Shown here: one piece after another, positions 1 to 64,000 of the stretch | Position numbering within the stretch: position 1 is the stretch's first letter | How the letters are laid out: every line of letters starts with the position of its first letter | Assembly: GCF_000006405.1 (NCBI RefSeq) | Contig: NW_003206658.1 | Span: forward strand, 194,176 to 258,175 | Length of the DNA: 64,000 nucleotides | Direction of reading: 5' to 3' | DNA from: Perkinsus marinus ATCC 50983 | Taxonomy: Eukaryota > Perkinsozoa > Perkinsida > Perkinsidae | Position numbers and translations under genes: made by a program | Notes under the pieces: generated by a model | Database searches by the model: none | The model's input: the letters and a program-made list of their open reading frames with translations, nothing else | Told to the model about the DNA's origin: nothing

Positions 1-1623
1 CAGAGAAGCATGTCCGATCGCGTCCACTAATGAGACCACCGAGGCGTCATCCCAGGAGAGGCCAGCGAACGCAAGTCTCCGCAAGGTCCTCGTTTTGCCA
101 CGACCCAGATACCTGTTCAATTGTACAAGAATTCGGCCAAAACATGGTTACTCCAGAAAGCATTGGCATACGGCTGGCGTGATAGCCGCATTATGAGACA
201 CATCGATCTCTACCAATAGGGTGTCACGAAGATACGCGAGGAGGAAGGCAAACTCCTCATCGGTAACCAGATCATCTGATGTAATCAAGCTACGACTTTC
301 TGCATGGGAGGAGGATTACTCGGCAAGCTCAGCTTAGGTCTTGCGGACATGCGGAGTTTTCTCAGGTCTAGAGGCGTGCCATATCCGGGTCGCTTACGAC
401 ACCCGATGCGGTTGACGAAACGAACTTGGCTCTTTGCACATGCCTCTCCAAGCTCAGCGGCTGCTATGAGACCGATCTGAAGCCAGTCGATACGCCTACT
501 AGACTTGAGTATAACCCAGATGATGTGGAAGGAATTGTCAGTGAAACTTCTCTCGCTAGTTGTCCCCTGTTCACCAAGGCAGCTGGGCGCGTTCCTACCT
601 CGTTCTGCCGGAAGTCTATCTCGATCAACGATGTGTTACCAGGCAATAGACTCGCCAAAATATGACCTCCGAATGCCTGTAGAGAGGAACCCTTTCCACT
701 TCACATCAGTTTAGTGAGCTTGCTAGTGTCTTATAGTATAATATAAAGTCTATATACGTTCACGCACATCACAAGAACGTGTTGCTATTCCGTGAACGAA
801 ATTGGTGCTCTTCGATGTGGGTAAGGATCAACTGTGTGGAGTTCCCTACCTCAATCCCAAACAGGGGATGACGACCACGGAAGCCATTGAGGTGTAGCTT
901 TCTTATCTCATTCGTGACCAATGCCTGTCAACAGCAAAAACCATCACGGGACGATCACAAGAGAGCGTCTCACACGTATCGGGAGGCCGTTGCACTCGAT
1001 CATACTCTGTGACGGCAGCCCGAACTTCCTCGCCAATTCGTTGGCGAGTTGATAGTCTATCTCGTTTCCCCGTATATCTATGCAGCATTTACCGAACAGA
1101 GTTTGATGACGCTAAGCCTCGCTTCTGTGGGCCAACAAGTCCTTAGCATGCCCGAGGGTTAACATCAAATACCCACAAGATGCAGTATCAGGATCAGGAA
1201 TCGGAAAATTGAGAAACACTGTGACCATCTTCGACTAGACGAGAACAGCTTACCCAGTGTCGCTAGTCTAGCCGTGTCGGCGCTGGCAAGGATCTTCTCT
1301 ATTATAACATGAGGTAAGCCAGCACCCAATAGAGAAATGTTGTCTAAAGCGTGGAAGCCTCCGTCACCGAACGAGAGGTGCAGCGCTGTTGACGACGCCA
1401 TATAGTAGATATGAACGAAATGGCAAACGTGGAATGCTGATGGGCATTTCAGTGACGATGGGATAATTTCTTCGAGAGCTGTTCGGTCCTTTTGGGCAAC
1501 GGAGAACAACGGAGGCAACCTTTTGCCTGTTGGAGCTGTTCGGGCAATGGAGATGTTGACACTTCTCTGTTGCCAATTCTGATAGGACTGTTTTCGACGG
1601 CCTCGTATCGCAGAACTGATCAC
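1..1623 (-). CDS. F-box/LRR-like protein, partial, multi-exon
   Basis: Several short open segments on the minus strand look like exons of one gene running off the left edge. The 5' part (about 1250-1320) contains LPHVIIEKILASADTARL, which fits the start of an F-box helix. Farther along (about 650-580) is NTSLIEIDFRQNEV, and near 250-150 LVEIDVSHNAAITPAV followed by LRRLAFAGLSWDD, the L-x-x-L-x-L pattern of leucine-rich repeats. A clean GT-AG intron separates the last two segments (about 151-113). F-box/LRR proteins usually select substrates for SCF ubiquitin ligases, but RNI-type LRR proteins without that role are common in alveolates. The start at 1623 is only the first methionine of an open segment. 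The exon chain between 600 and 1160 was not resolved. Family assignment is inference from pattern alone. Confidence 0.4.
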
Positions 1624-2330
1624 AGTGAATCTGGGATGGGCAAAATTACCATCACATGTCGTGGATCGTTAAGAACGCTCACGGTTTCACAAGCCATATC
1701 ATAGCACGTTACGGTATCGCAGAATTTTTACGGCGAAACTAAGGAAAACGCTAACGCACCCGTATTTGCCGAGTGATTATGAACGCGTCGAGGGTTCAAA
1801 ATTGACGGAGTGATCAAAACTCAAAACGTATATCATCAAACACGATACACGAGAGACTACCCCACTAAGTCGACTAAAGCGAAAATAGAATGCATAATGT
1901 TCTGCGATGAGAAAAGTGACTCCCGCACTCACAGGATGTCCGAGTAACCAATAGCTCACACATGCAGTCACTAGTGACCCGCTACAAGAGTGCAGCGTGT
2001 CACCAGTCACATCAAACTCGAACCATATCAAATAAGGCCAGCTTCTCAGAATTGACTCGAGCAATGCTAGCCATAAGCTCATTGAACAACCCAGTAGCTA
2101 CAGCTTAGCCTGATCAAGATTGCCCTAGATTATGATGCCTCGTGCTCGGCTATTGGTATACTCGTGTGACCAAACTGTGGTGACAGACTGGTCCCTGCTC
2201 TTAACACAGTATTCTAGCTATAGACTATAGCAGTAGTACAAGAAGGCGACATCTTCTCCACACTACGAACAAAGTATTATAAATATAATACGACACAAGG
2301 GGGGGACAGTGACGATATCAAAGCCATACT
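1624..2330. other. no gene resolved
   Basis: A 101-codon open frame on the minus strand (1777-2082) has no recognisable domain and no convincing splice context. I see no repeat copy or RNA gene here. Confidence 0.3.
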
Positions 2331-3359
2331 TCATCTCAGCTTGATAAAGCCTGACTCTCGCCGGCGGTTGTGAAATACAATATACAAAACCCCACAACAC
2401 ATGACAACAGGAACGATCACAGTTGCGAGCATCTCATATAGTCGAGGACGATCTACCATCACTCGGTTTTTGAAAGTGTCGTCAAGTTCATCACCGATGA
2501 CGATAGCCCAGTCGTCTTGGAAGGCATAGTTCTTGGGCACACCATGCATGTTCATGATGCCGTAGTGCTCATTATAAAGGCCCGAGAGAATTTCTTCCGG
2601 CTGCGCGGGAATCTTCACAGGATATTTTCCAACCAACGACGATGCATTCTTCAGAGGCAGTATTTGATCTTCTTGAAAACAAGCTTTACCAGGCACACAC
2701 AAACCATCATCAGCGTCGTCACTTAGCATAAATACATCCGTGTGACACCACTGACCATCGATCGTGGCACCAACACGCAGTTCAGGAACATCACAACCAG
2801 CAAAGTCGCTGCCCTTGGGACTTGGATGGACCACTTCGTCGGTATCAATAGCATACAAAAAGTACCCATCCGGAAGACTCTCACTGATCACATCACAGAT
2901 CGCCTTGCCTTCATATTGACCAACAACCTCCTCACACTGCGATCGTATCACCGCCGTGTCACCATCCAGATCCCAGGGAATCTGCCCACCGTTGTGTCTA
3001 TACCAGCCAAGGAGACTCCCGTGAATCAAGAAGGCATCAAGGCCGACCCTTCCCAAGAGCTCTGTCGTAAATGCTGTGACCTTCGCCACGCACTCCAGGC
3101 GATCAGCGTTATCAATCTGAACCTGCCGAGCTCGCTGGCATCTACGGGCGTCAATATAAAGATCCTTTTCTGGCCAACCCGAGGACTGTCGAAAGTAGTC
3201 TACACTGTCCCGGGGAGAGAGAAAGATATTGTCGAGTTCAACGTGGAGCGGTTCAGAGGCATTCCACACATGGACGACTTGGGGTCTACCCTCCTCCGTG
3301 CTCATGAACGGAGCGAATAGAAGCCATAGTAAATTCATAACACCAAGCCCTACGAACAT
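2331..3359 (-). CDS. LicD/fukutin-family membrane protein
   Basis: Uninterrupted 342-residue frame. Residues about 2-18 form a hydrophobic anchor and residues about 310-328 a second membrane segment near the C-terminus, so the body probably lies in the secretory lumen. The core has LIHGSLLGWYRHNGGQIPWD followed by LDGD (about residues 104-127), the signature of the LicD/fukutin nucleotidyltransferase-like family. That family transfers phosphocholine or other phospho-sugar groups to glycans. Aspartates in the WDLDGD motif are the presumed metal-binding residues. The product and acceptor here are unknown. Several cysteines follow the core. The ATG lies at the very end of a MITE-like repeat (3357-3480), so the true 5' end or promoter may lie within that element. 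It is the only long unspliced gene in this part of the window. Confidence 0.8.
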   Translation of the reverse strand: MFVGLGVMNLLWLLFAPFMSTEEGRPQVVHVWNASEPLHVELDNIFLSPRDSVDYFRQSSGWPEKDLYIDARRCQRARQVQIDNADRLECVAKVTAFTTELLGRVGLDAFLIHGSLLGWYRHNGGQIPWDLDGDTAVIRSQCEEVVGQYEGKAICDVISESLPDGYFLYAIDTDEVVHPSPKGSDFAGCDVPELRVGATIDGQWCHTDVFMLSDDADDGLCVPGKACFQEDQILPLKNASSLVGKYPVKIPAQPEEILSGLYNEHYGIMNMHGVPKNYAFQDDWAIVIGDELDDTFKNRVMVDRPRLYEMLATVIVPVVMCCGVLYIVFHNRRRESGFIKLR

Positions 3360-3480
3360 TGGAGTTTCACCCGTTTTACGAGAAGTGGCGTAATACTCTG
3401 TGAAAAACCCGATATTCGCGGTGATGTGCAGTAGTCGTGAAGTATGTTTTTCATATCACTAGAGTGGTGAAACTCCACCA
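3357..3480 (+). repeat. family A MITE-like element, copy A1
   Basis: Terminal inverted repeats of the type CAGTGGAGTTTCACC, here CATTGGAG at the left and GGTGAAACTCCA at the right. The internal part shares the segments GTGGCGTAA and CGATATTCGCGG with the other copies. Its left tip supplies the ATG of the LicD gene. Confidence 0.8.
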
Positions 3481-4568
3481 TAAGCTCTACTGTATTCTTC
3501 CGAACTCGTTAACCCAAATCAGCCTGTTATTATTATATTCAACATCTAAGCGACAATCAACCCATGGCCATATACACATCCTCTCAACGCTTCACGTGGT
3601 ATGTTCTTCCTCGTCACCTATCATACAAACATTCATGCACAAGGTGATCATTAGGCCAGGGAAATTCCAACCACCTTCTTTTTCACCAACAGGTTCCTCC
3701 TCCTGCTGTACAATGGCCTCTCTAGTCTTAGCTCCCTTGGGGAGGTGCCATCTCGCTGGTACCTATCGCATAAAATTAACCAATTTCTTTTCCTCCTACC
3801 ACACCTTCCTGAACTTTGTCATTTTAAACAGCTCTTCCCCTCCGCCATCTCCAATGCTCTTCTTCCGATGAGCCGCTTTCACACCGATGGCAGCATGCGC
3901 CTTAGCCGCCTAAGACTACAGTAGAACACGATACCTCCGAGGGCGACCCCACTTTAGTAGACTTGATCTTCAGCTGGCAATGCGTTCTGGCCTTCTCCTC
4001 TTCCTCGACTAATTTCTCATACCGCGCCTCTGTCAACATCTCCGATTCCTATCAATATAGACATATATTAATACTATACATATAAGTAGAAACAATACAT
4101 ATAATACGGCTCATACCGCACCTCTGTCAACATCTCCGATTCCTATCAATATAGACATATATTAATACTATACATATAAGTAAAAACAATACATATAATA
4201 CGGCTCGTATAATAATATATATAATAACTTCTCATACCGCGCCTCCGTCAACATCTCCGACTTCTATCATAAATACATAATATACTATACATATATTATA
4301 CATATAAATACTTCTCATACCACGCCTTTCGATAAATGCATAATAACAACTATTATACAGCAGTCAAACTCAAACACACTTTACTGCGTTCGTATCACTC
4401 TACATAGCTCTGTACGAAGAACTCCTAAGGACCGCCTTATAAACTCTTCTCGGCAAACTCACCAAGCCGAACTGGTTGGATATAACGTACGAGATCGGCG
4501 TGCTCGGTCGTGTCTTCTTACCATACCTTCACCAACTCTCAACCATCACCAGGCATCACCAACAACCC
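3481..4568. repeat. intergenic region with 94-bp tandem repeat
   Basis: At 4016, 4110 and 4204 a 94-bp AT-rich unit recurs, containing CAACATCTCCGATTCCTATC and ATATTAATACTATACATAT. A degenerate fourth unit runs to about 4330. The first two units are nearly identical. The rest of the interval shows no gene I can support. Confidence 0.75.
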
Positions 4569-5215
4569 TTACACGAAATCTGCCGGCAGCGAGTGCTCAC
4601 GACGAGCCTCCTCCTCCTGTAGCCTCTGTTGGGCGCTCTTGTGAACGATGAACCTGCGGGACGGTGTTGAACTCAGATGGACCTTCCCCTCTCACTTGGG
4701 ATTTTGTTGTCTATAAACTTTCTGCTCAGTAGCAGTCCGGCACTTGCCGTCATCAAGTGCTGACTTATTCAGATACCGGAAATCCTGCAACACCCACATG
4801 GCCAACCTATCGATGCTGAGAGACCCCACCAAGACGTTCACTTGGGCAACAGGCTTAGGCGTATGGCTCTTCCATTTCGTGGTCACCTCTTTGGCTCCCT
4901 CGGGATCGGCACCCTGACCAAATGCTAGTCTAAGAAGTCTCAAGCGACAATCGGGACATATCCAAGGTTGCAACCATAAAGATACAAAATAGGTCCGGAA
5001 TTGACCTTCCATCACTCAAATGGCTTCGTCTACTACTGAGCGTATTGAAATTTCCTTGGATTTTCAGCGGAAATTCCATACTGCAGTACCTGGCTCTTGC
5101 CATAGACGAAGCCTCCACTCGGCAGGTCGTAGTATGTCGGCTTAGCGTGACCAACTTCATCTCGCATCAACAGGGGATTCCTATTCCTCGTGAAGTAATG
5201 GTCGGCAGCAGTCAT
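4569..5215 (-). CDS. CFAP77: CFAP77-like flagellar protein
   Basis: Four exons assemble in one frame. Exon 1 (5215-5100) begins MTAADHYFTRN and holds RNPLLMRDEVGHAKPTYYDL, ending PSGGFVYGKSQ. Exon 2 starts at 4913 with GADPEGAKEVTTKW. Exon 3 has DFRYLNKSALDDG followed by CRTATEQKVYRQ. Exon 4 ends KSAQQRLQEEEARREH and SLPADFV. The order of blocks (NPLL-R-ELG-K, YDLP-F-YG, GG-E-W, DF-LN-A--G-TA-E--YR) is what I recall for CFAP77, a protein inside the B-tubule of axonemal doublets. A stop falls at 4569-4571, but a donor (GTAAGG) overlaps it, so a further exon is possible. A TAG microsatellite lies just upstream of the start. The name rests on motif recall and should be tested by search. Confidence 0.6.
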
Positions 5216-5239
5216 TGCAACAGAGTCAACTGAAGATTC

Positions 5240-5283
<44 letters not shown>
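5240..5283 (+). repeat. (TAG)n microsatellite
   Basis: About 14 tandem trinucleotides between two minus-strand genes. Read on the minus strand it would encode a leucine run, which I do not regard as coding. Confidence 0.9.
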
Positions 5284-5344
5284 ACACTACGCCAACTAGG
5301 GAATACGAGACTATCGCATGCCCATCATGGAGAGGCCCCATGCT

Positions 5345-5455
5345 TCAGTCGCTAGTATAACCGGAGCTACTCGCGTCATCGTCATAGTCCTTTCGACGTA
5401 TAAAGCGGCAGTACACTGCTGTCACTGCAAGGAAGAGGGAACAATGCTCCACGAC

Positions 5456-5505
<50 letters not shown>

Positions 5506-6039
5506 TATAGACTCACGGGCGATGCTGAGAGTAGCCGCAACGGTTCCCCACATAGCATACCACTTGAAGTTGTATGCTGCCAACCACGAATCCGGGTCCA
5601 GTGGTTCGACTCGTCTCGGGTGAGCATTATAACTGACCATCGCTATCGGGGAAGGGTTACGTCCAACAGATCACCTCGCATGAGTCGCCGGTTGTGACTC
5701 CAGATCCTTCTGACGATCAGTTCTACTTGATGAAGTGCCGTCTCCAGTGTTTCCTCCCGAGTTTTTCAACGTACTAGAGATGGCCGAAAAGTCCGGAAGT
5801 CCGAAGAAAGCAGTTGAATGTTGTGTCGCGACCAGAGAGGGATTCCCTGTAATGCCATAAGGCAGCCTTTGAGTTCTCCACAGTACTCCAGCAGCGCCTA
5901 AGACACTCCCGGAGACCAGTTCGGCATCTTCCGCCGATAACTTTGGATACTCTCTATGACCCTCATGCCTCGTGTGGCTGCCGAATAAGAACCACTCAGC
6001 TTCAGAGAGGGTGAGGTGGAAGGTTGAAGGAGATGCCAT
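5345..6039 (-). CDS. unidentified single-pass membrane protein
   Basis: Exon 1 (6039 to about 5673) starts MASPSTFHLTLSEAEWFLFG and ends SQPATHA. After a short GT-AG intron, exon 2 carries RVEPLDPDSWLAAYNFKWYA and the first half of a membrane helix. A GTGAGT donor follows, and an intron full of ACT repeats interrupts the helix. Exon 3 restores it in frame (SIA|LTAVYCRFIRRKDY) and ends DDDASSSGYTSD before a stop at 5345-5347. The result is a protein of about 190 residues with one C-terminal membrane span followed by a basic, then acidic tail. I do not recognise the family. The reading frame is kept across both junctions, which supports a real gene. It lies head-to-head with PACRG and about 130 bp upstream of the CFAP77-like gene on the same strand. 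Confidence 0.6.
5455..5505 (+). repeat. (AGT)n microsatellite inside an intron
   Basis: About 16 tandem trinucleotides right beside the GTGAGT donor of the second intron of the membrane-protein gene. Its length could vary without affecting the protein. Confidence 0.9.
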
Positions 6040-6781
6040 GATGTGCTCGAGCCGATGCGCACAACGGCTTTAGCGCTCGCCCAGGTAATCGATTTGCCGA
6101 TTCGTGCGGAGTTTGATGTTTCGAGCTCGACTGAAATTGTTCTAACGGTGTAACACATAGCCATCTAATTTCGACCCTGCCGAATTGATGATGACATCGA
6201 CTCCGCAAGTGGTAGCTCCTCTAGTGCTACCTCCATTGAGTCTAAGGAAGGGGCAAGTCGCTCGTGAGTTACCATCAACAGGCTTGCTCCGGAATCGCAT
6301 AGATCTTTCGACAGTTACTCATCGTTTGCCTGAGGCTATCTCGTCAGACGAACGCCGAATCAGAACTTCACGAGAGATTCACAATAGAACCACTGGCATC
6401 AGGTGAAAACTCACCCAGAAAACATGCTTTTGTCACACTCTACCTTGCTTAGAGCTCCTGCAAGTCATCAAGCGATCGTAGACGGACAAATCTCCTTCCC
6501 TATGGTGAGAGCCTAGTTCTGGATTCATGCCGAGTGCATGCGTATCACAGATCTCTCCTCGAACGCAGAGGACGCTTGTGCTTGCCAATTCCCTGAAAAC
6601 CCCACGACCAGAGAATAAAAGTGAGATTTTGTACCATCGTGATGATGAGGTTTTCCATTAGAACATATCTCCAGTTGGGGAGAAGGGCCACAGCTAACCG
6701 GTCGCCTCAAACTGCAGAGGACGCCACGCAAAGTGAGCTCTAGGGCGTTTTGGTGTGAGTGCACTACTTCGGTGCCTGTAG

Positions 6782-8309
6782 GGGAACAAGACCGTGGTAA
6801 CGTCCTTCCAAGCCTTTTATGGTCACCCTAGTATGCCCTTTAAAATGAAGTATGAAGGCAACAACAAAACCGTTGAGTGAGATCATGCTTGGTCGTCGTC
6901 GTTGCTTCATGACCATCCCTTAGGTGGAAGGTGCCCCCCGACACTGTAGATTACTCGATCGTTTTACCCATCTTTATCGATGGGCTCAGGGAAGTGCTCC
7001 CATTGTAAGAAACTCAGTTCTCCTACTGAATGGAGAAGCTGAACTCTGCGTGCAAATTTCACAGTGTTGCAAGCATCTTGAGCGTGCAAGTATTGCAAAA
7101 TTCTATTATGTTACAATCACAATTGGCAAAGAAATTTGCATGGGAGAAGGTGTGGTCGGGCCAAAATATTTTCCTGAGATACGATAAGGTGATATTAATA
7201 TGTATATAATATAGTTCATTGAGATCGATGATTACGAGTGCTGGAAAAAATATTCGTTTTCTTCAGCTGCTGAGCTCAGGAGTTTTTTCACTAATTATAG
7301 GAGTTTATATACGAATTCGAGTAGAGATGTACAGGAAGCTCCCAAAATTTCCTCAGAATTTTCATATTGCCACCGACACATGTAGTTGACCATGTGCATA
7401 TTTTCCCCACTGTCAATTTCACTCTATTATATGGTATAGATATAGATTATCGTATATTGGAGTTTCACCAGTTTTACGTGAAGTGGCGTAAAACTCCGTG
7501 AAAAACGCGATATTAGCGCCTTGCAATAGTCGTGAAATATGTTTTTCGCTAGTGTTTTTCATATCACTAGGGTGAAACTCCATTACTAATTATAACTGAT
7601 GAAACAACAGATTTGAATATATACTAACAGCGTCTACAAATATAGTATAATAACGAATGTCGAACTCATGGTACTCATTTACGCGAAGGTACGAGACTGT
7701 AGCGCACGCAGGAGCTCTAGAGCTGATCCGACGAGGTGGCGATCGCCGCGTGGTACCTGTACTGCCTAAGCTCGTAAGATATTCTTCGCAGTGCGCTATA
7801 TAGGAAGAATCTTTGGCAACAGATTCAGCCGTTGAAGCGGGCGTTGAATAGCAGAGATCCGCACACTCTGCGCAAGGTCAGTGGCTTGGTAATGTCGTTC
7901 GTGGATGTAGTTGTGTTTAGACACTAGAGCTGATTCAAGTTATGGTAAGAAGTGGCGAGATGATCGGCGAGGCTCTGGTGCCGTATTATCGACAGTTGTT
8001 GCCGGTGATGAACATGTTCAGAAATCAGAGGAGCAGGAGTAGCGGCTTGAGGCTAGTGGGAGCCCTTTGTGACCTACTTGTGTTCAGGAGGCGATATGGA
8101 CTGCAGGCTGAAGAGGAATATTGGTGCTGTTGTAGAGGACACTTTAGGAGTTCTGGAAAAACGTGGTGGAGAAAATGTAAGTGCTTTCTTCTTGTGGTGG
8201 TTCGTAGTAGCTCCGTGATGAAGCAGCGGCCGTTGTTATTGTGTTCTATTAGGCGTTTATTAATATCAAGTATATGGTGCCAACGTACGAATCCCATGTG
8301 CTCAACTAG
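6782..8309 (+). CDS. PACRG: PACRG, axonemal inner-junction protein
   Basis: Seven exons join in frame: 6782-6876, 6924-7004, 7689-7773, 7823-7888, 7930-8038, 8087-8176, 8253-8309. Diagnostic segments in order: [99 protein letters not shown] and [18 protein letters not shown]-stop. This matches the Parkin co-regulated gene product, which with FAP20/CFAP20 forms the inner junction between A- and B-tubules of flagellar doublets. The C-terminal block is nearly invariant in the family. The first exon(s) are not settled: an open segment from 6188 (MMTSTPQVVAPL, ending at a GTGAAA donor near 6407) is a candidate. The third intron here (7005-7688) contains one family B and one family A element. Confidence 0.9.
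7237..7412 (+). repeat. family B element, copy B1
   Basis: Carries the family hallmarks CAGCTGCTGAGCTCAGG, CGAATTCGAGTAGA, and ACATGTAGTTGACCATGTGC followed by ATATTTTCCCCA. It lies in a PACRG intron. Confidence 0.8.
7456..7584 (+). repeat. family A MITE-like element, copy A2
   Basis: A complete, well-preserved copy: TTGGAGTTTCACC at the left and GGTGAAACTCCATTA at the right, about 129 bp. It lies in the same PACRG intron as B1. Confidence 0.9.
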
Positions 8310-9502
8310 TGTACGCATGCGCATGCTCTTCCTTGGATGGACCACTTCATGCCCTTGTGCGATTTATCACAAGTCGTTACAGTGTTGCGTTATTAGTGAG
8401 GTTATTCTTATCATTGCCATGCTCGTGAAAGATGACCACAGCGTTTGGGGAAGTCTAAACGGTGAGGAGGCTTTGGTCCATCACTGGGAGGCTCGGGAGA
8501 GTTGTGGTCGTGTTATCATCAGCACGAAATCATCCAGAAACCTATAATGTTCCCGAGGGAAACCCATTTTGAATTTTCCACGTATGGCTAGGAACACATA
8601 CTTCAATGAGTTTCTCATGTAAATGCCATCACATTAGGAACATCATCGCCATTGTTATCAAACCTTGGGGGGCGTTATCTCTCCAAGCTGAATAGGTTCC
8701 AGGTGGTTTGAGAAGAGGGCCGCCCTGTACGATGCTCGGTGGTGCCAATCTGCAGCACGACGGTGATTAAAATAATTCCCTATGAAAGTGAGCTTTTGTT
8801 GGTCAGTTTGACGAAATCGAAATTGTGTTTCCGAATTTGAACTTTTATTTTCGAGAGATCTACGATAATCAAACTGTCTCATTTCCAATTTGAATTTTGA
8901 TTCTGTGAAAAAAATCATTTCATCCTATGACGATCAAATTTTATTTTTTGAATTTGTTGAATTTGAGATTGAAAAAGTGTTTTCACTTTCTCGACATCCC
9001 CCTCTGAGAGCACTGTTCAATCCCAACTCATAAGAATTAGTGAAATTCAGTTTCTTACCAACTGTTCGTATATCACCAACGACTAGCGCAGTTTGTGGTA
9101 TGTCTAAGCTAAAGATATTAATGGAGGAAAAATGACTAAATGAGGGTACAAGGACAGAAAATTTTAGTCTAGATCACAACAAATCTTAGTTGGACTGGTT
9201 TGTACCAACGCTGGAGACACCAATAGGGACCTCTATGTTTTGTTCGCTACGCAAAGTGCTTGTCAGTGTTATGGTTTCATTCGTATTGTTGTTGTGTTCA
9301 TGAAGAGATGAAAAACACAAGGACAACATGATTATCAAGGATGCGAAAAAGGGAGCTCCCATGACCTTTCGAACGACTTGCAACTACATCATCATATTGG
9401 GCATAAAGCATTACTTTGATCACAACATGGAATATAGGAATATCAGAAAATGGTCGTGAGAACGCCAGGCCAGGGCGTGATAGCGTCGAATAGATTTTTC
9501 TC
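8310..9502. other. intergenic; contains family C repeat
   Basis: Between PACRG and the armadillo gene. At 8539-8690 a family C element is present (blocks CCACGTATGGCTAGGAACAC, TCTCATGTAAATGCCATCA, CATTAGGAACATCAT, GGGCGTTATCTCT). Other copies are at 10096-10250 (inverted), 23487-23610 and 62330-62475 (inverted). No gene was resolved. Confidence 0.6.
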
Positions 9503-12500
9503 ATGAGTCAATCAACAGAACACAGTCAGCGACCGCAACGAGAGAGAACTGTTGAAGAGAACGAGAATCTTCTGGAGAAATACAAACGGCGGCCGATGCG
9601 TCGGGAGAATCCTTTCATGCCTGTAGGACCCTTCTGTGATGACGATATGGTCCTGTCTGAAATCTGACTTCTACATTGTGATTGATCATCATCGTGTTGG
9701 AATTCGAATTTCTCCTTAAGAGTCTACCTCGGGATTATAGGAGTTATATGGGAATACGGGTAGAAAAGTCGAACTAAGAAAGAATTTTCATCGACTCCTG
9801 TACATTCAATGTACAGAAATCGATAGAAATTCTTTCCCAAAACTTACTCATGGTTTTCATATTGTCACTAACATACGTGCATATTATCTCAAACTGATAA
9901 TCGATCGCGTCACTGAAAGACCATTCTCTATAGTAGGTCATCGCCGAGGAGACTGAAGAGGAAATTCTTGAGGCGATATCAGCTGGGGAGAACATGTACC
10001 AGCAAGTGTCTCCACGAAGGGGGCCTTCGTGGTACGTCTATGAGGGACTGTCCGTCTGTTGAGCCAACAGTAGCAGGCAGAGATCGATGTAGCTTTGAGA
10101 GACAACGCCCTCCCGGGTCTGATAACAATGGGGAAAATGTTCCTAATGTGATGATGACATTTACATGGGAAACTGATTGAAGAATGTGTTCCTAGCCATA
10201 CGTGGGAGATTCAAAATGAGTTCCCCTCGGGAACACTATAGGTTCCTAGATGACTTTCTGGTAGCAGGTTGGAAAGGCTTAGTACTAAGAAGAATATCAC
10301 TACTGAGGTTGGCAGGGACCTCGAGGCCCTTTACCTGCTGTTTGCTCGTAAGGCTGCATTGAAAGGATCGAACGACTCGAGTACGGACTGCGAAAACTCC
10401 GAGTGGAAAAGCAGAGGATTCTCAGGATCTTCTTTCGTGGCGTATCTCACTGAGCAGCTCACGAGTCCTCACGATGTGAATCGAGTTGTTATAGTGAAGT
10501 ACCGCAACCGACAGAAGTGTCAGTCACGGCGATCATTCGATATCAGATATCTCCACGTTCTGGGCATCACCGATTATTCATCAGCATCCTTGTTCGGCAA
10601 GAGCCCCACAGGCTTGCAACTGCTGGTCCAAACTCTGTCGAGAGAAAAGGCCTTACACCAGTACGATAGAACGATTCTCGGGTTTGGCTGCTGCATTGAC
10701 GCATTCACTATAGTCATTTATGATACTCGCCGTTTGATCTTGTTCCTGTATGCACTGTTGAAACTAGGCATACTACTCAAGTACTGGAGGCGTCTCATTC
10801 ACACCTTCACTGTCGTTACCTAGTAGTAGTGTAGTTGGTTGGTTTCCAATCTACTTCAGCTATCAGCCGCAGCTCAGCCTCAGCTGTTCAGGTATCTGCC
10901 TTTTGCAATACTCTGTCTGGTTGATGATGATCTCTCTCGACGGTATATACTCGATCATGGCATGGACAAATTAATAGCACTGATGGACGATGAGCACGTG
11001 AAGGTGAGCTCTTTAAAGTGGTGTTCACTCTTCTCAGCTGAACTCAGGAGTTTCCTCGCTAGTTATAGGAGTCTATACACGAATTCGTTAGAATTTTCTG
11101 CAATTTTTCATTTTATCACCGGCACATGTAGTTGACCATGTGCATATTTCCCCATACCGCCTCAGGGAGACTCACTCAGCCCTTACTAGGTCCAACAACG
11201 TGTTTGTGTGGCCTTGAGCTCTCTAGCAGTACACGAGGACGGTGCTGCACAAATTGCTGCGAGATGGGACAAAGTCGTTGATCTGTGGTCCAACCTTGCG
11301 ACAACTCCTACGACTGAAGAAAGCATATCGCCTCTTCCCTATCTGAGCTCTACTATATGTAAGGATGCCCATCCGCCTCTACTATACCGTCTCTCGGGCT
11401 GCGCCCCAGATCGTAGGGATTAACCTCTAATACTCCTCTGCCTTCAGGCTTTCTAATGCAGCATCGCTCAACGCAGGAAGTTTTACTCCATAATGCAGCT
11501 CTCAACTTCATCGTGAATACAATACAGACAACAGCATCTCACAGTGAAACGGCGATCGCAGTACGTGCATGCTCCTATCTGTCTCGCTCAATCAGCGGTG
11601 AAGACCCCCACTGGTGCACCAGAGTGGGCATAGATAACGCCACCACGAAATGGCAGAAATGTTCTCCGATGCACAACTCCACAAGCCTGGCCCATTGACT
11701 CAGGCTCTCCCTTGGATATCGGCGGCTCTCTCTAGTCTGGCCGTCTACCCCAGCAACCACGAAGTTATGTCAACCGCTAGTGTGGCCAATGCACTGCATT
11801 CAATGGCAATCTCTGACATCCCCGAAGTAAACTCGAAATATCAAAATCCGTTCCTCCCTAGTGGAGACTCATCAGCATACTTTCGATGTAGGTGCGCCTG
11901 AATGCGGCATGGACGTTTGCCCTGCTGGCGACCAATCAAGACACCACTGCATACAACCCTTCATTAGTCAGCTGGGTCCGCGACCTACTACTCCTTAATA
12001 CAGGGGATGGTTCAGCACAACCAAAAGTCATCGCGCTGGTGAACGTCGCCTTTGCGCAGTTGTCCGATCCGGAGACTTCCGCGTCGTAACGGGCCACAGG
12101 ACTGTCTCCAGAGAATAACGATAGACTTTCAGATCTCCCCAGGCCTCAGCAGCTCAGCTAGGCAAGGTCAAGAATGAAGCAATGGAAGCCTTCACAGAAC
12201 TGTTGGAAAGCGATGACGTGCTCCGCTTAGAACTAGTGAGAGCCTTTGTATTACACCATAGACGGAAAAACCATTGACCAGGTTGAAGCCTTGTTAAAGT
12301 TGGCTCGAAGCTCGGTTGCTCGCCAGCGTCTTGACGCACTCAACTTGATATCGTTTGTCTATCTCCACACTGACCATGCAAAGGCCGTGGTGAGGCTACT
12401 ACTTACGAGGGACCTCTCTGAGTGGAAGCCTCTATAGATCGCTCGAGGAGGAGTAGAACTGCTGGCAAACCTGTGTTGGTCCTCGGACGATGATAACGTT

Positions 12501-15500
12501 CAACTAGCGTGCTCAAAGTACCCCTGTGATTCGATCGAGATTGACTGAGAGTCCCTTGTCACTAGGAGCCTGCTACGCCTCGTTATATCTGGCCAGCTCG
12601 CCGATTGTATCAAGCTGCAGGATTCCCTCCTACGGAGTCTTCTTATACTTACCGACGTTCGTTCCGGCGCAATTCGCCGCAGCGCCATCACGGCGATATG
12701 GGTGTTGGCGAGTACGTAGGCCGGGGGGAGGAGAAACTTTGCCCTCAACGCATCTCCGATATCAGCATGTTGCCCTCCGGGTTGATAAGATCTAACACAT
12801 ACTTCTATATTCATCCACCGATTCAGCTAGCTCATTATTAATAATAACAACGCCCATCGCAGACCTGGTCAGAGTATAGTAGTTCTGCAGGGCGCATGCC
12901 TTGTGGACTGAGGGAAGACCTGACTTCTACCATGCGTGCTGAATTGATCGACACACCGTCGGACTCGCTCAAGTCAGTGCTGACCGAGAGCGCGAGAGAT
13001 GACCATCCCGGAGTCACCACAACGCTGGTTATACCGAGAAAATAACGCGAGCTGATCGCAGTGTTATGTTGCTGGCTTTCAGTCGCCTCGACAGGCCGCG
13101 ATCGCCTGCCTTGTTGCTCTCACACGTGATTCTGGAGTAGACACACAGCATCGTATATTGAACGATCTGGAGAAGCTAATCGTAAAGGGTTGACCACAGC
13201 TGAAGACTCTTGATACATCTCTGGCAGGAGCACAAGGACCTTGGCCGGCTCGCTCGAATGTGCATAGTTCGAGCCTTATCGGCCTTGCACCAATCGACCA
13301 ACGAGGATATCCATCAGCGAGTTTTCGACACTTCTAGCAGCCTCTGCAAGCTGTTGCAAAGCCAGAGCGAAGAGGTGAAGCCGAAAGTCTCGTCCGGTTA
13401 TTGCGTATCCCTACTCTGTGTGCCAGGATGTAGTCGGCACGGTGGAGCCGCTAGTGCAGTGTGCTCAAGGCTGGATAGACTGCATTACCGACCATGAGCG
13501 GCCAGTTGTTGTGAGGAAGCATGCCATCACTTTACTAAGGTGTGTTCTGCATGCTATTAACCTGTCTAGGTTGACAGCAGTGCTGCAGGGCACTACTCTC
13601 CCACCAGCATAAACAGCCGACTTGTATTTCGGGCCCGCTATGTGCACTAGTCGGATCACCCAACGTAATGGAGGCTATCCTTCAGTGCGGTGTCGACCCC
13701 CGTTGGACATGGTCAGCTTACTCCCATTCGTGGCTTCCAACCACTTGCCAGGCACCTGCTCCTGACGGCTATTGCCTCCCCCCATTCTCCCTACTCGTTC
13801 GGTCTAGTTTGTTCGTATACTCTCATCCTCGAGCAAATCATCGATGATGTCAGCCGAGAAGTATTCATCTTATAGCGCATCTTATGGACAGCATGTCAAG
13901 GCAGATACAAGCAGAGATCGAGTCCCGCTGTTCGGATGTCATGGCGCTAGTGCCACCACTATGCTCGGTGGGCTGGGTATGATCGCCTCTCTCGTCTGAC
14001 TCCGCTGCAGGCCCTGGATCGAGCACGCTCCTGGCCTAGAGTGCTAGCCTTGCTCATACCACGCCGATTGAAACTCGTAACGCTGCTCAAAACTGTCAGG
14101 AACCATTTTGATACCGACACTGTAGACAGAACACTCCGTGTGATAGTCTCTGTGCTGGGCTATACCCGTGAAGGGATGGTCAGCAGTGACTATGAACTAG
14201 TGGCTGACGAGGTCCTTGCTATTGTTACATCTCCCAGTTCTGACAACCTGCACGAAGGTGTTGGTTTGCTTCAAGAGCTCGCCAGAGTGGAGGCCTCGAG
14301 GACCGTCGTACACCAAAAGGGGCTCGTTGACTTGCCACTGCTCGATTCAATGCTCACTAAGGCTTCTCAGCGAACCATGTCGAGACTGTTTACATTCCTA
14401 CAGCTGTGCTCGACATCTACAGACATCGTGGATCACTTGACGAGCCCCACACTGCTGAATAGTATGCTAAATAGTCTGCACTGTGCGACTGTCCAGGATG
14501 GACTCCTATGTATCATGGGCTTTCTCTACGAGCTCGCTCATAGACACGACGTTGCATCCTTGTTGAGAGAAGAGTCCTCAGCGCGGAAGATCTTTTCTGC
14601 ATTGGACCGAGGGAGCCCTTCAGTTTGTCGTCGCACTATTGAGCTCATCTCCGTCCTGGGCCGAAGAGAGCCGTCATTTTGGAGGCTTCTGGTCGACTCG
14701 ATCGACGATCGTCCTTCGGCATTGGACTCTCTCTGCCACTTGGCGATCGAAGGTCCTCGTTCGGTGAAGTCACACGCTGCTTGGCTTATCTCTAGTCTAG
14801 CAAACTACGACGAGTCAGAGGCCGCCCATACCTTGGCGCTAGTGGGAGCCTTAGTGCGGCTATTGAATGCCAATCACGGGGATCCTACTGTGCTCGAGCA
14901 TGCCCTGTGGGGCCTCACTCAGATCTGCTTGGATAGTGACGAAGTCGTGGATGGACTCCTCACTATGGGCGTACCGTCTATAGTCTGCAACCTGCAGAGT
15001 GACAGAGACTGGTACGCACTTGGTCGTATGCCTCTGTGGAATTGCTCGAGGGTTCTATCAGGACTGGCGTTCAAGGGCAACGCATGCGAGCCGTGGCTCA
15101 TCTTGCGACCAGCGAGAGGCTAAAGGCGGATATGCTCGTTAACACTGCTGTTCTCCGTATACTTGCTCAGGAGCTGGAAACTACCCCGCGGGTGGGCGAT
15201 GGGGACAGCTGTGTGACTCACTAAGTGATGCAGGCTAATGCAGCTGTCGGTTGCATCGCAAACCTCGCCAGGGGAGCCCCTGAGGTCGGCGAGGAGCTCT
15301 GCCTACTGCGGGTGCTCCCAAGGCTTATATCTTTGGTTCAGTGAGATGCTGTTTATTGTATATCGCGCGAAAATTATACCATCCCAGGCTGAACATGAGC
15401 GCAATTGCGGTTGAAGCCATAGCAGAGCTGGCTCTAGCGCCAGTGATAGTGGAAGAATTGATGAGATTAGATGCCATTGAGGGTAGGGGTAGCGCAGTGT

Positions 15501-16107
15501 CACCCATGAGCTATGGCAAGCTCATCTGTGCAGGTCTTCTGTCGTGCACTCATCGCCTCCTGGATAATTATCAAACTGGTACCAAAATCCCCAATTCCGA
15601 ATCGGAGACAGGTGGATGGCCTCGCGCTCCGGCAAAGTGTGCCTTGACTTGCGTTAGATCCCCCGATGATACAACCCGGAGCGTACGAAGAGGAGGACGA
15701 CGTTTACATTCCCCTAGTCGTGGCGAGCCTTATCAACCGCATCGCACGGGTGGCCGCGATCACATTGGAAATTGTGATGTCGTCCGGTCAGTTCAATGCA
15801 GCCTCCCGAGATGCTGTCCTGGTCTGTGGCGGCGTAGAGATCATTGTGAGAGTGGCTGATTGTGGCAGAAGTGACTCTCGTACGATGCTCGAGGTGAAGT
15901 CCTCTTTCCTGGTGGGTTAGAGGACGGCCTCTTTAGGTTATCTCATCGATCCGCGTTCTTGGTCGAGACGGCGGCTCGACAGGGCTGGCAGAGAGCGGAG
16001 CCATGAGCATTCTATATTCGGCTATACACGAGCGGCCTAGGCATGCCACTGTGAAGGAGGAAGCTGAACTGACATTGAGGACCCTCCCGGTCGACCTCCA
16101 AGAGTGA
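9503..16107 (+). CDS. large armadillo-repeat protein, multi-exon
   Basis: At least a dozen exons in a consistent frame. Exon 1 (from 9503) begins MSQSTEHSQRPQRERTVEEN and has a basic patch KYKRRPMRREN, reminiscent of an importin-beta-binding tail. Exon 2 holds EETEEEILEAISAGENMYQQ. Exon 3 (from about 10269) has RDLEALYLLFARKAALKG. Later exons are typical helical repeats: VCVALSSLAVHEDG (about 11190), LNAAWTFALLATNQDT (11894), IARGGVELLANLCWSSDD (about 12440), and a 360-codon block at 14041-15123 with HAAWLISSLANYDESEA and LEHALWGLTQICLDSDE. The last exon runs VISSIRVLGRDGG to TLPVDLQE with a stop at 16105-16107. A donor overlapping that stop could extend the protein to 16295. It is much longer than importin alpha (about 530 residues), so I call only the ARM fold, a protein-binding scaffold. 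One intron (12236-12261) is 26 nt. Confidence 0.65.
9718..9895 (+). repeat. degenerate family B element, copy B0
   Basis: Recognised only weakly (ATTATAGGAGTT, ACGGGTAGAAAAGT, TTTTCATATTGTCACTAAC). It lies in the first intron of the armadillo gene. Confidence 0.4.
10096..10250 (-). repeat. family C element, inverted, in ARM-gene intron
   Basis: Reverse-complement copy of the 8539-8690 element (AGACAACGCCCTCCCGGG at the left, TTCCTAGCCATACGTGGG at the right). It fills most of the second intron (about 10028-10268). Confidence 0.8.
11021..11160 (+). repeat. family B element, copy B2, occupying an ARM-gene intron
   Basis: Contains TTCTCAGCTGAACTCAGG, ACGAATTCG and ACATGTAGTTGACCATGTGC with CCCATACCG. 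The host intron runs about 11004-11189 (GTGAGC donor, ACTAG acceptor), so the element makes up about three quarters of it. Confidence 0.85.
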
Positions 16108-16349
16108 GAAGTGTGTTCTTGGTCGTTGATGAAATTGACTGGTCTCATGTTCTGTTCATGAACGCATCATGTAGGTGCTACTGGCGAATTGTGGAGAAGC
16201 ACGAGAATGATGAAAGGGTAGATGCGGTAGATGGCCGCATAAGAGCAACTGTTTGTATGTGGCTGTTTAGGACGAGGAGATGCAGAGTTGGATGAGGCCT
16301 GTGAGAGATAGGCGGAAGTCTCCTGTCGAGGGGTGAGGAATTTGTTGAA

Positions 16350-16490
16350 GTTTATGTTGGCTTTCCTCAGCTAAGTCCAGGAGTTTACATACAAATTCGC
16401 TTACAAGTGTACAGGAACCAAAGAGAAATTCCCTAGAATTTTCGTCTTGTCACCAGTGTGCTCTGACCATGTACATATTTTCTCATATCG
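16350..16490 (+). repeat. family B element, copy B3
   Basis: TTTCCTCAGCTAAGTCCAGG, CAAATTCGCTTACAAGTGTA and GACCATGTACATATTTTCTC. It lies downstream of the armadillo gene. Confidence 0.7.
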
Positions 16491-19151
16491 TTTTCCATAG
16501 CTCCGATGGTGGCTGGGCAGGTGGGAGCCAGGGAACAACCCGGCGGAGGATGCTGACGGCCCTGGCTCGGGACAAGACACTAGGGGAGAGGAATACCACG
16601 TCGCCTCTCGTTTTGAGGATTCTTCAGGTGGGAGAGGTATAGCTTAGCGAACCCTGGAAGTAGAGCGAGGCGCGTTGGTCACATACTGTCAGGTGCGCAC
16701 CGGCATCGGGAAGCGAAGAATGTATCATGGTCTCGACCACATGTATCTAAGCAAGGTAGGAGTATGTGTGAATTTGGTACGTAAATGTGGAAAATGTGTT
16801 TTATTTCCCCCGTGATTAATCACATTCGCCTTGACAGTGTATTGCAGTGTCAATATGTGGTGCGAAATAACTAGTGCGATAAAACGATAACTCTTTTGAT
16901 AGCTACAACTTTGGCAATCTGTTCTGCGTTGACCTAGGTGTGATAACTTAATATGTGATACTCATTAACCCACATTTCTCCCATAAGCATTTCGGATTCA
17001 CACGTCCTATAGAGGCGGTTGTTCGAGTCGCTGCTATCGGTGGTAGCAGTGCTTGTTCGTAGATGCTGCCCGATCGGAGACTCGGCACTCTCCCAGAGGC
17101 TCGCGGCCTAGTCATGCGTCTTGAAGATGCGCAGATTTGGCAACAGTCGTTAATCACATGATGATCCCATACCAATCGAAAGCTCCTACCGGGAGTATCC
17201 CACAATACTGGCTACTGGCAATTTCCAGCATGGTTTAGGACTAAAATTCCAGGTGTCTGATTTTGAGTCTTGCGTTGAACCTAGTAGTACTTCATATGTG
17301 GATAGGTTCATTTTCGAGTGGCGTCTCGCTCTGAGTAGCGTCTCAAACAACTTACCTCAGCGATTCATACTTATGTCAAAGCATTTTTACTCTGCCGTAT
17401 CGTTTTTCTCGAGACAGGGCTCCAACGATTACTGAGGAGAGATTGGCTCTTGATGGACTGGGAGGGAGAAATATTGCGCGAGAGGATGCGTGCCAGGTTA
17501 TCTATCGAAAGGTCCCCGGATCTATTCCTTTTCCTTTTAATTCTAGTTGCAATTATTTTTCACGCAGTGCGAGGTGTACGATGTGATGGGCGAGCGCAAC
17601 TTCTACAGAGCATCTTGGGGCAGTTTCCACGATGATGATGTAACTGTCAGGTCCCTGAAGATATCTATCTCATTCTTGTAGTGATTAGTGCGAGTCCTAG
17701 TGCATGAGTATCACTCTGGAATTATTTCAGCATTCACTTGCCTTATTCTTAATTGACGAGTGGTTAAGTACCGGCTTCGACCCTATACGAAGTCACCGCG
17801 CTGGCCAACATACTCTGTCGGAGAATGTTACCATGGTGTTTGCTCAAACTGTCGATTTTACGTACATAGAACAGCAAAGAGAGGATGAGTGAACCAGTTG
17901 GGTTTAGTGTGACGTATGACTGTTCGGGTATCTTAGCGAGATCAGTTCCTATGAGGTGATATTCTAGTAGATTCATCAGGCGTGAGTTCACATCGCTGAA
18001 TCATATCGTGCGAGGATGAGACCGGTTACGAGCTGGAGAATTATGAATGCCAAATTTGATGGTACTCGAAATCAAAGCATAGGGCTGGTGTACAGCAGCC
18101 ACGGTATGGTCTTGTCGATTGTGTATTATTCCCCCCTAGGTAGTTTCCTCATTATCCTAGCATTAAAGCTTTCTTGGAGGTTTACCATCACTGTCACTCT
18201 CTACTGATGTAACAGTATACTATATAGTGTCTTTTAGATCGGCTTCGGGAAATCAACCATTCGGTGTGATGATATCCGGCTCGCCACTCTCTGGACACAA
18301 CTCGTTGATTGGTGGTGTCATAGTGATTACAGACTAAGTGCAAAATAATGAATGAATTAGCCTTAAATGGGAAACTAGGCTGAGCAGTAAGGAAGCGAAT
18401 GTACTCCCGACGACAATTGCCTCTAGGGTATACCTAGATTGCAGATAGGCTTTGGAGTATCTTGAGATATCCGAAACGGCGACCGACGGAGCGGTGCACT
18501 TCACGATACGGTGTAATTGTTGATACTTGTCATCCATCGACGTCGGTTGGGGATGGAATTTCTAAAAACTGTTGTTGACCGCAACTCTCTGATAATCATC
18601 ACATACGTAGCCAGAGAGAACGTAGGAAGTACTATCGCATCAACGGCGAGGAAGGGGTCTGATTTTCGCGGACTGGAGTACTCCCAAGTAATCATGGTTG
18701 TAATAGCATCGACGTTGAATAACATATTATCGCATATATAACTTGATATTTTCGGTTAGTAAAATGCTGTAGTTCTGCTGGAGAAAACTCCTTTTTCTCT
18801 ACGTTCCTAGTGGGGAAACTCCTGAACTCAACTGCGAAAAACTAATATAAAGTCTAACACTACTGTGCCCTTTCAGCAGCATCGGTAGCGTTGCATATGT
18901 AGCCGATATGTTTGGGCTCAATGACACTTTGCATGCAATAGCTCTTCGGCTGGTTTCTGTGAGGATTATGGATCTTTCGTGTGTGATCGTTGAGGCCCTT
19001 CCTAACGATGCGGTTTCGGACGCCCGAGGCATCCACTAATGCGGTATCAGTTTGGTGTTGTGTTGAGTATTTATTATTAACCTCTCATACCACACCTTCC
19101 TCAACTCTCAAGGGTTATACGTTCTCTTGATTCTGCTACCCAGCTTAATAA
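16491..19151. other. probable exons of an unidentified + strand gene; weak family B remnant
   Basis: Coding-like patches occur but were not assembled into a gene. The best joins TEERLALDGLGGRNIARE and ACQVIYRK (about 17430-17511) through a GT-AG intron to CEVYDVMGERNFYRASWGSF (about 17569-17649). Another open segment at 17253 reads DRFIFEWRLALSSVSNN. A damaged family B remnant in inverse orientation is at 18779-18840. Function unknown. Confidence 0.3.
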
Positions 19152-22100
19152 ATGCGGAATCATTTGATCAATTTGAGCACCTCCACGTCCTCGTCGTTCC
19201 ACTCGCTAGCTCAAGCGACAGTACCGAGGCTGTCGGCTAGGTCTCTGGCACAGTCGATGCAACAAGTAGAAGAGGCGATCAAGGAAGGGCCTGTCGCTCT
19301 GGCTCTGTTGGTGACTCACAACGAAGATGTGGTAATAATAATGGTGACACGTTCTGTGTGTCACCACGCAGTGTTGAAACATATGCTCGATTTCCTCAGC
19401 AATAATAGAAGTTTACAAATGGCTTTGGTTAGGAGTGTACAGAAACCCTCAAGAATTTCCCAAAATTTCCCCGCAACTGTCACAGTGTCACCACTACATG
19501 TAGTTGACCATGTGCACAATTTTCTACACTTTTACTATGCGTTATCTTTGCAGAGTTCACTATTAGTAACTTCTTAACGCTAGCGAGTTGTCCAGTTGTA
19601 CTATTCGTTAATGAAGTTAACGTTAGTAGTTAACTTGTCCTTTTTCTACGGTTTGGGAGGCCTCTGCTACACCACCGTGAAAAGGGTGATGTATGTACTC
19701 AGATTGGCGAAATTGAGAAGCCAGTGGTGACGAGGATTGCCGAGGAAACGAGGAGAATGTGTGAGGGCGGAGCGATGCCAGCTCAACAGTTAGGGGAAGT
19801 GTACGGAGTCTTGGCCAGACGGAGGTGATAGGCCGGTTTATGATGGTGTCACCAGTCACCACTATTTCCATAACAGACGTGAATGCCTTCGTGTATCGGA
19901 TGAGATGTTGGAGCAAGTAGCATCGAGACTGACGGACCTCACGGATGAAGGCTTGAGGGACGTCTTTGCTGCGATGGTATATGCAGGGGTGAGTGTGGAA
20001 ATGGAGGGGGCTGCAAGGTTCGAACCTGGGACCTGTTAATCTCGTTGAGTTCTTGAAATTATAAACTCAGAAGAGATAATAGGCTTATCGTGCTTCCAAA
20101 CAGTGGAGTTTCACTCGCTTTACGTGAAGTGGCGTAGAACGATATTTGCGATAGTCGCTGAAAATATATTTTTTCACTAGTGTTGTTTTTATACCACTAG
20201 GGTGAAACTCCATTATAATACCATCACTCTCGTTACTTCAGATCCTCAGTGGTCACGCTCGGCGCTACTACAGAGACCTCTTCATTTGGGTGGCGACTGA
20301 TAGGCTCATTAGGATGCCTCTGCACTGTCAAATTCAAATTGGAAGATCAGCATGTGAGAAGCCTTTCTAATGCTCTACATTTATATTCACCTTTTAGCGT
20401 CTCTGGTTACTCGCATGAAAAAGGAACCGTCGGAGGGCAACGCTGTATGTGCTCTTGCTGGTAGAATTAGTGCTACCTTCTTTGAAGAGGCTGGTCAAGG
20501 GCGCCGATTTGCTGGTCTTAGCCCGACTGAATTGGTAGGAGTTTACTAAATTTTGGAGGGTATAAAATCGTCCACATTTGGAATTTTCGTTGGAGTCTTG
20601 TAAGAATTAAAATATGTTGATATCATTTTGCATAAACGTGAGATCTTACTGTTATCCCTGAGTTTTAGAGATAACAGTGTGGAAGAAAAACATCTCCTTA
20701 TTTCATAGAAGTTAATATTCCCGTAATCTAGTATCGTCATTTTTATACGGCAAAGCGCCTGTAATTGTATTTTCGCAGGAACAGATTCAGTGTTGAAAAA
20801 TATGCACATGGTCAACTAGGGTGTGAAAATTCTGAGAAAGTTTTGGGAAGCTGTTCTACACGTCTGAGCTCAGCTGAGGAAAACGCACATATATTTCAAC
20901 ACTGAACAGGTTGCTCGAGCATGCATCATATTTTCGAAGGTGTACACTTTACAACGGGAGGCAATATCCTCATCAGATTCACGGGTGCTTGCTGGCCTCC
21001 TCACCAGCGGCATCTTGTGTGACGCCGTTGACCATCGAGGCTCGAGGGAAAATGTTCAGAATGCTCAGGCGCTGCGTGAATAGATCTGAGGACGTGGAAA
21101 ACGAGGGTAAGTAATTGGAGGAATAAATGTGCGATGTCCTCAGCTGAGCTCAGGAGTTTACATACGAATTCGAGTAGAAGTGTCGAGTAGACACTTCGAA
21201 GAATTCGAGTCGAGTAGACGCCAAGTAAAATTCCCCAAAAAATTCCTCGGAATTTTCATATGTATTTGCTCATATGCATATTTTCTCCCATACCGTCGTA
21301 CGGGAGTCCTTGATTTCAGATATGGACGGAGGTGAAGTATGTGGCGATGGTGAGAGAGCGTCACGTTCGAATCGTCATGAAGCGGCGTCTATCAGCGAGC
21401 TAAGGCTCGTTCCGGAGATACTAAGGCGAATAGGTTAGTTGGAGATTGACTTGCTGTTTTTTTGTTATTTTTTGTTATTTTTTGTTATTTTTTTTTATTT
21501 TCTGGTATTTTTTGTTATTTTTTGATATTTTTTATTTTTTCATTTTTTCTATTTTTTTTATTTTTTAATTTTTTTTAAGGACTAACGATACAAGCACATG
21601 CAAGATGAGCAGATCAACAGTTCATAAGACTTCTCATAATATTCCTGAATTCTGCGTGATCGAGGTAAAAGTATCATTTTGATGATACCACCCACTGAGT
21701 TAATCTTGTGAGAGTCACGCGCCATGTTGTGAGTGAACAGTGCTGGAGGAATATATCTTTGCTTTCCTCAGTCGAGTCCAGAATTTCCCTAGCATAAATT
21801 CGGGTAGAAGTGTATAAAAAACAATAAGAATTTTCTCAATTTTCCTCAAAATTTTCACAATTGTAACCTTCACATGTAGTTGACCATGTGCATAGTTTCC
21901 CACACCATCAGTAATAGTGGTTATTGATAACCATGTGTGAGTCACTCAGTTCTTTGTTGTCTTCGTTGTTGTTGTTGTATATGTTGTATATATTGAATAT
22001 ACATATTGTTGTTGTTGTTGTTGTTGTTGTATATGTTGTTATTGTTGCTGTTGTTGTTGTATATGTTGTTGTATATGTTGTTGTATATGTTGTTATTGTT

Positions 22101-25100
22101 GCTGTTGTTGTTGTATATGTTGTTGTATATGTTGTTGTATATGTCGTTGTTGTTTTATATGTTGTTGATCAGACCATAAAGGTATTGACAGCCCTGCAAG
22201 CGACCCTTGCAGCAAGACCTACTATCAAGCACTTCATCTTCTAATCGAACGAGATCTCAAGGAGGGCAACGCCTCGGTCAGCGATCTGCTACTGTGGTGT
22301 GAGAAGTCACAAGAGCTGTGGTTTGAGGAAATCTATGACAAGAAAATGGGTAACTTACATTTTTGTCTAAATTATTTTTCATAATTAATTTATATTAGAG
22401 TTTCACAACCCGTTTTACGTGAAGTGGCGTAAAACTCGGTGAAAAACGCGATATTCGCGGCCTGTAGTAGTCGTGAAATATGTTTTCCACTAGTGCTTTT
22501 TCATATCACTAGGGTGAAACTCAATTATATAATATAATGGCCCTTTATAAATATAATTATTAAATCACATGAGATTATAATCACAATAGACTAATAAAGA
22601 TATTATATACAATAACTTTATATTAAGTTAACCATATAATATTATCTATATATTTATAATTATAATATTAAGATAGCGTAGAAATGTATATTTTTTGTAC
22701 TGAGCATCACTGCTTTTACCGGGCAGATAGTAGCCATAGAGAAATATGGCTGCGAACTCAACAGCAACACCGAAATATATAATGGAGTTTCACCCTAGTG
22801 CTATGGGGAACATTACTGCCAGACGAGTTTCACGACTACTGCAACCACCGCAAATATCGCGTTTTGTACTCACTGAGTCGTGAAACTCCACTGGAAGAAA
22901 TTAACATATGAGGCCAGAATACTTACATATGCATGTGAATTGGTTTATCAGTATGTAATACGACCAAAGCCATGGCACTATTAATAAAAACAGTGTTGGA
23001 GGAATATATGCTCGCCTTCCTCAGCGGAGTCTAGTTATACAAGTTTACATACGAATTCGGGCAGTAAAAGTGTGGAGAAACCAACGAGAATTTCCTGAAA
23101 ATTCTTCTCAAAATTTCTCCGAATGTCATGTTTTCAAACACCGGAGCGCTGATTTATTATGAGTTGATTTTAAAGAGCTCGATTGAAGTATGGTGGAATT
23201 GACAGGTTCATTGGCGCTGTTTTCGGGTCTACAGATAATGCTGGAGGCTCTCAAGGCCCAGCTCCATCGGCTCCATCCTCAGTGAGTTGGTAACTACTCT
23301 TGGGAGGTGTAATGCTTGCAGGTCATTTATCAATCTGGCGGCGGCACTGGTCGTGCTAGAGGGGAAGCTGGACACCGCTGGGAAGTCGGATCGGCGGGCG
23401 AAGGATGACACTGAGGAGACGGGAGATGGCGAGTAAGGGTTGATTCCATTGATAGTATTGTACTCGGAGAATTAACGAGAAGTGGAACTCAATTTTCCAC
23501 GTATGGCTAGGAACACATACTTCAAACAGTTTCCCATGTAAATGTCATCATCACATTAGGAACATCATTTTTTCTCATTGTTATCAAACCCTAGAGAACG
23601 TTATTTCTCGGAGGTAGATGTGCCGTTGACCATACCTCACACTGCATGTATAATATTCATTGTGATAACAACAGGTCATCGTTTGAAGGTATTGGAGTTT
23701 CACCCTAGTGATGTGGGAGGAGTTTCCACAGATCATCGCATAGCGCTGCGAATATCGGTTGCTTTTTTTTCACAGAGTATTACCCCACGGGTGATACTTC
23801 ATTATATTTCGTTTAGATATCGATAGACTTTGATGTTGAAGGAAAGAATTCATGTTCTGTTATTTGTATAATGGAGTTTCACCGCCCTAGTGATATGGAA
23901 AACACTAGTGAAAACATATCACCGCGAATATCGCGTTTTCCACCGAGTATTACGTCGCTTCGCGTAAAACAGGTGAAACTCCATTAAAAGTACTATCATG
24001 ATTCACATCAGTTACGTATATGTGCCTCTGAGAATCTGTGATACGTTACAGCTTATGATGGACTTTGTAGAGGACGTCGTCCTCGAGGGCGACCCTTCCG
24101 TAAGGAGGCCCTTTGGTCTGTGGTTTACATAGAAGTGTTTAGGTTAATCGCCTGTCAACAGCGACAGAGTTTATGCACACTATTATTCCTGTCCTCCATA
24201 AAGTGTCTCTACGGAACTCTAGGTGGGGCTGCAGTGTGAGGAGTCAGCGTGGCAATGTGTTGCTGAAAATATGAAAATTCTGAGAAAATTTTGGGAAATT
24301 TTGGTATAGTTCTACCCAAAATTGTGTGGATTTTCATAATGTAGTGAGGGAACCTATAAGCAACGTATTTGAAGAGACGCTAGTCTGATCACATGCGAAT
24401 AAGATGAGTGAATTGATATGAATTTTTTGGGTATCATCAGGGCGTGCTTTCTCAGTTGAGGAAATCAAACAAGTATTCCAACACCGATTACCGTTGGAGA
24501 AGGAATATAAGTTTGGTTTCCTCATATGAGCTCATTGCATTCACACAAGATGTAGCTGCACAAAGATAAAAAACAATTTCCGGAAAATTTTCTCGGAAAT
24601 TTCATATTGTGACCAAAACACTGCTCACAGATATACAGCATGCGTAGAGCGGTACCTTCGACCGCAGCTCATGACGATTCATCGCGACGTTGAGGAGGGA
24701 GATTCCTGGGGAGCATCTTTGGTCGGCACTCACGGTCGAGAAAGCCGCCATATGGTAGCTTGTTGTATATGTGGTCATTGGAGTTCGATCGTTTTACGTG
24801 AAGTGGCGTAATACTGCATGTGAAAAACGCGATATTCGTGATATGGAGAGAATGAAAAACACCTGTGAATAACACCGGCCAAGTCACCTCATTTCGCGTG
24901 CTTTATGCGTTATTCGCCCCTCACATGCGTTTTCCGCGGAGTAAAGTTTGAAATTGTTTTTCACTGGTGTTTTTCTTATCACGGGTGAAACTCATCTTTG
25001 GATGGTATTTTACGAGTAGAAAACACGCGAAAATTTTTGGAGGATTTTGATATTTCAGTCGGTGATACGATCGCTCCGTTGCGCCGGAGTCATCTCGTCG

Positions 25101-26434
25101 TACGCGACTGCGTTGAAGAAACGGAAGCAGCGGCGACAGAATGAGAAGGGAGATGACCATCTGGCGGAGGAGGAGAAAGACTCTCTGGAGATGCTCAAGA
25201 GGCATGATGCTTTGGTGAGCTTAACGACGATGGATGGTATGGTTTAAAACAAAACCAACGCGCGATTTCCACTATCAGGCGACTTGGGAGTTTTTCCCAT
25301 AATTTTTACCACACGTGTAGGGCGTCTTATATGCTCAGCGAGCTGCTAGTCGTCGCTGAGTAGTTCTACTTTACAACTTCTAATAAGCGTTTAGTGGAGA
25401 GCGGGAGAGATGCCTTCGGTACCTCAGTTGCTGTCACTAAATCGGCGCATAAGGAGTACCGCTCGAGTTGAAGACTTTGACGATTTCACGCTGAAGGAGG
25501 CGGCTAGCAATATTAAACTAATGCTCCCGAGTAGGGCACTAGGAGGTCCCAGGTTCGATCCCTGGTGACCGCACATGCCGAGAATTTATACCGTATTATA
25601 TCGTTGGTGCTCTGATAGATACGTCGTCTGCAGTGAGCGCGTACTGTGAGCTGATCCTGGCCAGACTCCAGCAGCCTGGCCTTCCCCCGCCTCATACGAA
25701 CACCCTAGTGTAAGTCGGCGGCATGCAGATTCGGTGTGACTTTTTGGCAGGCACATTGTTAAGGAGACGCATCCCGTTATTCTATCTAAGGGTGTGAGTG
25801 CGGAAATGGCTAAGATGCTCGTACGAAGAGAGAAACTCCGTCTGGTGTACCTCGTAATTTTCTCAGGTCAAATGCGTGCTAATCTCCCTATCATCGAATG
25901 CTCCTAGTTCTCTCAGTCGAGACTGTCGAGCTAGATTAGTAGAGGTGTGCTCGACCCTTCTAGATGAGTTGCCTTATGGGTCCCCGTTACGGTCTCAGGT
26001 GACGGTCGACTAGTGTGTGATTTTGTCTCAGTGTATATTCAGGTAGTGGCCTCCTTAACACAGTTGGCTAAGGTAATGACATACAAGGAAGGCAGATTCG
26101 TTGGTGCAAAGTAAGTCGTGTTCTCCTCCATGTGTGGAAGAAGCACATGGTCAACTATGTGTTGCTGAAAATATGGAAATTTGGAGGAACTATCGTTGGT
26201 TTTTGTACACTTCTACCAAGAATCGTGTGTGAATATTCGTAAAATAGTGAGGAAACTCACGAGCTCAGTTGAGGAAACCACATTTATGTGCGGACACTCC
26301 CGGCGAGTGAGGCATTGGGGAGGTCCACGTTTAGGTATATTACTCACAGCCTTATGAGTGCATTGCCCAACGACGACTCGGTTGAGGCCGCGCGACGGGG
26401 AATGATGCGGGAAGAGCCTCCCAAAGCAAGTTGA
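19152..26434 (+). CDS. unidentified helical protein with transit-peptide-like start; repeat-loaded introns
   Basis: Exon 1 starts MRNHLINLSTSTSSSFHSLA and continues VPRLSARSLAQSMQQVEEAI: rich in S, R and L without acidic residues, as in mitochondrial presequences. Following exon candidates: EQVASRLTDLTDEGLRDVFA (about 19910), AGRISATFFEEAGQG (20460), REAISSSDSRVLAGLLTSG (20960), SISELRLVPEILRRI (21390), YYQALHLLIERDLKEGNASV then SDLLLWCEKSQELWFEEIYD (22230-22349), LALFSGLQIMLEALKAQ (23210), SVIRSLRCAGVISSYATALK (25060), LTQLAKVMTYKEGRFVG (26060) and a last exon ending RRGMMREEPPKAS with a stop at 26432-26434. The amphipathic repeat character resembles organellar RNA-binding helical-repeat proteins such as RAP/FASTK types, but I cannot confirm a domain. 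Introns contain at least six family A copies, seven family B copies and one family C copy. Exon chaining is partly inferred. Confidence 0.45.
19381..19532 (+). repeat. family B element, copy B4 (intronic)
   Basis: GATTTCCTCAGC at the left, GTGTACAGAAACCC inside, ACATGTAGTTGACCATGTGC at the right. It follows the donor after exon 1 of the helical gene. Confidence 0.75.
20101..20214 (+). repeat. family A element, copy A3 (intronic)
   Basis: CAGTGGAGTTTCACTC at the left and GGTGAAACTCCATTA at the right. A tRNA B-box-like motif (GGTTCGAACC, inverted) lies shortly upstream at about 20019. Confidence 0.85.
20771..20898 (-). repeat. family B element, copy B5, with clear terminal inverted repeats
   Basis: The most informative family B copy. 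It starts CAGTGTTGAAAAATATGCAC and ends CATATATTTCAACACTG, showing that the family is bounded by inverted repeats. It is read opposite to the host gene. Confidence 0.85.
21115..21297 (+). repeat. family B element, copy B6, nearly equal to its intron
   Basis: Host intron 21107-21319 (GTAAGT donor, TTTCAG acceptor). The element begins 8 nt after the donor (GGAGGAATAAATGTGCG) and ends about 22 nt before the acceptor with TTCTCCCATACCG. Confidence 0.85.
21455..21582 (+). repeat. T-rich tandem repeat (GTTATTTTTT)n
   Basis: Irregular 10-bp periodicity degrading into pure T runs, within an intron of the helical gene. Confidence 0.9.
21739..21908 (+). repeat. family B element, copy B7 (intronic)
   Basis: CAGTGCTGGAGGAATATATC at the left and CATGTAGTTGACCATGTGCA with TTTCCCACACC at the right, almost full length. 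Confidence 0.85.
21962..22170 (+). repeat. TTG / TTGTATATG compound microsatellite
   Basis: Interleaved TTG trinucleotides and the 12-mer TTGTTGTATATG. It ends just before an intron acceptor (GTTGATCAG). Its valine-rich reading frame is not a gene. Confidence 0.9.
22395..22526 (+). repeat. family A element, copy A4 (intronic)
   Basis: TTAGAGTTTCACAACCCG at the left and GGTGAAACTCAATTA at the right. The internal ACGTGAAGTGGCGTAAAACT matches the family. Confidence 0.85.
22690..22775 (+). repeat. family D repeat, copy 1
   Basis: Shares GGGCAGATAG, then GGCTGCGAACTCAACAGCA and CACCGAAAT with a second copy at 28285-28370 (GGCCGCGAACTCAGCAGCA). It directly adjoins family A copy A5. Confidence 0.7.
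22781..22892 (-). repeat. family A element, copy A5 (inverted, intronic)
   Basis: AATGGAGTTTCACCC at the left and GTGAAACTCCACTGG at the right. Internal order is reversed relative to A2. Confidence 0.8.
22991..23140 (+). repeat. family B element, copy B8 (intronic)
   Basis: The 5' end is intact (CAGTGTTGGAGGAATATATG, CCTCAGC). The 3' end has diverged and lacks the GACCATGTGC block. Confidence 0.7.
23487..23610 (+). repeat. family C element (intronic)
   Basis: Same order as 8539-8690: CCACGTATGGCTAGGAACAC, CATGTAAATGTCATCA, CATTAGGAACATCA, TATCAAACC. Confidence 0.8.
23691..23805 (-). repeat. family A element, copy A6 (degenerate, intronic)
   Basis: ATTGGAGTTTCACCCTAGTG at the left. The right end is worn (GGGTGATACTTCATTA). 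Confidence 0.7.
23871..23986 (-). repeat. family A element, copy A7 (intronic)
   Basis: ATGGAGTTTCACCGCCCTAG at the left and AACAGGTGAAACTCCATTA at the right. It lies only about 65 bp from A6 in the same orientation. Confidence 0.85.
24256..24630. repeat. two facing family B elements, copies B9 (-) and B10 (+)
   Basis: B9 (about 24256-24485) is inverted and ends GGTGTTGG-like on the complementary strand. B10 (about 24509-24630) is direct and lacks the GACCATGTGC end. Together they form an imperfect large inverted repeat within an intron. Confidence 0.6.
24776..24995 (+). repeat. family A element, copy A8, with internal insertion
   Basis: Ends match the family (CATTGGAGTTCGATCG at the left, GGGTGAAACTCAT at the right), but the copy is about 220 bp rather than about 120. 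Roughly 100 bp of unrelated sequence sits after ACGCGATATTCGTG. Confidence 0.7.
25500..25574 (+). other. tRNA-like sequence (pseudo-tRNA)
   Basis: A perfect T-arm CCAGGTTCGATCCCTGG and partly matching acceptor ends (GCGG / CCGC) about 74 nt apart. The D-arm is poor and the anticodon arm does not fold well, so this is likely a tRNA-derived fragment rather than a working gene. Confidence 0.4.
26131..26298 (-). repeat. family B element, copy B11 (inverted, intronic)
   Basis: GTGTGGAAGAAGCACATGGT at the left and GAGCTCAGTTGAGGAAACCA then TTATGTGCGGACACTC at the right: inverted ends readable as GTGTGG / GTGTCC. It fills the last intron of the helical gene. Confidence 0.8.
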
Positions 26435-27145
26435 TAGTGTTGGTGATTATTCAGCATGTTTCTGATGATCAACTCGCGTTTCTGCACTCTATAATGTGTT
26501 GACTTTTACCCTAGTGAAGTGGGAGGAGTCCACTGCGATGCGTGCAATTTTATGGCGGTGTGTTGCTCGACGGAGAACCGCCATACCTTGGCACTGTGAG
26601 GGCGTTATATCCAACGTGGAACGGCCATCTTGCAACGCTGTTGACACTCTATCTCGGTTACCCCATCCCCAGCGGTATCACTCAGCAGACCTTTAGTATT
26701 AGGCGGAATGTTCACCTCTGCCCACTTAGTTTTCACAAGTCATGTAGTCCATTGGATTTCACATCATCCTTCATTTCAACCCTACCCAGAGGTATTCTGG
26801 AAAGAGTTTAGTGTCGATTCGCGAACGATTACGATGGACCGAAGTTGGATTGAAAAATTCTTGCGGTGACGAAGCAAACACTGGCACCCATAATGGTAGG
26901 AAATACTGCCTAAGAACTCCCCATCACCTGTTGAAATCTACTGGTGGGGATGGCTCGTTCTACAGTACTAACGTTAAAGCATCCCCTCCCCTCCAGCTGC
27001 TGACCCACTGTACTGGAGTAACTCAACTGCACCAAGGGCCACTAGTGTTGTTATTATATCCAGTCTATGGCAAATGAGGAGGATGAACAGAAGTAATAAC
27101 GATCACATACAGCTGGTGACTTCAACCAAGTGAGTCACCTCATCA
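26435..27145. other. no gene resolved
   Basis: Two overlapping + strand open segments (26542-26811 and 26811-27077) lack recognisable domains. They could be exons, but I cannot chain them. Confidence 0.3.
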
Positions 27146-28000
27146 CTAGAACGATGCGGAAGCATCTCTTATAGAGTTGAGGGCGGCCAATCGTATATCT
27201 CCTTCTTCCACCGAGGACTTAACTCCGACCACCTGGAAACATATCATCTCAATCGACTTTTTACGACGATAGGATAAATACTCTTCCACACAATCGTAGA
27301 CTATGAAGTCGAGATCTTCAATAGTCTGCTAGAGTATAGATGCTCCGAAATGGCAAGTGGGACGCGCTCACGAGAATGTAGGCGGTTGGATACACTACGA
27401 GAGGACGAGACGTACTCACCAGTTGGCGACAGCAGCTGCATATTCCGGCGCAGCAGTAGCTAGGGCCAGAGCGTAATCCATGGTATCGACCTTGGCCTCT
27501 CCCTCGGCTCCATGTATCGGGCCCTAATGCTGATTGATTCACATTAAACTCGAGTTATCTTGATTACGTTAGTCGCTGACGACTGTACTTCTCCTGTCGA
27601 AAGCTCTGATGATGAGGATGATAGCGCTGTGCCTCTACTTGCAGCCACCTGGTGTTGGTTCATAGAGTCTACCATCCATAGAAGATGCCATTGCTGTTGG
27701 AGTACACTCTGCATCCTTCTAACCTCTTCAGGACTGAACCCAGTACTAGCCTGACGCCAGCGGAAGGTTTGCTACCTGTGCCGCGGCGTCCACACACCAT
27801 GGGCAGAATCGAGGGATGAACTTGAGCTTCTCGTCCGCGTGTCTGAGAGAGCCCAACGTACTGCGCTTTAAGGATCCAATACTTTTACTATCGGTGACAT
27901 TCTTCGTGTTGTCTTCATTCCTACAGGGAAAGGAGGTCGATCCCGCAAAACAGACTGGGATTTGCTCACCCTGAATCTTGCAGCTTCGACTCTCTCTCAA
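27146..28000 (-). CDS. unidentified acidic/serine-rich protein
   Basis: Minus-strand exons: RHADEKLKFIPRFCPWCVDA with AAQ (ending at 27776); then, after a 25-nt intron (27751-27775), ASTGFSPEEVRRMQSVLQQQ and HLLWMVDSMNQHQVAASRGT followed by a serine run; then DTMDYALALATAAPEYAAAV (about 27480-27420); then TIEDLDFIVYDCVEEYLSYR and KKSIEMICFQ; and a final EEGDIRLAALNSIRDASASF with a stop at 27146-27148. The frame holds across the 25-nt intron. The junction before TIEDLDF is unresolved because the strong GTGAGT donor gives a frame conflict. A CPWC pair near residue 60 could bind metal or form a disulfide. I do not recognise the family, and the start at 28000 is only the first methionine in frame. 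Confidence 0.5.
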
Positions 28001-28284
28001 TCAGAGTCGGCCGTGCTTCCTGAACACAGTCGACTTCTACAGACCATAAAATAGTTATTGTTCTGTGAGCCTCATGGAACGGGCTCTTCCCATGAGAGAA
28101 TTCACATCTTTCGACGACGTGTCGATTCGAAATGGATATGTAGAAAATCTGCGTTATTTATCGAGACTAATGATAAGAAACTATATCGCATAGACAATGT
28201 AAACATTGTTATGGACATGTGATGAAGGTAAATTTTCGAGAATATGATAGCCATAAAATTTTCACTATAATTAATATCGGAAAT

Positions 28285-28370
28285 ATATTTTTTCCCGAGC
28301 AGCACTCCTTTTCACCAGGCAGATAGCCAGTATAGGAGTATGGCCGCGAACTCAGCAGCAGCTCCGAAAT
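28285..28370 (+). repeat. family D repeat, copy 2
   Basis: Matches 22690-22775 in order: GAGCAGCACTCCTTTTCACC, GGCAGATAG, GGCCGCGAACTCAGCAGCA, CTCCGAAAT. Confidence 0.7.
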
Positions 28371-28524
28371 GAGCAGCTACGCCCAGGTATATGCTCTGAA
28401 GCGATTCACATGGACGGTATATGAAATATGAAACCCACATTCTCCATATTTACATATCCAGTTGGCACGCCACGTTGGATTCCCGATGAGAGTGCCATAC
28501 GATAGTCCGTCGATTCCCTACCTT

Positions 28525-28747
28525 TTCCAGACGTTGACCTTCCCTCCTCCCCTTCAAGGAGGCCAAAGCCTTAGCACAGTTAGTCGCGACGGTCTCGACC
28601 GAGGGTTCGTCAGTCGGTTGTTCACCGATTGACCTGAGCCAGTACGTGGAGCGATTACGAGTCGAAGATGGAGTGGTACGGTGTATTCTTCATAGGATCG
28701 GTTTCTTCTGTGACTCCCTCGTTGCTTATCTGACTCCCAAGCACTAG
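28525..28747 (+). CDS. possible terminal exon, unidentified gene
   Basis: An open + strand segment without its own ATG reads FKEAKALAQLVATVSTEG, IDLSQYVERLRVEDGVVRCI and FFCDSLVAYLTPKH, ending at a stop at 28745-28747. A pyrimidine-rich tract ending CCTTCAAG precedes it, suggesting an acceptor. The preceding exon was not found. Confidence 0.35.
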
Positions 28748-28870
28748 CGTCAATGCCGAATGACAGCCTACCTCTTCCAGTTGAACCCCACCGGTGTCAA
28801 CTAAGGACATTCAACGTGAGTATCCTGATAATGACTCAGGCATCCTGATTAAAACTTTAGTAACGCAAGT

Positions 28871-29570
28871 ACGCTAATATCACAGAGAACCTTTCACTTT
28901 AATGTTTAATGGGTTGAGGAGGAGTCGAAGGGCAAGAACCGAATCGCCTATTATACTTTTGAGAATCAATGAATCGTCCGGTTCGCCGAAAATACTGCGA
29001 GATGAGGCCTTCATCGCGAAAGGAAACATAAAACTCGGAAGAATAGCCTCAACGCTTAAGTGCCTTGAATGCATTGCCTTCAGGACTGCCATTAAGGATA
29101 GGTCAACGACAGACCTCTGACGATGGTGCCAGACCAGAGGCCTCTCGGCAGATAGCAGCGGCCATGATGATGTCGGAAGGGCACCAAAGTCAAGCATGGC
29201 CTCGCCGTCGTTGGGCTCTTGGTCTCTGTGAAGGAGACTCCTAGTAGAAGCCGCTGTGGCGCGATTCGTCGAGACATACTGCTACATTTTCGGATGTTCC
29301 ATACACTATTACTGTGCTTGTGGCTAGTTTGCACGCATGCACAAGGCGAGGAGAAAAGGATGTGGGTGTGATGAAGTAGCGATGTATCGTTACGTCTCTT
29401 GGTCACCGCAGTCCTCGAGAGTCTCCTATAGCCCCTCTGGGGTGAGTTCAATGTCAGCTTTCTTGGGTAGACAGTCAGGAAGGGTTGCCATTATCCTGCA
29501 CGCACGCGCAACTGATCGCATTGAGAAGATAAAATACCCCTCGTGAGGCTGAGAGTCGTCTATGGCAACG
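28871..29570 (-). other. probable coding region, minus strand, unassembled
   Basis: Open segments such as MATLPDCLPKKADIELTPEG (about 29500) and VVDLSLMAVLKAMHSRHLSV (about 29100) suggest exons, but in-frame stops separate them and I could not place introns. No family recognised. Confidence 0.3.
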
Positions 29571-29628
29571 TGGGGATGTTGAACGACAAGACGGCTAAAG
29601 GAGAGACGCAACAGTCGAATGACAGGCT

Positions 29629-30100
29629 TCAAGCAGCAGCATGCAAGTGTCGGAATATGGACTCGATTTTCTGACTAAGCTGCTCGGCTCTCCTCACCAA
29701 CTCCTTACGGGCGTACTTTGCGGTCTCCTTTCCTAAACAGAAGTCAACTCAGCAGCGGAGAAGAGGTCAAACCTGAGTGGAGATTGCCGGTCTCTATCTC
29801 GTCGATCCCTCTGAACTGCAACTTATCGAGTCTGACATAATGGAGCTTGTTGAATCTTCCATGTGTATGCGTGCAGCGTTACCTAGCCTCAACCTGTGCC
29901 AGGACATGCTGAGCTCTCTCGGGGGTGAGGCAACCCGAATCCAGTTCGCCCTCCACCTGACGTACCTGAAGCACTTCAGTGAGGACGGCCAGCGGCAGAA
30001 GGTGCATACCTCAGCCTCGATATCCGCGAGTTGACGATCGAGCTCCTCGAGGGCACCACACGTTTCTTGGCTCAGAGCGGACATCGCACGCACAGGGCGA
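29629..30100 (-). CDS. small coiled-coil protein (3' part)
   Basis: Exons on the minus strand: CGALEELDRQLADIEAE (about 30060-30016); then, after a GTATGC...TTCAG intron, VRQVEGELDSGCLTPERAQH and VLAQVEAR; and finally ETAKYARKELVRRAEQLSQK with IESIFRHLHAAA and a stop at 29629-29631. Heptad-like spacing of hydrophobic residues predicts a coiled coil. The 5' end is unclear: the first methionine in frame is near 30093, but in-frame coding continues upstream. Family unknown. Confidence 0.5.
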
Positions 30101-30771
30101 GCCTCTGGGGGTACCTATTCGATGTCCTTATAGTGAGGCGACCACAGCCGGCTACTTCCCTCCTGGAGCTGTGATCGCTTGGTAGACCTGCTGGTCTCAT
30201 GCACTGTGAGGAAGCAAGGAACTGTCAAACGACTCTCTTTGATGGTGATTCGGCAGATGAGCAAACATTTCCTGTATATCTCTCTATATAGTGAAGCGGT
30301 CAAGTAAGCCGATAACTTCACCAGCTCAAGAGTGTTACCGACTTAGTTGCTCTCTTGTGGAGGTCATCATTTCAATGGAAGGTGGAGTCTCTATAGGAGC
30401 ACTCGAAAGCACTTTTTGATCGTGATGGACACCCCGGAAAGAGGCATGGCGCGAGTATAAGTCATTTTGCCGACATCGATTACGATGGTACGGACCCTTT
30501 AGAGCCTATCGGAGACACTAATGATAAACGCGTCATGCAACCATGAGGTAGTTCAAGCTGCCAGCGTTGCGTCGTGACGCTTCCCACTCATTCGAAACTC
30601 ATAACGAGAGAGATCATCACTCAAGCAAAAGTACACGAAAGAATGTGATTAAAAACTATAACTTGCTGAATCGCGGCTTCCCAGGCTTCCTCGACATCGT
30701 ATGGGCGATGTTCCTGAGGGTATCCATGGTAGATATCACAAGATACGGAATAGGCCCAGCAGCAGGATAGC

Positions 30772-32140
30772 TCACGTCGTCATATCCCTAGCCGCCAGAA
30801 TCATAGCCTGATTCCACACAGCATTGTGTTTCAACTGCATCGCCGTTTGGAGCTCTCGACCGTACTCAAGGACGTGCTTGGTCCCGACCACTGCTATTGG
30901 TGAGTTACCTGGAAGGTCAATGATTCCACCGGAGAGTGGTATGAGTTCATACTAGCAATATCTTCGCATAGCCTTAGGCCTGCGGAGAAGGCATCCTGCT
31001 CAACCTGAGATACCATCATCAGTTGCCATACACTAGCGATACAAACATAACGCAAAGAATATGATGCGATGCACGATGCGCCGTGATCCATCTTGGAGGT
31101 GTGTAGTATTCTAAGACTGCTTAGTTAGCAAGCTCAGTGGCCAAGCACACGGTTCTAGGGATGCAACTCGGGCACCCTTAGAATGCCATTCAAAGGCAGT
31201 TATTCACCCGAGCATGCCATCATGGATGAGGATGCGGAATATACCTTCGAGACGAAGCCAAGGTCTTTGGCCTCCTCAGCACCAAAGTCACGTCCAGTGT
31301 AACAAAGCTCTCTCACGATCGAGTCGTTACCACAGATGAGTGGAAAGAACCTGCAGACAAGTAAGTGCCAACACAAGGTGATGATGACGCCTTACTGGAG
31401 TGTGCCAACGTCCGCAGCCATGCCCACAAGGACTTCTCGGATGCTGAAACGCACATCTGGAGCGGCAATGCGTATGTCCACTTGGCTGAGTAGGTCTATA
31501 CCAGCTCCTGAGACCAAAACGTATCGTCCTGAGGGGCGCTGTGACTAGTCGGGGTACCATAGGTGATGCCGTGGGCCACAGCAACGACTGGAACGCGGCA
31601 TCGACGAACAGAAGCGAGGCAACTAACAGTCACGGCTACACAGCGTCGTCTCATCAACGGCTAGTGCTCACTCCTGTAAGGAGAGGATGAGATTGCCGGT
31701 CTTAAGAGCGAGTCGAGGGAAGTCTGGTGAGTCGGGATCGTTGGGGTCGGGGAAGGCAGCGAACTTGGAAGCCAGATCGGGGTCATTCAAGTCAAGACCT
31801 GAGTCGTCTTGAAGGCGCGTTGAGAGCACACCTGCACTTACCGGCGGTTAACCCTTTTGGACCATTTCCAGTGAGTAGGACGCATCGCACTCGGTCGTCT
31901 TCATTGATCTACGAATGATGTAAGATATCAGCTCAGAGGCGATCAGCTACTTGTGTAAAGCAGGCCTTGATGTCTTTCCACATTTGCATGTTGAACGCGT
32001 TGATACGATCAGGTCTGTTGAGAGCTACGTGTAAGACCTGCTCACAGTATCCAACCGCGTGATAGAGTGCACCAACTCACATGAGCATCGGCGCTGCCTT
32101 TCAGCTCGACCCTTAGTGTTTCGTAGGCGTAAGTATTCAT
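30772..32140 (-). CDS. ECH1: delta(3,5)-delta(2,4)-dienoyl-CoA isomerase (ECH1-like)
   Basis: Exons chained in frame from MNTYAYETLRVELKG (start 32140): VLHVALNRPDRINAFNMQMW, INEDDRVRCVLLTGNGPKGL with TAGLDLND, SKFAAFPDPNDPDSPDFPRL, CLASVRRCRVPVVAVAHG, ITYGAGIDLLSQVDIRIAAP, DVRFSIREVLVGMAADVGTL, FFPLICGNDSIVRELCYTGR, AEEAKDLGFVSKV, then NSPIAVVGTKHVLEYGREL and a C-terminus NQAMILAARDMTT. The blocks LNRP--NA-N, GLDLND, HG---GAGIDL-S--DIR, EV-VGMAADVGTLQ and SP-AV-GTK identify ECH1 rather than general enoyl-CoA hydratase. The acidic E and D residues in the EVLVGMAAD block are the expected catalytic positions. ECH1 isomerises odd-numbered double bonds in fatty acid beta-oxidation in peroxisomes or mitochondria. 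The C-terminus MTT is not a standard peroxisomal signal. Introns are about 40-60 nt. Confidence 0.9.
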
Positions 32141-33000
32141 GAGAGTATAAACTTGATTGTACGAGTAACTACACTTCTCTGGTCTACGTGTGATGAAAGT
32201 TTCTCGAGGGCTTATCCACAAGGCCGTGAAGGCAGTATGTGGACGTGACTCTATCACAAGAGTCGTGCATCACAACATCACTGTTTGAATCGCTAGCTAC
32301 GATAGACAATAGCCTGCTTTGAAACAAACTATGCCAACGACGAGTTACGGTGTCTAGAACATCCCGAGCAACTGAATGGTCTTTCGGAAGGACTCCTTCC
32401 CTCATGAACTATCCGTATAAGAGGTTGATATTCACGGATTTTTCAGTCAACAATGTTAATGCGGACAAGAGTGATGGTTACTACATCCTATCCCTAGACT
32501 ATTGTCACAATAGTATTGTGTCGATTATTTTCAGCACGCATGCCCAGACTTCTTGACTACGCGCTCTACTACTTCTAATCGCAGTCGTGATGTCTTCGAC
32601 GTACCCATACGGGTTGTATGATATAACCGCAGCTAGCCCTCACAGCTCTATCCTACCTCGCACTGATACTTCATTATAATGCCAAGTTTTCTTATGGCGC
32701 AATATTTCCCAGGTTGCGTCTGCGTGCACAATCCTACACTCATCGTGCATGCACGAGTTGCCGATTCTCAATTTTTTTCACGAGTCGTAGGATTAACCCG
32801 CTCTTTTTTGAGTGGAGACTAAATTATACACGTGTGACATGGTAGATTGTACGAACCATAAGTGAAACGTTTATCAACTCTATCCGGTCAACAGAAAAAG
32901 GGAGGGAGAGCGCCAGTCACCCCGCTCTGAACGGCCCAACGACGTCAAATTCGACGTCCGGACTTTTGATATGTAGGTCACACGGCTCATTTACAAAATA
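32141..33000. other. no gene resolved
   Basis: Upstream of the ECH1-like gene. Only short frames without domain character. Nothing further supported. Confidence 0.3.
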
Positions 33001-33400
33001 GCAAAGGAGCAAATAGCAAAAAAGTGCCAATTAGCTGGAATGTATATTTCCTGCGGCTTTTGCTGTTGTGCCAGTGTGTAAAAACGCTATGACTGATATA
33101 CAAAGGAGCAAAGTAGCAAAATTAACTTTACAAATACGCAAATTTGCCGTTTTGTATAACAGAAACTGCTCGAATGAATATCGTTTGCTTGTTTATATTA
33201 CAGGAATTTGCTACAATATATAAAAGTTGCTGCTATGTGAAGTGCTACTATGTAACAAAATTGAGCAATATTGCTCAAAAAAGGGGCAAACCGATAAATT
33301 GCTTCTTCTACTATTGAGCAAATTGCTACTTAATTTGCCGCTTTACGAATGGGCAACCCCGCAATGGAGCAAATTTTTGCTGTTTTATAATCGGAAGAAG
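33001..33400. repeat. AGCAAA/TTTGCT-rich region 1
   Basis: The hexamer AGCAAA or its complement TTTGCT appears ten times by eye in about 400 bp, separated by AT-rich filler. It shares GTGCCAGTGTGTAAAA with GTGCCAGCGTGTAAAA in a similar region at 41540-42150. Nature unknown. Confidence 0.6.
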
Positions 33401-33894
33401 AAACTGAAATTTCGCACGCGAGATTCGAACCTTGGTGGGTTGTTAGTGATTGTGTTGATCATTGCATTATAGTTTGGTCACTGAGTGGTGACTATTTTGC
33501 AAAGTTCTTTGGTTCTGTCGATATAGATAAGTATAGTTGCAGCACTGGGAGAATGATGGATGGACTATTGTAAGTGGTAGTAGGTCGTTCGTGAAGACTG
33601 ACATTCGTTAAGGGCTCGTTGGATTTTCATATTTTCCACATCATTGCAGTTCGCACGTGGTCACAGAAGGACGAGGGAGAGGATTTGTGTTTACATGGTA
33701 GTTCGTATTGGGCGGAATCACTCGTACTGAGTGATCCGAGGTCACTTATTTGGATCAACATGGATCACACATCTGCAGTGCAGTGCTGTATTGCAGGCAC
33801 CCCAGTGGTGCCCATGCGAGATGCCGTGACTTTCATACACGCATCCTGATCCCTACGAGGCCTATTGCATGCGAACCAATATGCTCTTCGGTAG

Positions 33895-34167
33895 TCTGAG
33901 CAAATACTGGTCATTGCAGAAAGACGCCCCTCGCGAACATCGAAATTATCGAGGAAAGAGGCAGGCTGGCTTAGCAGTGCTAAGTTAGCACTCCGCATCT
34001 ACCCGGCGCTGAATAAGTTCTCCCGAGGTACCAGATGTGAGGAGATAGTGCGAAAGAACTCGCCTAACAACAATGCTATTTTATTGGTGGAGGAGTATGA
34101 GATCCACGCGGCAAAAGAATTGCAGCAGAAGCGGTCGAAAGAGGACGAGCGTGAGGAATCGAAGTAG
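33895..34167 (+). CDS. terminal exon of an unidentified gene
   Basis: An open segment without ATG reads AGWLSSAKLALRIYPALNKF, SRGTRCEEIVRKNSPNNNAI, LLVEEYEIHAAKELQQKRSK and EDEREESK, followed by a stop at 34165-34167. A likely acceptor (TCATTGCAG) precedes it. The charged C-terminus is helical. An upstream segment at 33619-33849 (WINMDHTSAVQCCIAGTPVV) may belong to the same gene but is in conflict with stops. The retrotransposon lies only about 190 bp downstream. Confidence 0.4.
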   Translation, partial: SEQILVIAERRPSRTSKLSRKEAGWLSSAKLALRIYPALNKFSRGTRCEEIVRKNSPNNNAILLVEEYEIHAAKELQQKRSKEDEREESK

Positions 34168-34360
34168 TTTCTCCCATCACTGGAGACTAGCGACCATGCA
34201 CGCACTCGCAGTAAGGTAGGCACCTCAGTGGTGCTCAGCTGTTGTAGTTGCTACAAGTAGCTGTCTCGGTGATTGGTAGAGAAAGATTTGGACGTTTCTC
34301 AATATGGTTCTCTTGTAACCCTTAATAGTATCTCTTTGAAGGCCCTCTAGTGGTGCCCGG

Positions 34361-34549
34361 TGTAAGGGTTTAGGGCGTGCGCTTTCTCTAGTAGTACGCA
34401 GCCACATAGCGGAACTTAGAGCATGATTACTTCGAGGTAGCTATAGTTCATTTGTCACTAACCGTAGCCATCTTGGCTCAAGTTTCCCTTCTTCTCCTCT
34501 GCCTCGCGTTAGCCAATGTCGGCGCCGTCGTCCTCATCGCAACCCCACA
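34361..34549 (+). repeat. 5' LTR
   Basis: Starts TG and ends CA. It contains at offset 101-122 the leader-like sequence, then a pyrimidine tract (TTTCCCTTCTTCTCCTCT), an AG at 34511-34512 and the gag ATG at 34516. It is therefore promoter region, leader, acceptor and start codon in one 189-bp unit. Confidence 0.95.
34461..34482 (+). promoter_or_regulatory. spliced-leader-like 22-mer in 5' LTR
   Basis: Begins ACCGTAGCCATC and ends TTGGCTCAAG. The dinoflagellate/Perkinsus SL is, from memory, D-CCGTAGCCAT-Y-TTGGCTCAAG, so all 22 positions agree with the Y=C form. There is no GT donor directly after it (TTTCCC follows), so this is an SL exon copy, not an SL RNA gene. Confidence 0.9.
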
Positions 34550-36114
34550 TCACATGGCGATCTCGGTGGGACTCTGCGATGTCTGCAACCGCACCGGAGA
34601 GGCCAACGGTAGAGGAGGTAATCCCGGTAGTCCACGGGGTTGTGGACCAGATTCTAGAAGGGCCGGGAGTCAACAAATCTCGTATCGGTACTGTTATACG
34701 GAAGGGGGCTACTCTGTTGGCACAGTATTACGGTGGTCATGTTCCAGAGAATTGGAACGAGATTATTAGAGCCCCTGGTGCAGCTGAGTTGATCAAAGAT
34801 GAAATTGATCGCATATTCCCCCTTATCTACGGGGAAATACTTTTCTGTGTGGATGATGCAGGATTGGATTATGCTGATGGCGCTAGGGAATTGGCGGGAG
34901 TCTTATCTACTCGTATAATCAAAACCATATTGAAGCTGACGACGATAGACGAAGCGGCTATCCTATTCGATGGGTTTATCAAAGTATTGGCTACTTGCAA
35001 TGAACGTTCACAGTCGGCGATGAGCATCGCGCCTTCGACGGTGAATGTTTCGAGCGCCCAGGAAAAGAGTGACGATCGTGTCAATATAAAAGATTTACCA
35101 TTGGTTGATGGTGGCGAATGGGGTCTGGCAAAACTGGGTGTTGTATCGTATGATACCTGGCAGTATCGTATTCGTCTGGCATGTTCCTCATATGCTCTGA
35201 AGGGTCGCCGTGCGTGTTATTACGCCTTGCGGAACCTCTGTGGTGCTGAACGTACCTACGCCCATACGTGCTTGACCAAGGAGATACCCGAAGGCATCGA
35301 GCCATTGGATTATCTTTTACAGCGACTACAGGAGGAGTATGGATCCGTTTGGTCACACGGTCGGGCAAGGCAGCAGTTCCAGCAGGCCAAGAAGCAGAGC
35401 AACGAGTCGGTGGTATCGTTTATGTCACGGCTTAAGAGCATGGCAGTAGCACTGCCAGGGAAGTGCAACGTAAGTGAGGGCGAGTTGCGGCAGCGATTTC
35501 TCGATGGTATTCCGCCGGGACTTCTCGCTAAAATAAAGAGTCGTTACGGTCCAAAAATTTACGAGAAGAAATTAGAATCCATTGTGGATTCGGCAGAATT
35601 TTTCGATTCGGAGTATCAGCAAGGTCGGGATACTGTGATCGGACGGAAGGGTGGTGGAGCACGGCCACGATTTCCAGAGAATGGGAAACCGCAAGCTCGT
35701 GACGGTGGTCGACAGGAGAATGTTGATCGACCATTCGGTAAAGGGAATGCGATATCGGCCAATCTATCGAACATCCATTGCTATAATTGTGGGAAGGCCG
35801 GCCATTTCAAGAGGAATTGTCCTGATCTCTCACGCAATAGTGGGCGAAGTCCTTCTACTGTATCGACTTCTGGTGTTGCTGGCGAAGCCCAGAAACCCAA
35901 GGGCCCTGGGTCTCCTGGGAGACCAGCACAACCAACTGGGAGCGTAGAAGTATTCGTGGGAGAAGTTCGAGGAGTGTATGCGATTGGAGCCGATGATCGA
36001 GTTCCGAAGCTATTATGTAAGTTCGGCCGGCATGCTGCGATGAGGACGACGGCGCCGACATTGGCTAACGCGAGGCAGATGTGCTACTTGATAGTGGTGC
36101 GGCGTCATCACTGA
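34516..36114 (+). CDS. gag: Gag polyprotein (unspliced reading), 532 aa
   Basis: The ATG lies 3 nt after an AG acceptor and within the LTR. The first 11 residues (MSAPSSSSQPH) are LTR-encoded. Residues about 190-370 form a helical capsid-like region (for example WGLAKLGVVSYDTWQYRIRL, then VVSFMSRLKSMAVALPGKCN). A CCHC zinc knuckle CYNCGKAGHFKRNC sits at about residues 422-435, as in nucleocapsid domains that bind genomic RNA. It is followed by a basic, proline- and serine-rich tail. The frame reads through a strong GTAAGT (36017) and ends at TGA 36112-36114. If the 62-nt candidate intron is removed, the frame runs on into protease without a stop. The Gag stop would thus be used only in unspliced RNA. 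Confidence 0.9.
   Translation: MSAPSSSSQPHITWRSRWDSAMSATAPERPTVEEVIPVVHGVVDQILEGPGVNKSRIGTVIRKGATLLAQYYGGHVPENWNEIIRAPGAAELIKDEIDRIFPLIYGEILFCVDDAGLDYADGARELAGVLSTRIIKTILKLTTIDEAAILFDGFIKVLATCNERSQSAMSIAPSTVNVSSAQEKSDDRVNIKDLPLVDGGEWGLAKLGVVSYDTWQYRIRLACSSYALKGRRACYYALRNLCGAERTYAHTCLTKEIPEGIEPLDYLLQRLQEEYGSVWSHGRARQQFQQAKKQSNESVVSFMSRLKSMAVALPGKCNVSEGELRQRFLDGIPPGLLAKIKSRYGPKIYEKKLESIVDSAEFFDSEYQQGRDTVIGRKGGGARPRFPENGKPQARDGGRQENVDRPFGKGNAISANLSNIHCYNCGKAGHFKRNCPDLSRNSGRSPSTVSTSGVAGEAQKPKGPGSPGRPAQPTGSVEVFVGEVRGVYAIGADDRVPKLLCKFGRHAAMRTTAPTLANARQMCYLIVVRRHH
34555..34572 (+). promoter_or_regulatory. candidate primer binding site
   Basis: Five nt after the LTR end, TGGCGATCTCGGTGGGAC begins with TGG, as expected for pairing with a tRNA ending CCA. 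The complement (ending GATCGCCA, discriminator G) resembles serine- or leucine-type tRNA 3' ends. It lies within gag codons. Inference only. Confidence 0.4.
36017..36078 (+). other. candidate 62-nt intron joining gag to pol
   Basis: Donor GTAAGT, branch-like GGCTAAC, acceptor GAGGCAG. Removal joins codon TTA-T with AT to give TAT-GTG-CTA-CTT-GAT, in frame with the protease active site LLDSGA. Positions 36036-36079 are a 44-nt perfect reverse complement of LTR positions 34498-34541. Branch and acceptor therefore come from an antisense LTR piece. Confidence 0.7.
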
Positions 36115-39100
36115 TGGCAGACGCAGTAGCGTCCCAGCTGATTGCATCGAATGATGCGTGTTTGAGAGAGTTGAAGACACCCGTGAAATTATCGTATGCT
36201 GGTGCAGCAGAAGAAGTATCTCATCAGGAAGTTATCGTTCCAGTGCAATTGGAGAGGAAGACTGGTGAGTGGTTCTATTTACCTTTTATCGTGGTGAAGG
36301 GATCGAACCGAGGGATTCTACTAGGGCGATCGGCTATGTGCTGCTTCAATATTACTTTGAAGTTCGCAGGGGATTCGGCTGAAAACGAACAATTGCGAAA
36401 TGTGTATGAGCAGGCATCTGATCAACGGTCAGAAATGAGATCGGTAGTAGAAGAAGAGAAGATTGATGCAATTTATGTACACATCGATCAAGTTATTGAA
36501 GAGCCTTCTGTGATAGAATCCTCGCATCCGTTCCCCAATGACTATGATGCTATCGGTGGTTCGTCTCAACTATCATGGGTGGAGAAATCTATCGACGAGA
36601 TACTCAGCAATGCGAAGAAGCCTCCATTAGCTGAGGGTATCTCCGATAAGGAGCGATTGAAGTGCTATGTCGACGCTGCTCTTTCAGAAATTTCTCGTGC
36701 TGGCTTCATTGAGATTAACGACGGGTATCGCGGTCGTTTGAAAGAATTATCCAGCGACGAGATTGGCAATACGAAATTATGCGATAATCCAGTACAGCGA
36801 TTTCAAGTTGAGATTGGCTGGGATATCACAGCCGATAATGAGGCGCAGCAGCTGCCGTGGGATAGTACTCGATTGATAAACAATTTGACCTCTACGCAGT
36901 ATAGTGAGTGGCAGAAAGAGATCTCGAATTATGTCGAGAAAGGCTGGTGGATCCCGTCGTCTCGCGAGGAAGTTCTCTCGCAGGGGCTCTCCACCATGGC
37001 GGGTTCAGCATTCCCGGTGCTTCAACCGGAGAAGTCGACGAAGGTGCGTCCTTGCTTGGATCTGCGAAGATGCAATCGTGCCAGTCCAAGATGTTCATCG
37101 AGTCCGACATCAACTCAGACGAGTGTGCAGTTGTTGAGATCCTTCCTGTCTGATGATAAATCACGTTTGATGATAAAGCAGTTTGATTTACAAAAAGCGT
37201 TCTATAGTATTCGAGTAGCTCCACAATTCACGGACGGGCGAGTCTTACCGTTAGCTATTCGGGTCGGCGATGATTATTATACGTCGAAATGTCTTTGTTT
37301 CGGGCTGACATCGGGCCCGATAGGACTTTACTTTTCACAGACTATTATAAATAAGTGCGCCCAGCTAGTGACTAGCTGGCTTCAATGTGATGCCGACAGA
37401 TCCGAGATGGCTTGTCGTGGTATGGCTCGCATTATTCTCGTTATGGATGATTATCTTTTTGTTGGTTCTTCTGACGAAATCGCCTTTACAGAATCACTTT
37501 ACGATTGCTTATGGTCCCGTTGTGGCTTCAATTGCAGTAGTGAGAAGCGTGCCCTCTGGTCAGCAGACTCTCCCATTCGATGGCTTGGTGCATATTGGTC
37601 TTTTGATGCAGATATCCTTAAGCTGACGATGAAGAGACCAGTTGTAGAAAGGGAGTTGCATCATCCATATACCAAAAGGCAGATCTTCAGTGCAGCTGGA
37701 GTATTCCTAGCACTGACAGGTGGATTCTGTGAGACCTTGGCGAGAGCTCATGCTGACACTCTCCGACGTTTGAGTGGTGGATGGGCAGACTGGGATAGTC
37801 CTTGCCAGGATTCCCAGGTATGCAATCTCTTGTCAAAGCACTTCGACTGCGCGAAGTTCTATTGGAAGGCGAGCTCTGCAGAAGATGAGAATCTGAAAGT
37901 ATATGGAAGCATCACCGATATTGAAGTACGCACTGATGCGTCTAAAGTGGGTTATGGATTCGTGGTGGTGGATCGTGGTCTGGTGGATGGGACTGATAAT
38001 ATCTACAATCCATCAACGATAGTGTATTCCGAGGCGAAGGGCTTCAATAAGAAGCAAGATGTATGGCATTGCAATCGTAAAGAATTGTATGGATTGGCAA
38101 TGTGTCTTCGACGATTGGATACTCTATTGGTATTGATGCCACATCTGAAATCAATCAGAGTGAGCACTGATTCACGTGTCACACAGAAACAAAGTGACCC
38201 GTGGGCCTTGACATCTGGGAGCAAGGCATTGGAGAAGCAAGCTATTCTGCGACTCCGGAATATGATTATTGATTTGAATTTCGATTGGCGACGCCGGTCT
38301 ATACGACTAGAAATATGTCACGTTATAGCAGCAAAAAATATTCATGCGGATATGTTATCACGAGCTCCGGAAACGACCATATGTATTCCCGTGGAAAGAC
38401 CAGAGGGGGAAATGATCGCCCCAATCGCGGTAGAGCCTACAGGCGAGACGTCTAGTGACTCGGGTAATGGAGTCACGGTAGAGTCATCGCAGAACTTAGG
38501 TGCTTGCGAATATGGTATCGGGAATGACCTTCTTGGGTGGTCATGCTTTATTGTACCCAGTTATAGGAGATTCGTGGGGTTACAACAAATATTTGGCGCA
38601 TGGAGGTCCACAGCAGGACAAAGTGCTGCAGCTGATGACAAGTCGCCGGACAACTGCAATGGTTCACGATTGCAGTGGCTACGTTACGAACAAGTGCGTG
38701 ATGCTGAAACGAATCGTGCCAGAGAGGCACTCAATTCTGACCCGTCGCTAGGAGAGAAAGCGACTGGATTCGTCTACCGATTATTCCTCAACAAGGAAAA
38801 TCTGTTATGTCGTTGGATTCTCCTCAAGAGTGGAGAAGGGCGAAAAGTCTTGACCCAAGTTGTAGTGCCGAGGCACCTTATGTCAGAGATTGCTGAGGCT
38901 GCACACCATCAAGCAGCGCATGCAGCATTCTATGAGGTATCACACAAGATCGCTGAAGTGGCATGGTGTCCGGGAATGAAGAAGATCATCAAGCAGACTA
39001 TCAATGCTTGCGAACCATGCCAACGCTCGGTGGTAAGACCATCGGATATTGCAGAAGAAACGGGAGGCATTGGTGTTCCTTCCGGTCTATTTCGGACCGT

Positions 39101-40313
39101 GGGGATCGATCTATATGGTCCTATGCGATCTCCAAGAGTAGGGATGGCAGCTACGGCAAAAACGGAGCCACCTTGGTACGTGGTCACCTTTGTATGCCGC
39201 TATACTGGCTTCACCTGCTTTCGATTAATACCTGATTGTCGAGGCAGTACTGTTGTGACGGAAGTCGAGAAGGTTATCGTGTGGCAATGGGGAAATGTGA
39301 CGGATCTGATCATAACAGATCAGGGAAGTCAGTTCTGTCGCCATCCGGGATTCTCGTCACTATTATTGATGAATGCTGTGCGACATGAAGTCCTGCCAAG
39401 CAGGAGTCCTCACCTTGGAGGATTCTATGAGGTGAAGCACAAAGTACTAGGACGCTGCCTACGCTCTATGCTACAAAATGCCAAGATGCCAGATTGGGAA
39501 CTTATGCTATGTATTGCTGCTAATCGTATTAACAATTCTACCCCAAAGGATGGTGCTCCGTCTCCTTTCGAGTTGGTCTATGGGTACTCGTCTAAGCTAC
39601 CGATTGCTCGCCTCTTGACCGCTGATGATAATGCAGCCGAAGAGTGGGAACGATTGCGTCCGAAATTCCTTCCCTCGGATCCGCTGCACAACGCTCAGGT
39701 GATAGCTGATTGCCGTCGCCGTATCAAGAGACGTGATCATATGCTTGGAATTTTCCGAGAATTCTGGTTGGATAGGAGACAACACGCTGCAGTGGAGAGC
39801 AGCAAGAAGAGCACTGGTACTCAGCCATTGGAGGCTGGAGATATTGTTCTTATTACCAAAGACCGGAACCCCAAGTTGGGTCAATATGTTCGAGATGAGA
39901 AGTATAAAATTATTGGTGCTAAAGGTAAACAATGTTATTCTGTCAAGCCGGTCGATGGTGGGGCGCCGATGATCGTTCACGCAAGAAATCTGCGCCGATT
40001 CTTTACTTATGATGAGGATGATCCCCATGTGGAGGAAGATCACCCTACCGGAGCCTCAGGTTTCAGCGATGAAGAGCCATTAGCTCACGATGAGGGGAAC
40101 CCTGACTCCAAGGTTCTTGATAATACACCCCATGAAGGGGGAGAAGATCATATGTCTTATCCTTTACTTATTGACGGGACCACAGAATCCCAGAATGGTA
40201 CTGCTACTACAACTCCGAGAAGATCTAAGAGGGATCATGAGCGGCATTTTTTAGAGGCTATCCAGGGGAGTACCTCACGTTATGGCCGCTCACGAAGGGG
40301 GAGAAAGCTGTAA
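36069..40313 (+). CDS. pol: Pol: protease, reverse transcriptase, RNase H, integrase
   Basis: The frame is open from 36069 to the TAA at 40311-40313 inside the 3' LTR. It has no ATG near its start and is in the -1 frame relative to gag. Aspartic protease: VLLDSGAASSLM at 36081. Reverse transcriptase: KVRPCLDLRRCN (about 37040), FDLQKAFYSIRV with the first catalytic Asp (37180), GLTSGPIGLYFSQ (37310), and VMDDYLFVGSSDE with the paired Asp residues (37441). RNase H: VRTDASKVGYGFVVVD (37925) with a C-terminal HADMLSR block. Integrase: an HHCC finger (HHQAAHAAFY to CEPCQRS, 38905-39025) and a D,D,E triad in GIDLYGP (39103), ITDQGSQF (39310) and GGFYEVKHKVLGR (39417). A basic tail follows (RRSKRDHERH) that overlaps the polypurine tract. 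All catalytic residues I looked for are present. Confidence 0.95.
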   Translation, partial: READVLLDSGAASSLMADAVASQLIASNDACLRELKTPVKLSYAGAAEEVSHQEVIVPVQLERKTGEWFYLPFIVVKGSNRGILLGRSAMCCFNITLKFAGDSAENEQLRNVYEQASDQRSEMRSVVEEEKIDAIYVHIDQVIEEPSVIESSHPFPNDYDAIGGSSQLSWVEKSIDEILSNAKKPPLAEGISDKERLKCYVDAALSEISRAGFIEINDGYRGRLKELSSDEIGNTKLCDNPVQRFQVEIGWDITADNEAQQLPWDSTRLINNLTSTQYSEWQKEISNYVEKGWWIPSSREEVLSQGLSTMAGSAFPVLQPEKSTKVRPCLDLRRCNRASPRCSSSPTSTQTSVQLLRSFLSDDKSRLMIKQFDLQKAFYSIRVAPQFTDGRVLPLAIRVGDDYYTSKCLCFGLTSGPIGLYFSQTIINKCAQLVTSWLQCDADRSEMACRGMARIILVMDDYLFVGSSDEIAFTESLYDCLWSRCGFNCSSEKRALWSADSPIRWLGAYWSFDADILKLTMKRPVVERELHHPYTKRQIFSAAGVFLALTGGFCETLARAHADTLRRLSGGWADWDSPCQDSQVCNLLSKHFDCAKFYWKASSAEDENLKVYGSITDIEVRTDASKVGYGFVVVDRGLVDGTDNIYNPSTIVYSEAKGFNKKQDVWHCNRKELYGLAMCLRRLDTLLVLMPHLKSIRVSTDSRVTQKQSDPWALTSGSKALEKQAILRLRNMIIDLNFDWRRRSIRLEICHVIAAKNIHADMLSRAPETTICIPVERPEGEMIAPIAVEPTGETSSDSGNGVTVESSQNLGACEYGIGNDLLGWSCFIVPSYRRFVGLQQIFGAWRSTAGQSAAADDKSPDNCNGSRLQWLRYEQVRDAETNRAREALNSDPSLGEKATGFVYRLFLNKENLLCRWILLKSGEGRKVLTQVVVPRHLMSEIAEAAHHQAAHAAFYEVSHKIAEVAWCPGMKKIIKQTINACEPCQRSVVRPSDIAEETGGIGVPSGLFRTVGIDLYGPMRSPRVGMAATAKTEPPWYVVTFVCRYTGFTCFRLIPDCRGSTVVTEVEKVIVWQWGNVTDLIITDQGSQFCRHPGFSSLLLMNAVRHEVLPSRSPHLGGFYEVKHKVLGRCLRSMLQNAKMPDWELMLCIAANRINNSTPKDGAPSPFELVYGYSSKLPIARLLTADDNAAEEWERLRPKFLPSDPLHNAQVIADCRRRIKRRDHMLGIFREFWLDRRQHAAVESSKKSTGTQPLEAGDIVLITKDRNPKLGQYVRDEKYKIIGAKGKQCYSVKPVDGGAPMIVHARNLRRFFTYDEDDPHVEEDHPTGASGFSDEEPLAHDEGNPDSKVLDNTPHEGGEDHMSYPLLIDGTTESQNGTATTTPRRSKRDHERHFLEAIQGSTSRYGRSRRGRKL
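40294..40308 (+). promoter_or_regulatory. polypurine tract
   Basis: GAAGGGGGAGAAAGC directly before the TG of the 3' LTR, the usual start of plus-strand synthesis. It also encodes the last Pol residues (RRGRKL). Confidence 0.85.
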
Positions 40314-40497
40314 GGGTTTAGGGCGTGCGCTTTCTCTAGTAGTACGCAGCCACATAGCGGAACTTAGAGCATGATTACTTCGAGGTAGCTATAGTTCATT
40401 TGTCACTAACCGTAGCCATCTTGGCTCAAGTTTCCCTTCTTCTCCTCTGCCTCGCGTTAGCCAATGTCGGCGCCGTCGTCCTCATCGCAACCCCACA
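40309..40497 (+). repeat. 3' LTR
   Basis: Identical to 34361-34549 by eye, including the 22-nt leader at 40409-40430. Its first five bases (TGTAA) give the last Pol codon and the stop. Confidence 0.95.
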
Positions 40498-40938
40498 CCG
40501 GGAGTGAATATTGTGTGCGGGGGGCTGTAGAGTTCATATTTAGTAATTCTGTCCGTGTTGAGTTTCCCCTGTACAATCCTTCGACACCTCTGCAAAGTCC
40601 ATAACAATAGCTCCACGAAGACGCTCCGATGAGTGCCACTGCCCATGAGCAAATGTTTCTCGTGCAGAATGTCAAAGTTGCCCGTAATACTTAGGAAATG
40701 CCTACTTGAGGGTTTAACTTGTGGGTATTGTTGAGTCGTCAATACGTACAATCGTACCAAACCACGAGACACAACTGATACGATGCAAAAAGAGAGAGGA
40801 TACTCGAAGATGGGAGTGAAGGTCTCCCAAGAGAGCAAGTTCACGGATAGCCGAAAGACAGATGACGGAATTTCAAAAGAAAAGCAAGACGTCAAGTCGT
40901 TGCTAAATCAGTGATCCAGTCTGATCACCTTCGGACCA
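40498..40938. other. flank of the retrotransposon; no gene supported
   Basis: A minus-strand open frame (40482-40895) runs into the LTR. In the pre-insertion sequence it would stop two codons after the target site, so the insertion changes only its last residues. I see no domain in it. Confidence 0.3.
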
Positions 40939-41200
40939 CACACCCAAGTACAGAGAAAGTTCCCCCAGAGTGCTTGAGACTTCCTGTTGGAAACCCTCAA
41001 GCACTCTTAGTTAGTCATCAGACGAGCTATCTTGGGTGTGACGGTGTTTATATTTTTTTTTCTATCTGAGATGGGGGGCATTCACCCGGGATCTGCACGG
41101 TGGCTGATTGGTATAGCCGTGTTTTATCCCGGGCACTGAATGCGTCACGGACGTGGACTGCTTCCCACATGGGTTTGTGAGATCCACCCTCGTCCGTGAC
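40939..41200. ncRNA. candidate structured RNA: four consecutive or nested perfect stems
   Basis: Stem 1: CACACCCAAG (40939-40948) with CTTGGGTGTG (41031-41040). It encloses stem 2: AGAGTGCTTGAG (40967-40978) with CTCAAGCACTCT (40996-41007). Stem 3: GCATTCACCCGGGAT (41078-41092) with ATCCCGGGCACTGAATGC (41126-41143, 3-nt bulge), enclosing CACGG/CCGTG. Stem 4: GTCACGGACG (41144-41153) with CGTCCGTGAC (41191-41200). A T9 run lies between stems 1 and 3. It could be a structured RNA or a fold-back element. Strand unknown. Confidence 0.5.
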
Positions 41201-41539
41201 ATATTGCCAAAACTCCCATCACAGAACCTCCATCAACTGCGAACGGCATGACGTGACTCAATTTAACTGTTATCTCATCTAATTCAATCGCGACGTGCAA
41301 GAGCAATCATGTGTTTGGTATTCAGCATTGATCATAACTCGCGCTGTCTTCGGAGTGAATGATATATCTCACTAGAGTGCTATCACGCTTTGACCCGATA
41401 CTAAGTGACTCACTTGAAGTGAGACACGAGGTGTGACACCTCTGATAGATACTTAGTAAGTGCACAGGGCATGAACATGCACCAAAATGGATATAAGACG
41501 CAATACCGTAATCGAACGAGAAATTCTATCCCATAACTA

Positions 41540-42150
41540 TGTTTGCTCGATTGTATATTACTTGTACAAATAATGCAAAAGGGCAAGTTTGCTAATAACG
41601 CTAACAGAGACGGAGTTTGAGCGAATGAGCAAAACGCTAGTATATATTCTCGCAGGGCGTAAGTTACAAGAGAGCAAATAGCCGAAACAGAAAAGTAGCG
41701 CAGCGTTGTCACATACCGGCAACTGCCAATTTGTATATTTCATGCAGGAACATCACACAATAGCAAACCTTAAAAGGTGCCAGACTACATAATTACAACG
41801 CAAAACATATTAAACAGCAAATGAGCAAAACTTGCCAAAATAACGAAAACGTGCGGGCGAAGCACACTTGGGCAAAAGTGCCAGCGTGTAAAACACTCCG
41901 GGGAAATATACAATGCAGCAAAAAAAGAGCAAAAAAGAGCGACTTGCTGGAAAACACTTTTGGATTTGCTAATTTCAACATTTGGTTGCTAAAACCTATA
42001 CCAGAAATTGCTAGGTTGTAAATGTGGTTGCTACTTTGTAACTGAGAAAGCAGCACATACAAAAGAGCAAAAAAGTGAGACTGTCAGAAATTATAGCATT
42101 TGGCAAATCCGCAATATTAGCAAAAAGTTGCGATTGCCGGATTGTATTAC
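41540..42150. repeat. AGCAAA/TTTGCT-rich region 2
   Basis: Similar word composition to 33001-33400 (GAGCAAA, AGCAAAA, TTTGCTAAT) and one shared longer block near 41875 (GTGCCAGCGTGTAAAA). No coding sense. Confidence 0.55.
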
Positions 42151-42304
42151 ACCGGTCACACCAACATCGCTCCGCTAAGAAATTCGATGAATCACAGGCA
42201 TGAGCTCCTCATTTTCGTGTAAGGTATGGAGTTACTCCATTAGAGTATTGCAACTTTGGGACGTCGCCTACTTCATTCTCAGTAAGGCCAATTTCTCAGA
42301 CCGG

Positions 42305-42585
42305 GGCGGCTATGCCATCATGGCAAGATATACCTCAGTACAGTCAAGTTCTCTGGGTGGGGCGGCTATGCCATCATGGCAAGATATACCTCAGTACAGT
42401 CAAGTTCTCTGGGTGGGGCGGCTATGCCATCATGGCAAGATTTACCTCAGTACAGTCAAGTTCTCTGGGTGGGGCGGCTATGCCATCATGGCAAGATTTA
42501 CCTCAGTACAGTCAAGTTCTCTGGGTGGGGCGGCTATGCCATCATGGCAAGATATACCTCAGTACAGTCAAGTTCTCTGGGTGGA
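42305..42585 (+). repeat. 56-bp minisatellite, array 1 (5 units)
   Basis: Unit starts every 56 bp (42305, 42361, 42417, 42473, 42529). Each holds GGCGGCTATGCCATCATGGC, AAGATATACCTCAGTACAG and TCAAGTTCTCTGGGTGG. Units differ by only one or two bases. Confidence 0.95.
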
Positions 42586-43836
42586 TGGCGCCTCTCCGCC
42601 CTTATCGACCGCCGCGCATGGGGGAGGGGTCCCCATATGCGCGTTTATTTTTTAACCTTTAGGAGCTCCCATCAAAAATGTGTAACTGCGGAGCCGATTT
42701 CGCGATCTAGCCTATAAATCCCACAAATTCCTTCACCAATCGACAGATCTCGATCTGCTGAACATCGCTGTGAAGCCGGATTTTCGATTTATAGGCTCAA
42801 TAAAAAGTTATTCACGTTTTAGTTTTCATCAATTCTATGTGAACCATGTTGCACAAGCAACTTCCTCTTCAACAGTCCTTCTAGTCTGGCAGGTTAAGGG
42901 CGCGCGCTATCACTCGAGACATCCAGGTTCGAATCCCGGTGGGGTTATATGGCGGAATAAGATTCAGCACTCGGAGTAGGTCAGCGACTAGGGTGGCACA
43001 GCGGTCAGTAGTGTATCGGTGAGAAGGACAATGCCCTCTGGGCTCTGGGTAGGCTGTAAGTCCATGCTCAGTGCTACCAAGCAACACTCAACTTTCGGCT
43101 GGCGTCTCGTACACTTTTAATATATATAGTAAGTTTGGTATAATGGTTAGTGTGACGGGTTGTCACTCGAGAGATCCAGGTTCGAATCTGAGGAATCACG
43201 TTTTTTTGTATCATCGTAGTAGCGATAGACCGTATAAATTTGGTTCAGTCTCATGGAAAGTGCCATGCTCTGCCATGCGGTTGACCTATATCCGACCTCT
43301 GACAGTTGATACGCGTACTAAGTACTGGTGATAATGTGCAGCACAAGGTCTTCGACTATGATTTAACTAACCACCACGGTGTACGGTACTAGAGACTGGC
43401 GACCCTCGACGAAACACAATTATTTAAGCGAGGTATTACTCTAGTGGTTATTCAGCCCGACTCTCATCCTAAAGGTCGCAGGTTCGAACTACGACGGGTC
43501 CGTGCGGGGTCCCCACTTCAGTGGGGTGCACGGACCAATCAACCATGCAGACTCGAACCCCCTCAAAGCAATGCAAAGTAACGCGCGAGAGCGCATCAGA
43601 GAGTAGAGTAGCACTCTAGTCCACATCGGAAAACTCAGACCAGTGCGCACGGCTAACAGTGCGCACTCAAGCCAGTGGTACTGGCTCAACACCAAACTAA
43701 TAGCACTAGTGGGTCACGAACAGAATGTGTCAGGCAGGATGATGCCGGACGAGGACGTCAAGTCTGCCACAGCGTGGCAGGTAGACTAGCAACTGGCACC
43801 GCAGGTGACAGGATCAACCAGCACACCGCTAGGTGG
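42586..43836. repeat. tRNA-derived (SINE-like) cluster
   Basis: Three tRNA-like heads follow one another: 42885-42950, 43129-43200 and 43432-43500, each with a B box GGTTCGAA. The first two share TCACTCGAGA and ATCCAGGTTCGAATC. The second has an A-box-like TGGTATAATGG. The third ends in a strong hairpin, GGTCCGTGC (43497-43505) with GCACGGACC (43528-43536), enclosing CCCCAC/GTGGGG. None folds as a full tRNA. The rest shows no gene. Confidence 0.6.
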
Positions 43837-44160
43837 GGCGGCTATGCCATCATGGCAAGATTTACCTCAGTACAGTCAAGTTCTCTGGGTGGGGCGGCTA
43901 TGCCATCATGGCAAGATATACTTCAGTACAGTCAAGTTCTCTGGGTGGGGTGGCTATACCGCCTCCCTAGAATATGCCTCAGTGAAATCAAGTTCTCTGG
44001 GTGGGGCGGCTATGCCAACAGCGCAAGATATGCCTCAGTACAGTCAAGTTCTCTGGGTGGGGCGGCTATGCCAACAGCGCAAGATATGCCTCAGTACAAT
44101 CGAGTTCTCTGGGTGGGGCGGCTATGCCACCATTCCAAGATATGTTTTGGTACAGTGAAT
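43837..44160 (+). repeat. 56-bp minisatellite, array 2 (6 units)
   Basis: Units at 43837, 43893, 43949, 44005, 44061 and 44117 with the same 56-bp period as array 1, but more divergent (for example CCAACAGCGCAAGATATGCC). Confidence 0.95.
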
Positions 44161-44850
44161 TGTGTGGGAGAAGCTCGAGAGAGCTTGCTCCCCGGCATAA
44201 CCAAATTAACTCCAATTCTTGAACTCTAACTGCGATGAATTGCGGGGATCATTTTGGCTGTTGGTAATGCGGCTCCCAGATATGTCATCTCGTGATGTCA
44301 AGGTGACACACCTTGTGGTTAGGAGAAGCTGGCGTGTATTTAGTAGCAGTTCGCCACATGGAGTCGACAGTAATTTCCAGAGGGTACACCTGCCCCTCGC
44401 GAGCTTAGCCATTTCTATCTACAGCGGGATTGATTTTGGTATATCTTAGGGTGATGGCACAGCCGCCCCGCCCAGTTGAATTAATCTTGATAGGAGCGAA
44501 ATGAGCTGTCTGAAGGTGTTCACAATGCGTGGAGTGATGCTGATGAACGCGCTCCTCTCTAAGTTCATCTGGGAAGCTAATGACTGCGCTGAATGATTGA
44601 GGCCGCCGTGGGGTTGCTCGGTCGTCTTGCGAAGAGGATATTCCTGTGTGCAGTCCAGCAGGCATGTCATCGGGGAGTGGGATATCATGGTGAACATTGA
44701 GTTCGCTGCAGCTTGTGCATCTTCCCTCCTGTTCTGCTCAAACTTCGTTGCTGGACTGATCTGTACAATCAAAAGCGGTTGTGTTGATAAGGTAGTTTGG
44801 GGTCACGAATTCGACATGGTTGAGAGTAAAAAAGGTATTCTCAGTTCATC
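44161..44850. repeat. spacer before HUS1 with one inverted minisatellite unit
   Basis: At 44447-44490, GATGGCACAGCCGCCCCGCC and nearby CAAG/CTTG matches are a single reversed unit of the satellite family. Remaining open frames lack recognisable domains. Confidence 0.5.
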
Positions 44851-46459
44851 ATGAAGTTCAGGGGGAAAATGACACCGGCCGGTCAATCGGCTCTATCACA
44901 AGTCATTGGTCATCTCGCCAAGACACGCGGAGGGAGCAGTAAGGACAGGAGATTCACCGTGGTGAACCTAAAGATATCTCCCGTTGAGTGAGGTGATTCA
45001 CGCTGTTCTCTTTCCAGCATGGGGCTGACAGGTTCACGCTTGGCTGTTCTGCATTGGACGACGGGTCTCCCGAAACGTGGGCTCACTTGGCCGTTGAGTG
45101 TATCTTTGACAGCATCGACTGCCAAAGCCTTCGAGAAGGGAACTATATCGACCTTGTAACGGAATATCTCTCCTGGGTAGCATCCGCCCTGTAGGTCGCG
45201 AGCCTCGAGAATCTGTTGGCTGCTGCGCAAGGACTCGGCTCAAGTACCTCGACCGAGATACGCCTTCGGAATAAGTCAGGGTGAGCCCCTACTGTATGAT
45301 GACAATCAGCTGAGACTGTGCCCTAGGCTGGCCGTCCTGGCTTTCACCTACACCATTCCCCAGGCTTATGACCCTAGTGTGGGCGGCCAAGCGTTTGTAA
45401 AAGCGTTCTACGATGTCCCCATCACGTTGGTAAGGGAACATACTTGATCAGTTGCCATTGCCTCCTCTGCTTTTCGTAACGACGCTTTGCTTTTTCGAAA
45501 GAAATTTGAATGTAGCAGCCGTAGGATCAAGTTTCTCCTTTGACTAACTAATCAGTCCCGTATATTTATAACCAACGTTCACTGCTGATATTGAACTATC
45601 GCTAAACACTACTTGAAACATAATGGCACGACTAGTGGCGCTTCGTGTGTTTGTCAGAATCAACGGAACCCCATCGCAGTACCTCATTTACAGGAAGCAG
45701 ATCTGAAGGTACAGTAGCAGCTTTTGTTCGGTCACATGAGAGCGGTCTCGTCGCAGAGTTGTCTTCTATTCATATCTCAGTTCAACTTCGACGACTTGGA
45801 AGGCTGCAGGCGGAGCATCGAAACATTGAAGCGCGCTATGGGCAATAAACTCGAAAAGTGATCATCGTTGGGCACCAGTTGATGGAGTTGGGACCATACG
45901 TGCCTTGTAGATTCACTCTGGAGGTTAGCCCTACTGCCAGTGCGGAAGGAGAACCTACTGTGAAAGTGTCCGTATCGGCCTCAGTAAGCTGTAGACGATT
46001 GCTACATTGACTCGGTACGTCGATCCATCTGATCAGTCTCCTCTGACCACTATGTCTCTTACATACTGTAGTCTTCCCGTCTTACGGAGGTAGGCTCGAC
46101 CCTCGTGCTAGAGCTCGCACTCATCGCCTGTGTTCAGGCAGCAGGAGTCTCAGGAGGAAGAGGACAACGCTTCGACCACGAGACCTCTGTAAGGAGTTTT
46201 CGAGCTGCCATTCTCAGACTGCGAATCGCAGTGCCCATCAGGTCTGTGACAGTACACACAAAGCGACTGCTGAATATGATAAATGTGTCGGGGGTGAAGT
46301 TGGACACGCCACCAGTCGTCATGGTGAGCTTCGCTCGCTCTAGTGCCAACCAGCTTCTCTCTTCAGGTTTGCGCAGAGTACTACCTGTCACTCATTCTGC
46401 TACTACAGGGTCACATGGGCCGAATTACTACTGTTCTTCCAGCACTTTTGGCTGAATGA
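44851..46459 (+). CDS. HUS1: HUS1-like checkpoint clamp subunit
   Basis: Starts MKFRGKMTPAGQSALSQVIG, matching the MKFRAK start of HUS1. Further exons: FTLGCSALDDGSPETWAHLA and VECIFDSIDCQSLREGNYID (about 45017-45130), PRLAVLAFTYTIPQAYD with KAFYDVPITL (about 45320-45430), RFTLEVSPTASAEGEP (45910), VHTKRLLNMINVSGVKLDTP (46250), and a last exon VCAEYYLSLILLLQGHMGRI with TTVLPALLAE and a stop at 46457-46459. The FYDVPITL block corresponds to the HDIPIKV segment of HUS1, and the ending matches the family's F-LQYFIPAL ending. HUS1 joins RAD9 and RAD1 in the 9-1-1 clamp that loads at damaged DNA. The order of exons in the middle (45600-45850) is uncertain. Satellite arrays lie on both sides. Confidence 0.75.
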
Positions 46460-46559
46460 TTCTCTCATGGGGATACTGTCGTGTTAGCACGAACGCGGCG
46501 ACTGGTGTCTTCTCCAGCGCCGACCCACCCGGAGAGAATTGATCGTCGTACGGCGTATC

Positions 46560-47330
46560 TTGGTTTGGTGGCATAGCTGCCCCGCCCGGAGAAAATTGCT
46601 AATATCTCAGGTTGGCGGCGTATCTGCCCCGCCCGGAGAAAATTGCTATTATCTTAGGTTGGTCGCATAGCTGCCCCACCCGGAGAGAATTGCTCATATC
46701 TTAGGTTGGTGGCATAGCTGCCCCGCCCGGAGAAAATTGCTAATATCTTAGGTTGGTGGCATAGCTGCCCCGCCCGGAGAAAATTGCTAATATATTAGGT
46801 TGGTGGCATATCTACCCCACCCGAAGGAAATTGCTAATATCTTAGGTTGGTGGCATAGCTGCCCCACCCGGAGAAAATTGCTAATATCTTAGGTTGATGG
46901 CATGGCTGCGCCGCCCGGAGAAAATTGCTTATAACTTAAGTTGGTGGCATAGCTGCCCCGCCCGGAGAAAATTGCTAATATCTTAACGTTGGTGGCATAG
47001 CTGCCTCGTTTAGCTGCCCCACCCGGAGAAAATTGCTAATATTTTAGGTTGGTGGCATAGCTGCCCCACCCGGAGAAAATTGCTAATATCTTAGGTTGGT
47101 GGCATAGCTGCCCCACCCGGAGAAAATTACTAATATCTTAGGTTGGTGGCATAGCTGCCCCACCCGGAGGAAATTGCTAATATCTTAGGTTGGTGGCATA
47201 TCTGCCCCGCCCGGAGAAAATTGCAAATATCTTAGATTGGTGGCATAGCTGCCCCGCCAGAAGAAAATTGGTTAACCCCACAGCATATCTTAGGTTGGTG
47301 GCATAGCTGCCCCACCCGGAGGAATCGACT
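46560..47330 (+). repeat. 47-bp minisatellite, about 16 units
   Basis: Unit about GGTGGCATAGCTGCCCC plus GCCCGGAGAAAATTGC and TAATATCTTAGGTT. Several units vary CGCC/CACC. Its reverse complement shares GGGTGGGGCAGCTATGCC and the AAGATAT word with the 56-bp family. It begins about 100 bp after the HUS1 stop. Confidence 0.95.
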
Positions 47331-47667
47331 GTATTAAGGCATTCATGCTGAACTTCCTACTTCCAATGGACCTCCGAAAATTTGAAATGATCTATGGCGA
47401 ATTTGAAAGTTCTAAATGCGAATATGATCGTCCCGTTTCGTCCTTCCAGCTCAGCGCGTTCTGATGGAATCGACTTCCAAGGACGAACTGGCGGAGATGT
47501 TTCAAAGGTGACGTTTTCAACTGATTGCCATTGTGGAGGTATATGAAGGACTGTGGGAGCGAGTGTTGAGTGAAAACTGTGAGCCGGTCCGATTCCCATG
47601 TACAGAGTGATGTGTTGTGTTGTCAAGAGCTTTACCGGATTTATCGGGGAGTTGTACCTGTCCGTAT

Positions 47668-48725
47668 ATGCCGAGATTGAGCGAGAACCTACACACTGTA
47701 TCCTCGCCTATACCTCTCTCTATGATAGCGGCAGCTTCCAAGCCACTGAGCTCTTCCCATCATAGAGTTCCAAGTGATGACGAGGTCTCTCAATACAATA
47801 ACAACACACGTTTGCAGAGTTGTTGCTCTCAGGCGCAGGTCAGCCAACCTCTGATCGGCTCTTCTTTCGCCACTGAAGTGGCCACGAGAGGTTTCAGGGC
47901 GGCCAGGTGGGTACCTTCATAAAGCATCCGCGACTATATTACACCTGTCGTTCTCAGCGAGCGTGTCACTGCTGCAGCAGAAGTGATCAACAAGCGCATC
48001 CATACTGGTCCTGATAGTATCAGGGTTCTCGCTTTCCTCGGCGGTGTAGCTGTTACCGCAACTGGGGCTCTCAATGTGAGGGACTGGTTTCAGCACTGTG
48101 GTATTTCAGCGCGGTTAGGTCCTCTCGCCGTCGGAGGTCCTCCATCGTCCGGTCATCTACCTCTTGAATCTGTATCAAATCCTATTCGGTGTTATTACTT
48201 GCCTACTGGAAGCTGATCCCAAATACCTCCACAAGTGCTTAATTTTAGCTCTCCTTACTTCGCTCTTGCTACCTCTTTCATGCAGGTACGGCGTGCAGGA
48301 GAGAATACACGAGTACGCCTATTTTCTCACCCAGCTTTGGGGACGTGGCTTGTTCTATCTGTTCCAGGTAAGGCCGTCCTCTACGGGGGGCGACAGATCA
48401 AAATAGAATGCATCTGTTGTTTGCCTTTCGGCTCTGGCCCCTTGGGGTAGTTGATTACTAGGATTACGACCAATCCTGAAGTAACCTTTCCAGCGATAAA
48501 TCTCATGGGGCTTTCCCCGAATTTTGATCAACGTTGGATTCTATCAGACTCGAGGCCTCGACCTGATGATTGAAGCAATCTTGTCAGGGTTCGATAGCTC
48601 TAATGCATCTAACTATCCTCTACATCATCGTTGGTCTCTACATGGCCGTCATAGGCGTCCTCAGTCTGTCTCTCCTTCGCTATAATAAGGATGGCGGTGA
48701 AGCCGATCAGACGTCTCAGGAGTGA
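47668..48725 (+). CDS. COPI-associated / TVP15-like Golgi membrane protein
   Basis: Exon 1 (47668 to about 47907) encodes a cytosolic N-terminus MPRLSENLHTVSSPIPLS. Exon 2: AAAEVINKRIHTG then RVLAFLGGVAVTATGALN (membrane span 1). Exon 3 (VLSPSEVLHRPVIYLLNLYQ, ILFGVITCLLEADPKYLHK) gives span 2. Exon 4 reads YGVQERIHEYAYFLTQLWGR and GLFYLFQ. The last exon, LMHLTILYIIVGLYMAVIGV and LSLSLLRYNK, ends DQTSQE at 48723-48725. The GRGLFYLF block and four spans are what I recall of the COPI-associated (TVP15-like) family, which works in Golgi vesicle traffic. The exon around 48500 (NLMGLSPNFDQ) is not placed with certainty. Introns are about 34-110 nt. Confidence 0.7.
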
Positions 48726-49549
48726 AGTTCGCTCAACATGTGTGCGCATGATTATTCTTTTGTGTTTGTTTCAAAGTGAGCTAAATATATCGATTACAAT
48801 GGCGTAGCGAGATTAACTCTCGCTTACAAAGTTGTTGTGATCGGTGTAAAGAAACAGCGGAGCGAAGCGCTTAGAATGGTTGATGTTCACGCTCTCATTC
48901 CTCCTTCTTATGGTCGTCTTCCATCAGTTGCGGATCTCACTTCAACGAGTCGACGTTTCCAGTGTTCCCTTCGCGAAGTGTACCAAGCCATGTCGATTTC
49001 ACTCACCTTGCTCATGATCATGTCCTGCTATTCCACTTGAGGTGTCTGGTGTGGTTTTACACTGTAGCAGGAGAGCTATGGTGCCTATTGCTGCTACCAA
49101 CGTCCGCTATCGCCATTCAGATGTGTTTTAAAGCTGTCATATCGACGAATTGATGCGGCCCTTTTGAGGCATACCAACAATTGTCTTAAGACGTTCGAAG
49201 AGTTGATCGGGTTGTAACTCGGCTTCTAGTATGCTCGAGGTAGTGGAAGGGTTCATCCCTAGTCCACAGTGTTGGTGGTGGCTTCACAGGATTACGAGGG
49301 TCTACAGCGACTGGAAGGCATACAGAGTACTTGACGTGCTACTGACGTTCTCCCGTTGCTTCCCGAGGCTAATGGGTGTAAAGGGGGAGTTAGTATGATG
49401 TCGGTGAATGAAGACTACGGTGAATGACGTTTTCAGTGTAATTAGTTTCCAGTGTTGTTGTTCGCAGCGTAGTGTTTCTGGTATTCCCAACTGGGGTTAG
49501 CAGATAATATACCGATTGATTTCCCCCCTACTCCTACTACTCATTGAGT
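48726..49549. other. no gene resolved
   Basis: A short + strand frame from 48837 (MVDVHALIPPSYGRLPSVAD) may be coding but was not extended. No repeat copies seen. Confidence 0.3.
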
Positions 49550-50220
49550 ATGTCAGCAGCACCGCAGATCGCCTCTACTCCTACTTTGAACCGTTCCCTT
49601 GCAAGCACGGTTGATTCCTCCCCTGCTGAGAGCCCAAGGACGACTTCCCCCACGAAAGTGGAAGAAAATATGAGGCTTCTGGTTGGTTAGTTCGCTGCTG
49701 TGATTTGTCCTATGTCGGGTGAGTTCAGGTTCACGTTCGTGACAGGAGCTTCGTCATTCGTTGTGGCACCGGTAGTCAGCACGTGAGGTGGCTGGGTGAG
49801 TCGAGGCGACAAGCATGAACTCTCCAGAATGTATTTTTGTATGTCAGCGAATATGGGCATTGCTCGTTACTGCCCGGTGTACAGCAAGCGCGGCTCCACT
49901 ATTCGTCTGGGGACTCCTTCAGGTAAGTTCTCGAATGCAAAGTGTGTGCATTAGGATGTGTTTAGGAGTTCGTTTTGAGAGCGGTACGTATTTGGAAATG
50001 AATGGCAAGATTTGTGAGCAGCTAAAGAACGACGATGAGGTGTGGGTGGAGCTAGAAGGTGAGCTTTGATACGTTTGAGAGTCGTTGATGAGATGTCATT
50101 ATTTCAGAGGATAAGAAGGAGACTGACCGTCCTAGCATCCCGGGTCTACGTAGAGATGCTCGTGTGAACGGCTCTAGCTCTATGTCGCCACTCGCATCTT
50201 CTGGAGTTAACACGCCATAG
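49550..50220 (+). CDS. conserved-looking protein of unknown function
   Basis: Exon 1 begins MSAAPQIASTPTLNRSLAST, then SPAESPRTTSPTKVEENMRL with LV. After GT-AG introns follow VHVRDRSFVIRCGTGSQHVR, NMGIARYCPVYSKRGSTIRL with GTPSG, GVRFESGTYLEMNGKICEQL with KNDDEVWVEL, and DKKETDRPSIPGLRRDARVN ending ASSGVNTP at 50218-50220. A disordered serine/proline-rich N-terminus precedes a compact, probably beta-rich domain of about 80 residues. I do not recognise it, but the short, evenly spaced exons and good splice sites argue for a real gene. Confidence 0.6.
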
Positions 50221-50959
50221 GGTAAGCTGAGAGGTGTCGTTGTATGTGAGTGTTGGTTCAGGTGTTCCTAGTACGGCTGACTGTCACTCCGTGCTGTATC
50301 GACTCTTGTTTGTTTGCATCATCATCATCATCATCATCCTGAGTGGTCCCCAGCAGGTTCCTCACCTCCCGACTGTCTCTTTTCCTCCATAGTTGTTACC
50401 ATTATCTTCAATCCTTATACCAATACATATACGGTCATGTTGTTTCCTCATGAAGGACTCACTGGTCGTTTTAGCACTACTGCTGTGGTGACGATCGAGG
50501 TCTCCTGCTTTTACGTCTGCGACACTTTCACGATGCCTCTACTACTACGACTAGTTCCCTCTGTTGTAAAGGAGCGGTTGTCTGCCAATGACAGGGAGGT
50601 CGGCATAGGTTGAGCAACGTCGTATCGGCGGGTTCGGTTGCTGTTGCTATCACTGGTTTGTTCACTTTGCTGTCCTCACATTCTAACCATCGGATGGTCT
50701 TGGTCCTCGCCAGTGACGACTAGCCCTGCTACTCGAGATCGGCTAATGACGTTGTCTTCAGCGGGTTGACGAGTACTAGTCGCTGATCCTTTTAGTACTG
50801 CCACTTCAAGGTCTATGGACCTCCTGCTTCCTCTCCCCTGGTTGGGGGACTGCCTTGTTCGTGTAGGTAAAACGTGACTATCGTGAAAGCGATTGTAAGA
50901 GGTTTTGTGTTGGGAAGCTGACGGACGTATTTTTGCGTAGTTGTTGGTCGTTCAGTCTT
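50221..50959. other. no gene resolved; CAT microsatellite
   Basis: A (CAT)n run at about 50316-50338 would encode a histidine stretch in one frame. I regard this as microsatellite, not gene. Confidence 0.4.
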
Positions 50960-51455
50960 ATGGCCTCGCGTGGACGAGTACGGCTGCCTCCTGAGGTTAA
51001 TAGGATATTATATGTAGGTCACATTTGGGCCTATTCCGTATCTTATAGTTTCAACCTCAGGTGAGGAATCTTCCGTACAAAATAAAGCCGGATGAGTTGT
51101 ATGATGTTTTTGGTAAGTTCGGTTCCATTCGGCAAATACGGAAGGGAAACGCTCCTGGCACTAAGGTGATATTTCTGAGAATCGACGTTATTGTTTGTAT
51201 CGTCGTTATCCTAGGGAACCGCATTCGTTATCTACGATGATATTTATGATGCGAAGAATGCAGTAGATCACCTCAGTGGCTTCAACGTGGCGGGTGAGGC
51301 ACCATGGTGGGGCTTATAGTGCTCGTTCAGTGTGTCCTTCAGGACGGTACTTGGTGTGTCTCTACTACAGCGCTACACGCCTCCAGAAGAAGCTGGATAC
51401 GCAGGGCCAGAAAGAGGAGATAGAGCGACTAAAGCGAGAGCATAATCTCGAGTAG
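50960..51455 (+). CDS. SF3B6: SF3B6 (p14), U2 snRNP branch-site protein
   Basis: Four exons: [18 protein letters not shown] (50960-51013), [20 protein letters not shown] with [15 protein letters not shown] (from 51061), [20 protein letters not shown] with SGFNVA, and [20 protein letters not shown] ending REHNLE at 51453-51455. This is a single RNA-recognition motif with RNP2 LYVRNL and RNP1-like KGTAFVIY, close to the whole length of human p14 (about 125 residues). The protein contacts the branch adenosine within SF3b. The branch-contact tyrosine position in NRILYVRNL is kept. Intron lengths are about 47-51 nt with clear CCTCAG or CTTCAG acceptors. Confidence 0.95.
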
Positions 51456-51551
51456 ATAATATTATAATGTACACTAGGACCGACAAGCACATTGGTGGAG
51501 TTTTAGTATTCTCCCAATTTCTCCCTAACAGTCATTGCCTCCTTTATTCCT

Positions 51552-51777
51552 ATGGCGGTGAACGCCTCGTCGTCTGGTCCAGCCCTGACTGGAGTTGTCT
51601 CGTGTGCTGACGATTCGCTGAGTATGTGTGACGAGAGTCGGCAGTGTGAGGTTGGCCTCCCAAGCACTATGCACAGTAGCATCGTCGGTATGTGCCATCC
51701 ACTGCTGGACCTAGTAGCGAACATAGACGACTTTGAGGCCTACGGGTTGGAGCCGGCGACCCAGCGTCTTGCGAAGG
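51552..51777 (+). CDS. alternative (or duplicated) first exon of adenosine kinase
   Basis: Reads MAVNASSSGPALTGVVSCAD and then CHPLLDLVANIDDFEAYGLE, PATQRLAKG, up to a GTGGGA donor. The second part parallels DHPILDLVATVDDANGFGLK, VNTQRLTDG of the next exon at 52033-52252, and both end in the same codon phase (G|GT). Either exon could splice to the common exon starting GSDEDKK. It may instead be a 5' remnant of a tandem duplicate. Confidence 0.6.
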
Positions 51778-52032
51778 GTGGGAGGAGAGGGTGGGGGGAA
51801 TTTTGTGGTCGTTTTGAGGGGCTCACGTGTCAGCCCGGTACACCCAAGGGACAGGGTATTTTCGTGGCGCGCGGTAATCAAGTTTACTATAGCAGGGGCT
51901 AGTCGGGCTGACACGTAGAGTTTATTCGAAATTCCTTGTGTAGAGATGATGTTTTGATTACTACCATTTCATAGGTAGCTATTATTATTACTATCATCAG
52001 TGTCAGCCCTTCTTTTCCTAGTCCCCTGTAGT

Positions 52033-53969
52033 ATGGCTGATTCTGTCGTCGTCATCGAGGATGAAGATGAGTTGTCATCATTTTCAACCACAGCGGCGAG
52101 CTTGGTGTCGAACACGTGCGTCTCCTGTCCCTTGGGTGCAGCTGAGAGCTTCAGCGTTGTATCATACGATCACCCGATATTGGACTTGGTCGCTACTGTT
52201 GACGATGCTAACGGTTTCGGTTTGAAAGTCAACACTCAGAGGCTTACGGATGGTATTAGAATCGCCGCATTTTATTCGCATTTATTCACTCGTATTTTCT
52301 CTCTCTGTCACTTTGATGTTTTTCTCCTCAGGAAGTGACGAAGACAAGAAGCTGTTTGCGCGGATGTTGGGAGATGGGGAATTGACGGTTCACGTAGGCC
52401 CAGCAGACGGTGACTTTGGACATCTCGTTATTACTTCAGCGCATCGCGGGAGGGCAAGCGATGAACTCTTTGAGGGGCGTCAAGTGGTGGTTTGATCGCC
52501 ATGAAGCTGATCCGGAATACAATGTAACAAAAAGTGATATCGATCATCAGGGCGAGCGCTTTTTGCACAGGATTTGAGCTTTGCGAACACGTCGGTTCGG
52601 ATTGTTGGCAGTGTTGGGGATGATGAGTATGCCAACGTATTGAGAGAGGCATGTGCCGAGGCTGGTTTGGAGACGGATTTTGAGGTGGGCTTCTGGCAGG
52701 GAATTGGAAACGATGATGCTGATAGGTGTTCCCTGGTGGCCGCACTGGAAAGTGTTGCGCACTTCTTAAGGACAAAAAACGTAAAAAGTGCTTCGCTCCG
52801 CTAAGGGTGATGTGTTGATTTTAGGAACGATGATTACGGATTTGGGTGTTGCTCCTGATTTCCGAGCCGGGCCCGATAGAGGTGGGCTTGAGGGAGCTTT
52901 GGAAATGTTGGAGGAATTGACGTTCTGTTAGGCATTCCCGCTGATTGCAGGGTCTTATATACGACAGCGTTTTACGCTTGTGGAGATGGATATGCGTGCA
53001 GAGAGTGAGTACCGTAAATCCGCCACTTTTCCTGTAGAATATCCCCAGGTACATACCAAACCATCCACAGATCACGTCTGGTTACACAAAGCTGTTTGCT
53101 GGTCTCAGCGCTGCTTGGGCCTGCAGGAATGATGATTTTGTGAGTGTTTATAGTCATACCATCTCTCCGTTAAATCGTCCCTTCAGACGTACATGGCACA
53201 GCACGCCTGTGACGTTGTCTTCGGCAACGAGGTGGAGTTCACTGCTTTTGCTGAGCATCTCGGTACGTTCTGCTCGAGCCTGAATACACTCCAAGAATCA
53301 ATATTGTAGGTATCGCAGGAATTTCTAAAATGAGTCCGCGGGAGATCGCCGAGGCCGTCTCGGCGTTCATGAAACCAGGGGCCTGGGCTATCATGACGCA
53401 AGGTGAGGGCAGAGGGCATTCCTGAGGACTAGGGTGTATCGTCTTAGTAGGTCCCGATCCAGTGATATGCTGTAGCAATCTGACGGACACTTGCGATGCG
53501 TTCGCTCATACTGTGCGAGATTTGGATCCTCTGGCCATCTCGGACGACATTGGTGCTGGTGACGGCTTTGTCGGTGGTTTCATTGCTGCGATATATGCCA
53601 GGTGATTTAGCGTGAGCGATGAAAATGCTGAAATGTGTTGTTGGTATGGTAGGCTATTGGCACGCGATCTTACCCCACGTAGCATCCCTTCTCCGCTGGA
53701 AAGCTCAGTTTCCAGTATTAGTGATGATGATGTGAGTGAAGTCCTCCCGTATGAAGGTGAGTGAACGCTAACTATATGTGGGTATTTCTCGGCGACGTAG
53801 GTGACCGCGCCAATGCGTGGCATTCCATCACTAGACAAATGATTATGGATGGTGTCGAGGAGGGAATGTAAGCAACTCAGTCCTCTTCCTCTTCTATGGC
53901 TTTACTCGTTCCTATAACAGATACTGTGCCCGTCAAGTGATGAAGCATACGGGATGCCAATACTTCTAG
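52033..53969 (+). CDS. adenosine kinase (PfkB family)
   Basis: Exon 1 (52033-52252) starts MADSVVVIEDEDELSSFSTT and holds HPILDLVATVDD, the N-terminal substrate-binding segment. Following exons: DEDKKLFARMLGDGELTVHV, SVRIVGSVGDDEYANVLREA with CAEAGLETDFEV, LYTTAFYACGDGYA, SGYTKLFAGLSAAWACRND, AQHACDVVFGNEVEFTAFAE, GISKMSPREIAEAVSAFM, and SDDIGAGDGFVGGFIAAIYA. Later come YEGDRANAWHSITRQMIMDG and a C-terminus YCARQVMKHTGCQYF with a stop at 53967-53969. The DDIGAGDGFVGG block is PfkB signature 2 with the catalytic Asp; the family usually has DTNGAGDAF. FGNE and the C-terminal TGC also fit adenosine kinase, which phosphorylates adenosine to AMP, important in purine-salvaging protists. An inserted serine/aspartate-rich loop near 53710 (SSVSSISDDDVSEVL) is unusual. 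Confidence 0.85.
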
Positions 53970-55098
53970 TTAGGTGGTCGGCTACATACAGCGGAGCGAA
54001 GCAGTTTTCCGTATATGTCAAAAGTGGTCTCTGATGGCGACTAGTATTGATGGTTATTATCACTTCGTATAATTGGGGATATGTGACACCGTGTATGGTG
54101 TCTACGAATTCATATCGATCCTGATAGCATAACCATTCTTACTGTTGTCGTATCGGGTGCTGCTAGCTTCACGCTTGTATCGAAGCCGTCTACTATTGAT
54201 CGCGAAGTTGACGCTCTCGTAGTTGTAGTAGTACTATAGTCGGTGTTGTTGTTATTGTAGCCAAGTTCTGTATATTCCTCTACGGCGACTGCGATTAGTG
54301 GAAAGTGTTGCTTGGTCGTAATATCAGTTATTATGAAACCCTCTAGTTTGGGCCTTCGATGAGTGCGTACCTTCATATCATTGCTGCAAATATGAGTTGT
54401 TGCTTTAGCCGCCGCATTGACTACTAATACCACTCTTCCGCTACATCGTGTGGGTTAACGACATCTGTACTACGACTATCCTCTCATCATCACAATCACC
54501 ATGTATCTGCTGCCGGCTTGTCGCATTCGTATTCACTCTCTGTATTTCTCCTTCTCCTTCTTGTTGTTATGAGCAGAATAATGATAATAATAAACTGTAT
54601 GATGTGGCAAGATCCAAGAGGTTCTCCCCAAGTATTCTTGCTGCCCAAATAATAATCATTCGATGACGGTCATCTACGTTGGTGTATTCTTTGATGACAT
54701 CTCGTCACCTTCTCATCAGGGGCTTTCGAGCCGTTTATCGAGATAGCGGGGTTATGTTATCAACTACGCCAAGTCCTACGTCAAGTGTTTGTTTGATCGC
54801 GATGAAGCCTTCGGGTCGCTGAGCAACTTCACCATCCTCTTCGTTGTTTACTCTGTGTCGTTGGTCCTCCGGTGTTCATCTCATTACTTCCCATTATTAT
54901 CACCTACTGCTGTCGTCCTCATGGACTGTTGAAGCTGTAGTAGATGAAAACGTTAAGAAGCTCTGAGTGTCCGACATAAGAGTTAGAAGGGAGGGGATTT
55001 TCCGCGCAAACAAAAACAATTTGTTTTGTCGAGTTGTTCAATTGTCGGGGATGCGGCTTAAGGCGGTCTTCAGAGACGTGTAACGTTTTCAACAGCCG
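53970..55098. other. no gene supported
   Basis: A 107-codon minus-strand frame (54110-54433) contains FPLIAVAVEEYTELG and a low-complexity threonine/asparagine stretch. It could be an exon but lacks supporting neighbours. Confidence 0.3.
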
Positions 55099-55756
55099 AT
55101 GGCGACTCCACAAACAAGTTCGTATCGTAGCAAGCATTGCTTGGGTAGGTCGTGATGATGAAGTACGAGATTAGGGTTATTCACAAGTTCAGAAAAGCGT
55201 CAGAATGAGTCGCAGAAAATTCTGCAGAAATACCCAGAGAGGATCCCAGTGATCGCAGAGAAGTGAGATACCTCATCAAAAACTGAATGACCATGCTTGT
55301 TCAGGCATGACAGAAGCGAGTTGCCGGATATTGAAAAACAGAAGTTTTTGGTTCCGGGAAACATGCTCTGCGGTGAATTCAAGTACATAGTTCATAAGAG
55401 TATCTTCAGGCCTGATACGGTTGATGCGCAGTCGGAAGAAAACGGCAGAGGTGAGTAAAGTGTCTTGGAAACACTTCGTTTTTGTTTGTCGTTCAGATGC
55501 GGCAATTAAGCACTCGTCTAACGAGACTATTTACCTTTTTGTTGGGAAGAACGTCGTGCCCAAAACCGGTAAGAGCGATTCAACCTCGCGATCGATATGA
55601 GGGCGTTTTAGGAGATACCATGAACGAATTATATGAGAAGTTCAAAGATGAGGATGGTTTTCTGTAAGTTAAAGTCTGTGGTTTGATGAAGGGGAGTTGC
55701 CTCTTGTGGGAAGGTATGTCACGTACAGCAGCGAGAACACGTTGGGCCAGTGGTAG
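55099..55756 (+). CDS. ATG8: ATG8 ubiquitin-like autophagy protein
   Basis: Five exons in frame: MATPQTSSYRSKHCLE (from 55099), KRQNESQKILQKYPERIPVI with AEK, HDRSELPDIEKQKFLVPGNM with LCGEFKYIVHKSIFRPDTVD, AAIKHSSNETIYLFVGKNVV with PKT, GDTMNELYEKFKDEDGFL, and YVTYSSENTLGQW with a stop at 55754-55756. The K-YP-RIPVI-EK, FLVP, YLFVGKN, DEDGFLYVTYSSENT-G blocks define ATG8/GABARAP. The processing glycine is followed by QW, so ATG4 cleavage would be needed before lipidation, unlike many apicomplexan ATG8s that end at glycine. Choosing the 48-nt first intron (GTAGGTCG to AAGTTCAG) avoids an apparent one-base shift. Length is close to the usual 115-125 residues. Confidence 0.95.
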
Positions 55757-55857
55757 CAGTTGCGATGTGCATGACGGCTATTAAGTGGATGATTAGTGAA
55801 TAGTCCAGTACTATATATTTTTATGATCAACAATTGTCTTGAGTTGGCAGTCGCGTA

Positions 55858-56175
55858 GTGGCACGTGAATACTCAGAGCCGGGAAAAATGAAAATGAGTG
55901 ACGCATTTTTTACTCGCCCGACAGCTTGGTTTACCGCCGGATTGATCTCGAGTTCGCCTATAACTGGGGTAAAAATTTTATACCCACCGCCACTATGTGT
56001 ACGTTCACTCAAGGATTATAAGAAATGTATATCGTTGAATCCAGAGCCACCTAGGCTTATCTGCTCTGGCAGGGTTAAGTGGAAAGTTCCTCATATCATT
56101 TCCCAAAGCATGGGACGAACAGGATCAAAAATGGGAGGCAGATTTGAGGCAGTGACAACTCGAGAGCTTTCATGA
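55858..56175 (+). CDS. hypothetical small protein
   Basis: Unspliced 105-codon frame starting MAREYSEPGKMKMSDAFFTR. It ends 7 bp before the stop of the converging cysteine-synthase-like gene. No known domain. It may be chance or 3'-untranslated sequence. Confidence 0.2.
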   Translation: MAREYSEPGKMKMSDAFFTRPTAWFTAGLISSSPITGVKILYPPPLCVRSLKDYKKCISLNPEPPRLICSGRVKWKVPHIISQSMGRTGSKMGGRFEAVTTRELS

Positions 56176-56182
56176 TGAAACA

Positions 56183-59100
56183 TTACTCAGTGTGAACAAA
56201 CTGTAAAGGAGTCTGGTATTTTTCATCCACAGGGATAACAAGGCCGTCGAAAGAGGCTAAATAGGCGTCATTCCAGAACTTCGACAAGTGCCGCATGCCA
56301 CTGTCACACACAATCGTCACCACTCGTTGGCCCGGCTTGATGTAGCCACGCTTGTATCTGCGTAACACCATGACCAGCCGTGCATATAGCGAACGAGGCA
56401 AAACGATCGGCTGATGGACATTGGTAGAGGGCGGCACTGAGCCGTTATACCACACGGGTAGATTCGTCGAGCAAATCTCAATGAGCAAGACAATTCTGTT
56501 CCAGAATAGTGAGCTCGATATGAACTCCTCCGAGTTCCTCAATGGCTCTACCAACTTACGCTTTAACAACCGCAGCGACATTCAAGCTACCGCTGCTACC
56601 AACGAAGAGACCATCCTCGCGAAGGAGCCATCTTGACATACGCACAGCCTCGGTGTCCGAGATGGACACAGCATGGTCGATGAAGGGCAAGCCTGATAGA
56701 GAACTCTCGATGAAGGCACCATTGGGGAGAGGGGTGCGTACCAAGGGTGAAGTTGTGTGTGAGTCGGCCAAGGCCTATACCTTCCGTTACAGTATCGAAT
56801 GGATGCCTCACTCGGTAGCCCTCCTTGTCACGTTCATTGAATAGCACTCCTGTATTGATACGACGAGCTAAGGCGGAACCTATCGTAAAGGAGGTCATCG
56901 CAGTCGCGAATGGAGGGGCCGTCAGAGGCAACAGCATACAGTCCACTTATTTATGACAAACTGTTTTCCAGCCATAGCAATATCGCGGAAAAAGTTCTCA
57001 CCAAGATTCGAACCTGCGATCCCCCTAGTGCGCTTCAAGAATAGCGCGCGCAGTGTGATATTTTTGGATCTTCGAACGCCCCAAAAATACCTTCCGACTT
57101 AAGAGAACGTAAACTTTGCAAATGTATCAGCAACAAATACTGTACCATTTTATTGGAGGTCACCAGATACGGTGACCAAAGTTGTTTGCAATGTAACAAA
57201 AGGGGGAGGATAGTCTAGAGTCAAGGCAAACGCTGATCGAGGCGAGCGCTCATTGAAGTTTTGTGTGACCAGGAAGCTAGGCTAATAACCGATGGGGCCA
57301 ATAGAAGCTGGATGTTGCCTGTCGTTTTAGTTTGATAATATTTTTCCCACCAACCCGCCCAAAGGGAGATCTGAGTTCAAGTGGCTGAGAAGAATTATTC
57401 TGTCAGCCTCTTGTCTCAGATTGCGGCTCAGATGAGCTTCTGGTCTCCGAGACCCGAAAACCCATCTGACCAGCCACACAACCCATACCCCTTTGGTGCA
57501 GGTCAAACAACCCTTCCAATGAGATGGCCCCGACCTACCCGGTGGATCAGCCAGTATAACCGTCACTCGATCGTCACCAAGTTCGCTCTTCAGTCGAGCA
57601 GCGGTACCCGCCAATGTCCCCCCAGTGCCAGCTGCAGTTACAAACGCTGAGAGTAGAGGACTCATTTCGATCAGAGTCAGAAGCACTCCTTCTTACCATC
57701 GACTTTACCCTTCGTTTGCTCGAGAACCTCCTTCCCTGTACCGAGGAAATGCGCCCGGAAATTGGACTCGTTTTCGAACTGATCTGAACCCAAGCCCCAC
57801 AATCTACATCCAATTTACCGCTAGTGGAACGCCAGCATGGCAAAGGGTATAAAGTCCGATAGAATTCTCATTCATTCAAAAGATCCATTCAAGGGAGTTG
57901 AATGACGAACTCGCAGGGTCAATCCCTAGAGCCAGGAATTAGAGTTGTACAGCCGTTATACTGTAGTTCCACCCTAGTGATATGAAAAACACTAGTGAAA
58001 AACATATTTCAGGACTATTGCAAAGCGCAAATATCGCGTTTCTCACGGAGTTTTACGCCACTTCACGTAAAATGGGTGAAACTCCACTGTATATACGTTC
58101 TATGGTTCTTCGCAAACCGTTTTAGAAGAAGTGTATTTTTTCCATAGGCGATTCCGAAAAATCGATATTTCGAAAACACGCTACTTCTCATCAACGTGAA
58201 ATTAATCAGCTGCCACACTACTCGAACTGAGCAGCATGCGACTATGTAGGAGCAGTAGGATATCACAGTGATATTATCACTACTCACTGACGGAAAATAG
58301 TGGGATCGAATATAGGACGAATTCAGCGCATTTAGGGGCTACCACCACCACGACACAGGATATAGAAAATACCCGCTACTCACCAGCATAAAATCCCCCA
58401 GGGTCCTCCTCAGCTGCCTTCTCAGCAAGCTTACACATATGCTCGGGGTCAACTATCGATACGGGACGACACAGGTGCACCTGTCAATACTCTACTTCCA
58501 ATGCGCTACTGCTGAGGGACGATGATAACAGTTGCACTAATTTGGGAGATTCCGGATGAACATCACCAGAAACTAATCTACCAAAGGAATGGTTACCTCT
58601 CCCCCGAGAGTCTCAATGAGCTCCGACTTCTCCTTGGCCTGATCGTCCGGCATGAATATCACCGTCTTGTAGCCCCGCGCTAGGCCCGCCATTCTGAAAT
58701 CACCAGAGTGCATCATTCCCTCCTGTTGGCACAGATTCAGCACATACGATCGACCCAATCCCCCACAATAGCATAGTAACTCCCCTACCCACGATTAACA
58801 ACAGAGTGCACATGCTAAGGGAATGTATGTTCGCTTTCCTCAGCTGACCTCAGGACTTAACACGCGAAGGTGGAAAAGCATACCAAGAAACCAATAGGAA
58901 TTTACCACAATTTTCATATTGTCATGAAGTTGACCATGTACCGTTGCCAATCCATGAACAATCCACCTTACGTTAGGCTGATGCCAGTGCTGCCGCTGGT
59001 GCCCTCATAGATCGTCCCCCCAGCCTTCAACTGACCTTTCTCCTCCGCATCAGCTACTATCATCTTCGCCACGCGGTCCTTCGCAGAGCCCCCGGGATTC

Positions 59101-59643
59101 ACAAATTCACATTTGGCGTAAACATCACAACCTACAGCTGAGCATTAGAGGGAACCCCCAGGGCGTGACATACCCAAGAGCTCCGAGATGGAGTCGATTC
59201 GGATAAGTGGAGTATTGCCGACTAGTGCCCACCAGCCTCCACACCTCCCACTCGGCTTGTCCTCTGAAATAATACTCATCCTGACGAATTCCATAAAAAT
59301 ACTATACATTTTTAAACCACAGTGGTCTTTAGTGAGACGCAAATGCATCGCTGAAGACTCTGTGCTGCAGATGGATGATAATTCTAAACGATCGAGTATT
59401 GTGCCGTTCGTCATATAAGAAACGACATACGAAAATATTCAGAAAAACTCATCTTAGGAACACCGCTCCGTATTAGAACGCCAGTATAAGGGCGAATGAG
59501 TACTGTCACCCACCTGGTCTAGACCGGCGTCTATACCGGGCCAAGGATACAGCAGCTACCCCAAGGCCCCCGATAGCCACGCTTAGGAGGGCTGTGGTAG
59601 TAGTAGAGGGAAACGATGATGATGACTGGGAAGGAGCTGGCAT
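56183..59643 (-). CDS. cysteine synthase-like PLP enzyme (CBS/OASS superfamily), membrane-anchored
   Basis: Exon 1 (start 59643): [13 protein letters not shown] followed by a membrane helix [17 protein letters not shown] and RYRRRSRP. Then [10 protein letters not shown] and [38 protein letters not shown] with the PLP lysine in [21 protein letters not shown] (phosphate loop), [111 protein letters not shown] with [14 protein letters not shown], and a C-terminus [18 protein letters not shown]. The [11 protein letters not shown] loop and [12 protein letters not shown] ending match the yeast YGR012W/cysteine-synthase-like subgroup, whose in vivo reaction is uncertain. Introns hold a family B element (58806-58943), a family A element (57961-58089) and a tRNA-like fragment. 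It starts 75 bp after the PUS7-like stop. Confidence 0.9.
57000..57062 (-). other. tRNA-like fragment in intron
   Basis: On the minus strand GCGCT-loop-AGCGC forms an anticodon-like arm and GCAGGTTCGAATCTTGG a T-arm-like segment. The 5' half is not tRNA-like. Probably tRNA-derived. Confidence 0.35.
57961..58089 (-). repeat. family A element, copy A9, with TA target duplication
   Basis: CTGTAGTTCCACCCTAGTG at the left and GGGTGAAACTCCACTG at the right, flanked by TA on both sides (57959-57960 and 58090-58091), as for Tc1/mariner-type insertions. It is intronic in the cysteine-synthase-like gene. Confidence 0.85.
58806..58943 (+). repeat. family B element, copy B12 (intronic, antisense to host)
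   Basis: TTCGCTTTCCTCAGCTGACC, then AAGAAACCAATAGGAATTT and GAAGTTGACCATGTACCG. The ACATGTA end is shortened. Confidence 0.75.
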
Positions 59644-59717
59644 GTGAGAAGACAACTATAGGCTTGAAGTTCACGGAGCACCCCAAACACGGATCAAATG
59701 CCCAAAGCAGAAACACG

Positions 59718-62700
59718 TCAGAAAAGTAAGTCCTCTCGGTTCATCGAGGTGGGCATGAATTCACACACAGGTCGTTGGAGTATTTCTCGCAAGACCATTC
59801 GTCCTCCACAATCGTGCGCCTGCTCGAGTGTAAACCTGATTAATATGCGGCGGGTCGGACTACCGATGCTTCTACCCTCCAGTTGAGCTCACCTCAGCCG
59901 CAGGCAGGTCTCGGATCTGGAAGGGCGCCTCCGCCCTCCTACAGGGCCATCATTATTGGGCATCGACACTGGGTGGTCTGAAAAATAACATACCCTGGAA
60001 TAGAACCATGGACCTTTCGCATGGAGACCAACTGGACGACTGCTCCCCCACCCCACCAATTAAACCATTGCGAACAACGTCAGTCGCCACCACTGGCTGC
60101 CCGACCGGACTCGTTATCAAATCCCATTGCACTTCAGTAGGGAACGCCACCAGAGGCCGATACAGCAATAAATTCTCCTGGGCGTCTCCCTTCTCCTTTA
60201 TCCCCATCTGCACACTCTTGGTATGAACAAGAGCCTCCTACTACAGCCTACCCTACCCGTGCTGTAGCTTCCTTGAAATCAACATCGCGCAACCCTAGAT
60301 TCTCCCTAGCCTTGGTATACGCGAATGCCGCAGCGTTGAGAGGATAGTCCTGGGGCTCCACCTGAGGCAACTAATGAGCACCATAAAAATATACGTCTAG
60401 TTTCCTCAGCCGAGCTCACAAGTTTCTTCGCTACACTATGGAGGTGCAGCAAAAGAGTATATAATTCCCCGAATTTTCTCCCATCGTCGTCAACACACAA
60501 AGGTGACCATACGCATATTTTCCCACACCGCAAATATCATCGTACACTGACGTTGCAACGGCAAGAGAGGACCCTCCACACTGGAGATGACTTGTCGAGA
60601 CCGCCGTTAGCATCCGAGGAAAGTCTAATACATAAGCCTTATGTCTGCTCACATTGCCGAAATCCATTTCAAGTGCACTGAATTTAGAATCGAATATGTA
60701 CACTGCGAAGTCGGACTGCCGATGGGTATACCCCGATGGAGCCTCGACTATCCTATTTCTTCCGACAACATTCGAGGAGAAAAATGCAAATTTCTCCCCT
60801 TCCAGTGCTAGCCGAACTCGAAAGACACATATCGATCATCCAGGCGTGACCGCTCCCGCGGCAACTCCTCACCTCCGATGTCGGACACAGCGGCAGGAGC
60901 ACCCGACTCAGCGGATGCGCTTTACTCCTGGCTTCTCGTGCCGTCACCCGTGTCACCGAGCCTCCATCCAGTAGGACCCAGTCTCCTACAAAGACCCCTT
61001 TCCCTTTCTCAGCTAAGCTCAGGAGTTCTCCCACTAATTGCACAAGTTAACAGGTGAATTCGGGTACAAAAAATGTCCAAAAATTTTCTTTTCTCCCCAC
61101 CACATGTAGCCGCCCAGTATAAGGTCACCTTCAACTGCGTGATCCGTCAACATCGAGTTAAGTCTGAATTTCGCCACTTGATTCCACACGTAAGCGTCAA
61201 CTGCTTTTTTCAGCGACCATCTCATGGACGTCGGCACGGCTCGCATTGCCGCCTCCTGAGCGCTGCTGACTCAAGGCCCCTACTACTACTACTACGATGG
61301 ACCACCCACTGCATCTCCTGTTTTGTTGAGCATCATAACAACAGCAGTAGTGAGTCTACAGGCATCCGCTGGTAGGGCTACAGCACATGCGGAGAGATCC
61401 CCTCTTTGGAAGGCCTGATGAGCATGGTGATGATCCAATCGAACCGAAATATCATCCTAGGAGCAAAACTGCTCAATTTTCGACGACACTCGCCCAACCA
61501 TCAGCCTGACGGTAAGCTTGACGGTTCGTCGGGTCCCCCTCCCCTCTGGAATGCCCCATAGGCACTAGCACTCTCATGATGATGATAATAGACCCGAGGT
61601 TAGCTGAAGCGTAGATAACCCCCGAGGAGCACCTCTGACGTTGGAGGTTAATAAGATATCACTCCTAGGAGTAAAACCTCATAGGAATACTAAATTTTTT
61701 TACACGATCAATGGTGTAGTTCGAAACCGTCATACCGTAATCGCCTCAACATTCCTCACACCCTAGTATTACTTGATATGCTTCCCATGTCCGAGATGTC
61801 TCATGCCTGTTGGCACCAACTAGTAAGCGAATGAACCCTAAATGGTCGCCCCTCAAGAGCCTCGCTCCCAGCTCATATGTCCTTATCTCAGCTTTGCCAA
61901 ACTTGTCCGGTGCCCAGAAGTTCGCCACACCAGACTCAATAACCGCATTGATTCTCCCTTCCACGGTGTCTTTACTCGTCGAGACGCCCCTCACCACGCA
62001 AGTGTACCGCTGCCCGACACTCCTCCTAGCCTCCTCATCCAACCACAGCTTCGGTGCCGGCCCTATATAGACACCATCGCTACCTTGCTCGAAGTCGCTG
62101 AGGTCCGCCTCGGCTATCGACGAGACCAGCTGCACTGTCGTGCCATAGACACTTCGACGTTTTCGGGCGACCCTCAGAGTCCCCGACTCGAGATGGCAGC
62201 GTTTCTCTATGAGCCTTACTGCATCGACTGTACCCAAGCCGCTACTCTGCATTATGTATTGCCGATATTTCTTCCCGGGAGGTAAAGTTATATTACGCAA
62301 CTCAACTGTACCTGCAGTGAGGATCCCACATAGCTTTGAAAGACAACGCCTGCTAGAATTCGGTAAGAAAAATGTTTCTAATGTGATGCCATTTACATGG
62401 GAAGTGTTTCCCTAGCCATGTGGGAAAAATTAAAAACGAGTTTCTCCTCCCCCCGAAAGACTATAGGTTCCTGCATGCAGTAGTCAAATCGATCAGTAAA
62501 TAATTTTCTAGCTGTAGTCGATACCATGTAGCGGTGTAGAAAAACATGCACATGGTCAACTACACGTCGAGGGAGGGTATCAAAATTTTGGGAAATTCCC
62601 ATTGGTTTCTGTCCACTTCTACCCGAACTCGTACGTAGTCTCCCATAATCAGTGAGGAAACTCCCCAGCGCAACAGCCGACAAATGCTTCCTCTACCTCT

Positions 62701-62916
62701 AGCTGTTATTTGACTTTGTATAAAATCCTCCGGGCGAGCACCGACAACGCCGCTGATCGGCCTCCAGTAATGCGAACGTCGAGTTAAGAACGCCTGTCCA
62801 CCTCCTGCGTCTTCTTCAAGGGCTCGTGGGGAGTACGAAAGAATGGAAGCGGCCTCGACACGTAAAGGGACTTTCGGAGTCAGACTAGGGACACTTCTTA
62901 TAAGGTGATGTCGCAT
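59718..62916 (-). CDS. PUS7/TruD-type tRNA/mRNA pseudouridine synthase
   Basis: Exon 1 (62916 to about 62694) includes SGVVGARPEDFIQSQITARG, the PEDF-V-E entry motif. Exon 2 (62311-61746) has TVDAVRLIEKRCHLESGTLR, VRGVSTSKDTVEGRINAV and GVANFWAPDKFG followed by YELGARLLRGDHLGFIRLL, matching the N-Y-G-QRFG and G--LL-GDW blocks of TruD. Later exons: SLKKAVDAYVWNQVAKFRLN with DHAVEGDWVLLDGG, VTRVTAREARSKAHPLSRVL with LPLCPTSE, SDFAVYIFDSKFSALEMDFG, DYPLNAAAFAYTKARENLGL, LLLYRPLVAFPTEVQWDLIT, and a C-terminus LRLRFTLEQAHDCGGRMVLR with EILQRP, matching the closing FTLPSS-YATMALREL block. Stop 59718-59720. The expected catalytic motif G-KDRRA-T-Q reads GTLRVARKRRSVYGTTVQ, with no aspartate. Introns carry family B and C elements, and two introns are only 19 and 25 nt. 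The TruD fold identity is strong; activity is doubtful. Confidence 0.8.
60376..60532 (+). repeat. family B element, copy B13 (intronic)
   Basis: Left end GAGCACCATAAAAATATACG, right end CGCATATTTTCCCACACCG, showing the inverted termini well. One possible donor of the host intron (GTGTGG on the minus strand) lies within the element's own end. Confidence 0.8.
61000..61115 (+). repeat. family B element, copy B14, almost equal to its intron
   Basis: CTTTCTCAGCTAAGCTCAGG, then GTGAATTCGGGTACAAAAAA, CCACCACATGTAG. The host intron on the minus strand is 61128-60986 (143 nt), placed exactly because removing it gives HAVE-GDWVLLDGG. Confidence 0.8.
62330..62692 (-). repeat. family C element followed by family B copy B15, in one PUS7-like intron
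   Basis: Family C copy at 62330-62475 (AGACAACGCCTGCTAGAATT, TTTACATGGGAAGTGTTTCC). Family B copy at 62530-62692 (GCGGTGTAGAAAAACATGCA, CATGGTCAACTACACGTCG). Both lie between exon 1 and exon 2 of the pseudouridine synthase gene. Confidence 0.8.
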
Positions 62917-63150
62917 TGATCAAGATCAGTCCAAGGAGTGGTATGCAATTATCACAAGTCCGGCGAGAGGGTGAACACAAGCCCCTTGTGAGAAGTTAGC
63001 GATGGAGACTCTTTTTTATCCATAACGCGCCGGGTCTTCCGTTGGCGTCTAGTCCTACGAGAATCTGCCTCACGATATAGGGAGATGTGGTTGATAACCG
63101 ATGGAGAATGGACTGAAAAAACGGACGAGTATTAAAGGCAAGAGAAAAAC
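62917..63150. other. spacer between PUS7-like gene and tRNA-Gly
   Basis: Probable shared upstream region. I see no gene or clear regulatory motif. Confidence 0.3.
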
Positions 63151-63221
63151 TGCGCCCGCCGGGAGTCGAACCCGGGACACAAGCATGGGAAGCTTGTATG
63201 ATACCGTTACACTACGAGCGC
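63151..63221 (-). tRNA. tRNA-Gly (anticodon CCC)
   Basis: 71 nt on the minus strand. Acceptor GCGCTCG pairs with CGGGCGC, discriminator A. D-arm region TAGTGTAACGGTATCA, anticodon arm CAAGC-TTCCCAT-GCTTG with anticodon CCC, T-arm CCGGG-TTCGACT-CCCGG. All stems are complete and both internal promoter boxes are intact. No intron. Confidence 0.95.
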
Positions 63222-64000
63222 TGTTAAAAACAACACACAACGAACTGCTACACGCCAGGGAATAGCTATTCATTCAAAATCGTTTCTCCCATACAGATAC
63301 TAATCCGCATAATAGACGATACCGCACCCACCCAACCCGGGACTCAAGCGTAACACAAACTGTTAACCCTAGACTAGTGTTAACGGTTTTTGTTAAGTTA
63401 GACAAGTGTCACTACTCATCTCAACAAGCTCACACTGAGACAAAAGTGCCCACCGCGCACCTCTTTAACAGCTTCGAATAAGACCCCTCCTTTACGTTGA
63501 TGTCCTTCAGGCACATGCGTTCCCACGCCGGTAACAACCCAGACAGATAGGCATGGATGCCTCCAAAGCGCAAAGTCCAGAGCCTGATATGACGGAATTA
63601 TGGTATTGCTTCAAGCTGCTGAAGATGATCGAACACTCCTCCTCTCTCTACTGAGGCGTCGATAATACGTCTTAATATGATTCGCCAAATTTACACGACT
63701 CATAGGAAGTTATGATATTTAGATATTTTATGATTTTGATATTTTTTCGATATTTTCATATATACACGACCTATATATAACCACTATACAGGTACTCCGC
63801 TCGAAATGGTATCACTCCAGCTTCTTGCGCCTCCACAAGGAACAACCAGTTGCTCTCAACGAGCTACACGCAGCAGCCTACGAAGTCCAGAGCCTCTTCA
63901 ACACTCTTCAAAGACTGGAAATGTAAATCGATGACAATATCCCCCTCCTGTCCCGACGGCAGCGGCCTGTCAGCGTTCACATACTTAAATCTTTCTATCT
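63222..64000. other. no gene resolved
   Basis: A T/A-rich stretch at 63705-63775 with repeated GATATTTT words. Nothing else supported to the edge of the window. Confidence 0.3.

What the first reader, a model, noticed from the sequence alone, without database searches (positions are those of the whole stretch)
34461..34482. Trans-splicing leader sequence built into both LTRs of a retrotransposon
The 22 nt at 34461-34482 and again at 40409-40430 agree at every position with the dinoflagellate/Perkinsus spliced leader (Y=C form). In the LTR the leader is followed at once by a pyrimidine tract, an AG and, 3 nt later, the gag ATG. Processed cDNAs with relict leaders are known from dinoflagellates, but here the leader sits in a repeated terminal unit. 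It may therefore define the start of R, so that an mRNA capped by trans-splicing can still complete strand transfer, because the 3' LTR encodes the same leader. The element would then use or copy the host's mRNA-capping step as part of its replication cycle.
Basis: partly seen in the sequence, partly recalled or inferred. Interest (0 to 1): 0.9.

Follow-up and report, generated by a model that had tools for sequence, protein, structure and literature searches.

The report
Host RNA leader inside retrotransposon LTRs
In this oyster-parasite-like genome the short leader that the host cell splices onto its mRNAs is also written into the end repeats of many otherwise unrelated jumping elements, just where their RNA should begin, which suggests that these elements use and re-copy the host's leader each time they multiply.

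Summary
The host's 22-nt spliced leader (SL) lies at 34461-34482 and 40409-40430, inside identical 189-bp LTRs of a retrotransposon with open gag and pol. It is not a single oddity. Two searches found 154 SL-like places in the 54-Mb assembly; of 149 read, 13 are SL RNA genes, 2 are second tandem copies and 134 are others in 39 upstream-flank classes, 83 of them in classes with LTR-like SL pairs. DNA evidence puts the start of R at the leader. SL nt 2-3 vary in 57/268 cells against 59/2506 for the rest, and both LTRs of an element agree (18 of 18 pairs). Some elements swap U3 or U5 there. In 14 of 16 paired 5' LTRs the first ATG after the SL opens an ORF. Renewal by host trans-splicing is suggested by tandem partial leaders behind AGs (3 clean cases) and by both host leader types within families. 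No RNA end was mapped, and 36 of 54 RT-search rows show no SL nearby. Zhang et al. 2011 reported over 100 unexplained orphan SLs in P. marinus; their oligos match three of these classes. I found no report placing them in LTRs.

The parts
34357..34360 (.). target-site duplication, left copy (CCGG)
   Evidence: flanks printed
34361..34549 (+). 5' LTR, 189 bp, TG...CA, identical to the 3' LTR
34361..34460 (+). U3 as inferred: everything in the LTR upstream of the leader
   Evidence: U3/R junction inferred from the nt 2-3 hot spot and from chimeras
34461..34482 (+). encoded spliced leader (SL22 form); inferred start of R
   Evidence: same as the host SL RNA exon
34483..34512 (+). pyrimidine tract and AG between leader and gag; probably not the acceptor for genomic RNA
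   Evidence: kept in 12 of 15 copies of the family by eye
34516..36114 (+). gag ORF, 532 aa; start codon inside the LTR; zinc knuckle at aa 421-436
34555..34574 (+). primer binding site, 20 nt complementary to the 3' end (with CCA) of tRNA-Arg(UCG)
36081..40313 (+). pol ORF, 1410 aa: weak protease match, RT, RNase H, integrase in that order
40297..40308 (+). purine-rich tract directly before the 3' LTR
40309..40497 (+). 3' LTR
40409..40430 (+). encoded spliced leader in the 3' LTR
40498..40501 (.). target-site duplication, right copy (CCGG)

Best explanation
This is an LTR retrotransposon whose R region begins with the host spliced leader. Proposed cycle: RNA starts upstream of the leader, in U3 or further up. 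The host SL RNA is trans-spliced onto an AG at or inside the encoded leader, normally the AG that ends it, so the sequence is restored unchanged and carries the host cap. The RNA is translated with the leader as 5' UTR and packaged. Minus-strand strong-stop DNA is copied up to the modified cap-proximal bases and often errs at SL nt 2-3. It then jumps to the leader encoded in the 3' LTR. The new LTRs therefore receive a fresh host leader every round, and because many families share this R, jumps between different elements can join one element's U3 to another's U5-gag. Shown from DNA: leader in both LTRs, junction signature, chimeras, relict leaders. Inferred: RNA start, trans-splicing of genomic RNA, cap effect, strand transfer.
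For: (1) 134 sites outside recognised SL RNA genes, in 39 upstream-flank classes. Of 16 SL pairs examined, 15 align as LTRs over 169-416 bp. Nine paired classes share no similarity at E 0.01 once the SL is masked, except F/F2, which share U3 only. (2) Variants: nt 2-3 57/268 cells, nt 4-end 59/2506, Fisher p 2e-29 (paired LTRs counted apart, sites not independent); with second copies dropped, nt 3 is 28/74 for SL22 and 8/38 for SL21. The two LTRs agree in 18 of 18 pairs. The 13 SL RNA genes read with an intact SL all carry ACCG. (3) Chimeras at the SL, 5 of 13 pairs that I chose to compare: L123/L140 share 60 of 60 nt downstream and nothing upstream; L037, L066 and L024 (three pairs) share downstream and only about 6 nt upstream; L010/L065 share upstream only. 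(4) Relict leader directly after the SL in 5 of 134 sites against 5 of 5988 other offsets. Three fit an AG: L019 (TAG/CC, SL nt 7), L117 (AG just before nt 2 in its family), L123 (its relative L140 has TAG/TAGCC). (5) Families F, G, N and B hold both SL21 and SL22 forms; control one-base deletions: CC to C 0 places, GG to G 40 places, none fitting that deletion better than SL21 (2 fit both equally). (6) First ATG after the SL opens an ORF of at least 100 codons in 14 of 16 paired 5' LTRs (list); control ATGs 79 of 1560. (7) Core against flanks, 67 chosen sites of 11 families pooled: 231/4058 against 2597/13292 upstream and 1056/8645 downstream.
Against: No RNA data. In P. marinus, 3' RACE and RNA blots on such sequences gave no clear products (PMC3101222 section 16; oligo matches to classes B, C and O); those tests looked for SL-RNA-like transcripts. 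An acceptor in the 3' LTR should compete and truncate the genomic RNA. Two of five relicts (L067 7 nt, L107 6 nt) follow no AG. nt 3 is the C of a CpG and T is its commonest variant (25 of 43), so CpG decay may add to the hot spot, although G4 varies in only 4 of 134 sites. nt 2-3 vary in 5 of the 11 families (A, C, F2, G, H) and not in B, E, F, N, O, P. In family B the core differs as much as U5 (126/1481 against 264/3143). Several of the mixed-type copies (L080, L086, L125, L138) carry further changes and look old. 36 of 54 RT-search rows have no SL nearby, and a relative with nearly the same primer site shows none in about 150 nt before it.
Confidence: 0.68

Rival explanations
1. Encoded mimicry: RNA polymerase II starts exactly at SL nt 1 in the LTR, so the RNA begins with a leader that is transcribed, not spliced. 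The leader is kept by selection because host translation or capping favours it.
For: Explains leader in both LTRs, junction errors, gag just downstream and chimeras without any splicing. Avoids the competing acceptor in the 3' LTR. TATAWA is somewhat more common than in shuffles upstream of the SL (6 of 38 against 1.8).
Against: Those TATAWA words lie at scattered distances, -64 to -6. Relict leaders behind AGs and both SL types in single families point to repeated addition.
Confidence: 0.2
2. One-off capture: an ancestral element once copied a trans-spliced RNA, the leader became part of R, and vertical descent plus divergence of U3 and U5 produced today's classes without renewal.
For: In some families the leader is no better kept than U5 (family B), and RT-bearing loci without an SL exist.
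Against: Nine LTR classes unrelated outside the SL, apart from F/F2, a core with no differences in families A, C, F2 and O, and both host leader types within families.
Confidence: 0.1
3. The matches are chance or SL RNA pseudogenes and are unrelated to the elements.
For: SL RNA genes are repeated in tandem in this genome, decayed copies exist (L100, L101), and one of the 134 sites, L124, has upstream sequence resembling an SL RNA gene by eye.
Against: 0 matches in shuffles and reversed controls. No SL RNA intron follows the leader in the LTR copies. LTR pairs with primer site and target duplication.
Confidence: 0.01

Closest known systems
Orphan SL-like sequences of Perkinsus marinus (Zhang et al. 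2011, PMC3101222; sections 6, 16, 22 read, other passages seen)
   Same: Over 100 genomic SL1/SL2 copies without an SL RNA intron, mostly starting with T, with variable downstream regions. Their detection oligos match my classes C (7 rows, 6 places), B (10) and O (5) exactly; one of the four, shortSL1a/s, matched none.
   Different: They tested them as possible SL RNA genes and concluded they were not functional ones; the sections and passages I saw do not place them in LTRs.
Dinoflagellate retrogenes with relict SL (Slamovits and Keeling 2008, recalled and as cited in PMC3101222; PMC12014239 passages)
   Same: SL-tagged RNA is reverse-transcribed and leaves SL copies in DNA, sometimes tandem; L019 has a full SL followed by SL nt 8-22.
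   Different: Host genes copied by another element's reverse transcriptase, leader at one end only. Here the element encodes its own RT and the leader is in both LTRs.
Cer1 of Caenorhabditis elegans (PMC3315495, passages)
   Same: LTR retrotransposon in a trans-splicing host; its spliced 2.4-kb mRNA was found with and without SL1.
   Different: The 8-kb gag-pol RNA did not appear to be trans-spliced; the passages mention no leader in the LTR.
Ty3/gypsy-like LTR retrotransposons
   Same: LTRs, tRNA primer site, purine tract, gag with zinc knuckle, weak protease match, RT, RNase H, integrase order.
   Different: R begins with a host spliced leader shared among unrelated families.

Membership tests
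LTR retrotransposon (Ty3/gypsy-like) | direct terminal repeats with TG...CA ends and target-site duplication | tested here: met
   189 bp, 100% identical, CCGG duplication
LTR retrotransposon (Ty3/gypsy-like) | tRNA primer binding site after the 5' LTR | tested here: met
   20 nt complementary to tRNA-Arg(UCG) plus CCA
LTR retrotransposon (Ty3/gypsy-like) | gag zinc knuckle; RT, RNase H, integrase in that order | tested here: met
   zf-CCHC and Integrase_H2C2 above the Pfam cut-off; RVT_1, RT_RNaseH and rve below it
LTR retrotransposon (Ty3/gypsy-like) | RT falls in the Ty3/gypsy clade of a tree | not tested
   no tree was built
SL RNA gene | SL exon followed by GT donor and conserved intron | tested here: not met
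   in the window the leader is followed by TTTCCC; other classes are followed by unrelated sequence, not the SL RNA intron
relict-SL retrogene | host gene cDNA with leader at the 5' end only | tested here: not met
   leader in both LTRs of an element with its own gag and pol
element whose genomic RNA is trans-spliced | mapped RNA 5' end is a capped SL joined at an acceptor | not testable with these tools
   no RNA reads available; DNA footprints only
element whose R begins at the SL | junction signature at the SL 5' end, concordant between LTRs, and recombination breakpoints there | tested here: met
   the signature is seen in 5 of 11 families

The most novel reading that the evidence does not exclude
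A self-renewing R region: host trans-splicing overwrites the first ~22 nt of R in every replication round, so many unrelated retrotransposon families keep one identical host-derived R. The shared R lets them exchange U3 and U5-gag by strand transfer between elements.
Probability: 0.55. Interest if true: 0.93.

Novelty: new variant of a known kind. Interest (0 to 1): 0.87.

Why it matters
R is normally the element's own sequence; here it appears to be supplied by the host's mRNA-capping exon. This would explain how LTR elements cope in a trans-splicing host, whose splicing would otherwise replace the RNA 5' end and break the R match needed for strand transfer. It gives a concrete explanation for the orphan SL copies reported in P. 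marinus in 2011, offers genomic footprints of trans-splicing that need no RNA, and predicts a common recombination site linking unrelated element families.

Tried and rejected
Chance: rejected by shuffles and reversed controls. SL RNA pseudogenes: rejected for LTR copies, since no SL RNA intron follows. nt 3 variation taken from variant SL RNA genes: the 13 SL RNA genes read with an intact SL have ACCG; the assembly may lack some. nt 3 variation as CpG decay alone: G4 hardly varies, A and G variants occur (18 of 43), LTR pairs agree. SL21 as a random deletion: control deletions gave no example fitting better than SL21. Acceptor at 34511-34512 for genomic RNA: unlikely, as 12 of 15 copies keep the stretch before it. 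Core promoter at a fixed distance: none found. RNA fold of leader to primer site: z 0.41, nothing special. Relatives in viral contigs by protein: none. Protein search gave 2 distant pol relatives without DNA context. A looser SL pattern (19 nt, up to 3 mismatches) gave 129 matches with 5 in the reversed control and a list that was cut, so it was not used for counts.

Limits: 5 of 57 SL21 places were not fetched. 51 of 134 sites are in classes without a same-strand pair, so their LTR status is inferred from context, and at least one (L124) looks more like a decayed SL RNA gene. L076/L077 are an inverted pair. LTR edges of the SL21 pairs on C190 and C197 were not determined. The C286 pair aligned over 1,516 nt and is not a clean LTR pair; the C176 alignment stops short of the LTR end seen in its relative. 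Flank classes rest on one similarity threshold of my choice. In one search I used 54 of the 63 RT rows; the other 9 lie on contigs already represented and were judged by hand to be second segments of the same elements; the 54 are not all independent. In one search I used 67 of the 134 sites, mostly one LTR per element, and left out some odd or decayed members (such as L083, L138, L134, L068, L051, L117, L107, L122).

Literature: ten searches and the passages read gave no report of an SL inside LTRs. In some searches only part of the papers found was listed (15 of 3,287). Eleven papers were opened, mostly for passages only. Subscription papers and preprints are not held.

Full report
What is there. 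The window holds an LTR retrotransposon at 34361-40497: two identical 189-bp LTRs, a CCGG target duplication, a primer site for tRNA-Arg(UCG), gag starting inside the LTR, pol with a weak protease match, RT, RNase H and integrase, and a purine tract before the 3' LTR. Each LTR carries ACCGTAGCCATCTTGGCTCAAG, equal to the exon of the host's longer SL RNA (three genes). A shorter host SL of 21 nt also exists (C102 x5, C77 x2, C272; two variants on C21). Both forms are those published for P. marinus (PMC3101222 section 6; PMC9399869 passages). I was not told the organism; P. marinus is my inference from these leaders and from published oligos that match exactly.

How widespread. Up to 2 mismatches, the assembly has 97 SL22-form places and 57 SL21-form places; reversed controls gave 0. 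Contexts were read for all 97 SL22 places and for 52 of 57 SL21 places. After leaving out 13 SL RNA gene places and 2 second copies in tandem arrays, 134 sites remain, 94 of SL22 and 40 of SL21 type, in 39 upstream-flank classes. 83 of these 134 lie in classes with at least one same-strand SL pair 1.9-9.6 kb apart (counted). For 16 pairs with longer sequence, 15 align over 169-416 bp at 94.9-100% identity, with the SL 84-323 nt in and 21-138 nt before the end of the aligned repeat. By eye, 4-5-bp target duplications can be read in 9 of the 16. With the SL masked, nine classes show no mutual similarity at E 0.01 except F with F2, in U3 only.

Why the SL marks the start of R. First, change is concentrated at SL nt 2-3: 57 of 268 cells against 59 of 2506 for nt 4 to the end (LTR pairs counted apart). 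With second copies dropped, nt 3 differs in 28 of 74 SL22 and 8 of 38 SL21 elements. The letters vary among elements of one family in A, C, F2, G and H, and not in B, E, F, N, O and P. They are the same in both LTRs in 18 of 18 pairs, so the change arises in the replication cycle, before the LTRs are duplicated. Errors at the end of strong-stop DNA at the U3/R junction are known from retroviruses (recalled). Second, elements recombine at the SL. I compared 13 chosen pairs: L123 and L140 are identical for 60 nt downstream and unrelated upstream; L037, L066 and L024 share the downstream side and only about 6 nt before the SL; L010 and L065 share only the upstream side. The other 8 pairs were relatives along both sides, weak, or unrelated. 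Such breaks are expected if unrelated elements share R. Third, in 14 of 16 paired 5' LTRs the first ATG after the SL opens an ORF of at least 100 codons, counted from the list; over all 78 sites with enough sequence, which include 3' and solo LTRs, it is 23, and for control ATGs upstream 79 of 1560.

Why trans-splicing is likely. Five of 134 sites have a further SL suffix of 6-20 nt directly after the SL, against 5 of 5988 other offsets. L019 repeats SL nt 8-22, as if the TAG inside an older leader had been the acceptor, the pattern I recall for dinoflagellate relict leaders. L117 repeats 20 nt, and its family has an AG just before that point. L123 repeats 17 nt, and its relative L140 has an AG just before that point. 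L067 and L107 (7 and 6 nt) fit no AG. L052 carries part of an older leader upstream. Families F, G, N and B contain both host leader types, though several of the mixed-type copies look old. Control one-base deletions elsewhere in the leader: 0 places; 40, none fitting that deletion better than SL21, 2 fitting both equally. In family A the core nt 4-22 has 0 of 855 pairwise differences, against 14% upstream and 13% downstream; over 67 chosen sites of 11 families the core has 231/4058, U3 2597/13292, U5 1056/8645. In family B the core is no better kept than U5.

Against. No RNA was examined. Zhang et al. found no clear products for such sequences by 3' RACE and RNA blot (PMC3101222 section 16). 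The 3' LTR also carries the acceptor, a problem for any trans-splicing model. A search with the window's RT gave 63 rows; of 54 used, 36 have no SL site nearby, and of the 13 with more than 120 bits, 8 have one. C258, with the same primer site apart from one base, shows no SL in about 150 nt before it. A fixed-distance TATA signal upstream of the SL was not found, which speaks mildly against a plain transcription start there, although TATAWA as such is somewhat more common than in shuffles.

Known or new. Zhang et al. 2011 (sections 6, 16 and 22 read) listed more than 100 P. [quoted passage not shown] Of six of their oligos that I compared, five match my classes B, C or O exactly and one (shortSL1a/s) matches none. 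What is added here is that such copies sit in LTRs, at the R boundary, in many families. Ten literature searches, some with cut lists, found no such report. The nearest transposon case that I saw, Cer1, does not appear to have its genomic RNA trans-spliced (PMC3315495 passages).

Noticed in passing
L143 (IMGVR_UViG_3300045993_001077), 2746-2766 and 2893-2913, minus strand: A 7-kb viral-collection contig carries two dinoflagellate-form SLs 147 nt apart, one just before an ORF of 254 aa; it looks like a host cDNA in a protist virus or a mixed assembly.
   Followed up: partly
L065 around 1080-1100 and L005 around 830-840 (classes F2 and E): The gag start codon appears to be made at the junction of LTR end and primer site (ATGGCGAC...).
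   Followed up: no
38 class representatives, first 40 nt after the SL: GU-rich words (TGTGTT, TTGTTG and the like) in 11 of 38 against 1.9 when shuffled; possibly a poly(A) downstream element, which would make R little longer than the leader.
   Followed up: partly
G000:C178:111993-112862: RT match inside an open frame of 4294 codons, far longer than the other frames in that list.
   Followed up: no
window 42216-44215 and 46475-47368: Tandem arrays with 56-bp and 47-bp units downstream of the element.
   Followed up: no
window 7453-7585, 22408-22500, 57959-58091: Dispersed repeat of 93-133 bp with copies in both orientations.
   Followed up: no
L100 (C21), L101 (C104) and L124 (C60): Decayed SL RNA gene copies, or what looks like them.
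   Followed up: no
window 63151-63221, minus strand: tRNA-Gly(CCC) gene.
   Followed up: no
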